From positions 32,232,001 through 32,296,000 of the forward strand of contig CM027380.1 of NCBI GenBank assembly GCA_015680905.1: a stretch of DNA of 64,000 bases, read 5' to 3'. This document shows, one piece after another, positions 1 through 64,000 of the stretch. A model generated the notes under the pieces. That model saw only the letters and a list, made by a program, of their open reading frames with translations. It was not told where the DNA came from and did no database searches. The first letter of the stretch is position 1. Each line of letters opens with the position of its first letter. Made by a program: the position numbers and the translations under genes. The stretch is from Coptis chinensis (lineage: Eukaryota > Streptophyta > Magnoliopsida > Ranunculales > Ranunculaceae).

Positions 1-742
1 TAGGACACGCAGGTTTCTATAGGAGATTTATTCAAGATTTCTCAAAGGTTGCTCGACCTTTAACTAATCTCCTGCTTAAAGATGCCATTTTTTATTTCAG
101 TTTCAATTGCAAACAAGCCTTTGAAATTTTAAAAACCGCACTAACTACCGCTCCCATAATTCAACCACCTGATTGGTCTAAACCTTTTGAATTAATGTGA
201 CGCGCGTTTAATTATGCTATTGAGTCGTACTAGGGCAACGCCGAGAAGATAAGCCAGTTGTCATTTACTATGCAAGTAAAACCCTTAATGAAGCTCAACG
301 TAACTATACCACCACTGAGAAAGAGTTTCTCGCCGTTGAATATGCTTTGGATAAGTTTCATCCTTACCTAGTGGGTTCTCCAACTATTGTCTACACTGAC
401 CATGCGACACTTCGTTATCTATTAGCGAAAAAAGATGAAAAACAAAGGTTGATCCGATGGATTCTCTTTTTGCAAGAGTTTACTCTAGAAATTAGAGATA
501 AAAAAGGTTGCGAAAATGTGGTTGCGGACCATTTATCACGACTTGTCAGTGATGTTGATACTGATACCGAACCTATCTGTGATTCTTTTCTAGATGAACA
601 CTTGTACTCTATTTTTTCGTCCCCTTGGTACGCTGACATAGTAAATTACTTAGTTACCGAAGAAGTCCCTTCATCTTGGTCTCGTAATGACTGGAAAAAG
701 TTCTTATCCACTGTGAAATTTTATTTATGGGATGATCCCTAC
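1..742 (+). pseudogene. pol: Element A pol: end of RT and RNase H
   Basis: The translation matches the connection and RNase H regions of Ty3/gypsy polyproteins. Recognisable motifs are the FYRRFIQDFSK segment after [12 protein letters not shown], the YTTTEKEF-like segment, [16 protein letters not shown], and the [11 protein letters not shown] motif that ends RNase H in this family. The same order occurs in B (29460-30050) and C (60890-61440). RNase H degrades the RNA template during reverse transcription in the virus-like particle. The region is a broken fossil copy. Confidence 0.88.
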
Positions 743-2007
743 TAGGGGTGGGAATTTGGCCCTAACGACCCTAACCCGGCCCTGACCGACCCGACCCTAA
801 GCCCTATAAAGCCCTCACAACTAAAGCCCTCACAGAGTTTAGGGCCGGGCCGGGCCGGCCCTAATGCTTTCTAGGGCAGGGCTAGGGTTAAGATTCTAAA
901 ACATAGGCCCGACCCTAACCAAGCCCTAACCAAGCCCTAACCGGCCCTGTTTCATACTTTCACTATAAATACACATACCATAATTGTCCAACTCTTTGTT
1001 AAATATTTTCAATTAAAATAACATTGTCCTTTGTAATTTATCACTTACACCCAAGGGTACTTCCAATAACTTGTTTTATATAACAAAAATTTGTCAACTT
1101 AGCAGCCATGAAGAACAATGAGCACTAGCCTAATAAAAAATAAGACTTTATTCCTTTGATCATCAAGTCAAAGTCCATAACTTATTATTCTCAATTTCTT
1201 TTCTCACTTATTTCTTATAAATTATATTTTTATTCACATCCAAGCCAAGTCTAAAACTAAAGGTTTCCTTCCACACCATTAAAGCAAAATACGAGCGCGG
1301 ACATTTGTAACATAGAAACCAAAAACACCCTTTGTGGAAAAATGACATTTATAATCTCAAACCTTTCTCCATCACTTGTTCAAAAGCCAATATTTTCATT
1401 TCCATATACAAAGCTTGAATCACTTTTAAATTAGAAGAAAAGTAATATTATATTTGTTTGAATCTATTATAGAAATAATTTATGATATTACAAATAGTTT
1501 AACAACTTCCATGACCCTTAACCAAAACTATTATGTTTCTTCTTTATATCTATTACTTCTTCCTTTAAAATGATAATATAATTATTTGTCTATGTATTTC
1601 AATGTTAAATGTAATTTTAGTGAGGTTTGAGTACAAGGAAGAACAAATTCCGAACTCTCGATGTACTTCAGTTCATTAGATTGTGGATGTGCATTTTAAA
1701 TTTTTGGACTTATACATGATTATTACTAGATTGGTTGGACTTTGAGTTTGTAGATTATTGTACATTTTTGTAATATAAATGAGTTTTAAAACTAATGTAG
1801 TAAAAAAAAAGAAAATATATAGGCCCGGCCCTAAAGCCCGACCCTAAAGCCCTTAAAGAGGGCTAGGGTCAGGGTCAGGGCTTGAGATTTAGACTTGTGA
1901 CCCGGCCCTATGCTGACTTTAGGGCCGGGCCGACCCGGCCCTAATATCTGAAGGGCTTTAAATGTTTAGGGCCAGGCTAGCCCGACCCGGCCCATTGCCC
2001 ACCCCTA
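743..2007. mobile_element. Non-autonomous hAT transposon in element A
   Basis: A 1265-bp insertion flanked by a perfect 8-bp duplication, ATCCCTAC (735-742 and 2008-2015), which is the hAT hallmark. It begins TAGGGGTGGG and ends CCCACCCCTA, giving 10-bp perfect terminal inverted repeats. The outer ~150-200 bp at each end are rich in GGCCC/GGGCC and CCCTAA-like subterminal repeats; the middle is AT-rich. No transposase is visible, so it must have moved using enzyme from elsewhere. Element C shows the uninterrupted target near 61620-61640. An open frame at 1962-2222 that crosses the right end is a chance fusion. Confidence 0.95.
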
Positions 2008-2015
2008 ATCCCTAC

Positions 2016-3198
2016 CTCTTCAAGTATTATTCCGACCAACTAATCCGTCGTTGCATCCCCGATTGGGAACACAATGATGTGTTATCCTTCTGTCATGAAC
2101 AATCTTGTGGTGGTCATTTTAGTGGTAAGAAAACTGCGGCCAAGGTCCTACAATGTGGATTCTATTGGCCAACACTGTTTAGAGATGCACATGAGCATTG
2201 CAAAGCATGCAATCGCTGCTAGCAGCTAGGACGCATTACTCAACGCAATATGATGCCCTTAAATCCCATTTTAATTGTGGAAATCTTTTATGTATGGGGC
2301 ATCGACTTCATGGGTCCATTTCCAAATTCACATGGCTTCCTATACATTCTAGTAGCAATTGACTATGTGTCAAAATAGATTGAGGCATTGGCATGTCGTG
2401 CTAATGATCATAATACGGTCGTTTTGTTCGTAAAAGAAAATATTTTCTCTCGATTTGGTGTTCCAAAAGCTATAATTAGTGATGGGGGAAAACATTTCTG
2501 CAATAAATTTTTTGAATCTTTAGTAAAAAAATATGGAGTCACGCGACAAAGTGGCAACTCCGTATCATCCTCAAACCCGATTGGTCAAGTAAAAGTCTCT
2601 AATAGAGAGATCAAATCCATTTGGAAAAAAGCGTCAATCCATCTAGAAAAGATCGGTCTCTACGATTATCGATGCCTTGTGGGCATCTGGGAACAACTTT
2701 TAAGACACCTATAGGGATGTCTCCTTATCGCCCTCGTTTTTTTGGAAAACCTTGTCATCCGCCGGTTGAACTTTGAGCACCGCGGCTCTATGGGCCATCA
2801 AAAGCCTAAATTAGAATACTAATGCGGTAGGCGCGAAGAGAAAATTGCAGTTAAATGAGCTTGAGGAAATTCGGAGTGATGCTTATGATCTCTCGAAATC
2901 CTATAAAGCCAACATGAAAAGAGTGCATGACAAGCACATATTGAGAAAAGATTTCAATGTGGGTCAAAAAGTTTTGTTGTATAACTCAAGATTACACATT
3001 TTTCCAAGAAAATTAAAAACTCGATGGTCTGGTCCTTTCACCGTCTCTGCTGTCACTCCTTATGGGGCTATTTCTTTGCAAAACGTAAATGATGACAGCG
3101 AATTTCAAGTAAATGGCCAACGCCTTAAACATTATCATGAGTTGCGCTCTCCAGATGTCGAAGAGACTCTTCTCAATGATCCAGTCTACATAGACTAA
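2016..3198 (+). pseudogene. pol: Element A integrase
   Basis: Integrase region of the Athila-like polyprotein. The N-terminal zinc-binding HHCC module is visible (CHEQSCGGHFSGKKTA, then CKACNRC). The catalytic core follows, with an IISDGGKHFCN segment carrying a core acidic residue and a SNREIK segment. The C-terminal part (about 2845-3198) reads [20 protein letters not shown], then a KTRWSGPF motif, as in B (31148-31405) and C (62530-62775). No chromodomain is apparent, in line with Athila. It would join element DNA to chromosomal DNA in the nucleus. It is broken, with several breaks. Confidence 0.87.
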
Positions 3199-3360
3199 TA
3201 GATTCGATGGTGTACTTCTTTCCATGTGTTTAAACAGAGAAAGTACGCCATTTGGGTAGCCGAGCCCTCTTCTATTTTCTTTTCTTAAAATCCCTAGAGT
3301 GTGTGGTTGCAAGCGCTGGAACCATAGTCTACAAAAACTCTACTTCAGAACTGAGTATAA
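3199..3360 (+). other. Integrase-to-accessory-gene spacer (A)
   Basis: Short non-coding spacer. It holds a conserved AGTGTGTGGTTGCAAGCGC segment (about 3298-3316) that recurs at the same place in C (near 62908) and in variant form in E (near 9646) and B (near 31482). The conserved position before the next gene suggests a regulatory role, which is inference. Confidence 0.5.
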
Positions 3361-3705
3361 ATGTATTCTGATAATCTAGCATACGTGCCTCCTGGAAAAC
3401 AATGGGTACCAAAAATCTCACCTCCTTCTTTCTCCTCCCTTTTCTATTCTCTTCCTCGCGAACTCCAACTCATCATTTGGTGTAAATCTCGCCCATCTCG
3501 AATTGGTAATGGTCGTAGTACTTTTGCTCGAAAGCGACGTGCGCGAAGGATGGGGTGGTGTATGAATTGTCAACAACGCTTCTGTCCAGGTCTTGATCTT
3601 CTATCCGAGATGAGCCGGTATAAGGTATATTATTGTCTGACACCAGCTCAGCAGGATAAACTTCGTCGTCGTTCCGTTGTTCCCACAGGTTGGGATTCGT
3701 CTTGA
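3361..3705 (+). CDS. Basic Cys protein resembling carlavirus NABP (A copy)
   Basis: A 114-residue open frame directly after integrase. It reads as an N-terminal region with RELQLIIW, an Arg-rich stretch GRSTFARKRRARR (about residues 54-66), a CMNC pair followed by another Cys (C-x2-C-x4-C), a CPGL motif, YKVY and a C-terminal VVPTGWD. Three more copies occupy the equivalent region of related elements (10545, 46013, 62968), so it belongs to the family. From memory, carlavirus nucleic-acid-binding proteins (Pfam Carla_C4) share a GRSxYARRRRA stretch, a CxxC pair, a C-x-PGI motif, KV and VIP in the same order. I infer a nucleic-acid-binding accessory protein. The viral zinc finger has a longer spacer and four Cys, so zinc binding here is uncertain. 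Confidence 0.72.
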   Translation: MYSDNLAYVPPGKQWVPKISPPSFSSLFYSLPRELQLIIWCKSRPSRIGNGRSTFARKRRARRMGWCMNCQQRFCPGLDLLSEMSRYKVYYCLTPAQQDKLRRRSVVPTGWDSS

Positions 3706-3797
3706 GGATCTGACGATAAAAAACTCACATTCGTCTTGAGGATCTGACGTTAAAAGACTCACATTCGTCTTGAGGATCTGACGTAAAAAGACTCAAC
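3695..3797 (+). repeat. Three tandem 34-bp motif copies after the accessory gene (A)
   Basis: Three head-to-tail copies with core CTTGAGGATCTGACG followed by TTAAAAGACTCAC. The first overlaps the stop codon of the accessory gene. Element C has the same triplet at 63302-63402. E, B and D carry single divergent copies (about 10412, 10893, 31683, 45889 and 46352). GTCTT at the start can pair with AAGAC near the end of each unit. The function is unknown. Confidence 0.85.
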
Positions 3798-3837
3798 ATG
3801 TATATAATCATTTTTCCCTTAGCACCAAGCATGGTGC

Positions 3838-4115
3838 CCAAAGAAAGTCGTGATATGCAACATCGGACATTTCCTAGTTCGTGCGGGCAACGGATTCCAC
3901 CAGGCCAACCCCGATCGGTTTTCTATGTGACTGTATCAAGGGGCAGTTTGAGGCTATACCATATGTACTAAGGGTAATATTATTATTAGACCATTGCACA
4001 TTGGTCGGGGGATGGTACGAATCCGAACCCTAGGCCCCAAAACATAAAGGTTAAGCCACGACCGGCTGGATTGGGTTCCCCAGGCCGACATGAAAGTTGC
4101 CTGAGTTAAGCTGTT
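3838..4115 (+). other. Conserved non-coding block with CCCC/GGGG hairpin (A)
   Basis: Non-coding block shared with C (63470-63720), E (9880-10110) and D (45365-45575). Landmarks are ACCAACCCC-like text, a CCCC (3909-3912) that can pair with GGGG (3940-3943), then GGGGCAGTTTGAGG, a TACTAAGGG motif, CTGGATTGGGTTC, and GAAAGTTGCCTGAG at the end. Loop sequences differ between copies while the paired ends persist. A structured RNA or splice-related element is a reasonable inference. Confidence 0.6.
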
Positions 4116-4888
4116 GTGATGTGTTATTTTATTTGGACTTCCGGTGTTGTTGACACGTTCCTTTTGTCTTGTACATTTGTATATAAAAGTGTAAATAAAT
4201 TAAAAAAAAAAAACACACATATAAAAGTACTCCAAACAAACTACTCCGTTGGTTTTTGGAATCCTGATACTCTGATAGATGAACAGAACGACCCAAGCTC
4301 AAATTCTGACCATTTATTTGATGAAAATGCCATGCTGAACATTATTAATCCCATGGAAGGCATTCAACTTCTTCATCATGGTTTGAGGGAATTACACGCT
4401 CGTTTGAATATCATCATCACAACTCTTAAGGATTTCCAAGAACGTCAAACAATGCATGATGTTGAACAAGAGGAGATCTTGGAAAATCATTCTCAATCCT
4501 TGCAAAATCACGCTCTCCTAATGGAAAATCAAACTGTACTCTCTGCCAGCCAAGGGGACATTCAGATGTAGCTCGGCCAACAAATGGAAGAACTAAACAG
4601 TCTGGTGCATGATATGCGTCTCCAAGATCAACATAACAATCCATAATTTTCTAATATTACTAAGTCAATAAATAAATACTCGTATATGTTATTACATTTT
4701 TCGTCGTATTATCAATTTTGTCTTAGCTTTGTGTTTTCTTTTGTATGAAATGCTTAATAGGATTGTCACCATTTGCGTTGTGACTAATATAATTTAACAT
4801 GTGCTTACAGGAGGGTCTATTCTCTTACATACTCATTTATCCATCCAGTTTGCCTTTGTCGTTACCTATTTCTTTACTTCATCCACTA
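4116..4888 (+). pseudogene. X1 gene, C-terminal coiled-coil part only (A)
   Basis: From about 4260 the translation contains NPMEGIQLLHHGLRELHARL followed by a long Gln/Glu/His-rich helix-like stretch with heptad-like hydrophobics. This aligns with the X1 tail in E (QPMDGIHFLHGGQRILAQ at about 19060-19120). The conserved N-terminal X1 domain is not present here. The remaining 4650-4888 is an AT-rich spacer before X2. The piece is a fossil of X1, probably a coiled-coil oligomerisation tail. Confidence 0.6.
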
Positions 4889-5871
4889 TGGCATCTTCAT
4901 CAAACATGGTATCTCCCAAACTCATTCCTGAGCAATCCTTTCAGTCTATGATGGATTCCAATACCTATGGCCATCTCTTTCGTGACTACATTACAAACAT
5001 CGGATGGTCTTCCCTAATTCTTCAACCTGACCAAACTTATTCTCCGAGTTTGGCTGCATACTTTTATGCTAATATGGAAGACACACTAGCATTCAACCAT
5101 GTGCATGGTTTCTACTTAGACGGGTTCACAATCCAAGTTGGTGACACACCTCATATCTTTTCTGAACAACAACTTGCACTAACTTTGGATCTTCCATATC
5201 ACGAACCTGTTGCATCATGGCATTACATCTATCATAATTCTTACCGTTCCTTTCAGTGGCAAGTGTTTCGTGAAACTTACGGTGATGGTCTTGAGATTAA
5301 ACGAGAAGGAAATGGCCATGTGGCATGGCGTGACGTCACCATTCCTTTAGCATGCATGACCATGAACATGGGGACTGCGATGTTATTTGTACTCCTGAAC
5401 ATTATGGGAGATTGGCATTTTTCTACTGCCAATGAGGCTGCTTGCATCGTATTCAGTGCACTAGCTCAAGGTCATACATTATTTAACATCATAGGTTGTG
5501 TTATCTCCAACCTGAAATGAGCTCGCACTTTTCAGGATCAGTATATACTTTTACCGGTCACCGCTTGCCGAATCATGAAGACACATTTCCCACAGTTTGC
5601 AGCTACTTTTCATGATTGGGTCAAGGTAGATTCTATGTGCCCAACAAACAGAATCATTCGTTCATTGAGGTTTCGGCAATGGAAGCGTCCCGCTCGGTAC
5701 CTGAGGCATGTTCGTTGTTACCCGAAGGATGAAAATATGAAGACACATTTGAGGAAATCTGGAAACGAAGAATGGGAAGAAATTTGGCAGACTATTATCT
5801 TTTGGCGCGATGCTAAGGAAATGCATTTCCTTCAAGAAGATGCCAGAACTTCACATCCTGCTGGATGGTAA
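4889..5871 (+). pseudogene. X2 gene, 'putative plant transposon protein' type (A)
   Basis: Third extra gene of the family, downstream of X1. The translation starts MASSSNMVSPKLIPEQSFQS; other landmarks are GWSSLILQPDQTYSP, SLAAYFYAN, MNMGTAMLF, LNIMGDWHFS, and a C-terminal part with CPTNRIIRS. B (34441-35360) and F (53067-53873, minus) carry the same order. The PEQxF...GWxxL...FYxN signature is what I associate with the 'putative plant transposon protein' domain (Pfam Transposase_32 type) found in Athila-like open frames. No signal peptide or clear membrane anchor is seen, so the envelope position does not show an envelope function. The copy is broken. Confidence 0.72.
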
Positions 5872-7474
5872 ACTTGAGATTGCCATTGTACATATCTAGC
5901 TAAACCTTATGTTTGGTGTGTTATTGTTTTTCATGTGTCGTATGCTATTGTTTTTCATTATTTCCTGTGCTATGTTTAGTGTGCTATTGAACATTTTATT
6001 GTTCTTTCTGAATAATATATTATATTATGTTCTCCAACCTTTCTGGTCCAACAATCTAGCCCTAATTTTGCTCACGGTTCTCAGGTACTTTCTCTCTTTA
6101 ATTATTGATACTTCGAGGACTAAGCATCATTCTGTTGGGGGTGCTTTAACCCTGTAGCAAATATTAGGCAAATTGTAACCTGTATATAGTTTTTATTTTC
6201 ATGTTAATAATTGAACTTAGTGACAAAGTTTTGTTTCCTTTTCAATGATGAAAATTGTCTAGAAATCTCACATTAGTATCCGAATTAGGATTTGTTTTTA
6301 AGAAACTTAAGATAATACGTATACAATAGTTTATACATCTTTTCATGAACATTCATGTACTGAGTATCATCGATTGTACATAGCAGTAAGTTTCTAGAAC
6401 CAACGGTTAGTTACTTAAACTATCAATCCTGTGAGAATCTAACCAAAAACCTTGACATGAGTGATTTGTGTGTGATGACACAGAGGAGTAGTTTTTCCGA
6501 TTAGAGAAAATCACGCATCTACTTACTTGATCACCACCCGAACCCTAGGCGAGAATTTAGGCCATCTTTGGATCGACATAGCTAAAAATTCTTACCTGTT
6601 ACAAATTTTACCACTAGTCACTCCACTGAACCTTTCATCAAACCTTTCACTTTCAAAAAAAAAAAAAAAATCCTTGCCCATCTATTAAACCAAATAAAAG
6701 AACCTACCTAAATGATGAGTATAAGAAATAGGATGAAATATGGAAAGAATAAAGAGAAAGACTTGTCCCAAATAAAAGTCAGTTACTTGCTTCAGGAAAG
6801 AAAAATAGAATCATGTTTTTAAGCCATCTAAAAAAAAAAAAAAAATCCATTAGAGGCTTAAGAACAAGGCTGGAAAACTCAGTTAGAAGAAAGAAAGAAA
6901 GAAAACAAGGATTTCTCTAGTGTAAATATATGAAAACCCTATTCTCTCATACTCGTAAATTTTGATTATCCATTTCTATTTTCTTGTACACTATCACCTA
7001 AGCCCCACAATACCTAATAAAGACCTCTAGCTCAATTAGGAGTAGGGTGGTGTGATAATAAGTAGTAGACGTGATTGATCGACATCGGCTCCTCTGATTG
7101 TCATTGAGATGTGAGGAAACGTGTGCCCACTGCACAATGGAGTTAACAAAACTTGAGTGGAAATTTTTTGAGTGAAATTGTGTTTTGACACATACCTGTG
7201 AGAACCCATTTAGGTACACTCTCAAAAGGATTCAGAAACAACCCTGCTAGTACATTTCAATGAAAAGTTCACTCCATGCATGATCATATGTAGATGTTTT
7301 AATTATTGAATACATATTAACTTGAGTTTCAAAGAAATCAATCCTCGTTCCCTGCTAAGGAGATGTATGGATATCTGAGATTAATTTAGGAAACGAGTTT
7401 AATGTCATCGAAGTCATTGTAGTATAAATGAAGTTTGTGAGTATCTTCTCTGGAAAACTCTCACAGGCTATAAA

Positions 7475-7550
7475 CTCGTCCACTAGGGAATTCCTAGTGG
7501 TTTAAGGCCTTGTTGCATATGGTCAATGCAACCGCACTCTGCGAAACGAG
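7475..7550 (+). promoter_or_regulatory. Predicted three-way-junction RNA in 3' UTR (A)
   Basis: Outer stem CTCGT (7475-7479) with ACGAG (7546-7550). Hairpin 1 is CCACTAGG (7480-7487) with CCTAGTGG (7493-7500). Hairpin 2 is TTGCAT (7513-7518) with ATGCAA (7526-7531). B repeats the fold at 37057-37132 with a G-U pair in hairpin 2; E has a weaker version at 21253-21328. The role is unknown; its place just upstream of the polypurine tract suggests an RNA-level function. Confidence 0.55.
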
Positions 7551-7603
7551 AATTAGTTAGGACTACACATTTTTGGCCACTTATCGGTTTTAATGTCTCT
7601 TCT

Positions 7604-7641
7604 TTGCTTGAGGACAAGCAAAGTGCTGTTTGGGGATAGTG
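7604..7641 (+). promoter_or_regulatory. Stem-loop and polypurine tract (A)
   Basis: TTGCTTG-AGGA-CAAGCAA (7604-7621) is a perfect 7-bp stem with a 4-base loop. It is followed by TTTGGGGATAGTG, ending directly at the LTR start. The polypurine tract primes plus-strand DNA synthesis. The same pair of features precedes the LTRs at 37217 and 42440. Confidence 0.8.
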
Positions 7642-9089
7642 TGATAAGCACCCAAAAGTGTATTATGAAACCCCGTTGAGACATATAAATTTGGTTAACT
7701 ATGTGTTTAATAATCATGAAATAAATATGTTTTCATACTTTTGCAGGTATTCGCAGTAAACATGGAAATATGGTTTAAACCTACGATAAAGCACGAGGAA
7801 CGACATATATATGAATTCTTCCAAATCCGCACAGAAGCATCAAACTTCCGAAGCTCCTACCTCTTGAACCAGGACTCCGAATGCGACAAGTGAGCTACTC
7901 AGACAATCAGGGCGATGAACTCTACGCATAGGCGGGAAGTTGTAAAATTGCCCAAAGATCGGACCACCACTGGACTGCACATAGGACCCACTATGCGGGC
8001 CCACAAGATTGGATGAGTCATCAATCATGGAGCATGTCAAGACAAAAATGACAAATTATTGGTGCAAAGTTGACACCTTGCATATAATTAATTAGATTAG
8101 GTGTTAATAGTGAAAAAGAGGCAAGGTGTCACTTTGTTTTAATGTGGTGGATAAAAATGAAGTAAATGTGGTTTGATGTTTCACATGGGAGGAAATGAGA
8201 TGTCTCTCAAATGGAGAAGAAAACAAAACAAGGGGACACTCCATTTAGTCCCTTGACTTCTTTTCCTTACCTTGTATTATTTTAGTTCCTTAGCCATTTT
8301 TATTATTTAGTTTTAGTTTTGTAAGAAAAGCTTGTAATAGTTTTAATGGAGGAAACTTTGGTTTTCTTCTAAGAAATAAATAAAAAATCAAGTGAGTTTA
8401 GATAGTTAGTTTTCTTTTTCCTCTTTCTCTCTCTCTTTTTGTATTTCTAACTAGTAATCCTTTGCCCCAAGGATCATGAGCTAACTTCCCTTTAGGGGAG
8501 TTAATCCAACTCATGTGAGGGAAAATATTTGTTGTTGGGTTGGTAAGTTGTTTAGGAAGAACAACTAGACCTACATCCTATCCTAAAATGATAGTTGGTG
8601 TAGTGTCTAGTTAGGAATCAAAGTGATGAGCTTAGAGATAAGTCATTGCTTGGTTCCACTTGCTAACATGTATGAGCTTAGAGATGAGCCATACATGCTA
8701 GGGATCAAGTTTTCTTCCATTATGGCTTGTCTATGAGTCTAGGAAGAATCAAATGAACCTATTCAAATCAACATCAAAAAGTTAGTTTCACATGAGGAGG
8801 ATTGGCTCTCCACCTTTTTCTTTAGCAATTTGTATTTTGTCTTAGTTTCATGATTTCTAATCTTAATGTTCTTCTTTAATGTTTGTGTAGGAAAGAAACT
8901 TAGTATTTGTATTAACTTACTCACTAGTTCCCTAAGAGTAAAAACCAAATTGTAGTTGTCCTAGACTTTAGGTTGGTTCGAATCCTTATTTCAACTTTAC
9001 GAACACGAAGATCGTGAGTAAGGAAACTTTGAATTCGCTATTTTGCCAAATTAGAGAGTCAATCTCTAACATAGTAAAGCTTATATCAA
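7642..9089 (+). repeat. 3' LTR of element A (1448 bp)
   Basis: Starts TGATAAGCACCC directly after the polypurine tract and ends TTATATCA. It is the same LTR family as the 5' LTR of C (53874-55918): both share the opening, TTAATAATCATG-like text and CATGAGCTAA followed by a C-rich/G-rich hairpin (about 8485-8505 here, 54805-54840 in C). The inside carries promoter and polyadenylation signals in principle; I could not place a clear TATA box. Confidence 0.88.
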
Positions 9090-9094
9090 CTTGT

Positions 9095-9553
9095 CTTTGG
9101 AAAACCTTGTCATCTGCCAGTTGAACTAGAGCATCGTGCCCTGTGGGCAATAAAAACCCTTAATTATAATTTCGATGCGGCAGGTGAGAAGCGTAAATTA
9201 CAAATAAACGAACTTGAAGAGATTCGTAATGATGCTTATGACCTTTCAAAAGATTACAAAACCAACATGAAACGGATTCATGATAACCATATTTTACAAA
9301 AACAATTCGAAGTTGGTCAAAATGTTTTGCTTTATAACTCAAGATTACATCTTTTCTCAGGAAAATTGAATACTCGATGGACTGGTCCTTTCAAATAACT
9401 GAAGTTACCCTTTATGGGGTTATTACTTAAAAAATTCATAAGGATAACAACACTTTTCAAGTAAATGGTCAGCGCCTCAAATATTTTCATGAGTTGCTCT
9501 GTCTATGGATGTTGATGAAACCATTCTCCAAGATCCCATCTACAAGGATTGAA
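9095..9553 (+). pseudogene. pol: Element E integrase, C-terminal part
   Basis: Homologous to the end of the B and C integrases: [10 protein letters not shown]-like text at the start, [43 protein letters not shown] and LNTRWTGPF. The upstream part is separated by the whole of element A. This is a fossil fragment. Confidence 0.82.
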
Positions 9554-10544
9554 TACTCTTTTCCGATGTATTACTTTCCCATTCCATTCCATCTTTTGCT
9601 TTAAGGGGATATATCAATAAGGTAACTGGACCTCTCCATTTGGAGGGTGTGGTTGTAAGTGTCGGAGCCTTAGTCTACAGTATATCTTGCATATTCTTTG
9701 TAAAATACTTTTTACTCATCGTTTAAGTAAGTGTGAACCTGTGGAGCGAGTATACAATTTTTCTTTTCTTTATCTTACACTTCTTTTTCAAAAATGTTTG
9801 ATTTCTTTGTGCTATTAATGATAGATTCTCGATACATCAATAGTTAAGTAATTTTTCAAAAATGGTCAATGGATTTCACATAGACCAACCCCTAAAACTA
9901 CGCAATCTAGGGGCAGTTTGAGATCAGCTTTGCTTACTAAGGGTCGCCTATATCACCGAGCTATTCGCCCGGGTCAGGACATTCCATGTCTTGCGCAGTA
10001 AATCTCCCAACTCGCGTTGCTGAAGCTTTGTTTGTCTAGATTGGGTTCGCCACAAAGACAACACAAAATTTGCCTAAGAATATCTGTTATGATTTGTTTT
10101 AAAGTAATAAAATCTAGAATCACTGCTTTTGAGTACGAGTTTCTTAAAATATCTCTCCACAGTTTTCAAAATCAGAAGATATTAGAAAATAAAAGTTATA
10201 CGTCAGGAGTAACCAAAATGATACCGGGTTAACGTATAATTTTATCTTCTTGGCAAACCCTTAATCTATATGGATAGAGATATATTTTGAATGAGAAAAC
10301 AAACCCAAAAAAAATGAGGTGTCTCCAAACAAGAATTAAACAAATAGAGTAACCCAAAGTAATACTATTCTCTGTTTAATTCTATATTTTAGCCTCCACC
10401 TCTCTATTTTGTCTCGAGAATCTGACGTTAAAAAACTCAAAAGTTTCCAAAAATTTCAAAAATTTCCTCTCTTAAAAATCTTACCCCTCTCGTTTAAATC
10501 TTTTTCCCTTCTAAATCTCTCTCGTCTCTGAAATTTTTTCAAAA
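9554..10544 (+). other. Post-integrase conserved non-coding region (E)
   Basis: No credible gene. It is closely related to D: a segment around 9693-9780 (ATTCTTTGTAAAA...GGAGCGAGTATACAA) matches 43500-43590, and 9797-10110 matches 45290-45575. It holds the CCCCTA (9889-9894)/TAGGGG (9908-9913) hairpin, GGGGCAGTTTGAG, and one copy of the GAATCTGACG motif at about 10412. In E and D the hairpin block lies before the accessory gene; in A and C it lies after it. Confidence 0.65.
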
Positions 10545-10862
10545 ATGTCCTCTGTAACAAACAAAAACCCTCCACCTAGCAAGACTAGATGGATCAGTTT
10601 CAATGATCGTGTGCAAGCACTTCTTAGAGAACTACAACTTAAGATATGGACACATATACCGAAAATCATTCCTGGATTAGGTAAGAGTTCATACGCACGT
10701 AAGAGACGCGCTATGAGAGAAGGCTGGTGCTTGAATTGTCAAACACCAACTTGCCATGGTCTTCAACCTCATAGCAATTCTGTTTATAAAGTGTACACGA
10801 ATTATCCTCCAGTGCACTATGCTCAGTCTAAAAGAGTAATCCAACCATCTGGTTGGGATTGA
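10545..10862 (+). CDS. Basic Cys protein resembling carlavirus NABP (E copy)
   Basis: An uninterrupted 105-residue frame starting MSSVTNKNPPPSKTRW. Landmarks are RELQLKIW, GKSSYARKRRAMREGWCLNC (Arg-rich stretch running into C-x2-C), TPTCHGL, VYKVY and C-terminal VIQPSGWD. It aligns with the copies at 3361, 46013 and 62968. The order matches what I recall of carlavirus Cys-rich nucleic-acid-binding proteins, which bind nucleic acid and in chrysanthemum virus B act in the nucleus. The calculated character is small, soluble and strongly basic, with no membrane segment. The start is supported by alignment with the start in C. Motif copies flank it at about 10412 and 10893. I infer nucleic-acid binding; the exact role is unknown. 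Confidence 0.75.
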   Translation: MSSVTNKNPPPSKTRWISFNDRVQALLRELQLKIWTHIPKIIPGLGKSSYARKRRAMREGWCLNCQTPTCHGLQPHSNSVYKVYTNYPPVHYAQSKRVIQPSGWD

Positions 10863-11456
10863 CTCAAGTTTTCAAAAACTTCCAAGTCTTGGGGATCTGA
10901 CTTAAAACGACCCACCTTTATAAAATTTTCATCAAACTTATTCAAAACCCAAAAAAATTAACTAAAATTTTCTTTATGTTATCTGTACATATTTTCCTAC
11001 ATTTCCTTCCTTTATATGTTCTTTTTCCATTGTTGGATGTGAATGTACCTTATAACCTTACATTGAAGTTTTGATGCTGATCGGTTTGGTACCTCATGGG
11101 TCAAGATCGGATGAGTAACAAAGCACGGATCGGCTCCTGAAGTTAGCAAGGCATTGAGGACAAGATCAGAATTTCCTTTATTCATATGGGCTTGGGCCAA
11201 AATTTCGAGTTTCTTAAAAAGGCACGTGCCTCGCACGTGCCATCAACCCATATTTATAACTCGCGACTGCCCATAGTCATATTCTCGATCGAAAAATCCC
11301 CAACCCTAGCCGCCTACACCAACTTACAATCGCGCCTATTCAACTCGCAACCGCGACCTCACTTCAACACACCACCACCCAAGTTTTTCACAGCCTGCTC
11401 CATTTTCAACCCCCATTCCAAATCACAACCCTAATTTAATCAATTCCTACTCTAAA
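10863..11456 (+). other. X1 leader region (E)
   Basis: Non-coding. It includes a copy of the GGGGATCTGACTTAAAACGACC motif family (about 10893), then a block conserved before X1 in every element: TTGATGCTGATCGGTTTGGTA near 11073 followed by GGGCTTGGGCCAAA near 11188. Equivalents lie near 31975-32100 (B), 46555-46690 (D) and 63878-64000 (C). The last 200 bp, with ACCCTAGCCGCC, matches D at 48238. Confidence 0.55.
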
Positions 11457-12016
11457 ATGGCTCGAGCTCTAAAAATCGTGTCGGACCAAAATTTTCAAGA
11501 CCTCTTCTATTCCAACCTGTTTGAAGGGCACTTCAGGGCAGAGATAAGGAGAAGAGGATGGGAATCTTTGGTTGTGATGGAAGAAGCGGTTTATTCTCTT
11601 TCTCTTATGCCATCATTCTATAATTTCATGGTTAGAGGGGAGAATGAATGCGTCAAGGTTGTTAAGGATGGCAGAACGCTGGAGCTTACCAAGGAGGTGG
11701 TGAGTGCTATTCTGGGGATTCCTCTAAAATCTTATGTTCAGATAGAATAGTCCCCAGATAACAAGATAATGGATGTGCTCATGGTTGACATTCTTCTCAA
11801 AGGGGTGAAAAACCCCAAGTCTCACTGTGTGTTTCAGAGTTCGCTACCAAAGAACCAGCTAGCAGTATCTTAGTGGACAGCCTACTACCTGCTAGGCTCA
11901 ACCAAACCTTCGGATATAGGTAAGGCGATGCTCTATCTTTTATGGATTCTTCAAGAGCAGAAGAATGATTTTTGCATCGTTTCCTTCCTTTTCAAGCAAC
12001 TCTGCAAACCCAAGAA
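11457..12016 (+). pseudogene. X1 gene, N-terminal part (E)
   Basis: The translation begins MARALKIVSDQNFQDLFYSN, followed by EIRRRGWESLVVMEEAVYSLSL, PSFYNFMVRGE, and VKDGRTLELTKEVVSAILGI. The spacing of the F..., GWxxL and FYNF motifs matches X1 of B (32408) and D (48372), and more distantly X2. This is the 'putative plant transposon protein' type domain. The gene continues after the copia insertion at 18870. It is a fossil split by that insertion, with additional breaks. Confidence 0.7.
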
Positions 12017-12021
12017 GTCGA

Positions 12022-13266
12022 TGATAGGGTTATATACTAAAAACATTACTTTTGTATTAATTCTAATTCTTTATATTTTAAATGAGAATCATATGGGCAA
12101 ATGTTATGCATATTATATATGTTATTAGTTATATGCATGTGTCTAATACTTTATGTTGTAGATGATATGGTGTGGACACACAAAAGATGATATCATCAGT
12201 ACCTTATAAAGTATAAGTAATTGTTCACAACCTAGATAGATTTGGACAAACCATTGGTACGGTTGTAGTATAATCTGGTATTAGTCTATCTTGACTATAA
12301 GATTACACTAGTACACTTTGTGTGTATTGAACAGGACCAAGTGAGGTTGTTTCTCTTTATACTGACTATATAAGAGAACAAACGCCTCTGTTATTATGGA
12401 TGCTTGTCCTCTTAATCCGGATCTAATAACGAGCACTTACGTGCATTATACATTGTTTTAAATCATCAATGAGTGATATTCATTTGTGAATCAACAAACT
12501 CGATGGATTGGATAATGACATTGTATGTAAGGTGTGCTGTTGATTATAGAAGGAATCCGTGACCCGCAGGAAGTCAGGTTGATGATGTCCCCTTGAGGAG
12601 CTCAAAAAGATTGTCAAGTAAACCCTGCAGGTGGATTTATTTCGACATGACAATGAGGTTGAGTGAAGTTGATTAATGTAGTTGTCAGTAACTTGACTTA
12701 ATTAATGGTCATTCAATATCTTAAACACGGGGAGATCAACAAGCATATAATATGGAGCCCATAAACGCTGACACGTAATTTGGGATTAGGGCAGTAGTGC
12801 AACAATGACCTTTACTGGAATAAGCTATTTGTTGACAGACTTGGGCCGTGTGTTCTGGGCGAACATGGGAAGCCCAAGCCCGTCAGGAGGCCCAACCCTA
12901 ATTTCTCCTCATGGTCCCTGTTGTAGCCTATAAATAGAATCTCTTCTCTCCTGGCCGAAATTCACTATTCACTGGGTTGAAAAGAGAGGCAAGGAAAGAT
13001 AGATCCAAAATTGGATCTAGCTTTGTGAGAAAAAGGGGGTTGGTAGATCATTGCCCACACAACGTCCAATTTATTCTAAAGGAATACAACAAAAGATCAA
13101 GGGGGTAATTGTTGATTTGGATTCATAGCTATTGGATTCTCAAAGATATCAAGAAGCTGATCTAAAGGTATGATTTTCCATTCCAAAACCGTGAAAATCA
13201 TTAATTCCGCTACGCGTGGTTTTCGCGGTTTGTAGAAATATTCATTCTGAAATAACGGTTCCTACA
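12022..13266 (+). repeat. 5' LTR of the copia element
   Basis: 1245 bp, from TGATAGGGTTATATAC to GGTTCCTACA. A likely TATA box, TATAAATAG (12929-12937), lies about 340 bp before the end. Confidence 0.92.
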
Positions 13267-13268
13267 AT

Positions 13269-13280
13269 TGGTATCGGAGC
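13269..13280 (+). promoter_or_regulatory. Primer binding site (initiator Met tRNA type)
   Basis: TGGTATCGGAGC starts 2 bases after the LTR and matches the usual TGGTATCAGAGC copia primer site at 11 of 12 positions. Confidence 0.88.
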
Positions 13281-14870
13281 ATGTAGATTTTTTGGTAGAT
13301 GTAGAACTGTTCTAACATGGTTTTGCAGGCATCTAAACCAACTGTTATGGTCAGAATGATTTATGGAAAGAAATGGATCGATTTTTGTTTTTATGAAAAA
13401 TTGATTGATTTTACAGTTTTTGATTATTGGTGGATGTAATTTAAATCACGGTATGTATCGTGTTGTTGTTTTTATCCATGATGTAATCTTATGTAAATAT
13501 CAAACGATAAAAAAGATCCATATTTGGAATGGTCGAGACTTGAAAATTGAGTTTTTTCTCGTGGAGCTGGTCGCTGACTGTCACTGGAAGTGAGCGCCGC
13601 CGCCTTTACATTGGAGCATAAGGGGATGGTGGTCATCTTTAACGTTAGAAAGAGAGAAATTGGAAGTGAGCACGCCACGCGACTTATACAAACAAAAATG
13701 GAGCGCGGGTAGCGCTGATTTGCCTGGAGCATGAGCGCGCCACGCGCCTTATACAAGCACAAATGGAGCGCGAGTCACGCCCTTCATGGCAGAAAGAGAA
13801 ATTTTTTTTCTCTAAGATGAGATGATTTTTTGTTTGCTGTTCGAGGGTCTATGAAGTGATTTCGTGAGGTTTCCAGTGAAGGAAACAGGTCACGATATCT
13901 ATAAAAAAAAAATCGGGGCGCTGCCTCGGACCTTGCGACCTGACCGGGCAGGTCGAACCCCGCCGGACTTTTCGAAGGCAACTAAAAGAGTTTGGCGAAC
14001 AAGATGGAGCAATGAATATGGGCCATAACAGTTGGGAATTCATTTTCCATTTTATTGTTCATATTTGCTTATTCTATATGCATGTTTTTATTTGTGGATG
14101 TTTGTTAAAAACTAAGCCCACACGAATAATAGATAACATGGACATAGGCCTGACTAGTAAACAAAAAGATCCTCAGTTCTAAATAACTAAGTGGGAGCGG
14201 TAATTTGTTTTGTATAAATCCCACGGTCTCCATTACTGGTTTGTTGGTGATGTAATTATACTTGCGCGTCGGTTTTAGTGCCTTCCTCTATATCGGATGA
14301 GTCTAATTATGGATCACCAGAACGAACTTCTAAAGGACAACTATATAAAGTTATTAATGTATGGATTCACTTCTCCATCTGAAGAGATTCATTACAAATA
14401 ATGGACTAAGAAGTTGAGTAATGGTATACACTTAGATGCAAGTAATGGTATCCTCCCCATCAGAGTCACTGCTATTATTTGTAGGACCAAAGAAGGTCAG
14501 CATTTTAGTTTTATTTGTCTAGATGGCATGTGTCCACTTTAACGAGTGGTGTGATGTTAAATTGATGAGAAGTAGAACTAATAAGAAAAACCTCTCTACA
14601 CGAATGTAGATATGGTAAACGTCCACACTATCGTGGCTTACTACATCTCGGTGTGTAGGGTGCTGAAGAGTTAATTAATTAATTTTTTAAGTTAACTCCA
14701 AAAGTATTTCCACGAATGTAGAATGGTAAACGTCCACACTATCGTGGCTTACTACTTCTCGGTGTGGAAGGTGCAAGTGATGGGTTGATTAATTAATTAA
14801 TTTTTGTTATTAACTCAAGAAGTTTTTGCCCTACATAATAGTTATTTTATGTGATTCTCAGGTTTTCAAA
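13281..14870 (+). other. Copia leader region
   Basis: A 1.6-kb untranslated leader with no credible gene. From 13586 to 13785 it holds imperfect tandem units with GAGCGC followed closely by GCGCC or ACGCCC (for example TGAGCGCGCCACGCGCC). From about 14600 to 14790 a 75-bp block (ACGAATGTAGA...GTAAACGTCCACACTATCGT) occurs twice. Confidence 0.65.
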
Positions 14871-15660
14871 ATGGTTACTTTCAACCCTCTAGCAACTATT
14901 CTTAAAGAAAACAAACTTCTTGGCCCTAATTACATAGACTGGAAACACAACTTGGATATTGTGTTGACTGCTGAAGAGTACAAATATGTACTCAATGAGG
15001 AATGCCCACCTAAGCCTGACGATATTGCTAGAGAAGAGGAGAAAGGAACATATAAGAAGTGGATCAAGGCAGATGAGATGTCGTGGTGTTACATTCTGGC
15101 ATCTATGTCAAGTGTGCTGCAACATCAGCATCAGGCCATGACCACGGCTTATGATATGATAGCCAATCTCACAGAACTCTTCGGACACCAGAATAGGGCT
15201 GCTAGGCAAACTACCATGAAAAACTTGATGACCACAACTATGACTGAAGGGACTCCTGTAAGGGATCATATACTCAGGATGATGGCTTATCTGAATGAAT
15301 TAGAGATCCTTGGAGCTGATATCAATGCGAAAACGCAGGTCGATATCATTCTCATGATGCTGCCTGAGAGGTTTGAACCGTTCCACCTTAACTACAACAT
15401 GAACAAAAGGTTGTATTCTTTGGCGGAGCTTTATGAGAACGGTCGGTGAGAGTCTTTTTAAGCATAGTTATGTTCAGGTTTATGCTACTGAGAAGGTTTC
15501 TACTTCTACGCCTAATGGCGGTAAGAAGAAGAATAATATTTAGAAGCATAGGAACATGGCAAACAAGGGCATGGGACCTCAAGGAGTTGTGAAAAAGCCT
15601 AAGGCCAAGTGCTACAAGTGCAAGCAGTCAGGACACTAGAAGCCAGATTGTCCTCTTCTC
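14871..15660 (+). pseudogene. gag: Copia gag with zinc knuckle
   Basis: The translation starts MVTFNPLATILKENKLLG and continues with NYIDWKHNLDIVL, HQHQAMTTAYDMIANLTELF and RDHILRMMAYLNELEILG, the pattern of copia-type Gag (UBN2 domain). A CYKCKQSGH zinc-knuckle segment lies at about 15610-15640. Gag forms the particle that packages the element RNA. The start follows the conserved MVTFNP and is preferred to the longer upstream frame. It is a fossil with a few breaks. Confidence 0.82.
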
Positions 15661-15699
15661 AACAAAGAGAATAATGGAGGTATGTCTCACGCACTAGTC

Positions 15700-17560
15700 G
15701 TTTAACATGTTTAGCGATGTTATCTACCAGTACCTGGTGTGTAGATACGGAAGCCACTAACCATGCCTGCATTTCGATGTAAAGGTTCCAGGAAACCAGA
15801 AAACGTAGTGCTGGAGAGATTACCATATCTTTGGGGGATGCTATGAAATTAGTAGCTGTTGCAGTGGGAAATGTTTGTTTATCTTTTGGTAGAAATAAGA
15901 CTATGGTGTTAAAGAATTGTCTTTATGTGCCTAATTTTAGAAAGAACTTGATTTCAGTTTCTATGTTAATTAAGGATGGATATTCTGTTTCTTTTAAATG
16001 ACAAGATCGTCATTAAGAAAAATAAATTTTTTATCTGTTCTGGTACATTAGAAGGCAATTTATACATCATTAATCTTATTCCACCCATAGTGCATTAAAT
16101 TTTACCCAGAGTAGTATTATTGTAGAAGTATTGAGAGGAGAGACATTAAACTACTTTAGTACCAATTGTACAAGAATAGGAACCACAACGTGTCACCAAT
16201 GATGTACAAAAACAAGAGGTGCTTCGTCGTAGTGGTAGGGTTGTTAGACAACCTGATAGGTGGATTGGTTTGGGAATGTCTTTAGACATAACCACTGATA
16301 ACCAAGATCCTGATCCCTGGACCTACAATGAAGCACTCCAAGATAGAGATGTAGAATCTTGGCAAAAGGCAATGAATTTTGAGATGGAATCTATAGATTC
16401 TAATCAGATCTGGGAGCTTGTAGAGCCACCCAATGGTGTAAAACCCATTGGATGCAAGTGGGTCTATAAAAGGGATGTCAAGACAACTTTCCTTAATGGA
16501 AGTCTTGAGGAAACCATCTATATGGAACAACCAGAAGGATTCATTGAAAAAGGTCAAGAGCATCTTGTTTTGTACAAGAAATTTGATGGAAACGTAGTGG
16601 TAATTCTTGTGCTTTATGTGGATGACATCTTACTCATTGGAAATAATGTGAAAGTGTTGTCAGACATAAGGGTATGGTTATCAAAGCAATTTGATATGAA
16701 AGACTTGGGAGAAGCGGGTCACATCCTTGGGATCAAAATTGTAAGAGATCGCAAGAAAAGGATGTTGTGCTTATCTCAGGCTACCTATATTGATATTGTG
16801 TTGACTCGTTCTAACATGCAAAACTCCAAGAAAGGTTTCTTGCCTTTCAGGCATGGAGTTCCTCTATTAAAGGATGTGTCCCAAGACACCAAAAGAGATA
16901 GAGGACATGAAAGCGGTTCCTTATGCTTCGGTTGTAGGAAGCTTAATGTACGCCATGCTATGCACGAGGCTAGACATCTGCTTTACCGTTGGCATGGTTA
17001 GCAGATATCAGAAGAACCCAGGACAAGGGCACTGGACTGTGGTAAAACATATACTGAAGTACCTGAAAAGGACTAAAGATTATATGTTAGTATACCATGC
17101 AGATAGTTTGGTTCCCTTAGGGTATACAGTCCACACTATCGTGAACTCCAAAAGTATTTCCACGAATGTAGAATGGTAAACGTCCACACTATCATGGCTT
17201 ACTACTTCTTGGTATGGAGGGTGCTGAAGGGTCAGATAGGGACAAGAGTAAGTTTACCTCAGGTTGTGTGTTTACCTTGTGAGGTGGAGCCATAGTATGG
17301 AGGAGTGTCAAGCAGAAATGCTTGTCTGACTCCACCATGGAAGCTGAATATGTGGTAGCCACTGAGGCAGCCAAAGAATCAGTTTTGGGTCCGAAACTTC
17401 TTGTAAGCAAGTAAACACATTGAGCGCAAGTACCACCTAGAAAAGAGGAGATGTTTATGTTACCAAGATAGCATCAGAAAATAACCTAGCTGACCCCTTG
17501 ACAGGCATGTTGAGGGGATGGGAATCAGATGCTTGGCAGCATAGCTTTAAGTATAAGTGG
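15700..17560 (+). pseudogene. pol: Copia pol remnants: protease, RT, RNase H
   Basis: A protease-like segment (STWCVDTEATNHAC-like) lies at about 15727-15775. RT motifs follow from 16219: QDPDPWTYNEAL, WELVEPPNGVKPIGCKWVYK, ETIYMEQPEGFIEKGQ, LYVDDILLIGN (the YVDD active-site box at about 16614-16625) and RNase H-connection text such as SQATYIDIVL and VKHILKYLKRTKDYML. The integrase core is not represented. A third copy of the 75-bp leader block lies at about 17130-17225. Several breaks; not functional. Confidence 0.83.
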
Positions 17561-17616
17561 GAGATTTGTTAGTAGTATACTAAAAAGCAATGCTTTGAGT
17601 ATAAGTGGGAGATTTA

Positions 17617-18864
17617 TGGGGTTATATACTAAAAGCATTACTTTTGTATTAATTCTAATTCTTTATATTTTAAATGAGAATCATATGGGCAAATGTTATG
17701 CATATTATATATGTTATTAGTTATATGCATGTGTCTAATACTTTGTGTTGTAGATGATATGGTGTGGACACAAAGAAGATGATATCATCAGTACCTTATA
17801 AAGTATAAGTAATCGTTCACAACCTAGATGGATTTGGACAAACCATTGGTATGGTTGTAGTATAATCTGGTATTAGTCTATCTTGACTATAGGATTACAC
17901 TAGTACACTTTGTGTGTATTGAACAGGACCAAGTGATGTTGTTTCTCTTTATACTGACTATATAAGAGAACAAACGCCTCTGTTATTATGGATGTTTGTC
18001 CTCTTAATCCGGATATAATAACGGGAACTTACGTGCATTGTATGAGTGAGATTCATTTGTGAATCAACAAACTCGATGGATTGGGTAATGACATTGTATG
18101 TAAGGTGTGCTATTGATTATAGAAGGAATCCGTGACCCGCAAGAAGTCGGGTTGATGATGTCCCCTTGAGGAGCTCAAAAAGATTGTCATGTAAACCCTG
18201 TAGGTAGATTTATTCCGACATGACAATGAGGTTGAGTTGTACTACTCAAGGACATAAGAAGTTGATTAATGTAGTTGTCAGTAACTGGACTTAATCAATG
18301 GACATTCGATATCTTAAACACGGGGAGATCAACGAGCATATAATATAGAGCCCACAAACGCTGACACGTAATTTGGGATTAGGGTGGTAGTGCAACAATG
18401 GCCTTTAGTGGGAATAAGCCATTTGTTGACAGACTTGGGCCGTGTGTTCTGTGTGAACATGGGAAGCCCAAGCCCATCAGGAGACCCAACCCTAATGTAT
18501 CCTCATGGTCCCTGTTGTAGCCTATAAATAGAATCCCTTCTCTCCTGGCCAAAATTCACTATTCACTAGATTGAAAAGAGAGGCAAGGAAAGATAGATCC
18601 AAAATTGGATCTAGCTTTGTGAGAAAGAAGGGGGTTGGTAGATCGTTGCCCACACAACGTCCAATCTATTCTAAAGGAATACAACAAAAGATCAAGGGGT
18701 TAATTGTTGATTCGTATTCATAGCTATTGGATTCTCAGAGATATCAAGAAGCTAATCTAAAGGTATGATTTTCCATTCCAAAACCGTGAAAACCATTAAT
18801 TCCACCGCTGCGCGTGGTTTTCGCGGTCTGTAGAAATATTCATTCTGAAATAACGGTTCCTACA
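17617..18864 (+). repeat. 3' LTR of the copia element
   Basis: About 1248 bp, ending GGTTCCTACA like the 5' LTR. Left edge after GGGAGATTTA is placed from the 5' LTR alignment, with an uncertainty of a few bases. Confidence 0.9.
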
Positions 18865-18869
18865 GTCGA

Positions 18870-19360
18870 TAGCCCCTTTACCAGTGTTGGTCACGAAGAT
18901 CATGCAGCACTGGGGCTTTGAAGTACCAGACACCTTAGTGGAGGTCAGGGATGCTACCTTAGGTCCCATCTATGCCCCTGCCACTAGAGCAACCAAGCAA
19001 GCACAGCCTACAGAGCGAGTGGACTACTTCGCTGAAGGTGCCACCCAAGTGTTCACTCAACCCATGGATGGAATTCACTTCCTCCATGGAGGCCAAAGGA
19101 TTCTGGCTCAGCACGTCAGCTAGCTCAGGCATACACAACAAGATATCATGGCAGCTCAGCAGAACATCGGGGAGGAGCAGTAGTCTTTCCAGCAGGAGCA
19201 GAGACGCTTCCAGCACAGTGTCACTAGAACACTGTAAATCATTCAAGATGCGCTTCCACAGAGTGATAGACATGCTAGGACCCGCCATCAAGGAGAAGGA
19301 TCTTCTAGACACCGCGACGAGTCACGCACGGATTATGACTAGGAAATCTCCCTAGTGTCC
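18870..19360 (+). pseudogene. X1 gene, C-terminal part (E)
   Basis: Continuation of X1 beyond the copia insertion. LVTKIMQHWGF aligns with VLITKIMLSWG in B (about 32970). Then come QPMDGIHFLHGGQRILAQ and a Gln/Glu-rich helix-like tail (about 19125-19220), comparable with the tail in A. A soluble protein with a coiled-coil end is inferred. It is broken. Confidence 0.65.
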
Positions 19361-21380
19361 ATATAGTTAGATATATTTATTTGTATTTTTCTTTTCACAT
19401 GTATGATGTAGTATAAGTTAGATTATATATATTATTATCTTATTGTTTCATTTCTTTTGAGGAATTTGGTATATGAGAAAAAGGTAATACACATACATCA
19501 TGCCAAAAATTTCCGTTTTTTTTTTCATTTTTTTCTGCAATTGCAAAAGTTTTCAAAAATACAAAAACCCAAAAAAAATTTCATAGTAGAATAATTATCC
19601 TTAGTATAATAAACCATGTATTTCTCATTCTATATTAAACAACCCACGCCCCAAACCTATTTGGGGGTGGTATATTTTCATCATGAAGAACAGAATACAG
19701 AGGTATCACCATTTTTGCTCATGTTTCTGTGGTAATCTCTTTCCTTATCTCTTCATACTTTTAGGACAAAACATATTTTTCTTTGGGGGTGGTATAGTAA
19801 CATATTGTAAAAACTATGCATTTTCTATATAGTATATTTCTTCCTTCCTAAATTTTTTTTTCGAAAAAGACCAAAAATATTCTTCTGTTTAGTATTAAAA
19901 GTTTTGTTTCCTTTTTCTATGATGAATAAATAGTCTAGAAGTCTCATTATAACAACAGAGTAAGGATTTGTTCTTCGAACTTAGACTAATATACACACAA
20001 TAGTTTCTACATCTTTTCATGAATGACATGCATTAGCATTTGTATGTATATAGCAGTGAGTTTCCGAGACCAAGGTTAGAACAGTTAAGTTCCATATCCT
20101 ATGAGAATCTAGCCAAAAGCCTCATCTGAATGATTATTGAGTGATGACACAAAGGATGTCCGGATAGAAAGACAACACGTCCACTTGCTTGATCACCACG
20201 CCATATCCTAAGAAATAATTTAGGCTCTTTTTGGATCGATATAGCCAAATAAACGTTAAAATCCCAAAAAGATAGATTTTTCCTTTAGTTACCCCTTTTT
20301 GAGCCTTCACCTTTTTCTAAAAGATTTTTTATTCTTCACCATAAAATCCTAACCCGTTACAAAACCAAATAAAAAGCTTACCCAGCTGAGGAGTTGAGAA
20401 TTGGATGGATATAAAAAAAAGAGAAGAGAAGACCGTGTACAAAAATAGATCAGTTAGTTGCCTCGAAAAGAAAAGAAAGAAAGAAAAGAAAGACCCATCA
20501 AAAACCAAAAACCCCAAAAAAATTCAAAGGATTCAAAAATCGAATCTCCCAAAGTTCAAAATCAAAAGAAGACGATATTAACAACAAAACAAAAAGAGAA
20601 CCAAAAGCAAGTTAGAACTCCTAAACTTCAAATTCATATATAGTCACAGAGCCAAAGGGCTAAAAGAATGAATCACAATTCGAAAGCAAAGAACAAAATG
20701 AGGTTCTTCTCTGGTTACAAGTATCATGAAGACCCAGTTTCTCAACTTATCAAATTTTGTTTTTCTTTTCATTTTTCTTTCTAGACCATCACCTTAGCCC
20801 CGTAACTCCTAATAAAATACCTCTAGCTCAATTAGAAATAAGATGGTGTGATAGTAAGTGGCAAGCATGATCAATCGACCCCGGTTCCTTCAGATGTCAT
20901 TTGAGTATGTGAGGAATATAAGTGCCCGCTGCACTTGAAAGAATGAAACTTGAGTGAATCTATCAGAGAGTTGTGATTACAATACACCCCTGTGATAACC
21001 CACTTTAAGGACGCTCTCCAAAAGTATCAGAAACAACTCTACTTTTGCATTTCATTGCTCATGTTTTGCACATTTATTTTTAGAAGATTAAATTACTGTA
21101 CATATATTATTCTAAGTTCAAAGAAGCTTTTCCTTATTCACCGCTAATGAGATGTATGGACATCTGAGAATAAATAAAGGAACAAGACTCTTTGTATTAA
21201 ATAGAAGAAATTTGTGAGTACCTTCACTGGAAAACTCTCATGAGACTTAAAGCTCATCCACTAGAGAATTCCTAGTAGTTTAAAGTCTTGTTGCATATGG
21301 TCAATGCAATCGCACTCTACAAATCGAGATGTTTAGTTGATAATAAATCACACATTTGTGATCTTAGTTTTTTCTCACAT
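19361..21380 (+). other. Element E 3' untranslated region
   Basis: No gene seen. It contains two polypurine-like motifs, ATTTGGGGGTGGTAT (about 19660) and TTTGGGGGTGGTATAG (about 19782, preceded by TAGGACAAAACAT), which resemble the modules after X1 and X2 in the other elements although X2 itself is not recognisable. Further on are TTTGGATCGATATAGCC near 20231, CTCTAGCTCAATTAGAA near 20822 and a weaker three-way-junction region at 21253-21328. Confidence 0.65.
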
Positions 21381-22030
21381 CACTACAAGAAACAGGGTCT
21401 TTGGCAAAAAAAAGAGTGTCACTGAATATTACAAAAACGTCGCTAAATATATTTTGCAACGTTTTTTGGAGTGTCGCGCCAACTTAGGTAATGATATAGT
21501 CGGCAAAGATACAGAGCGACGATTTTACAACGTCACTAAATATGAGACATTCACCAACGATGCAAATCGTCGTCATTGCTTCTATTTCGTCGCTAACTCA
21601 TTTTCTTGTTCTCTATACAATAACGTCGCAAAAGATGTTCTTTTTTGCGACGTTGTTAAACTTGTCGTCCTTAAAATATTATTAGCTACGTTTTTATCGT
21701 CAGTAAAGATCTATTTTTTTTGAAAATTTGAGTGTTATTAGCGACATTATAATTATCGCTACTTGTTCAAAAAATTTTAAAAAAAATAGTGTTATTAACA
21801 ACGTTGCTACCGTCATTAAAAGTCTAAAACATTTTGAATTTTTTGTCTTTTTAGTGATGTTTTTATCGTCGACAAAATTAAAATAAATTTAAAATTTTAG
21901 TATTATATGCAACGTTTTGATCGTCGCAAGAAGCCAAAAAATTTTAGTATTTGTATTATGACATTTACTTACGTCACAGAAGACTATTTTTCCAACATCA
22001 CATATCGTCGCTAAATGATATTGTACTACA
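21381..22030 (+). repeat. CACTA left end with subterminal repeats
   Basis: Numerous short direct and inverted copies of CGTCGCTAA, GCGACGTT and related units. Such arrays are transposase-binding regions in En/Spm elements. An open frame over this stretch (21337-21723) is composed of the repeats and is not a gene. Confidence 0.8.
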
Positions 22031-24023
22031 GTTTTTCCTCTCATCCTTCACCGGTTTTTTTTTCCACTGCAATTCAACAAATAAAACTAAAAGAAAGCAA
22101 CCATAACATCAATTATTTTTTAATATGCAATAAGCAACAAATTTTCAATAAATAAAAATGAGTAAATTCACTCAATTTTATACAAAGGAGTTGCATAATT
22201 CCTATCATAAACAAAAGCAACTCTAAACTTCCCTCGAGCAGCTTGCAACTAAAATCGTCTTAACATAAAAACTAAATTGTGCCATAAAATAGCATATAGA
22301 TTCATTTGGAGCCTCTTGCAATTCGGAATCACCATTTCTTCACAAAAACACAATACCGACCCACTTCTCTTGTGACGTAAGATTATCTGTACACAAAAAT
22401 ATTATCCATTAGACTACGAAAAATATAATCACGTCAGAAGTAAAATCCGGCCAACTATTAACAATTACATTAAGTTTAAAATGTTTAAAATGTATCCAAA
22501 GAAGTTATCAAAGTCCCAGTTCAAATTAGCAATACAAGACAGAGATAGTAGTAGTAATATGGGTGGAAGAGTTCACTTAAACAAGATGCAATAGTGGTTT
22601 CCTTCATCATTTTCAACTACAATTTCTAATATCGAAGGTAACATATGTCCAGAAATAAAAAGGATTTATAGCTTATATACTTCTGACCATTACCGAAAAA
22701 CTTATGATATCCTCATAAAATATAGAACTAATATTCCACAACTTGTCTAATGCACTACTTGTATCAAAGGTTTCATTGCCTTGCTCATCCATTATAACAG
22801 CAGCAAATTTAGCTATAGTAACTCCATAAGAGAATGTATACATGCATGGCTCCATAATAAAACTACTTCTCATCAATTTAAACAAACAAAACATGCATGA
22901 AAATAAGCATGCTAAATATTGGTAATGTAAGTTCCTACCTTCTCACGCTTCCGTATCACCACTCGTTCCAAATAACGAACTATACCCCTCGTTGGCTCCT
23001 AGAAGTCAAGTACACATAATTAAAATCTAAGAATTATTTATTTAGCATAGAAATATGAAATATACAAGTACGTACAACAATTAAAGACGAGATACTAAAT
23101 GCTACATACCATTAATCTAATTAACGTTCTACCCATATATTTAATATATATTAAGTCCTAGGCTGCTATAGGCACAATTTTTTTAGGTTTACAACTGTTC
23201 TATATATGTGAAACTTCAGGATGGGGCAAAGGTGAAGTTTTAATATGTTTAAAGGTTTACAACTGTTCTCAATATTTTGCTTAATAAATAAAAACTTCAC
23301 CTTCAAACAAATAGCCTAGACAGTTCAACCCACAAACAATCACTGAGTGGAAAAGAGGCCTTGTGGAAATCCACCAAAAGAAGGTTAAGAAAGTGTACAA
23401 CAAAGGTTACTGAATACTGATGCTCAACACAAGCACATGATTTACACAATCCCCTTCAATCTTCTTGCTGCCAGACCATCATCTCTCAAGCTTCCAAGCA
23501 TCCTTTGTCTAGCTGACAACCATACTTCCAAGTGTCTTTTGTTTCTTCATGATCCAAATCCACAATCATCATTCTCAAAATCTCTAGCTCAGACAGCAGA
23601 AAATCAAAACCGCAAACACATCCACTTCTAACTCGTCATTTCTCCAAGCAATAGCAACGAGATGATTCAAATGCAAATGGTCTTTCTAGACCTCAGAGTG
23701 GGAAATGCTTGAGATTTCTCTCTCAATTTGGATATTTGTTGATTAAAATAGAAGGTTAGAAAAACAACTTGAGAAACTCTCGCGAAAATCTCAATATTCT
23801 TGAGTAAGGTTCAAAAAGGAAGAAATGGAGAGTACTCTAAGGTCCAATCTATTATCTTCTATTCTTCTTAGACGCTACTGATCCCCCTCTTAGTTCTTTT
23901 TGCTACTTACCAATATTTTAACACATCAGGGGCAAAATCTGACATTTTCCCTCAAAATATTCACACAGGGACAGAGGGCCAACAAATTTTTTGAACCTGG
24001 ATTATAAAAAATCCATTGCTACT
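22031..24023 (-). pseudogene. CACTA interior: exon-like fragments, minus strand
   Basis: On the minus strand a 60-bp segment (22939-22998) bounded by AG and GT reads EPTRGIVRYLERVVIRKREK. Downstream, at about 22740-22860, MEPCMYTFSYGV and KFAAVIMDEQGNETFD look like real coding sequence. I do not recognise the protein. The same strand carries exon-like pieces on the far side of B (39060-39289, 40773-40848), so this may be one gene fragment captured by the transposon. The remainder (23000-24023) shows no clear gene. Confidence 0.4.
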
Positions 24024-25145
24024 TGATAAGAGTCCAAAACTATAGTTTTAACCCCTCAATAATCATACTTTTAGACCAATTATGCGAGTAATAAATAAGA
24101 GTTAATGCTGATTACGTGTTTTTATGTATTTCAAGCAGTAAAGTCAATTATGTGCAGAAATGTGCCACTTTGGCGAGATAAAGGAGCAAGGGTTGGTTGC
24201 TAAAAAGTTCTATGATAAAGGCCAAGATTCAAGGAGACAAAGCCTTTGTAAATCCCGGTCAAAAGCTGAAAAGTCAACACGGGCAGAAATAGTGCACAAG
24301 TCGGCAGAACTTCTGAAGACCATATCTTTGGACTCAGACCTCGGAATTGGGCCTACCTTACATCAAAACGACCGACTCGGAAAGAGCTTTCCAATGGTCT
24401 AAGCCTTGACCAAATCAGAGGAGTAAAAGTGGACGAAAAGTCTTCTGAAGTCGCAGCCAGCTGAAACGGGCTCTGTGGACTGAAGAAATTAGGCTTTGGG
24501 CTCGATTTTCCGGCCCAAAACATGGCTCCTCAGCCCATGCACGAAATTGTGAATCTGGTCTCTTCCTTTGTATAAAATAAGACTTAGCTCTTAAGTTAGA
24601 TATAGTTAGATAGGTTAGAGTAAACAGTAGCCATTAAAATAGCTTCTAGATCTAGTTTTATTTGAATTTAATTAGTTAAATTAATTTGTTTCAATTCATT
24701 GTCTTAGATTAATCCTTTGAATCATTGTTCTTCATTTAGTTAGATAAATAAAATAGTTATTCTTGTCATTTCAATTTATTAGATCTAATTTCAATTGTTG
24801 TTATTCAATTCTTAGTCATTAATTAGATTTGAAGTATTGGTTAATTAAAAGTAGTAAAGTTCACATCTTTATATATGTCATTTTGTTATTCGTATCTTGT
24901 CGTTCGAATTCACGTCGTAGTATAAAACCTCCACCATTGCTCTCATTAAACTTTGGATTACTAGTTAATTGTAGAAAACTTCAATACTAAGGAACTGAGA
25001 GTGGAACGAACTTTTTACTCCACTCTATTTCGATAGAATTGAGAGTATAGAAATCTTTGATAGATTTTCGTAATTTAGTTTAGTTTTCTTGCGTTTTGAG
25101 TTTAACGTTCATTTCGTAGGTAAACTAGTCTTTTTATGTTTATCA
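24024..25145 (+). repeat. 5' LTR of element B (1122 bp)
   Basis: Runs from TGATAAGAGTCC to GTTTATCA. A TATA-like TATAAAATA lies at 24571-24579. Very similar to 37217-38353 and clearly related to the solo LTR at 46757-48221. Confidence 0.93.
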
Positions 25146-25147
25146 AA

Positions 25148-25160
25148 TGGCGTCGCTGCC
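25148..25160 (+). promoter_or_regulatory. Primer binding site of element B
   Basis: TGGCGTCGCTGCC, two bases after the LTR, close to the TGGCGCCG-type site of relatives at 43264 and 55921 and to the 3' end of tRNA-Asp. Confidence 0.75.
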
Positions 25161-25760
25161 ATCTTAGTACTCTTTAGTATTGTTTTCTGTAGACTTCATA
25201 GTTTTTCAAAGTCCCATATCCCACCCACCCTTGTTTGGATTTTCACTGTGGTTGTTTGTTTCAGCTTTGCACGTTTCCACGAAAAATTACTCGGAGCGCA
25301 CCTGCGCCCTGGGCAAGCCAAAGTGGAGCGCACCCTGCGCCCACACGCCTGGAATCTTGAAGTTTGTATGAGTGCCACCTACGCCCTACCAAGGCCAACT
25401 TAGAGCCACTTAGCCCCACACGCTGGAATCAATTTTTTTTTCTCGAAGCGACGACATACTGTCTAGGCATATTCTGAGCGCACCCGTGCCCTCTGCTGAA
25501 ATAGCCTAATTTCCACAAGTTTGTTCAAATTTCCATTGCTTTCAAGTTTTTCAGTGTTCTAACTTGTGATTTACACTGAGCAAGCGTAAACAAGACGCTA
25601 TTCATAAGCGAAGCAAGGGGACTTTCAGGTATTCTTTTCTTCCACACCTCGCATCTTCTGTTAGAGGTTCATACTAGCATATCAGGATTGTTTGGAGTGT
25701 TGTTGTTTTAATTAAGATTGGTCTTAGCCTTGCATGAGATTAAGGTCAGGCTGAAGAAAA
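25161..25760 (+). repeat. Element B leader with GAGCGC tandem units
   Basis: Non-coding leader before gag. Between 25293 and 25492 there are about five imperfect units in which GAGCGC (or GAGTGC) is followed after 3-6 bases by GCGCCC, ACGCCC or GTGCCC, each able to form a short GC hairpin. ACGC-CTGGAATC text recurs between units. Similar units lie before X2 (34190-34370). Small open frames over this region are repeat artefacts. Confidence 0.7.
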
Positions 25761-27113
25761 ATGCCTAACGTAATTAACCGACAACGTCAACAAACACGCC
25801 TTTCTAGTATACCACTCACTTTACCTCTAGCTAGCACACCACACACCACACCTGAGATTATGGCTGAAGAAAGAGAGTCTCCTCTCTCAGACTTTTATAA
25901 AGCCTTGAGCGATAGCCCTAAATCTTGCATCGTTCTATCAGACCCAATGGGGGATTTCCGAATCCCCCCAAATATATTTAATTTGTTACCCGTTTTTCAT
26001 GGGTTAGACCATGAAAAACCTTATCAACACATGCGTAGGATTGACCAAGTCCTTACTACCTTCCACCATCCTTCGGTTGGTGCTGAACAAATTAAACTGA
26101 GGGTATTTCCCTTCACTTTAGCCGATAAGGTGGCATCTTGGTTAACTGCCCAAGCGCCTAATTCTGTGGACTCGTGGGCTAAACTTGTTCAACTATTTAT
26201 GGAACATTTTTACCCACCACTGAAGACCGATGAAATGCTTTCCAAGATTCATTTCTTTCGACAGAATCCTCATGAATCATTTTCAGAGGCTTGGAATCGT
26301 TTCACCGACCTTCTTATAGAGTGTCCACACCATAACCTAGCGAAAGACATGTTATTTCGTGCCTTTTTCAAAGGACTTCTACACCACCATAAAGAAGTCC
26401 TTGACATAATGAATGGGGGTAGTTTCTTAAGTAAAAGAGCCTTAGAGGCTTATAAATTTTTAGAAGATCAGACTAAGCGGAATAATCATTGGGGGGGTAG
26501 TGATGATATCTCCCGTTCCGCTATTTCTTCTACAACAGCTAAAGCCGCCAGTATGTTTCAGATGAAACCCAATCCAGAACTTAAAAATTTAATCGAATCT
26601 CTAACTAAAAAGGTAGAGGCTATCTCTGTCCAACAAAAGCCTATCCCCATCATGAATGTCAACTCCAACCCATGTAATTTCTGTTTGAGTCCAGCGCACC
26701 CCGACTCCTATTATCTTTTCGTTTACGAACAACAAACATTACAACATGATAACGTTTGCTCAATTAATAGTTATCCTATTCCTAACGCCCCTTGGAGACA
26801 ACACCCCAACTTCAGTTGGAGAAATAATCAACAAATAATAACTCCAGGGTTTAATAATCAAAATGTTAGGCATGCAAACAATTATAACCAACCGCCACCA
26901 CGACAAGGACAAGGTCAGGGTAATTATAACAATTATAACAACCAAGCACAACCACGACAAGGTCAGGGTCGTTATAATAATTATAACAATAATAATAATT
27001 ATAATGTTAATAGAGGTATCGTTCTGATAAATAATAACTACCAAAATCCACCCATAAATAATCAACGGGACATAGTTCCTGTCACACAACCTATAGCTAA
27101 CACTTTTCGATAA
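25761..27113 (+). CDS. gag: Gag of element B
   Basis: A 450-residue open frame. The retrotransposon Gag domain spans about residues 60-215: DFRIPPNIFNLLPVFHGLDH, LRVFPFTLADKVASWL, SVDSWAKLVQLFMEHFYP, FRQNPHESFSEAWNRFTDLL and ECPHHNLAKDMLF. A CNFCLSPAH cluster lies near residue 315. The last 90 residues are very rich in Asn, Tyr, Gln and Arg (NNYNNYNNQAQPRQGQG and similar), probably a flexible RNA-binding region. Gag would assemble cytoplasmic particles around the RNA. The aligned start of C (57355) begins within this frame at MAEERESP, so an internal start at 25859 is also possible. Confidence 0.88.
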   Translation: MPNVINRQRQQTRLSSIPLTLPLASTPHTTPEIMAEERESPLSDFYKALSDSPKSCIVLSDPMGDFRIPPNIFNLLPVFHGLDHEKPYQHMRRIDQVLTTFHHPSVGAEQIKLRVFPFTLADKVASWLTAQAPNSVDSWAKLVQLFMEHFYPPLKTDEMLSKIHFFRQNPHESFSEAWNRFTDLLIECPHHNLAKDMLFRAFFKGLLHHHKEVLDIMNGGSFLSKRALEAYKFLEDQTKRNNHWGGSDDISRSAISSTTAKAASMFQMKPNPELKNLIESLTKKVEAISVQQKPIPIMNVNSNPCNFCLSPAHPDSYYLFVYEQQTLQHDNVCSINSYPIPNAPWRQHPNFSWRNNQQIITPGFNNQNVRHANNYNQPPPRQGQGQGNYNNYNNQAQPRQGQGRYNNYNNNNNYNVNRGIVLINNNYQNPPINNQRDIVPVTQPIANTFR

Positions 27114-28130
27114 CCGGATCGTTTCAATACATTTATACAATCTCAACAACAGACTTTGCAAGCCATCCAACTTTCCTTACAGCAGCTAGCCCAAGAGAAC
27201 GTACAACCCAAAGGTGTGTTAACAGGACACACGATACCTAATCCTAAAATAACAAACACAGCCTTTGAGGTGGACGATAATACTAGTACGGATAAGGTAA
27301 AAATGTAGGTGAGCTAAGTGCCATCACCACTCTCCGTTCTGGCAGAGTGGTTGATAACAATGTAGCTATGCCTATAGTTACCCCACAAGTAGTCCCTACA
27401 CAGGAGATGGAACTAGATACCCAAATGCAAACTGGTGAGCCTACCCCTGTAGCGGTACCAGTTAAATCGAAACCTATGAAACAAAAAGCAAAGGTTAGAC
27501 ATCTAGTTGAACCATATGCTAGGCATAGAGAGACACCACCGTTTCCCCAGAAATTAGCTATGTTAAACAGAGATACAAACTTTGACGAGATTAGGGAAGT
27601 ATTTAAGAATCTAACGATTAACCTACCCTTTCTCAAAGCAATTAAAAAATTACCTCACCACGCTAAGTTTCTTAAGGAGTTGTGCACTACTAGGCGTAGG
27701 ACAAATATTCCTAAAGACGCCTTTCTAACTGAACAATTTCCAACTTTAACAGAACATAATGGAATTATGAAGTACAAGGACTCTGGTCGTCCTACTGTAC
27801 AATGCACCTTAGGAGATTCTCACACGACCACAGCTTTATTGGACCTGGGGGCAAGTGTCAACTTACTCCCGTATTATTTATACAAACAAATAGGTCTGCA
27901 AGAGATGCAACCTACTCAAATGACGTTGCAATGAGCGGATAGGTCTATTAAGTATCCTAAGGGTGTGGTTGAAAACGTGCTAGTTAAGGTCCAGGATTTC
28001 TACTATCCTACTGATTTTGTTATCCTCGATGCAGAGGTCGTTAATGACTCTGTTCCGATCATCTTAGGGCGTCCATTCTGCCAACGCGCTTATAAACTGC
28101 CGAAATGGTTCGATGTCCTTGTCTTTTGGC
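27114..28130 (+). pseudogene. pol: Element B gag-pol linker and protease
   Basis: A linker with KLTINLPF-like text (LTINLPFLKAIKKLPHHAKF) followed by an aspartic protease-like domain: CTLGDSHTTTALLDLGASVN with the DLGAS active-site motif at about 27840, then LLPYYLYKQIGL. The same module is at 58604-59866 in C. The protease would mature the polyprotein. It is a fossil region with some breaks. Confidence 0.82.
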
Positions 28131-30050
28131 CATCTTTCGGTTGAAGTAAATGTGTTCAAAATGATGAAACAGTTACCAGATTCATCTATAGATGGAGCGA
28201 TTAGCATGATCGAGAGATTAACTCAAGATTACTTTAATAACACGTTTCCAGAAAACCATATGCATAAATTCCTTTCTTTAGGAAGTTCAGATTTTGTCAA
28301 TGACTCCTACGTACAAGAAGTCAACACCATCTTCGAGTCTAACCAAATCGTAGAACCTTTGGTTGCTCCATATATAGAGTTCGAAGACCTGTTGCCTAAG
28401 CAAGTATTCATTACTCAAGATGAGGACCCCCCAGAAGCTTTTATCGACATACCAACCGCTCCGGTTATTAAACCTCTTCCTCCTGAGTTAAAATATATTC
28501 AACTTGATCCGGATGGTAGTCATCCGGTAATTATATCTTCTCTCTTATCTAAGGAGGAAGAGACATGTTTAATCAGGGTGATTAGGGAATATCGTTCTGC
28601 GATTGGTTGGTCCCTAGCTGATATTAAGGGAATTGTCCCTAATGTGTGTACTCACCGTATCCATTTGGAGGATAATGCAAAGACTTCTCGCGAACCTCAG
28701 CGTCGTTTGAACCCGGCCATGAAAGAAATGGTCAGGGAAGAAGTCTTACGGTTACTTGATGTGGGTATCATATACCCAATCTCTGATAGCGAATGGGTTA
28801 GTCCCATTCATGTAGTTCCAAAAAAATTAGGGATTACAATGGTACGTAATGCAAAGGGTGAATATGTTGCCACACATGGTCCCATGAAATGGAGGATCTG
28901 TATTGATTACAGACGTTTAAATGCCATGACATGAAAGGATCATTTTCCCTTACCCTTTATAGATCAGATGCTAGAACTTTATAGATCAGATGCTAGAACT
29001 TTATAGATCAGATGCTAGAACGTCTAGCTGGTCATGCCTTTTACTGTTTTTTGGATGGCTACTCTGGCTATTTCCAAATTATTATCGATATTGATGACCA
29101 AGAAAAGACTACATTTACATGTCCCTTTGGAACATACGCCTATAAATGCATGCCTTTTGGCCTTTGTAATGCTCTTGATACCTTCCAGCGTTGTATGTTT
29201 CATATATTTAGTGACATGGTAGAGCGTTTCATGGAAGTATTCATAGATGATTTTTCTATCTATGGAGACACTTTCACTGACTGCCTGTCTAACCTATCTA
29301 AGGTTTTGACACGGTGTGAAGAGAAGAGTCTAATTTTAAATTGGGAAAAATGTCATTTCATGGTAAAAAAAGGGCATGGTACTAGGTCACATTGTATCTA
29401 GTGATGGCATAGAAGTTGATAAAGCCAAACTAGATAAGATAGCGACTCTACCTATACCACAGACAATCCGTGATATTAGAGCCTTTCTAGGCCATACAAG
29501 TTTTTATAGGCACTTTATCAAAGATTTTTCGAAAATAGCTAGGCCGCTAACTAATCTCCTTTTAAAGGATGCCATCTTTGACTTTAATTTTAACTGTAAA
29601 CAGGCTTTTGAAACCTTAAAAGACGCCTTAACTTTTGCACCCATTATACAACCTCCCGATTGGTCTAAACCCTTCGAACTCATGTGTGACGCTAGTGATT
29701 ATGCAGTTGATGCTGTCTTGGGACAGAAACTAGATAATAAATCCACTGTTATTTATTATGCTAGTAAAACTCTAAACAATGCTCAAAAGAATTATACAAC
29801 TACTAAAAAAGAATTCTTAGTTGTCGTTTATGCTTTAGATAAGTTTCGTCCTTATTTAGTTGGTTCTAAGACCCTAGTTTACACGGACCATGCAGCCCTT
29901 AGGTACCTTCTCGCAAAGAAGGATGCTAAGCAGAGATTAATCCGATGGATTCTCCTCCTGCAAGAGTTCATAATATAAATAAAAGACAAAAGAGTGGTCG
30001 AAAATGTAGTTGTCGACCATTTATCTAGACTGACAAACAACGATGATAGT
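28131..30050 (+). pseudogene. pol: Element B reverse transcriptase and RNase H
   Basis: RT motifs in order: REPQRRLNPAMKEMVREEVL, VGIIYPISDSEWVSPIHVVP, KWRICIDYRRLNAMT, QEKTTFTCPFGTYAYKCMPF, and VFIDDFSIYGDTF with the xxDD catalytic box at 29243-29251. The connection ([17 protein letters not shown]) and RNase H ([44 protein letters not shown]) follow. Organisation and motifs are Ty3/gypsy, Athila lineage. Broken, several breaks. Confidence 0.88.
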
Positions 30051-31405
30051 GATTCTGAGTCCATACCCGACTCTTTTTCTGATGAGTATTTGTATGCTAT
30101 TTTTTCTACACCATGGTATGCTGACATCGTAAATTATTTAGCGGCTGAGGCTATTCCGTATGATTGGACAAAAAATGAATGTAAGAAGTTCTTGGCCAAA
30201 GTTAAGCTATACTACTGGGATGAGCCCTACCTTTTTAAGTATTGTAAGGATCAGATTATTCATCGTTGTATTCCCCAGTGGGAATATAATGAGGTTCTCT
30301 CATTCTGCCATGAAAAAGAGTGTGGTGGCCATTTCAGTGGTATGAAAACAGCTGCCAAAACTCAACAATGTGGATTTTATTGGCTTACTCTCTTTAAAGA
30401 TGCTCAAGTGCATTGCAAGGCGTGCATTCATTGCCAACAACTTGGGCGCATCACAAAGCATAATATGATGCCATTGAATCCAATCATGGTGGTAGAAATT
30501 TTTGATGTAAGGGGCATTGATTTCGTGGGTCCCTTTCCAGTTTCCCACAGCTTCATCTATATTCTAGTTGCAATGGACTATGTGTCTAAATAGATAGAGG
30601 TCTTGGCTTGCCGTAGCAATGACCATAAGACAGTTGTGTTTTTTGTTAAAGAGTATATTTTATGTCGATTTGGAATTCCCAAGGCCATCATTAGTGATGG
30701 TGGAACACATTTTTGCAACAGAGTTGTTGCATCTCTAGTGAAGAAATATGGAGTTACACATAAGGTAGCAACTCCGTATCATCCACAAACTAGCGGACAA
30801 GTAGAAGTTTCTAATAGAGAAATCAAAAAGATCTTAGAAACAACAGTAAATCCTGATAGAAAAGACTGGTCAAAGCGTTTATCTGATGCCTTATGGGCAT
30901 ATAGGACTGCTTTCAAAACCCCTATCGGTATGTCTCCTTTTAGACTTGTATTTGGAAAACCTTGTCATTTGCCCGTTGAATTGGAGCACCGTGCTATGTG
31001 GGCTATAAAAAGCCTTAACTTTAATTTTGATGAGGCGGGTGTCAAGCGCAAGTTGCAATTGAATGAGCTTGAAGAAATCCGTAGCGATTATTATGACCTC
31101 GCAAAAGATTATAAAACCAACATGAAACGTGTTCATGTAAGCAAATTTTGTGCAAAGAGTTTGTGGTAGGTCAAAAGGTTTTACTTTACAATTCCCGTCT
31201 ACATATTTTTCCAGGGAAATTAAAAACTCGTTGGACTGGTCCTTTTCTGGTTACTGAAGTCACCCCTTACGGGGCAATCACCTTGGTAAATCCCAAGGAC
31301 AACAGTACTTTTCAAGAAAATGGCCAACGGTTGAAACATTTTCACGAGCTATTGTCCCTTGATGTAGAGAAAGTTCTTTTACACGATCCTGTCTATGAGA
31401 ACTGA
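30051..31405 (+). pseudogene. pol: Element B integrase
   Basis: The HHCC zinc module is visible (CHEKECGGHFSGMKTAAK; HCKACIHCQQLG at about 30410-30445). The core has [23 protein letters not shown] and VEVSNREIK, holding the acidic catalytic positions. Then come [20 protein letters not shown] and a C-terminal [20 protein letters not shown] with KTRWTGPF. No chromodomain. Broken, with few breaks. Confidence 0.87.
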
Positions 31406-32407
31406 CCTTTTTCATTGGTGTACTTCCTTTTATTTCCATATATTGGTAAATGCACCATTCAGTTAACTGGGCCCTCCCTATGGAGTGTGTGGCTGTAAGT
31501 ACCGGATCCTAAGTACACGTTTAACATAATTCATGTTTTCCACTCTTGCATGTTTTCTCGGTTTTCGAGTCATGTTCTTCTATGGTGTGAATTATGCTTT
31601 TAATTCTCTCTTGTTTTTCTTATATTAAATTTTATTCATAAACAATAAAAACTTGTTAAAATCACAAACATAGTAAGTTAAGAAGTCTCGAGAATCTGAC
31701 TTTAAAAGACCCACTTTTAAAAAACCAAATTTTCTCAACTCGGTGTCTAAAATTTGTTTGGGGGTGGGGTGTTCGTTTCCATCCTGGATTGTTCAACTTT
31801 ACAGTTGTGTTGTTTAGACCGTTAATTGTATTACGATTCGGATTGACATTTTCTATTAAGTTAGATTTCATTCGTTCGCATAACTTACGTCATGCACGCA
31901 CTTCGAGGCATTTTCCATTTTCTCATATGTAATCCATGACCGGAATAGTGTTTTACAGACCATTATATTGGAAATTCTCTCCTGATCATTTCCATATCTC
32001 ATTCACATAAATCGGAATGGTAACGAAGCGGGAATTTTAGTTTAAAGTTGCGCTAAAAATCGACAAAATCGGAAAATCAAATTGGGCTTGGGCCCAACGA
32101 CGAGCAGCGTCGTCTCCTTCCTCCAACAGATCTGAATTCTTTCCAATTTCCGCCATTGCCAAATTCAAAAACCTTACCCAAAATTAAAATAAAAAGAAAC
32201 CTAAAAACTAACACGCCCCAATACAATTCCAACTTCAAATCTTCTCCATAACAATCCTCCACCAATCCCAAAAATTTCCACCATCGAAAACACACAAAAA
32301 CTCAACCAAATCGACACCCCCGCACCACCACTACTGTTTTGTCAGTAAGGGAGTCTCAAACTCCATTCCCACATTCCAGATAAACCACCAAATCGTTCTC
32401 AGATATC
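31406..32407 (+). other. Post-integrase to X1 non-coding region (B)
   Basis: No gene; the accessory gene of relatives is not found. It holds a single CGAGAATCTGACTTTAAAAG motif (about 31686), a polypurine-like TTTGGGGGTGGGG (about 31758), and the conserved pre-X1 block TGATCATTTCCATATCTCAT near 31983 followed by TTGGGCTTGGGCCCAA near 32081. Confidence 0.6.
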
Positions 32408-33560
32408 ATGGCTCAAAAACGAAGGTTGTTGCCGGAACAAGCATTTGAGTCCGACCGCTTCGCGCCGTTTTATGATGACGAGATGATTAAGAGGGGTTGG
32501 AATCGGTTGTGGTACTCGACACATGTTTTCTACCACTCTGATTTGGTTGAACAGTTCTATAAGAAGAGAGAGTTCGACGATCAGAAAATTTTCCTGAAAG
32601 TGGCTGGGACTAGGAGGGAATTATCGAGAGAGAGGTTGGCTGAAATTTTAGACATTACGCCTAGACACCACCTGGACGCCACCATGCAGGAGTCCCAGTA
32701 TACTGGAGTTCTTGCATTGATGAACGACATCGTCATGGAGGGTCAATATAATACGACTTCTCATTGTGCTCGACAGTCATCTCTGCGAACCAACCAACTG
32801 GCTGTAGCTCAATGGATTGGTAAGAACGTTATTGGGAAGGAGAAAGTGAGCGACATCGGGTTCACATGTCTGCACGTTCTCTGGATATTGCAAGAACAGA
32901 GGTATGAATTCTTATCCTCGAGTTTTTGCTAAATATGATTAGAGGAGTTGGGAAGAGTACCGCTCCGTTTCCTGTTTTAATAACGAAGATAATGTTGTCT
33001 TGGGGGAATAAACCAAGAACTGAGCGGGTGATGTTGAAATTGCATGCAAATGAAAGTAGTTATAAGGAGTGTATCCAAAAGACTTGGATGTTGCCAAAGG
33101 ATAAGGTGGTGGATTCGGATGAGGAAGGGGAAGATATGACATGGTGGGATGAAAATGCCTTGGAAAGGTGTACGTCTGATTCAAAACGCATGTCAGTGTT
33201 GCATACTAGCGTGCCTTGCATGTACGCTATTTGTGAATATATCCGACATAGGCAGATTATAGTTTGAAATAAACAAACGAACATTAACACGAGTTTTGAA
33301 ATACTCGAAAAGGGTCAGGAAGATATCTTGATTAACATGGAGATTATCCACCAGCGTCACGGGATCGATTATCTGACAATAAAGGCCGAGAGATGGAAGC
33401 CGGTGGCGCTTGTTCCAAGTAGAGATTCTATGACGCCTACCACCCCTGGAGGGTTCTGTTTCAGATGAGTCTGAACAGCATGAGCGTCGTCGCCGAAGAA
33501 CGGATGGCTCAGGCCCTTCTTCATTCCATGACCAATCTCCATCTCAGGGTCCTTCTTCAT
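32408..33560 (+). pseudogene. X1 gene (B)
   Basis: The translation starts MAQKRRLLPEQAFESDRF and carries EMIKRGWNRLWYSTHVFYH, LVEQFYKKREFDD, RELSRERLAEILDI, and later VSDIGFTCLHVLWILQEQ and VLITKIMLSWGN. The PEQxF / GWxxL / FYxx pattern is shared with X2 and fits the 'putative plant transposon protein' domain. An acidic stretch (DSDEEGEDMTWWD) and a C-terminal basic/Ser-Pro-rich tail (ERRRRRTDGSGPSS) follow. No membrane segment is seen. The role is unknown; it is broken. Confidence 0.72.
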
Positions 33561-34440
33561 CACATGGCTAGTGTTCCAAATAATTTTGTGTTTCGCTGTT
33601 ATTTAGTATTTTATTATTTTTTACTTCGTTTATTAGTTCAGTAATTAAATTTGAATTTGGTTGTTTTATGTTGTTTGAATTAAATATCGATTTAAGTTGG
33701 TTATTTTCGGATTATGCATTGTTTTTATTATTAATCCCACCTTCCCAAATTGGGGGGGGGGGGGGGTGGTATTTAGCCTATCATAATGCGTTATATGATC
33801 ATCCATTTTAGCAGTTATTTTTTAGTGAGGGTTGAGAATATTGCCGATATAAGCATCGCCATGAATAGGTATTGTGATAGGATGAAATCTCGATGAGTTA
33901 GGCAGATTCTATCCTAAATTCAGCTTAAAAGTTATTAGGGTTGTTTTAGAATCAAGAATATGAGTTGTTTCCGTTTTCGGTTTTGGAAATTTTATTATTT
34001 TTGACAATTGCCTTAAAGCTTTTTGGCAACTTCCCGATTCGTTTTAGCAATTTAAAACCTATAAAAACTGCATTCATTCTACACTCACAACCCCAACTAC
34101 ATCTCTCATGTTTCACTCCCACTTTACCTTATTTTTCCTTCACACTTCGGCCTATCAGCTCCCGAAGCACTCTGCTTTTTCCTGGAGGGAGCTACCTACC
34201 TGCGCCCTAGCACTATCAGAGAAATCCTACCCTGAGCGCGATCTACGCCCTCTTCAGCCCACACCTGAGCGCTACCTGCACCCAAAACATTGGAATTCCA
34301 GTTTTCATCCTGAGCGCACCCTATGCCCAAACCAAGCATAATTTGGAGCGACACTTGCGCCCCCCCCCAATGGGCACCAAAACTTTCCAGTTCTGAGGGT
34401 TGTTCTAGGATAGTTGTGGCTGTTCTTGAGAGGAGTTTTG
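33561..34440 (+). other. X1-X2 intergenic region (B)
   Basis: Non-coding. It contains a polypurine-like run with 14 or more G followed by TGGTAT (about 33751-33770), an AT-rich stretch, then at 34190-34370 imperfect tandem GAGCGC...GCCC units like those in the B leader (for example TGAGCGCGATCTACGCCC), just upstream of X2. Confidence 0.6.
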
Positions 34441-35360
34441 TGATGACATCCCCTCGTATCATACTGGAGCAGTCTTTTGAAGAATTATTCAAAAGTCACA
34501 CCTATAAGGCTTGGTTTCGCAAGGTGATCATACAAGCAGGCTGGGAACGACTAATGCTAAGTCCAGATGAACTTTATTCTCCTACACTTACATCTTATTT
34601 TTATGAAAATTGTAAGTTCTTTACTAGACCGGATGGAGAACGAGTGTTCTCCATCACCGTCGAGAATAAAATGATGGAAATTACCAGGTTCTTTTTAGCC
34701 TTTGCTCTCGGACTTGCTATGCCCGCCGAAATAAAAGACTCATACGACTATTTGGTAGATAATATGTACCTCTATAACTATGAGGATTTGCATGAGCATT
34801 ATGGGGGAGGAATCTTTAAGATAGAGGACCAAGGGGAATATAACGTCGCCCTTGGTAGCCTATCCATGAACGTGGGCACAGTGATGTTCTTTCTAATGCT
34901 AAACATATTAGGAGAGTGGCATTTTTCTTCTGTGAATGATGCCACTTGCGGCATTTTCCTTGCTCTAGCTAAGGGACGGCCGCTGTATGGCCTTCCCAAC
35001 ACATTAATGTCTAGTTTAGAATGAGCACAGAGCATGAGGCATAACTATCTTCTTATGCCTATTTTAGTTTGTCGTATTATGCTACGTTTTTTCCCTGTTT
35101 TTTAGGCTCGTTACACGGATCGGATTAGGGTCGACACTATGAGACCCACCAATTCTATTATTCGATCCTTCCGTACAATGACTTGGCCGGGATGGCAGGT
35201 GCAACCTCATTTGGTTGCCCACTACACCCCATCCGACTAAGTGGCGCTAAATAGGTTAGCGATTGTAGATGATAAATGGCGTGAAGCCTGGCAAGTTATC
35301 ATGGCATGGCAGGACGTGAAGGAACCTCATTTATTTCTAAATAATGAGGATGACGAGTAA
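34441..35360 (+). pseudogene. X2 gene (B)
   Basis: The translation starts MTSPRIILEQSFEELFKSH, then QAGWERLMLSPDELYSP, LTSYFYENCKFFT, FFLAFALGLAMPAEI, YNYEDLHEHYGGGIF, LGSLSMNVGTVMF and LNILGEWHFSSV, with a C-terminal RPTNSIIRSFR and DDKWREAWQ. Nearly the same protein is encoded by F (minus strand), and a more diverged one by A. Distant similarity to X1 across the first ~80 residues suggests that X1 and X2 are paralogues. Predicted soluble; function unknown. Broken. Confidence 0.75.
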
Positions 35361-37216
35361 GCGGGAGTGCAGGTAAGTTTTAGTTTCAGTTAGTGTCTGC
35401 TTATGTCCCAAGCAAGTAATTTCTTACTACCCCATACCAGGTGGAACTCCTATAGAGTTACGTCAGTTTTTATTTCCTATATTAGTATGTTATAACTTTG
35501 TTTTGCAGATGTTCTTGAATTTCACGCGCTTCAATGGTATTTTTCTACCCTCTTTATTTAAAATTCTTTGAGGACAAATCATGCAACTTGTTTGGGGGGG
35601 CATAGAAACACATATAATTAAGGCATCTGTTAGGATATAGATATGAATAATATGCAGTTATGTTCTAGTTAAAATTTCAAAATTTTGATAAATTCAAAAA
35701 AATAAAAAATAAAAAATAAAAAAAGTTTATGCTATACACTTAGGAATATTGGTATTGTTTTCCTTCTCTATGCTCTTAATAATCTAGAAGTCTCACGTAG
35801 CTTTTGCATTAGAATAATTTTTAGAAACTTAGGTTAATATATAGGTAATAATCTTTGCATCTAGCTATAAAAATATTACATGAGTATCTATGATTGTTTG
35901 GCAGTAAGTTTCTGAAACCTAGGTCAGAGTACTTATTCTACAAATCCTGTGAGAATATAGCCTAAAGCCTTATATGAGCGAAACATTTGGGAAATGACAC
36001 AAGGGAGAAGTAAAATCCGGATAGAGAAATCACACGTCCACTTGCTTGATCACTATACCATATCCTAAGCGAGAATTTAGGCTCTCTTTGGATCGATATA
36101 GCCAGAAATTCAACCCTTATGAAATTATTTTCCGCTAGTCGCCCCTCTGAGCCTTTCCTTAGCCTTCCATAAACTGCAAATCCTTTAACCTGTTACAAAA
36201 ACAAATAAAAAAAAATCAACCTACCCATTCTTTGAATGAGTCTGAGAATAGAGATAAAGAATAGAAAAAAGAAAGACCTTTGAAATCAATAATTTGTCAG
36301 TCGCTTCAAATAAGAAAAGAAAGTTTTCATCCAAATATAAAAAAAATAAAAATAAAAAATAAATAAATAAACAAATAAAAGAAAATAAAGAGTTAGAACT
36401 CCAAAAAAAAAAAAAAATCAAAGGAGTCAAAAGCCAAAGAAAAAGAAAAATATGGCTAAGGATGGAAACAAAGTGTAGAAGCGAAAGTAAGAAACAAAGT
36501 CTTCTCTAGTTAGATAATACGAAGACTCTATTATCTCAGACTTGTTCTTTCTGAATATCCACTTCCTTCCTTCTTAAAACATCTCCTAATCCCCGCAACA
36601 CCTAATAAAGACCTCTAGCTCAATTAGGAATAGGCTAGTGTGATCGTAAGTGGCAGATGTGTTTGATCGACTCCGGCTTCCTTGTGTGTCATTGAAATTG
36701 TAAGGTAAAGTGTGCCCACTGCACACTGGAGTAGTAAACCTTGAGCGGAAAAATCAGAGTGGTTTTTGTCTTGACATTTATGTGAGGACCTACTTAAGGA
36801 CGCTATTCCGAGTTTCAGAAACGGACCTGCTATTGCATTTCATAGTATTACTCATTGAATATATGTTTATTGTAGATGATTGATTATTATGCATATATTA
36901 CCTTAGGTTTCGACTTGATTATTCTATATTCATTGCTAGTAAGATGTATATTTAATTTAAAGCATGAATAAGGAAACAATAGTTTTATTTCTTAGTCGTC
37001 GTAGTATAGATGAAGTTTGTGAGTACCTTCACTGGAAAACTCTCACGAGGCTATAACTCGTCCACTAGGGAATTCCTAGTGGTCTAAGGCCTTGTTGTAT
37101 ATGGTAAATGCAATCGTACTCAGCGAAACGAGAGTAGTTAAAACTCCATTTTTGGTCACTTATTCTAATTTCTCATATTTGCTTGAGGACAAGCAAAATG
37201 CTATTTGGGGGTGGTT
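35361..37216 (+). other. Element B 3' UTR and polypurine tract
   Basis: Non-coding. After X2 there is TTTGAGGACAAATCATGC then TTTGGGGGGGCATAG (about 35568-35600), which mimics the real polypurine module. Later come TTTGGATCGATATAGCC (36087), CTCTAGCTCAATTAGGA (36615), the three-way-junction candidate (37057-37132), the stem-loop TTGCTTGAGGACAAGCAA (37179-37196) and the true polypurine tract TTTGGGGGTGGTT ending at the 3' LTR. Adenine-rich microsatellite stretches lie at 35700-35725 and 36340-36420. Confidence 0.75.
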
Positions 37217-38353
37217 TGATAAGAGCCCAAAACTATAGTTTTAACCCCTCAACAATCATACTTTTAGACCAATTATGCGAGTAATAAATAAGAGTTAATG
37301 TTGATTACGTGTTTTTATGTATTTCAGGAAGTAAAGTCAATTATGTGCAGAAATGTGCCACTTTGGCGAGATAAAGGAGCAAGGGTTAGTTACTAATAAG
37401 TTCTGTGATAAAGGCCAAGATTCAAGGAGACAAAGCCTTTGTAAATCCTGGTCAAAAGCTGAAAAGTCAACACGGGCAGAAACAGTGCACAAGTCAGCAG
37501 AATTTCCGAAGACCATATCTTTGGACTCAGACCTCGGAATTAGGCCTACCTTACATCAAAACGACCGGCTCAGAAAGAGCTTTCCAATGGTTTAAGCCTT
37601 GACCAAATCAGAGGAGAAAAAGTGGATGAAAAGTCTGCTGAAGTTGTAGCCAGCTGAAACGGGCTCTGTGGACTGAAGAAATTGGGCTTTGGGCTCAATT
37701 TTCTGGCCCAAAACATGGCTCCTCAGCCCATGCACGAAATTGTGGATCTGGTCTCCTCCTTTGTATAAAATAAGACTTAGCTCTTAAGTTAGATATAGTA
37801 AGATAGGTTAAAGTAAAAAGTAGACATTAAAATAGCTTCTAGATCTAGTTTTATTTGAATTCAATTAGTTAAATTAATTAGTTTCAATTCGTTGTCTTAG
37901 ATTAATCCTTTGAATCATTGTTCTTCATTTAGTTAGATAAATAAAATAGTTATTCTTGTCAATTCAATTTTTGTCATTTCAATTTATTAGATCTAATCTC
38001 AATTGTTGTTATTCAATTCTTAGTCATTAATTAGATTTGAAGTATTGGTTAATTAAAAGTAGTAAAGTTCACATCTTTATATATGTCATTTCGTTATTCG
38101 TATCTTGTCGTTCGAATTCATGTCGTAGTATAAAACCTCCACCATTGCTCTCATTAAACTTTGGATTACTAGTCAATTGTAGAAAACTTCAATACTAAGG
38201 AACTGAGAGTGGAACGAACTTTTTACTCCACTCTATTTCGATAGAATTGAGAGTATAGAAATCTTTGATAGCTTTTCGTAATTTAGTTTAGTTTTCATGC
38301 GTTTTGAGTTTAACGTTCATTTCGTAGGTAAACTAGTCTTTTTACGTTTATCA
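37217..38353 (+). repeat. 3' LTR of element B (1137 bp)
   Basis: TGATAAGAGCCC to GTTTATCA. It is 15 bp longer than the 5' LTR, largely from one short repeat-like insertion near 37965. TATAAAATA recurs near 37765. Confidence 0.93.
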
Positions 38354-41300
38354 CTGCTGTAAGTCATGCTATTGCTAATATTCTGAAATAGTGTGCGACA
38401 GGTGTGAAACTTTCATAGCATACATAGATATGAGCCACAATGCAAAACGAAAGGATTGTGATAGAGAGTTCAATGGTTTGATATAACATGTCCAATCAGT
38501 GGAAAATATAGCTGAGTAATACATAATTTATCCTCGTGCTTCTGGTATCGGACATCAAATTCATGCTTGCACATCAAAAATACTAAGATGCGCGCCGCCT
38601 GAGGACAAGGAGACATTATAGTGTTAGATACAAGCAATAATCATACAAGACGATATCGACTTTATCAAATGTTTACTAAAGAATATACACATCCACTGAA
38701 AAAGATCGAAGTGATGGAACATATTCAAGGTCCAAAATATCCATAAAATCTGATACATTAGAAGCCAACAAAACAAAATATATCTTGATTGGAACATTTC
38801 TACATCCAGGCAAAAAATTAGAAATAAAAAAGGGGGAGAAACATATGTAAATATTTTTCTCTGTTCCCATTAACAACATACATGGGTAAATCTAGCCAGT
38901 ATTTCCTAGTTTGGACCCTAAACATATCAACTAGTGAATTCACCTTAGCCCGTTGAGAAACGTCGTCATGATCCCACGTGAGGAATAATTCCTAAATCAA
39001 AATTGATGAAAGATAGTTCCTGCAAGAAGAGACGTAAAAGTAAATCTACTTTGATATGAAAAGCAAGGAGTTTGATATGAAAAGCAGTATGTTTACAAAC
39101 GTGACAATGTTGACCAGCCTTTGAAACATGTCCACAATCCGTACACTTTAGGCACATTACATGACCCTTGAAAAATCTCTGGGCAAGCCTTATACACAAG
39201 TCTAGCAAGCCCCGGGCTGCTGTAGGTCGCTCCCAGGTTGTTTCCAGCCTTTGTTGGGCCACTGATAGGACATTTCCAACCACTAACATATACTATGTGG
39301 CGTTCCTAACTATAATAGTTCCCTCCAATATCCACTCAACAATCACTTGAACCTTTTGGCTAAAGTTTCTATTATGAAACAAATGATAATCTCACAAAAA
39401 CACTTATGTAACAATCCTTGGTATCACTAGCAGTTGGTAATTTAAACCTCTTTTCATCCAATACCAAAATCAGTACCACCATCCACAATTATATCATGTA
39501 CTCGCACCCACATACCAATCAATGATATATAGCTATCCAACAACCATCACAACAATAACATCATTCTCTTGTCTCATATGAAAAGTTCTATGTTTCACTT
39601 CATTTATTGTAAGCTTCTTAACACCACAAAAGAAACCAAATAATGGGTAAACACCACCGTACCAAGCTATCTTCATATATAATACTCATTCGCTAAACAA
39701 ATTATGGACGTACATAAAGAATGTTCTATTCTTAGATAGAACCTTAGATTGGGGTTTGATTTACTAACCCAATTCAACATGTCAGAAAAACTTTCGGTGG
39801 AAAGTTCAAGTGTTCTAACTTATTTGATTAATAATGAGCAAAAGACCAAAGGAATTAAGTGTTTATTGGGTGTTTACTTAAGCAAATATCAAATTAAGTT
39901 AAGAGAGCTCTAAATTACTCACCAATAAGTGGTGGTAGATTGCTGGAAATTTTTTGCCGGCCAACTACAAACACGAAGTTGACATCGGTAGATTATCCTC
40001 TAACTAAAATGATTTCTAGCTCACCCTTTAATTGGTTTAACTTTTAGAAGATGAATTGGTGATAAAATAAAGAAACTTGACATTTCTTGGGATAGCATAT
40101 CCAATTAGATCATTATTAAACTATTTTATAAAAAAAATTATTCATTGGTATTCACTGGTTAACTTGAACTAACAATGTCTCAAGTGGTAATTATTAATCC
40201 TCACATGAGTGTATAAACCAAAATTGTATAATTAAAAGAACACTTTACATAACATTGTCTTCTCAATACTCAATAAAATTCTACCATTACGCCTGCCACA
40301 TAGTCCCTAATTATACACACCACTTACCAAATATCTTCATAGCGTTTACATTGTATAAGTTAATACATTGACAAGGAACAAGTGTCGCACCATTAAAATA
40401 TCACAAAACAACCTTAGATAACCATAAAAGAAACTTAATATATTTTTCTTTATGCCTATTGCAAGTTGGGGTTAGGCAGAACCCTTCAGTACTATTATAA
40501 CAAGAATGTGTCTACACCCAACACCAAGACTGACTATGTCATGCTATGTATAGACTAGTTGTGTTTCTCTCAAATTTCAAGTATAAACACCTCACTAGCT
40601 ATGTCATGTTGTTAGATAATAATTGACTCACCAAATTATAATCTCAAAGATCTTGAACTTGTGCCTACAACCTAATTAAATAACCTTAAGTCTAACCAGA
40701 GCACATCCGATTAAATTAAATCAATAACGAAGAAATCACTTACGAAGAAAGAAAAAGTACCAAAATTCATACCTGCATTTCCGTATTGAATCCTCAAAGC
40801 TATTCCAATCATGTAAGCCTTTTGCAGTCTCCACCAAAGCATTTCATCTCACACTGTCGCATAATGTGTACTTAAAGTTCACAAGAAATTGGTTTATCGA
40901 AAAACATATAAGTCTACCAACTTAAATGAGATTTAGTCTGAGTGTAATATGAGACAGTAAATTATTGAAGTTTGATTGCGTAAGGCTTATCAAAGAATAG
41001 ACAAGTACACCATAAATTTTTAAACCAAAACCAGAATGGGATCTCTAAACAGCTGGCCCTATTAGCTATAAAGCCAACACATAAGCAACCCAAAAAGAGG
41101 GAACAGAATTTGGCAATAGATTATACTGAAAATTGGAAATATTTTATGAGAAAGCAACATCACCAAAACATATGAACAACAACACCATCAGAAGGAGATA
41201 ACACTATATATATACCTGAAACAAACCAAAACAGGATGAGTCTAACCAAATGGGAACCAAATTCTATTCCAGAAAAAAAAATAATAAATAAATAAATAAA

Positions 41301-42059
41301 CCTTAATAATAGTAACACATAAACTGCAAAGACACACCCAAACAAACTTTAGCACCACAAATTAGCTGAAAGAATAAAAAAGGTAAATAAGCTACTAGAA
41401 TTCTTGAATCGGGCGAATAAACCCAAATTCAAATATAAAGGCAAAGTATATCAAACATAAACTTAACTGCCATTATGCCATTAATATTTGTATCACATAG
41501 TAAAAAGATGACGAAGAGAGCCTGAAACCAGTGGCAGCAATGACATTTTAAAAACCCTAGCTTTCAAAGAAATCTCAGCAATGGAGCGAAATCTCAACAA
41601 ACAATCGAAACCGAATTCAATTAAATATAACCCTAACCAATTAATAAAAAAAAACTATTAATTTAAACCAAAACTAGTAGAAATTCTAAATCTAAAATAT
41701 TTGAGATTTAAGGGTGGGGAAAACTCACAAGTGAGCGAGACTAGCTAGAAGGAGAGAATAACGAGGTGAGAGAGGAGAGAAAGAGACTTGCTTTCTAGTT
41801 GCTTTGAGAGACTTCATTGGAGTGACGGTGTTATTTCCTTTCTTGGATAGACGATGGTGAGAGAGGAGAGACGGTGGTGGTTTGTTTCCCTAGCTTTTAG
41901 GTCTTTTTCTTTATTTTATTTTTCCTGTTTTTATGCGGCCGGGTATACTATTTTTCCCTTTTTTTTTTTATTCAAATTATTTCGTTATACTGCCAAAACA
42001 GAAGGAGGGCGCGAGATACCAAAACCCAACGGCAAGATCTAATTTTTTTTTTGCCCGGG
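38354..42059 (-). pseudogene. CACTA interior right of B: zinc-ribbon-like and other exon fragments
   Basis: On the minus strand, 39060-39289 reads GNVLSVAQQRLETTWERP, LLDLCIRLAQRFFKGHVM and CLKCTDCGHVSKAGQHCHVC, the last a C-x2-C...C-x2-C zinc-ribbon-like pattern. A 76-bp segment (40773-40848) reads DEMLWWRLQKAYMIGIALRI and ends in a GT donor. At 41700-41860 the minus strand is CT-rich like a 5' untranslated region. Together with 22673-22998 this suggests fragments of one captured gene, order running right to left. I cannot name the gene. Intervening sequence is AT-rich and intron-like. Confidence 0.4.
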
Positions 42060-42398
42060 GTGGGAAAGTTTTAACGACGAAGTTTTGGTTCCAAAAGCCA
42101 TAAGATTCGCGATGTTGTGTAAAAACCACACCAATGACGACGTTTTTAAATGTCGTTTTATGTCAAAAGATTTTGCCATTGCTGATTAAGTCGCCGAAAA
42201 CTAACTCTCAATTTTATTATTTTACAGAATTTGGATTATGACTTTTAGCGACATTAAAAACGTTGCCATATATTGGTTTTAAGCATCGTGACAAAAGTTT
42301 ACTTGTGACGCTTGTAAACGTCGCCAAAGGGAATCATTACCTACGTTTTTCTAGCGTCGCTAAAACTTTTGTCGCTAAAGAACCAGTTTGTTGTAGTG
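42060..42398 (+). repeat. CACTA right end with subterminal repeats
   Basis: Units such as AACGACGA, GACGACGTTTTT, AGCGACATT and AGCGTCGCTAAA, ending GTTTGTTGTAGTG. Mirror of the left end. Confidence 0.8.
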
Positions 42399-42439
42399 TA
42401 TCCTTGCTTGAGGACAAGCAAGATGCTATTTGGGGGTGG
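42399..42439 (+). promoter_or_regulatory. Stem-loop and polypurine tract of element E
   Basis: TTGCTTGAGGACAAGCAA (42404-42421) then ATTTGGGGGTGG, ending at the LTR. It continues the E 3' UTR interrupted by the CACTA element. Confidence 0.82.
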
Positions 42440-43261
42440 TGATCAGCTCCCAAATATACGTTTTATTACCCTTTTATTAATGCATTACAGTCCCTCTTAC
42501 GCTTGACGAAAAGACAACTCGTAATTTTTACTGCCCTTTTCAGGTTAAGGAGTATTTCATACCACTTATCATAAAAGATGCATCTTAGCACCAAAAGGAG
42601 TATTAATCACGCTTATTATGAAGACCAGTAGCTGCTATAGAAAAGTATTGAAAAAGTCAAGTCAACCGGTCAAAGTCAACAGTTAAAGGACTCAAATCAG
42701 AATACCAAAGATGGAAGTCCTTATCTCAAATTATGATGACTTATCCCTAAACCTATTTTGGTCAAAAAGGCACCCATAAAGCAAAAGTGAAAGGGGTGAG
42801 GTGTCTAGTTTAGAATAAATGAGGGCAAATCTGTAATTGGCAAAAGGAGGGGTATATAATCAAAAAGCAAAGGAGAGAGAATTCATCCATTGTATTAGGA
42901 TCCAAACTATTTGGTTTGCTTTACTTTTCTAGTATTGTTTTTTAATTCAAGTTTTGCTTTATTGTTTTTCATTTTCTTGTATTTCAATCTTGTTATTTTA
43001 TCTTGTTTATTTTAATCAATCAATATTTCCTTGTTCTTCTTGTTTCAATTTTTCATTCAATCATTTGCTTTCAATGTTTTGAGTCATTTCAATCTTCAAC
43101 AACTTGCTTTTCAATGTTTTCATTCACAGCTAAACTAGCTAAGTCCTAAACTAAGAGTCTACCTTCTTCCCTAAACTCCCAATCTATCAACTCTAAACAA
43201 TCTAGGATGAACTTTAACTTCTTACAAATCTTTCAAGTATACTTTCTACAATCCAGCTTCA
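42440..43261 (+). repeat. LTR shared between elements E and D (822 bp)
   Basis: Begins TGATCAGCTCCC after a polypurine tract and ends CCAGCTTCA before a primer site, so it serves as the 3' LTR of E and the 5' LTR of D at once. TATATAAT lies at 42853-42860. It is a different LTR subfamily from those of A/C and B. Confidence 0.82.
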
Positions 43262-43276
43262 AATGGCGCCGCCGTC

Positions 43277-44153
43277 ATGGATTGAAGGAGGAGAAGAGCA
43301 TGGTTGAGCACCTAAAGAGGAAACACCCTTCGCACCCTTTCATTTCCATTTCTTTTATTTTTTGTCATTTTATTTTGCTGTTTTTTCGTTACTTATCTAT
43401 TTTCTTACAAATTAGGGTGTGGAACCAAGAACCTGAAGAGGAGCTGAAGAAGTAGCAGAAAGACGATCGACTTTGGCCGGAGTCAAGGGGCGTCTGCATA
43501 TTCTTTGTAAAACACTTTATACTCGTCATTTGAGTAAGTGTGAACCTGTGGAGCGAGTATACAATTTTTCTTTTCTTTATTTTACACTTCTTTTTAGAAT
43601 AGCTTTTCTATTCATGTCATTTACAATTCCTGTCTTTTCATTTACCTGTTATCTATTTTTACGTTTTCTGTCCTACATAAACATTTTTCTTCCAATCTTC
43701 ACCTTTGACGCTGAGTAGTCTTTCCTCTGCAAAAAAGAGATGTGAAACAAAGCAGAGGGCGATGGGGATTGAGTGAAGGTGTCTTACGATTGCCTCTCAT
43801 AGTTGTTTAGCATGTCTCGTCTTCCATAGGCATGCCATACCGTGGGATGGTTAGCAGCTGGAGCCCTTGATTTCGAAAACTTTTTCCTTCTATGGGTGAT
43901 TTCTAATTGTTTCGAGCTTCGTCTTTCTCTCTGGTTGGAATGGCTTTAACTATGGCTAACTAGAGAGTAGGAGAGGAGAGACTAGATTATCTAGAAATAG
44001 AGCTAGTCCTCTTCACTAGATTTGCCTACTTGCAAAACAAGAGGTGGAAGATCTATGAAGGCTAAACCATGGGATGGCTCGCAATTAGAATCACTTAATT
44101 TCAAGCACCTTCTATTGGGAGGATCACTTTCGTCATAGTAATTTTATAGTTTG
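43277..44153 (+). other. Element D leader and post-integrase stretch
   Basis: Non-coding. 43500-43590 matches E at 9693-9780. The segment from about 43610 to 44153 has no counterpart in E; it contains two divergent copies of a ~70-bp unit (CCGTGGGATGGTTAGCAG near 43851 and CCATGGGATGGCTCGCAA near 44067). Small open frames here look incidental. Confidence 0.5.
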
Positions 44154-45204
44154 TGATGTATCTTGTTGGCGGAAGCTTCAACAATGGATGAACATCAATA
44201 AGATTTAATAAAACAAACACCTAAATCTAAGGTCTAAACCTTCAAACATGAAGAACAATTCACCAAGAATTAATAATAACCCCCTAACAATGAAGGCCTA
44301 GATGCCTTTATATAAGAAAACAACTACTAAACCTAATTGGAAACCAAATAGAAACCCATCTTATTCTTATTCCTCATTCAATTAGGAGACCAAATAAAAT
44401 AGAAACTACTAATTATTTAATAATCCATGCTCATGCATCATACTCCCCCGCTTGAAAGAAACTCATCCTCGAGTTTGATTTCATGAACACGCTCTAAAAA
44501 GTCAGCATAAGTCACGTACATCACCATCACCCTCCCGCAGTTCAAAGGAATTCGACCTCGAATTTTGCCCAAATAATTACTCACAAAATGAACCAAGTAC
44601 CACAATTTCATGGCTTCACCATTCAAATAATTCCACCGCGAATAAATGCAAATTGGTAATTCATTGATGATATATCGGAAGGCATTGTTGTAACAAGAAG
44701 AACACTTATTTCTCAAGTAAGAAAGAAAAAGATCCACATAGGTATCTAAATTATCTTGGCCTCGATTGAATAAATTTGCAATCACAAGGTCATTGGCTCC
44801 ATAGGCATTATGAAGTGAACCGGCGATGAACAGTGCTCCGGTGAACAGTACTCGTGAACAATGTTTCCTTTTTTAAAAATCCAAAAATCGATTGGCTCTT
44901 GATACCAAATTTGATGTATCTTGTTGGCGGAAGCTTCAATAATGGATGAACATCAATAAGATTTAATAAAACAAACACCTAAATCTAGGGTTTAAACCTT
45001 CAAACATGAAAAACAATTCACAAAGAATTAATAATCAATAATAACCCCCTAACAATGAAGGCCTAGATACCTTTATATAAGAAAATAACTACTAAACCTA
45101 ATTGGAAACCAAATAGGAAACCATCTTATTCTTATTCCTAATTCAATGAGGAGACCAAATAAATAGAAACTACTAATTATTTAATAATCCATGCTCATGC
45201 ATCA
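44154..45204 (-). mobile_element. TRIM (miniature LTR retrotransposon), minus strand
   Basis: Two direct terminal repeats of 287 bp (44154-44440) and 293 bp (44912-45204) flank a 471-bp interior. A perfect GTTTG duplication bounds it (44149-44153 and 45205-45209). Read on the minus strand, the interior starts with a TTTGGTATCAAGAGCC primer site (initiator Met type) and ends with CAAGCGGGGGAGTA before the second LTR. A minus-strand TATATAAAG lies at 44306-44314. The interior open frame (LNCGRVMVMYVTYADF, KLEDEFLSSGGV) has no recognisable enzymatic domain. The terminal repeats differ by a few percent. Confidence 0.93.
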
Positions 45205-45209
45205 GTTTG

Positions 45210-46012
45210 TATTTTTCTATCATAGTAATTTAGGAACATAAAAACCAAAAAGCCAAAAACAAATCTTTCTTTCTTTAATAAAAATGTTTGTTTTCTTTGT
45301 GCTATTAATGATAGATTCTCGATACATCAATAGTTAAGTGATTTTTCAAAATGGTCAATGGATTTTACAGAGACCAACCCCTATAACAACGCAATCTAGG
45401 GGCGGTTTAAGATCAGCTTTGCTTACTAAGAGTCGCCTATATCACAGAGCTATTTGCCCGGGTCAGGACATTCCATGTCTTGCGCAGTAAATCCCCCAAC
45501 TCGCATAGCTGAAGCTCTGTCTGTCTAGATTGGGTTCGCCACAGAGTCGACACGAAAGTTGCCTAAGATTATTTGTTTTGTTTTAAAGTAGTAACATCTA
45601 GAATCACAGCTTTTGAGTACGAGTTTCTTAAAGCATCTTTCCATAGTTTTCAACACCATAAGATATAAAAAATAAAAGTTATACGCCTGGAGTAACCAAA
45701 ATAATACTGGATTAACGTATAAATTTATCTTCTTGGCAAAACCTCTATATGGATAGGGATATATTTTGAATGAGAAAACAAACCAAAAAAAAAAACCCCT
45801 CTCCAAACGAGAATTAAACAAATAGAGTAACCCAAAGTGATACTATTCTCTGTTTAATTCTATATTTTTACCTCCACCTCTCTATTTTTGTCTCAAGAAT
45901 CTGATGTTAAAAGACTCAAAAGTTTCCAAAATTTTCCTTTCTTAAAAATCTTTACACTCTTATTAAATCTTTTTCCCTTCTCATCTCCCTCGTTTCTGAA
46001 AACTTTTCAAAA
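45210..46012 (+). other. Element D conserved block
   Basis: Non-coding; closely matches E 9797-10540. It holds the CCCCTA (45378-45383)/TAGGGG (45397-45402) hairpin, GGGGCGGTTT, GATTGGGTTCGCCAC near 45526, and the AGAATCTGATG motif near 45895. Confidence 0.65.
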
Positions 46013-46331
46013 ATATCTTCTATAGCAAACAAAAACCCTCCACCTAATAAGACTAGATGGATCAGTTTCAATGATCATGTTCAAACACTTCCTAGGGAAC
46101 TGCAGCTTAAGATATGGACATATATACCGAAAATCATTCCTAGTTTAGGTAAGAGTTCATACGCACGTAAGAGATGAGCTAAGAGAGAAGGCTGGTGCTC
46201 AAATTGTCAAACACCAACTTTCCCTGGTCTTCAACCTCATAATAATTCTATTTATAAAGTCTAAATGTGTTATCCCCCAGTGCATTACGCTGGGTCTAAG
46301 AATGTAATTCAGCCGTCTGGTTGGGATTAAC
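46013..46331 (+). pseudogene. Basic Cys protein gene, D copy
   Basis: Readable as a degraded copy of the 10545 gene: NKNPPPNKTRW, RELQLKIW, GKSSYARK, CSNCQTP and the final QPSGWD are recognisable. It lies between the same flanking motifs as in E (about 45895 and 46352). It is a fossil with a few breaks. Confidence 0.72.
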
Positions 46332-46751
46332 TCAAGTTTTCAAAAACTTCCAAGTCTTGGGGATCTAACTTAAAACGACCCACCTTTTTAAAATTTCAGT
46401 CAAACTTATTCAAAATCCAAAAAAATTAATTAAAATTTTCTTTATGTTATGTGTACATATTTTCCTATAGTTCCTGTACAGTTCTTTCCATCATCTGTTT
46501 CGCATCTACTATTGGATATGAGTGTATCCTATACCGCTACATTGCATTATCGATGTTGATCGTTTTGGTATCTAACGGGTCAAGATCGGACGAGTAACGA
46601 AGCATGGATCGACTCTTGAAGCTGGCAAGGCACTGAGGACAAGATCGGAATTTCCTGAATTCATTTGGGCTTAAGCCAAAAATTTATTTTCTTAAGCGAG
46701 GCACATGCCATCAACCCTCTTTGCCCACACGATCGCCCCTTCCCTTCTTCT
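46332..46751 (+). other. X1 leader region (D)
   Basis: Non-coding, homologous to E 10863-11290. Landmarks are TTGGGGATCTAACTTAAAACG near 46354, GATGTTGATCGTTTTGGTA near 46553 and TTGGGCTTAAGCC near 46662. Confidence 0.55.
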
Positions 46752-46756
46752 CCATC

Positions 46757-48221
46757 TGATAAGAGCCCAAAACTGTAGTTTTAACCCCTTAACAATCATA
46801 CTTTTAGACCAATTATGTGAGTAATAATTAAGAGTTAATACTGATTACGTGTTTTTATGCATTTCAGGCTTCAAAGTCTATTATGTGCAAAAATGTACCA
46901 CTTTAGCGAGATAAAGGAGCAAAGGTCAGTTACTAAAGAGTTCCGTGATTAAAGGCCAAGATTCAAGAAGACAAAGCCTTTCTAAAGCCCGGTCAAAGCT
47001 GAAAAGTCAAAGTCCACGAAGCGTAAATTAAATTACGAGTCAACAGAACTTCCGAAGACCATATCTTTGGACTCAGACCTCGGAATTGGGCCTACCTTAT
47101 GTCAAACCGACCGGCTCGGAAAGAGCTTTCCAATGGTCTAAGCCTTGACCCAATCAGAGGAGCAGAAGTGGACAAAAAGTCTGTTGAAGCGAACTGCAGC
47201 TGAAGAGGCCTTTTTGGACTGAAAGAATTGGGTTTTGGGCGATTTCTGCGGCCCAAAACATGGCTCCAAGCCCATGCACGATTTTTGGATCTGAGAGTAT
47301 AAAAACCAAAGCTTCACTCTTTGTTAATGGTAGATAGTTAGACCTAGATTAGTTAGCCTCCATTAATTAGTTTTAGAACTTAGTTTAATTAGTTTCAATT
47401 CATTGTATTAGATTAACCCTTTGAATCTTGTTCTTCATTTGATTAGATCAATAAAGTAGTATTTTTATCAATTTTGATTTTTGTCATTTCCATTTCTAGA
47501 TCTAATTTCAATTCTTGTTCTTATTTCATTTTAGTCATTAAATTAGATGTCATTATTGTTTGATTAAGTAAATTTCAATTCTTTACATTATGTTTAGTTT
47601 AGATTCAATGGGAAATGTTAGTTTGATGAATCAAGGCTAAAACCTCCATTAGAGGGGTTGATGAAGCCTTGATGAAAACTTAGTTGTTAGTGTAGAATTG
47701 TTTGTAGATTCTATTCCACTCTAGAAGGTCGTGTTTCGCCATGAGAATGGGTGGACGACCTCACATGCTAGTTAGTATTTGGTAGAAATGCCACGAACAC
47801 TAGGGATTAGAACTCGAAATTCTTGCCGTAAGAACGTAAGAATCGAGATACAACAATCTATGCTAGGTTATTAAGTTGGATTCGAGGTGGATTCAATTCC
47901 CCTCTAATCCTTTATCTAGATTCAAAAACAATCATATTTCCATAGCATTCGTAGTTTAAATTAAAATAATCAATTTCATATTGCATCGTAGTATAATTCC
48001 CCCTCATAAAACTCTCATAGACTTAAGACCGACTAATTAGATTAGAAAACAATTCCATGCTAGAGCACTAGGAGTGGAACGAACTTCCTACTCCACTATA
48101 TTCGATAGAATTGAGAGTAGAAACTTTGATAACTATAGACACATAATTTAGTTTTAGTTTACTTACGTTTTGAGTTTCATCGTTCATTGCGTAGGTAAAC
48201 TATTCAATTTCACTTTTATCA
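46757..48221 (+). repeat. Solo LTR of the element B family
   Basis: 1465 bp, TGATAAGAGCCC to TTTTATCA, with a perfect CCATC duplication (46752-46756 and 48222-48226). Related to the LTRs of B across most of its length, with a long extra segment around 47600-47900. GTATAAAAACC at about 47297 is a possible TATA region. A lone LTR with matching target copies is the usual product of recombination between the two LTRs of one element. Confidence 0.93.
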
Positions 48222-48371
48222 CCATCCCAAAAATTCCCAACCCTAGCCGCCCCACTTAGCTCGCGACCGCATGTACACCTCAACAGACCACCACTCCAAT
48301 TTTTTACAACCTTCCCCATTTTCAACCCCCATTCCAACTAAAAACCCCAAATTTTCAAATCCCTACTCTAA

Positions 48372-49008
48372 ATGGCTCGAATTCTTAAAATCGTGCCGGA
48401 GCAAAATTTTCAAGACCTTTTCTATTCCTATATGTTTGAAGTGCACTTCAGGGCTAAGATTAGAAGAAGATGATGGGAACCCTTGGTTTTGTTGGAAGAT
48501 GTGGTGTATTCTCCATCTCTTACTCTTTCATTTTATAACTGCATGATTAGAGGGGAGGATGACCGCATTATGGTTGTTAAGGATGGTTGCTCGCTGGAGC
48601 TCACCAAAGAGGTGGTGAGTGGAGTTCTGGCCGGGGATTCCTCTGAAGGCCTATGTTCAGACGGAACAGTCCCCAGACAATAAGACCATCGATGTGATGA
48701 TGGTAGAGACGCTGACCCCAAGTCTCATTGCGCTTATCAGAGTTCGTTACAAAGGAACCAGCTTGCAGTATCTCCGTGGACAGCGTACAACCTGCTAGGC
48801 TCAATCAAGCCTTCGGATATAGGTAAGCTAATAGTTCACATTTTATGGATTCTTCAAGAGCAGATGAACAACTTTTGCATCGTCTCCTTTATCTTTGAGA
48901 AACTCTGCAAACCGAAGAAGACAACTGCCCCTCTACAGTGCTGGTCACCAAGATCATGCAGAACCGTGGGTTCCAAGCCACAGATGCCCTAGTGGAGGTC
49001 AAGGACGC
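48372..49008 (+). pseudogene. X1 gene, N-terminal part (D)
   Basis: The translation begins MARILKIVPEQNFQDLFYSY and continues with text matching E X1: TLSFYNCMIRGEDD, VVKDGCSLELTKEVVSG, and a segment near 48930 corresponding to VLVTKIMQ. It shows the PEQNF start clearly. Similarity stops at 49008, where an LTR-like sequence begins. Broken. Confidence 0.65.
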
Positions 49009-49691
49009 TGTAAAGCGGATTTCCCGTCATTAGATGGATGACACATGTATGGGAAATAACCCAGGACTATAGCTGTCTAGAATGAGATGAGGACCATCGG
49101 ATCAGTTCTGCAAATAAGTGATCTCGTGTTTAACACGAGTGTTTAGTAGGCATGTGCTAGGCACATGACTGACCGCCTCTAAGCATAACAATTTTCCAAG
49201 TCGTTAGGAACTGATATGGACAGTTCCTAAACAGAAGGAAACTGAAGAAGGCGATCTTTGATGATAAGGAAGGAATCGTGATGGCATATCTTTAAGAGTT
49301 ACCTTTTAGATATAATATTTCCATGTACGATGGGACATTATGATCAACAAGGAAACCTGCCTCTAATAAGATATGGTCTAGATTCAGACTTCCATGAGGA
49401 AAAGATTCCTAATATGAAGGTAGAATCCAAAGATGGAAGGGAACTCACAAGCGGTGAGGACAGCCATAACCCTATGACTCTCAAAGCTCTTCCTATATAA
49501 ACTATAGGAATTCGCTCATAGGAACTATGCAAAATAGGGTTTAATTCTCCTAAATAAACAAGGAGATACGTAGGCAGCCGCTAGGCAGTTCAAGGGTTGG
49601 GCTTTGTAGCTAGTATCTCGACCATTGTCTAAAGCTGTCTCTTCTAGGGTTATGGTGAATCACTTGGATTGCTTAAGTACCACGACCCACA
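49009..49691 (+). repeat. LTR-like fragment, possibly Tat lineage
   Basis: Begins TGTAAAGCGGATTTCCCG, has TATATAAA (about 49494) and GGAGATACGTAGGCAGCCGC (about 49562), text I associate with LTRs of Tat-type gypsy elements, and may end CCCACA at 49691. Flanking 5-mers GACGC (49004-49008) and GACGA (49692-49696) agree at four positions, but the X1 sequence does not resume afterwards, so the right boundary is unsure. Confidence 0.45.
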
Positions 49692-49789
49692 GACGATAGT
49701 CCGTTTGTCAAGATTCAGACAAGAAACACTAGATTTTGATGTTTCGCTGTGTTGGCTTACAACTTCAATTGTTGAAAAGGTCCTAAATG

Positions 49790-49892
49790 CAATTATACTA
49801 GAAAGCAATAAAACTAAACTACGATTCAACTATACTAAGAAAGCAATAAAACTAAACTACGATGCAACTATACTAAGAGTGAAATAAAAAGA
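49790..49892 (+). repeat. Tandem ~38-bp repeat in the G leader
   Basis: About two and a half copies built on AAGCAATAAAACTAAACTAC followed by GATTCAACTATACTA-like text. No gene. Confidence 0.75.
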
Positions 49893-50061
49893 ATGAAGAT
49901 TCGACTAACCTGGATGGTAGATCTTGTCTTCGAGATATCCTTCAAGCTTTTTTCTTTCTCAAAAGGATGGATGATGCGGCTAAAATTACCTCAAGATCCA
50001 AAATTCTAATCTTGAAAGAAAACGTTAAACATAAACAACTTAAAACGACAGCGGCGCCATT

Positions 50062-51691
50062 TGACCTTAGCTCTTTTTGTGTGTAGATGAGATGTGGGAT
50101 ATGGATAGATGATGGTCGTTGAACAAAATAGAAGCGTATCAAAACCTAATTATCCCTCAATAAGTAAAGGATGAGTAAGGTATCGTTCTACTTTTAAGTG
50201 TATGTTTATATGAAGGACAGGACTGGAAAGGGGGTTTGAGGGATTAAAAACTATTATTATATATTTTAGATTCTAATGCTAAACTAAACTAAACTATTGA
50301 GAATTTATAAGAAAGAGAATTCAAGAGATTAGAATCCACCAATACTTTTGATTCAATGACCTTTTACTTCATGGTTGTTCTCACAAGTAGACTTCAATTA
50401 GGCAATCGAGCGAGTGTCGATGCCCTCTTAGACAAAACATTGTTAACAAATAACTCTACTTAAGGTTGTTCCTATGTTCATGTTACTAGTATCTTCTTTC
50501 CTTTTATGTGAGCTTGGGCAGCTATTCAATGAATCACCATCTAAAGCAAACACAAAGAATACTTCCCTTACTCTAAAACAATACACAACTAGAAGAAAAG
50601 TAGAGAATAATAGTATAATATTCAATTACAATAAATAAAACTCTATTCTAGCATTGTATTCAATTGCAATAAATAAAAGCATGTTACTAACAAATATTCA
50701 ATTGTAATAAATACAACTCTAAACTAGCATGATATTCGATTGTAATAAATAAAAACCTTAATCTATACTTCCATCCCCTGGTCTGGGCAATGGAACTAAA
50801 ACTAAAACCATAAAGAACTAACCTAATTGAAGAACACCATGAACCAGAAGAATCATTAAACCTTAAGCACTGGCTTCATCTTCTCCCTTGAAGGAGAAGA
50901 TTAGCCTTCCATAAAAAATGAAGAACACGAAGAACGAGGAGAAGAAGAGTCGAAGAATATAAGACTAGAAAGACTAATTTATTAAGACTCAGCTAGTTAA
51001 AACCGATCTTTTATTATTAATCTCTCTCTACCTCAAGTTCTGGAGACAATAATATAAGTGAATTGGAAAATTACATGAGGCACTTAGGTCCTCTATTTAT
51101 AGAGGTTACAATGAGCTCTAGAAGCATTCCAAACCGCCATTTGTTTCCTAATACAAATAGACTTCTTTTAGAGTCCAACTTCGTCTCCAAAACTGAGAAA
51201 GAATTGCTACAGTGTCGTTTCATACATCTGGACTCATGATCCATGCGTCTCAGACTCGAGCAATGCGTCAGGACTCATGATCCATGCGTCCCAGATATAA
51301 TCATTGAGTCTGGACTCACAATCCATGAGTCTCAGACGCGTAAGTCTATTTTGTCTCTTTTACTCTATCCTTCTATCCTTTTTTGCGGGCTTTGGTCCAA
51401 GCAACGAATTCTTTGGCCTTGGGCTTCCAAATAGGCTTTAAAATAAGTCCAAGTCGTGTCTTTAATAGCTTCAATTCCTTGGCCTTCTCCATGATTGTCC
51501 ACGAGCTTCCCATGTGATCTTTAATGCTCCGAATTGCTCCGTTTTACCCTTTTTTCTCTAATATTCCACAAAACTCATTTTTTTTCTCCTATAGAATCAT
51601 AAAACATAACTTACAAACACTATTAGTCCACTAAGATGGCTAAACAAGAGGCATAATCAAGGGTTAAATTGCACTTTTTGAGCACTTATCA
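50062..51691 (-). repeat. LTR of element G (1630 bp)
   Basis: Minus-strand TGATAAGTGCTC to AAGGTCA. A minus-strand TATAAATAG lies at 51093-51101. It holds two internal minisatellites: about 50625-50765 (units with ATTCAATTGTAATAAATA) and about 51230-51345 (units with GGACTCATGATCCATGCGTC). Confidence 0.8.
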
Positions 51692-51953
51692 TGGGCACAC
51701 TTTACCTTACAATCTCAATGACACACAAGGAAGCCGGAGTCGATCAAACACATCTACCACTTATTATCACACTAACCTATTCCTAATTGTGTTAGAGGTC
51801 TTTATTAGGTGTTGCGGGTATTAGGAGATAGTTTAAAAAGGAAGGAAATGGATATTCAAAACAAACAAGTCTGAGATAATAGGGTCTTCATATTATATAA
51901 CTAGAGAAAACTTTGTTCTTTACTTTTGCTTCTACACTTTGTTTCCATCCTTA

Positions 51954-52027
<74 letters not shown>

Positions 52028-53066
52028 TTGGCTTTTGACTCCTTTGATTCTATTTTTGGAGTTCTAATTCTTTATTTTCTTTTATTTATATATATTTTTT
52101 TCTTTGGATGGAAACTTTATTTTCTTATTTGAAGCGACTAACAAATTCTTGATTTCAAAGGTCTTTCTCTTTTCTATCCTTCATCTCTATTCTCAAACTC
52201 ATTCAAAGAATGGGTAGGCTGATTTTTTTTTTATTTTGTTTGTTTTGTAACAAGGTAAAGGATTTCCGATTTATGAAAGGCTAAAGAAAGGCTCAGAGGG
52301 GCAACTAGCTTAAAATAATTTGTAAGTTTGAATTTCTGGCTATATCGATCCAAAGAGGGCCTAAATTCTCGCTTAAGATATGGTATAGTGATCAAGCAAG
52401 TGGTCGTGTGATTTCTCTATCCGGATTTTACTTCTCCCTTGTGTCATTTCTCAAATGTTCCACTCATATAAGGCTTTAGGCTATATTCTCACAAGATTTG
52501 TAGAATAAGTACTCTTGCCTAGATTTCAGAAACTTACTGCCAGCAATCATAGATACTCATGTAACATATTTATAGATTGATGCAAAGATTATTACCTACA
52601 TATTAACCTAAGTTTCTTAAAACTATTCTAATGCAAAAGCTACATAAGAATTCTAGATTATCAAGGGCCTAGAGAAGGAGTCAATACCAATATTCCTAAG
52701 CGTACAGCATAAACTTTTTATTAATATTTTTAAGATTTTTGATTTTTGATTTTTTTTTACTAGAAAACAAGTGCATACTGTATATATCTATATCCTAACA
52801 GATGCCTTAATTACACGTGTTTCTATGCCCTCCCCAAACAAGAAGCTTGTTTTGTCCTCAAAGTATTTAAATAAATAGGGTAGAGAAATATCATGGAAAC
52901 GTGTGAAATTCTGGAACATCTGCAAAACAAGGTTAAACATACTAATATAGAAAATAAAACTGATGCAACTCTATAAGAGTTCCACCCGTTATAGGGTTAA
53001 TGAGAAATAAATTGCTTGGGACATAAGCAGACACTAACTGAAATAAAAACTAACCTTAACTCCCGT
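51692..53066 (-). other. Element F 3' UTR with TA microsatellite
   Basis: Non-coding. On the minus strand it shows the post-X2 module TTTGAGGACAAAACAAGC then TTTGGGGAGGGCATAG (about 52865-52825), TTTGGATCGATATAGCC (about 52355) and other landmarks of B. An (AT)n run of about 66 bp lies at 51956-52022. The polypurine tract and LTR are not present. Confidence 0.72.
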
Positions 53067-53873
53067 TTAAGCCTCATCCTCATTTCTCTCTCCAAAGAGA
53101 GGAGGTTCCTTCGCATCCTGCCATGCCATGGTAATTTGCCAGGCTTCATGCCACTTATCGTCTACTATAGCTAACATGTCAAGCGCCACTTGGTCGGATG
53201 GGGTGTAAAGTGCAACCTGATGAGGTTGTATCCTCCAACCTTGCCAAATCATTTTACGGAATGATCGAATAATACAATTAGTGGGTCTCACAATGTCGAC
53301 CCCAACCCAATCCGTGAAACGGGCACAAAAAACAGGAAAGAAACATAGCATAATACGACAAATTAAAACAGGCATAAGAAGGTACTTATGCCTCTTGCTA
53401 TGGGCTTGGGCTAAACTAGACATTAGGGTCTGGGGAATATCATAGAGTGTACATCCCCCAGCTAAAGCAAGGAAAATATCACAAGTTTCGTCATTCACAA
53501 AAGAATAACGCCATTCCCCTATAATGTTTAGCATGATCCAAAACATAACAGTGCCCACGTTCATAGACAGGCTACTAAGGGCGACGTTGTAATCCCCTTG
53601 GTCATCTATCCTAAAGATTCCTGCCCCGTAATGCTCATGCAAATCCTCATAGTTATACATGTACATATTATCTACCAAATAGGCCCATGAGTATTGTATT
53701 TCAGCGGGCATAGCAAGTCCAAGAACAAAGGCTAGCAAGAACCTCAAAATTTCCATTGGTTCATCCCCGATGGTGATGGAGAACACTTGTTCTCCATCTG
53801 GTCTATCAAAGAACTTACAATTATCATAAAAATAAGATGTAAGTGCGGGATAATAAAGTTCATCAGGACTTAC
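53067..53873 (-). pseudogene. X2 gene (F), interrupted by element C
   Basis: The minus-strand reading frame matches B X2: LRFLLAFVLGLAMPAEI, YNYEDLHEHYGAGIF, LSSLSMNVGTVMF, MLNIIGEWRYSFVND, VRPTNCIIRSFR and DDKWHEAWQITMAWQDAKEP. It is the longest uninterrupted stretch of X2 in the window (about 240 residues) and ends in an acidic tail (GERNEDEA). The N-terminal part is separated off by the insertion of C. The C-terminal half keeps Trp- and Pro-rich conserved positions in all three X2 copies. Confidence 0.78.
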
Positions 53874-55918
53874 TGATAAGCACCCAAAACTGTAATATTA
53901 AACCCCGAGAGACATAGCATTTTGATCAATTATGTGTCTAATAATCATGTAATAATTATAATTTTGTACTTTTGCAAGTTTCCGCAGTTAACATGAATAT
54001 AATGATAAAACATGCATCGAAGTACGGGAATACTGGAATATTTGAAGTTTCTCACTCAACCCTAGTGAAGCCCAACAAAGCCTGACTAGAGCCGAAGTTT
54101 CCAAAAGAACAAAACCAGTGTAGAACGGGTCCACATATAAAGAAGCAGCAAACTTCCGAAGCTCACATCTGATAAATCTAGATGCCGACGTTGGCTAGTG
54201 AACTGCCAGAGCGACCAGGGCGACGAACCTTACACAAAGACAAAAAATTGTAAAAATGCCAAAATCAACGCCGCCACTGGACCCACTCGGCGGGCCCAAA
54301 AGGCATGACGAGTCAGCATAGGCAGATGGCAAGAGATGGTCACAAATTTGTGCCACATTGCAATGTGAGAAGACACGTACCTGTTCAAAGATTGAAATGG
54401 AATTGAGAAAAGGGACAAAAGCAAAACATAAAAGGAAGAAACATTAAATGAAGTTTTATTTCGTAAACAAAACTTTGGATAAAATGAATTCACATGCAGA
54501 CTTTGAACGTCTCAATTTGAGAAACGGCCAAAACTCAATTAAATCCTTCTCCAGCCATCCTATATATATATATGGGTCTTTAGATATTCTCCTTCAGTAT
54601 TTTATGCTTTAGCCAATACATTAGCTAGTTAATCGTCTGTAGTTTTTCATTTAAGCACTTACATTCCGTCCTTTTCATTTCAGCAGCTTCAATTCTGTAA
54701 GTCATTTCTTCTTAATAAAAGTCATTTCTTTTCAAGTTTAATTCCTGTCCTGCATTTATTTATTTAATATATACAGCAAGTTTAATTATTCCTTCAATGA
54801 CCATGAGCTAATCCCCCCCCCCCCTCAGGGGGAGGGTTATGCTGCTTGTGTGAGAATCCAGATTGACACTTTAATGTTCTAGAATAACTACTTAGGCTGA
54901 GTCCAATGGCTCTCTATCCCTTTAAAAGTAGTGTTAAAGTCAATAAAGTAGAGCTAAAGTCAATAAAGTAGAGCTAAAATAGAGCTAAAATAGAGCTAAA
55001 GTCAATAAAGTAGAGCTAAAGTCAACATATTTTACTCTCTATCTCTATTTTACTCTCTATATATATCATATATAGAGAGTAAAATAGAGATAGAGAGTAA
55101 AATATGTTGACTTTAGCTCTACTTTATTGACTTTAGCTCTATTTTAGCTCAACTTTATTGACTTTAGCTCTACTTTATTGACTTTAACACTATTTTTAAA
55201 GGGATAGAGAGCCATTGGACTCAGCCTTAGGAATTAAGTGTAGATTATACATCCGGTCCCAAAATGATTGAGACTGTACAAATTTGGAGTGCTGATGCTC
55301 CAGAACAATCTCGCGAGAGTCTCGCGCACGACTCTCTGGTGTCAGACAGCTCTCCAATTTGTCCAGCTAATGTAGAATCGAACCAGGACCTGAAATGATA
55401 TTCCAGAGATGAAATATTAGTTCAACTCCTTATGCTAGTGCGATGCGGCTCAGAGATGTGGGCATTTTGCTAGGGATCGATACTCGATGTCGTCTCGGAT
55501 TTGTCTATGAACTCGAGACGAATTAAAGCTGTAGTGATGTGTAATATAAGTTGTTGAAAAATGATTCTTGCATGAGTATGATTAACCCTCTCCCTGTATC
55601 TCTATCTTTGTTTATTTACATCGAAATCACCGTTAGTAATTTACATTATTTACATTACCGTTAATTTAATTAAACCAACTAAAAAACCTAAAATCCTACT
55701 CACTAAAAGTTGTAATTCTAGTTGTGAACCTTGTCGAGCCCTAAGATTTGGACGATCCCTTACTCGACCTATCCTACCAAACCCACGTGAATAAGGTAAC
55801 TTGACTAAACGGACGACTATACAGACTTTGGACTTTGGACTTTGGTCTTCGGACTTCGGACTGTGGACCTCGGTCTTAAGTAATAAAAACCAAATAACGT
55901 GGATTTAACATTTTATCA
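53874..55918 (+). repeat. 5' LTR of element C (2045 bp including a MITE)
   Basis: TGATAAGCACCC to TTTTATCA. A TATATATATA stretch near 54563 may be the TATA region. CATGAGCTAA followed by a C-run/G-run hairpin lies at 54805-54840, matching 8485-8505 in A. Near the end, 55826-55878, are short tandem GGACTTTGGACTT/GGACTTCGGACT units. A MITE is inserted at 54895. Confidence 0.9.
54895..55226. mobile_element. Tourist-like fold-back MITE in the C LTR
   Basis: 332 bp flanked by TTA (54892-54894 and 55227-55229). Terminal repeats start GGCTGAGTCCAATGGCTCTC and extend, with little mismatch, across most of the element, so the whole unit folds into one long hairpin around a TATATAGAGAG centre. The TTA duplication and G-starting terminal repeats fit PIF/Harbinger MITEs. 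No coding capacity. Confidence 0.92.
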
Positions 55919-55920
55919 AA

Positions 55921-55933
55921 TGGCGCCGCTGCA
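55921..55933 (+). promoter_or_regulatory. Primer binding site of element C
   Basis: TGGCGCCGCTGCA, two bases after the LTR, matching the tRNA-Asp-type site of Athila elements at most positions. Confidence 0.8.
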
Positions 55934-57354
55934 CGCCGAAAGACTCTAGACATTTAATGTAATAACTGGAATACATCAAACATAAACCCCCTCCCCTACC
56001 CCCTCATCTTTTTTATTTCCATTTCTTTTGCAATACTAATGTATTACGTACCTATTTGCCCCAACTTTTTCTACTAACAGATATCTGTGAACCAGATCTT
56101 GTTTATTTTTATTAGCACAGTTTAAGTATTCCGTAGGAACTTGAAGTACTGAACTGACAAAAGAGTCTCGGACGAGACTAAATTAATAGCGCGCGAGACT
56201 AACCAGGAGTACCAACACTCCGGTTTTCAGGTACATGCCACTTTCCCTTTCAATACTCTTTTGGACTCTCTACTCCAATTTATCCAGTAAGTTCACAAGC
56301 TCGGGAATTAGTTCGATCGTTGTACGAGGAATCGCGGGACGCCAGGTTTCAAATTCTTAAACTCCTCAAACTTTGTCAAGGATATTATTTGGTTGTTTGC
56401 TATAACCTATTTTACCTTGCATGTTTGTGTGTTGGCATGAGAACTCTTTGCATGTAAATGTGGTTCGTCATTACATCTTCACATTAATACGATTAATATG
56501 ATTCGAATATATTTGGATGTATGCGTAGTTTCAAACCACCTGCTTAGAATATTTTTGTATGTGTATGTTACATCAATTCACGTACGCGGTATTCATTTGC
56601 ATAAGTTCGTTCTCGACATTCTCTTAGCTCACATATAGTTGCACTTATCGATAGCTATAGATTATTGCATGCGTAGGACATATTTATATTCACGTGTAAG
56701 TAATATAGAATTGCATGTGTAGACTTCCTGTGTAATACTAGCGTATGCTAATTGTATATTTAGTTTCTATTTTGGCATCTATCGTTTTTAATTACATGTT
56801 CCGTAATCACGTCTCCATAATACATTAATTATGTAAACTAAAAATAATTAAAAAAATTATTAATAATAATTTAATTAAAAATTAAAAATTAAAAATTAAA
56901 AAAAATTAAAAAATCCTAATAATTAAAATTTCATCATAATCATACACAATTATCCTTTTCCATCAGTGTCTAGGAAATTGGAAATATTGAGGTTGTCTAA
57001 TTAATGAACGTGCTAACATGAACAACCTCCCTCAATTTTCTTAGGTGACCTGGCTGCTGGAATATTCACACGTTATCCTAGCTTACCTGCTCAAGTTAGC
57101 AACAGCTCAGGAAGACGTGTTCACTTTCCTCCTTCTTTAATTCTAAAACCTCCAATCACAATTTGTCCCTTATGAGCCTTGAATTAAAATTTGTAATTAT
57201 ATGAGATTATGGTCTGGTAAACATAAGGAATTAGAATTTACATATCGTCGTCGGAAATACAATAAACAACTGCTTATGATATCTCCTAAACATAGTTCCT
57301 CCTCCATAAACCAACCTCGTCAAACATCTCTGTTGCCATTATCTCCCTTAATTA
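55934..57354 (+). other. Element C leader
   Basis: 1.4 kb without a credible gene. It contains a hairpin-rich segment at 56163-56225 (AGTCTC/GAGACT; then AACC-A-GGAGT, 56201-56210, pairing with ACTCC-GGTT, 56217-56225) and an AT-rich simple stretch of AATTAAAA units at 56838-56935. Confidence 0.65.
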
Positions 57355-58603
57355 TGGCCCAGGAAAATCCCACAGTTGAGAAACCTATTTCGGATTTCTA
57401 TACTGCTTTACAAGGACCTGCTTCCTGCATTAAACTCAATTCGATTGTAGGTGATTTTCGCATTCCGCCAAACATATTCGGTTTGTTACCTGTTTACCAT
57501 GGTTTAGACCATGAAAACCATACAATCATCTTTGTTGGATGCAACAAGTAGTCACCACTTTCCGCTATCCGACCGTTGCCAACGAACAAATCTTGCTTAG
57601 GTTGTTCCCCTTCACCTTAGCTGATAAAACTTCAATTTGGCTCGCCGGACAAGCGCCGCAATCCATTGACACATGGGCCAAACTCATACAAGCATTCATG
57701 ATAAAATTCTATACTCAAAAGAAAACTACAGAAATGCTTCAGAAGATTCAATTCTTTCGCCAACATCCCTAGGAATCCTTTTCGGAAGCATGGAGCAGAT
57801 TTACTAATCTGCTTCTCGAATGTCCCCATCATCAACTCGACACCGCTGTATTAGTCCATTCATTCTTTAATGGTCTCTCTGACCATCAAAAGGAAACATT
57901 AGATATCATGAGTGGCGGTTGTTTCATGGACAAAGGTGCTACTGAAGCATACACTTTCCTTGAGAAACAGGCTTCACGAAGCACCCATTGGAGAAACACT
58001 GATTCTTCCAAATCTTCTAAAGACACTCCTACCAAAGTTATGTCTATGTTTGAGGTCAAACCCGATTTGGAATTAAAAACCCTGATCGAATCCCTAAACA
58101 AAAAGGTCGATGCTCTTTCGGTTCAAGTAAATGATCAGAAACCTAAACAGGTCATGGCTGCCAACGCTTCCCCATGTCCTCCTTGCTTAAGTCCTGAGCA
58201 CACCGATTCTTATTGTCCTTTGATATATGAGTTCCCTCCCTAATCTTCTAAAAAGGCTTGTGCTTTTAACATCCCTAATGCACCTTGGCGACAACATCCG
58301 AATTTGGCTTGGGCACCCCCTGCCCAACAACAAGCTCTTCCGGGTGTCAACAACACTTCGCAATGCGACCACCCATGAAACTACAATTCCTACCGTCAAG
58401 GAAATCCTCCACAATTCCAGCAAGGGCAAAATAATTTTCCCAACAACGCAAATATAGGGTACCAAAACAACCGCAACCTTGTTCCCGCTAATCAAGGATA
58501 TGGCTACCAAAATCAACCTGTAAACAATAACCGTGAACTTGTTCCTACTGCTCCACTGGTACAATCCGCTGCCGATAAAACAGTTGAAACTTTTCTGACT
58601 TAC
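57355..58603 (+). pseudogene. gag: Gag of element C
   Basis: The translation starts MAQENPTVEKPISDFYTALQ, then GDFRIPPNIFGLLPVYHGLD, LFPFTLADKTSIWLAGQAP, SIDTWAKLIQAFMIKFY and FEVKPDLELKTLIESLNKKV. A CPPCLSPEHTDSYC segment (about 58172-58213) has exact C-x2-C-x4-H-x4-C zinc-knuckle spacing. It lacks the Asn-rich repeat character of the B tail but is still Asn/Gln-rich. Start chosen by alignment with MAEERESP of B. Broken, a few breaks. Confidence 0.85.
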
Positions 58604-59866
58604 ATGAATCAACATAATCAAATCTTAGCATCTATCCAACAGTCTCTTCAGCTGTTAGCACAGGATAAAAGTCAAAAGGGCGTGTTCCCTGGCCAAGTAA
58701 TTCCAAACCCTAAGCCTACGAACACTGCCTTTGAACTCAACAATGCATTAGGATCTAGTAATCCAAGCCAGGGTGAGGTAAATGCCATCACCACTCTTCG
58801 TTCTAGCCAAACCATCGACAATAACATTCGTATGCCAGACGAAGAATCAACGGAAGCCACGGCTGACGTCCTTCCAACTCTTACCTCGCAACCTATAACG
58901 GACGAAGTTGTTCCTTCCAAATCTACACCCACGTCCCTAGGGAAAGACGCCACTGATCCTTATGAGCGATTCCGCCCAAAAGCTCCGTTCCCTGCCCATT
59001 TGGCAAAGAACAAACGTGACGAACATTTCAATGAGATCCGTGAAACCTTCAAAAAGTTGACCATAAACTTACCTTTTCTAGATACGCTTAAGCATTTACC
59101 CAAGCATGCCAAGTTTTTGAAGGACATGTGCACCACCAAACGACGTACGAATGTTCCTCAACAAGCATTCCTCACTGAGCAGTTTCCCTCGATTACTACT
59201 ACCAATGGGGTGGTTAAATACAAAGACCCAGGTCGACCAACTGTACCATGCACATTGGGCGACAAGTATACCGCTACCTCACTTTTAGACCTAGGAGCCA
59301 GTGTTAACCTACTTCCCTACTACTTATTTAAGCAGTTAGGTCTTCATGAATTAAAACCTACCAATATGACTCTGCAACTCGCGGATCGCTCCATCAAGTA
59401 CCCAAAGGGCATAGTAGAAAACATCATAGTCAAGGTCCAAGATTTTTACTACCCTGTTGATTTTGTCATTCTAGATACCAAAGTGGCCTGTGACTCCATT
59501 CCTATCATCTTGGGATGTCCATTTCTTGCAACTGCTAACGCTCTCATAAATTGTTGGGATGATTCAATGACGTTGTCTTTCGGGAACCTTTCTGTCGAAC
59601 TCAACGTGTTCAAATTAATGAAACAATTTCCCGATCCTATAATGGAGGGCGAGATTAGCTTGGTTGATAGTCTGGCACATGATTATTTCACAGACTCTTT
59701 TCCCAATGACGAGGTACATCAATTTCTTTCTTTTGATAATCCTGAGTTTGACGATGACTCGTACATTAAGGATGTCCACGCATTATTAGAGTCGGTACCA
59801 CTATTTGACCCTACTGCTGCGATGCTAACTGATTTAGAAGAATCGGACTCGCTCTTTTTCCATTAA
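58604..59866 (+). CDS. pol: Element C gag-pol linker and protease
   Basis: A 420-residue open stretch. N-terminal: coil-like HNQILASIQQSLQLLAQD, then GEVNAITTLRSSQ. Middle: FKKLTINLPFLDTLKHLPKH. Protease: CTLGDKYTATSLLDLGASVN with the DLGAS active site at about 59287-59301, LLPYYLFKQLGL, VDFVILDTKVACDSIPIILG (hydrophobic-Gly flap partner) and LSFGNLSVELNVFKLMKQF. This is the best preserved protease copy in the window. It belongs to a larger Gag-Pol polyprotein, so the first Met is not necessarily a real start. Confidence 0.82.
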   Translation: MNQHNQILASIQQSLQLLAQDKSQKGVFPGQVIPNPKPTNTAFELNNALGSSNPSQGEVNAITTLRSSQTIDNNIRMPDEESTEATADVLPTLTSQPITDEVVPSKSTPTSLGKDATDPYERFRPKAPFPAHLAKNKRDEHFNEIRETFKKLTINLPFLDTLKHLPKHAKFLKDMCTTKRRTNVPQQAFLTEQFPSITTTNGVVKYKDPGRPTVPCTLGDKYTATSLLDLGASVNLLPYYLFKQLGLHELKPTNMTLQLADRSIKYPKGIVENIIVKVQDFYYPVDFVILDTKVACDSIPIILGCPFLATANALINCWDDSMTLSFGNLSVELNVFKLMKQFPDPIMEGEISLVDSLAHDYFTDSFPNDEVHQFLSFDNPEFDDDSYIKDVHALLESVPLFDPTAAMLTDLEESDSLFFH

Positions 59867-61450
59867 AGAGATGACCCCTCATGAGTCCTTGATTCCCAAT
59901 CCTCCAACTCCAGATTTAAAACCTCTACCCTCTTATTTGAGGTACGTGCATCTCGATCCTGCCCACCCTATAATAATTTTTGCTCATTTAACTACCGATG
60001 AAGAAGCACGTTTGATTCTTGTCATTCGTGAACACCGCTCCGCTATCGGTTAGTCCTTAGATGATATCAAGGGAATAGACCCTAGCGTATGCACGCATCG
60101 TATACATCTCGATGACGGCTCAAAGACATCGCGAGAACCGTAACGTCGCCTTAACTCCGCCATGAAAGAGGTGGTGAGAGAGGAAGTTTTACATTTACTT
60201 GATGCGGGTATCATATACCCTATTTCTGATAGTGACTGGGTTAGTCCTGTCCACGTTGTTCCTAAAAAGTCCGACATTCAAGTTGTACAAAATGAAAATG
60301 GTGAATGCATTTCCACTCGTATTCCATTAAAATGGAGAATTTGCATTAACTATCGCAAACTTAATGCCAGAACACGTAAAGATCACTTCCCTCTCCCATT
60401 CATTGACCAAATGCTAGAACGTTTAGCCGGTCATGCTTACTACTATTTTCTTGATGGCTATTCCAGCTACTTTCAAATTGTCATCGATCCCGCCGATCAA
60501 GAAAAGACAACTTTCACATGTCCCTTTGGAACCTCTGCATACAGACGAATGCCTTTTGGTCTTTGCAATGCCCCAGGCACCTTCCCACGCTGCATGCTTC
60601 ACATTTTCAGTGACATGGTGGAACGTTATATGAAAGTCTTCATGGACGACTTTTTCATTTATGGAAATTCCTTTAACGACTGCCTATCCAACATTTCTAA
60701 AGTGTTAACGCATTGCGAAGAGAAAAATCTGGTACTTAATTGGGAGAAGTGCCATTTCATGGTTACCAAAGGACTTGTTCTAGGTCATATCATTTTGAAA
60801 GACGGGATAGAGGTTGATAAAGCTAAAATTGTTAAAATTGCTTCGCTACCTTTCCCACGTACAGTTCGTGATATCCATACCTTTTTAGGCCACGCTGGGT
60901 TTTACAGGCGATTCATTCAGGATTTTTCTAAAGTTGTTCAACCTTTAACCAATCTCCTGCATAAGGATGCGGTATTCGACTTCAATTTCAATTGCAAACA
61001 AGCTTTTGAAACTCTAAAAAATGCCCTAACTACCGCTCATATCATTCAACCCACCCCCTGATTGGTCTCAACCATTCGAACTGATGTGTGATGCTAGCGA
61101 CTTTGCTATTGGCGTCGTACTAGGCCAACGACGTGATGACAAACCCATTGTCATTTACTACGCTAGTAAAACTCTTAATGGCGCTCAACATAATTACACA
61201 ACAACTGAGAAAGAGTTCCTAGCTGTTGTCTATGCTTTGGATAAGTTTCTCCCTTACCTAGTTGGATTATCCACCATCGTATATACTGACCATGCCGCAC
61301 TTCAATACTTACTCGCGAAAAAGGACGCAAAACAGCGATTGTTCCGCTAGATCCTTCTCTTGCAAAAATTCACCCTAGAAATTAAAGACAAAAAAGGAAC
61401 CGAAAATGTCGTGGCCGACCATTTATCAAGGCTGGTTGGTGACATTGATA
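59867..61450 (+). pseudogene. pol: Element C reverse transcriptase and RNase H
   Basis: RT motifs: MKEVVREEVLHLLDAGIIYP, SDWVSPVHVVPKK, KWRICINYRKLNARTRKDHF, QEKTTFTCPFGTSAYRRMPF, GLCNAPGTF, and VFMDDFFIYGNSF with the xxDD catalytic box at 60642-60650. The thumb/connection and RNase H follow ([68 protein letters not shown]). Broken, several breaks. Confidence 0.88.
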
Positions 61451-62790
61451 GTGATTCTGAAGCCATCTGTGATTCCTTCCCAGACGAATATTTGTACTCT
61501 ATTTTCTCATCTCCATGGTACGCGGATATCGTTAACTACCTAGTTACTGAGGAAGTTCCTTCCTCTTGGTCACGTCCCGATCGTAAAAAGTTCTTATCCA
61601 CTGTAAAATATTATTTATGGGATGACCCCTACCTCTTTAAGTATTGTTCCGACCAACTCATTCGTCGCTGCATTCCCGACTGGGAGCACACCGACGTATT
61701 ATCCTTTTGCCATGAACAATCTTGCGGAGGTCATTTCAATGGAAAGAAAACTGCGGCCAAGGTGTTATAATGTGGTTTTTACTGGCCTACCCTTTTTCGT
61801 GATGCACACGAACATTGCATGCTTTGCATTATTTGTCGGCACCTAGGTCAAATTACAAAACGCAATATGATGCCCCTAAATCCTATCTTGATTGTGGAAA
61901 TTTTTGATGTTTAGGGCATTAATTTTATAGGACCCTTCCCTATTTCTCAAGGTTTTTTCTACATTTTAGTCGCTATGGACTATGTGTTTAAACAGAATGA
62001 GGCACTCGCATGTCGCTCAAATGACCATAAGATTGTCTTGAAATTTGTAAAAGAAAACATTTTCTCTCATTTTGGTGTCCCCAAAGCTATCATCAGTGAT
62101 GGGGGTACACATTTTTGTAATAAAAATTTTGGGTTTTTAATGAAGAAATATGGAGTTACTCACAAAGTTGCTACTCCATATCACCCACAAACGAGTGTCC
62201 AAGTGGAAGTTTCCAACAGAGAGATAAAGTCCATTCTGGAGAAAACTATCAATCCATCAAGAAAAGACTGGTCTCTCCGCTTATCGGATGCCTTGTGGGC
62301 ATACCGAACAGCCTTTAAGACACCTATAGGGATGTCTCCTTACCACATTATTTTTGGAAAACCTTGTCATCTGCCAGTTGAACTTGAGCATCGTGCCCTT
62401 TGGGCCATCAAAAGCCTCAATTACAATATCAACGAGGCAGGCGAGAAGCGAAAACTGTAATTAAATGAGCTTGAGGAGATTCAGAGTGATGCTTATGATC
62501 TCTCGGAATCCTACAAAGCTAATATGAAAAGAGTGCACGACAAGCACATTTTGCGTAAGGATTTTAAAATTGGCCAAAAGGTTTTACTGTACAACTCCAG
62601 ATTACACATTTTTCCTAGTAAATTGAAAACACGATGGTCTGGTCCTTTCATTGTGTCAGCTGTGACACATTATGGGGCAATCTCTTTGCTTAATCCACAA
62701 GATAACAAAAAAATTCAAGTCAATGGACAATGCCTAAAACATTACCACGAATTACGCTCCCCAGATGTTGAATAGACTCTTTTTCAGGAT
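61451..62790 (+). pseudogene. pol: Element C integrase
   Basis: The zinc module CHEQSCGGHFNGKKTAAK (about 61708-61760), core segments [12 protein letters not shown] and [49 protein letters not shown], and the C-terminal FKIGQKVLLYNSRLHIFPSK with KTRWSGPF. No chromodomain. It contains the intact equivalent of the site where the hAT sits in A. Broken, several breaks. Confidence 0.86.
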
Positions 62791-62967
62791 TCGGTCTACA
62801 TAGACTAGATGTTTTGTTTGGTGTTCTCATTCTTGTTTCTATAAAGGGTACGCCATTTTGGTAGTCGAGCCATCTTCTATTTTATGATCTCAAAAGTTCT
62901 TTGAAGTGTGTGGTTGCAAGCGCCGAAACCTTAGTCCACGGAAACTCTATTTCAGAACTGAGTATAA
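62791..62967 (+). other. Integrase-to-accessory-gene spacer (C)
   Basis: Matches 3199-3360 of A, including GTGTGTGGTTGCAAGCGCC near 62909 and the TTCAGAACTGAGTATAAATG segment just before the accessory start. Confidence 0.55.
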
Positions 62968-63312
62968 ATGTCTTCTGCAACACGAGCAAACGTGCCTGTC
63001 GTTAAACGATGGGTACCTAAAATTTCACTTCCCTCCTTCCCTTCCCTTTTCTACTTTTTGCCACACAAACTTCAGCTTATCATTTGGTGTGAGTCTCACT
63101 CATCACGAATAAGGAATGGTCGTAGTACTTTTGCTCGTAAACGACGCACGCGAAGAAAAGAGTAGTGTATGCATTGCCAAACACCCTTCTGTCAAGGCCT
63201 TGACTTCCTATCTGATATTAGCCAGTTTAAAGTATACTTTTGTCTGACACCAGCTGCGCAGGATAATCTTCGCCGCCATGCCGTTTCTCCCACGGGTTGG
63301 GAATCGTCTTGA
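62968..63312 (+). pseudogene. Basic Cys protein gene, C copy
   Basis: Starts MSSATRANVPVVKRWVPKIS and carries KLQLIIWCES, NGRSTFARKRRTRRKE, a Cys cluster, a QGLDFLSD segment, FKVYF and a C-terminal SPTGW. It aligns end to end with the A copy at 3361, with the same 34-bp motif triplet following. The shared MSS start of C and E supports the start position. Nearly whole, with perhaps one break. Confidence 0.75.
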
Positions 63313-63402
63313 GAATCTGACGATAAAAGACTTACAAACGTCTTGAGAATCTGACAATAAAAGACTCGATTCGTCTTAAGGATCTAACGTTAAAAGACTC
63401 AC
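63302..63402 (+). repeat. Three tandem motif copies after the accessory gene (C)
   Basis: Three units with cores GAGAATCTGACGATAAAAG, GAGAATCTGACAATAAAAG and AAGGATCTAACGTTAAAAG. As in A, the first unit overlaps the stop region of the accessory gene. Confidence 0.83.
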
Positions 63403-63469
63403 CTTGTAGATATGTATATATTGTTGACAAATTCCCCGTGCTTTAAGTTGTACACATAAAGATTTGTGT

Positions 63470-63725
63470 TCAACCTCGGATGTTGCATACTTGGAACACA
63501 AATGGGAAAGGGATTCCACCAGACCAACCCCTAGAATTGGTTACTTTGAGTTCCCTGTGGGGCGGTTTGAGGATAGCCGTATGTAATAAGGGCAATATTA
63601 TTAGATTGTAGCGCGCACGGTCCAGATGGTACCGTCCTGCCCCTAACCCCATAATACATAAAGGTAAAACCATAGTCTAGCTGGATTGGGTTCACTCCCT
63701 AGCCAACATGACAGTTGCTTATGAA
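63470..63725 (+). other. Conserved non-coding block with CCCC/GGGG hairpin (C)
   Basis: CCCC (63528-63531) can pair with GGGG (63559-63562), followed by GGGGCGGTTTGAGG, TGTAATAAGGGCAATATTA, an ACGGT/ACCGT mini-hairpin (about 63629-63647), CTGGATTGGGTTCAC near 63681 and ACAGTTGCTTATG. Same order as A 3838-4115. Confidence 0.6.
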
Positions 63726-64000
63726 TTTAAATGTTGACTCTTCTGGACATCCAGTGTGTTTCACGTAATCTCCCTTGTATATAAATTAAACATTTGTTTA
63801 TAAATAAAACACCCCTCCTTTCTTTTCAAAATTCTAGTGACCTTTGAGAATGACTCATTTAATTGGATAGCATTTTTTGTGCTGATCATTTCGATATCTC
63901 ATTCATCCAATTCGGAGTCCAAACGAGTCGTGGGTAAGCATTTAGATTTTTTAGGCTTAAATCGGGCTTTAGGCTTGATTTGGGCTTGGGAAATTTTTTT
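63726..64000 (+). other. Pre-X1 region at the right edge (C)
   Basis: Non-coding to the window edge. GTGCTGATCATTTCGATATC (about 63879-63898) and TTGGGCTTGGG (63979-63989) match the conserved block before X1 in B, D and E, so X1 of C should begin about 300 bp or more beyond the edge. Confidence 0.55.

Follow-up and report, generated by a model that had tools for sequence, protein, structure and literature searches.

Introduction

The closest described counterparts of the gene reported here are the small nucleic-acid-binding proteins (NABP), also called cysteine-rich proteins (CRP), of carlaviruses, represented in Pfam by Carla_C4 (PF01623). Each is encoded towards the 3' end of the viral genome, in an ORF of its own that overlaps the coat-protein ORF. 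According to excerpts from PMC3689765, the PVH protein has a mass of 10.9 kDa and a finger of the form C-X2-C-X9-C-X4-C. In excerpts from PMC3689765 and PMC12172455, silencing suppression is reported for the CRPs of PVM, SPCFV and PVH and nucleic-acid binding for that of PVM, and the finger of a mandarivirus CRP is required for cell death; p12 of CVB is described there as a transcription factor, which showed no local silencing suppression in an earlier study and was a weak suppressor in another.

A second group of related systems is formed by the extra ORFs of plant LTR retrotransposons. Steinbauerova and co-workers (in 2011) are said to have described a LOGL4-like extra ORF in two elements. 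Many such ORFs are without known relatives in the excerpted accounts of PMC7264820 and PMC11728184. The present gene resembles the extra 3' ORFs of Athila and Calypso in lying between pol and the 3' LTR (excerpts from PMC11728184 and PMC1142308), but those ORFs, as far as these excerpts describe them, are env-like, transposase-like or unassigned and none is carlavirus-like. In the excerpts from PMC7264820, PMC11728184, PMC4093653 and PMC1142308, the extra ORFs are likewise described without a carlavirus-like relation, and our search of open-access full texts returned no description of a Carla_C4-like or carlavirus-like gene in retrotransposons. An extra ORF in an Athila-like element is a known kind of gene, and the surprise here is its probable viral relative; because this relative can be named and has reported functions in plant viruses (silencing suppression and transcription-factor activity), the role of such extra ORFs becomes directly testable.

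A third comparison is with VANDAL transposons, which belong to a transposon class other than that of the LTR retrotransposons treated here. Like their VANC gene, whose product is an anti-silencing protein (PMC10398659), the present gene is encoded by a transposable element, is a candidate for counter-silencing and stands beside tandem noncoding repeats. VANC is a different protein, however.

We analysed a stretch of 64,000 nucleotides from Coptis chinensis (hereafter, the window) together with related copies in the genome. On the evidence given below, the window carries a real accessory gene of two large Athila-like lineages, which codes for a small basic cysteine protein with a putative RNA-binding or anti-silencing role; we consider it likely that this protein and the flexivirus NABPs share an ancestor.

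Gene copies and host elements

The window is dense with LTR retrotransposons, and across its elements the domains Retrotrans_gag, Asp_protease_2, RVT_1, RT_RNaseH, Integrase_H2C2 and rve are found in the Ty3/gypsy order, with X1 after pol. A sequence-only reading had described four copies of a gene for a protein of 105-115 residues, placed between integrase and X1 and having the motif order GxSxxARKRRA - CxxC - CxGL - YKVY - PxGW. All four copies are present and homologous, as follows.

3361..3705, + strand: Carla_C4-like accessory gene, 3361 type; open, 114 aa, PF01623 match
10545..10862, + strand: Carla_C4-like accessory gene, 10545 type; open, 105 aa, translation with PF01623 match
46013..46330, + strand: broken copy, 10545 type; two in-frame stops, no ATG (begins ATA), 80% identical to 10545
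62968..63312, + strand: broken copy, 3361 type; one in-frame stop, 68% identical to 3361

When each copy was compared with the window by tblastn, the other three were recovered reciprocally (weakest E 9.4e-12). The 3361 and 10545 proteins are 45% identical, which defines two types, one formed by 3361 and 62968 and the other by 10545 and 46013. A protein of the described length is open in two of the four copies (3361 and 10545), but stops interrupt the other two. The motif order is present with lapses in these broken copies: the one at 46013 has lost the third cysteine (FPGL) and has stops within ARKRRA and YKVY, and the one at 62968 has the variants ARKRRT and FKVY, with its stop just 5' of CxxC.

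The neighbouring parts, and an element without the gene, are listed below.

2007..3199, + strand: part of an integrase, immediately 5' of the 3361 gene (tblastn with integrase frames of the window)
491-742: other piece of that integrase, a split zinc-binding part (tblastn with window integrase frames)
4110..5517, + strand: X1 region that follows the 3361 gene, with one frame at 4110-4568 and another at 4798-5517
9078..9494, + strand: C-terminal part of an integrase, 5' of the 10545 gene (tblastn with integrase frames of the window)
11310..11747, + strand: X1-like frame downstream of the 10545 gene
61381..62797, + strand: integrase of the element carrying the 62968 gene, with RVT_1 (PF00078) at 60144-61058
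24023..38353, + strand: LTR-bounded Ty3/gypsy element without the gene; repeats 24023-25145 and 37216-38353, 95% identical
25755-27110: gag of element 24023-38353
29367-29975: RNase H of element 24023-38353
29979-31406: integrase of element 24023-38353

As to the place between integrase and X1, integrase lies within 2.6 kb upstream of three of the four copies, but none was found over this distance upstream of 46013, and X1-like sequence lies downstream of 3361, 10545 and 46013; the end of the window falls soon after the fourth copy, at 62968. We rejected an origin of the ORF as a mere piece of integrase or X1, since it has its own frame and most copies retain both its start and its stop codon.

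The host elements appear Athila-like. This name rests on the position of the extra gene, on the sequence-only reading and on frame 4798-5517, which is weakly similar to Transposase_32 (PF20167, E 0.0023, under the cut-off), a family noted for an Athila 3' ORF of sunflower in an excerpt from PMC11728184. The element at 24023-38353 has a pol resembling that of the carriers, and a decayed gene copy hidden in it was sought by permissive tblastn on 31300-34400 and rejected (best E 0.041, scattered).

The proteins of the two open copies are small and basic (12.1 and 13.4 kDa, pI 10.2-10.3, net charges of +14 and +12). Four cysteines are common to both types, in the arrangement C-X2-C-X4-C-X15/16-C. 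Each of them is kept in 25-28 of 29 open and broken copies of the 10545 type and in 10-11 of the 11 open copies of the 3361 type, and the window copy at 10545 has itself lost the fourth.

Copies in the genome and protein constraint

The genome searched comprises 935.6 Mb in 116 contigs, and the best 150 of 4503 candidates of the 10545 type and the best 150 of 5912 of the 3361 type were scored. All 150 scored candidates were genuine in both searches, giving at least 150 relatives of each type, with identities among the best 150 of 79-100% (10545 type) and 83-100% (3361 type). By hand count, 43 of the best 150 copies of the 10545 type and about 97 of the best 150 of the 3361 type are without an internal stop.

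The accessory gene is under purifying selection at the protein level. For the 10545 type (29 copies, 406 pairs), the mean dN and dS were 0.071 and 0.206 and the pooled pN/pS was 0.38, and dN/dS was 0.41 among 18 genomic copies; for 20 copies of the 3361 type it was 0.40. In these sets the loci L006 and L060, which are the window's own copies, were omitted and the window copies stand for them, and the pairwise ratios are to be read as a mixture of selection in active lineages and later decay. The copies at 3361 and 62968 differ by a dN of 0.188 and a dS of 0.561; between the two types dN is about 0.63-0.75 and dS is saturated or above 2. Because each type has at least 150 relatives, the protein is constrained and four cysteines are common to both types, the gene stands far above chance.

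Match to the Carla_C4 family

The sequence-only reading had likened the protein to Carla_C4 and had named a Pfam search as the test in advance. With hmmscan against Pfam (24,736 models), the 3361 protein matched PF01623 at 31.4 bits (E 1.8e-7), where its residues 29-78 correspond to profile positions 18-66. The 10545 protein scored 26.5 bits (E 6.2e-6), and here residues 20-65 correspond to profile positions 14-59; the matched spans are equal in length in 10545 and differ by one in 3361. Both whole-protein scores exceed the curated cut-off of 20.9 bits, and none of 10 shuffled or reversed controls matched Carla_C4 (one gave CAF1A_dimeriz at E 0.73), which places the similarity above background, as the reading had expected. 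None of 20 other window frames matched Carla_C4 at E<=0.01. The open N-terminal piece of the copy at 62968 (62968-63165) scored 17.1 bits, under the cut-off.

Besides the 3361 copy, 25 open copies of the 10545 type were scanned, 26 in all; every one matched Carla_C4 at E<=1, 24 at E<=3e-4, a level judged to be near the PF01623 cut-off, and two above E 3e-4. In the 3361 type, all 11 open copies scanned matched at E<=3e-4; these are 11 of 13 open loci, two identical copies having been omitted, and the 3361 copy is counted in both sets. Broken copies were omitted from the alignments behind these counts. Carla_C4 is the only Pfam family that reached E<=3e-4 in either set, and no other zinc-finger or basic-domain family gave a better match. 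The sister viral family Viral_NABP (PF05515) was matched weakly in 10 of the 26 copies (best E 0.0057, none reaching E 3e-4), and 2EXR in 16 of the 26, on the N-terminal helix region (best E 0.017; under its cut-off in 3361).

The match spans about 46-50 residues, comprising in profile order a helix, an arginine-rich basic block (GxSxxARKRRA, next to the finger) and CxxC, and it covers profile positions 13-18 to 59-66 of 91, or about half. The reading had carried the order common with carlaviruses on to CxPGI - KV - VIP, and this part did not stand: the match stops at CxxC or a little beyond it, nothing aligns past profile position 66, so the C-terminal half has no counterpart in the match, and the cysteine spacing common to both types differs from the carlavirus finger as given for PVH in the excerpt from PMC3689765. 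The two genes resemble each other in being separate ORFs in the 3' part, but the retrotransposon gene follows pol and the viral one overlaps the coat-protein ORF.

Parts of two proteins (3361 and a genomic copy, L012) were masked in turn. The Carla_C4 match was lost in both when the basic block was masked. Masking of the CxxC stretch lowered the scores from 31.4 to 22.1 bits (3361) and from 29.6 to 22.2 bits (L012), and masking of the helix lowered them to 25.9 and 21.7 bits, respectively. The basic block is therefore essential, and the helix and finger add about 5-9 bits each. Composition alone as the source of the match is ruled out by these partial masks and by the shuffled and reversed controls.

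Since the match disappears with the basic block, a convergence of an NLS-like block beside CxxC has to be weighed. By this explanation the protein would be unrelated to the viral one, having arisen de novo or from a host zinc-finger gene, and its amphipathic helix, arginine-rich NLS block and CxxC would resemble Carla_C4 by chance. The different cysteine spacing, the dissimilar C-terminal half and the weak 2EXR-like signal on the helix region would agree with such an origin. However, two types that are only 45% identical match the same model in matching position above the cut-off, the helix and CxxC each contribute to the score, the sister viral family is weakly matched as well, and the best E value was obtained against the whole of Pfam; we therefore regard convergence as rather unlikely. 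Shared ancestry with flexivirus NABPs, at least over the stretch from helix through GxSxxARKRRA to CxxC, is in our judgement well the more probable origin suggested by this profile similarity.

Homologue and structure searches

Closer relatives were sought in sequence and structure collections. In a database of 5.8 billion proteins, the 3361 protein gave 5 candidates, none at E<=1; the four window copies gave 108 candidates and 20 copies gave 243, none at E<=10 in either case. A search of IMG/VR with the protein and two alignments returned no relative and no viral NABP sequence. A degenerate motif matched five stretches in IMG/VR, which are GC-rich (60-62%), alike and have stops close by in frame, and these were judged to be chance matches; a second degenerate motif had no match there. 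A search of PDB by sequence gave no match below E 0.08, and AlphaFold, with the two open window copies as input, gave a pLDDT of 41, too low for a usable model.

Possible role and origin

If the relationship to NABPs extends to function, the protein would be made from the 3' part of the element and would bind the RNA of the element, or small RNAs derived from it, through its basic block and cysteine finger. The bound protein could then blunt RNA silencing of the element, or chaperone its RNA, as NABPs do for viruses. By analogy with the viral proteins, counter-defence against silencing may be its main role, a proposal that we hold tentatively and at somewhat less than even chances. The profile similarity may reflect a gene that passed long ago, in either direction, between an RNA virus and a retrotransposon. 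If the homology holds, RNA viruses and LTR retrotransposons are linked by gene exchange, and this would bear on the origin of the carlavirus NABP.

Copies of the gene in elements without pol

Eighteen genomic copies of the 10545 type, each with at least 2.6 kb of upstream sequence, were examined. They are a non-random sample from the best 150. Eight are open copies on the plus strand, read with about 9 kb of sequence to either side; the other 10, some open and some broken, were chosen along the list of hits. In 9 of the 18 (L034, L040, L046, L048, L050, L054, L055, L057 and L059), the next coding part upstream is gag or its end, and the search of the interval from there to the gene turned up no protease, RT, RNase H or integrase. 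The gag of the pol-less copies ends at about the same residue (118-119 of the query in five copies), before the protease domain (residues 289-382 of the frame), and after this break comes the spacer that follows integrase in integrase-bearing relatives. When upstream DNA was compared with that of L048, all eight remaining pol-less copies aligned across the junction; for the window copy, L042 and L056, which have integrase, the alignment to L048 is confined to the stretch that begins about 1010 bases upstream of the gene. The region from protease to integrase is thus missing at one shared junction in half of the copies examined, with gag and the gene kept.

Integrase lies upstream in 2 of the 18 (L042 and L056), as well as in the window copy, and in the remaining 7 the search of the 2.6 kb upstream detected no sense-strand gag or integrase, owing to truncation or later insertions. 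In contrast, all 20 loci examined for the 3361 type, counting the one in the window, have integrase within 1.5 kb upstream. Downstream sequence was read for 8 copies, and in 7 of them an X1-like frame follows the gene on the same strand. At L048/L049 an X1-like frame is on the opposite strand, and a pair of direct repeats there, 92.7% identical, may represent LTRs.

Among the nine pol-less copies, the point estimate of dN/dS was 0.376 for the gene, from 36 pairs, whereas gag gave 0.457 from 28; only pairs with at least 40 shared codons were counted. The gene and gag thus look similarly constrained. Such elements are a natural experiment on which genes of an element cannot be borrowed.

These copies bear on another explanation, in which the protein is homologous to NABPs but serves RNA packaging or chaperoning, as a second nucleocapsid-like protein acting with Gag on the element's own RNA, and not silencing suppression. 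Pol-less copies would then keep gag and the gene since both are needed near the RNA, the polymerase and integrase being borrowable; the shared junction that spares these two parts and their similar constraint would both fit. However, a CCHC-like knuckle is kept in the pol-less gag of 5 of the 7 copies checked, so that the nucleocapsid role is already filled, and retention of the gene may also reflect the endpoint of the deletion. We give the packaging role a low probability and retain counter-silencing as the tentative main role.

Repeated motif beside the gene

The motif GARTCTGACNNTAAAARACYC, with up to 3 mismatches, has 10 matches in the window against 0.14 expected. All of them lie beside a gene copy, except one in the matching interval of the gene-less element. 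The motif copies are located as follows.

3706..3794, + strand: three tandem 34-bp motif units, directly after the 3361 gene
10418..10438, + strand: motif copy upstream of the 10545 gene
10893..10913, + strand: motif copy downstream of the 10545 gene
31692..31712, + strand: single motif copy after integrase in the gene-less element 24023-38353
45897..45917, + strand: motif copy upstream of the 46013 copy
63313..63400, + strand: three motif units, directly after the 62968 copy

The arrangement differs between the two types in the genome, and the following counts include the window's own loci. All 20 loci of the 3361 type have 2-5 units, mostly spaced by 34 bp, immediately downstream of the stop codon. 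Of 28 loci of the 10545 type, 26 have a motif copy 91-132 bp upstream of the gene and 26 have one 30 bp downstream of it (+348/349); at this stringency 25 have both, the others being L033 with neither, L008 with the upstream copy only and L011 with the downstream copy only. The single motif copy at 31692-31712 is similar to each of the two copies beside the 10545 gene, with 90% identity over 29 bp and 83% over 42 bp, and the pattern looks like the gain, or the loss, of a cassette between direct repeats.

A protein that, like VANC, binds this repeated motif and strips silent chromatin from the element would account for the excess of matches and for their regular place beside the gene in both types, and VANC target regions are noncoding tandem repeats in the excerpts from PMC10398659, but we think this quite improbable, as element 24023-38353 has the motif with no gene copy found and the motif may be some other cis element (for RNA processing, or a recombination scar).

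A broader proposal joins several of these points: a gene exchanged between a flexivirus-like RNA virus and an Athila lineage would have been kept as a counter-silencing protein that also recognises the adjacent motif, and a pol-less parasite would have spread with gag and the gene (and X1 in most copies read). If true, an RNA-virus-style suppressor would serve an LTR retrotransposon, or a retrotransposon would be the source of a viral suppressor. This combination is possible but on the unlikely side.

Other repeats in the window

The window had no Rfam match at the gathering threshold. A copia element lies at about 12024-18864, with repeats at 12024-13266 and 17616-18864 (92% identical) and frames for Retrotran_gag_2 and RVT_2. 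When aligned with its reverse complement, the segment 54885-55236 shows 90% identity across 363 columns; it contains 11- and 20-bp tandem units. A 2.2-kb inverted repeat is formed by 34558-36718 and 51692-53872 (84% identity) and overlaps an X1-like frame.
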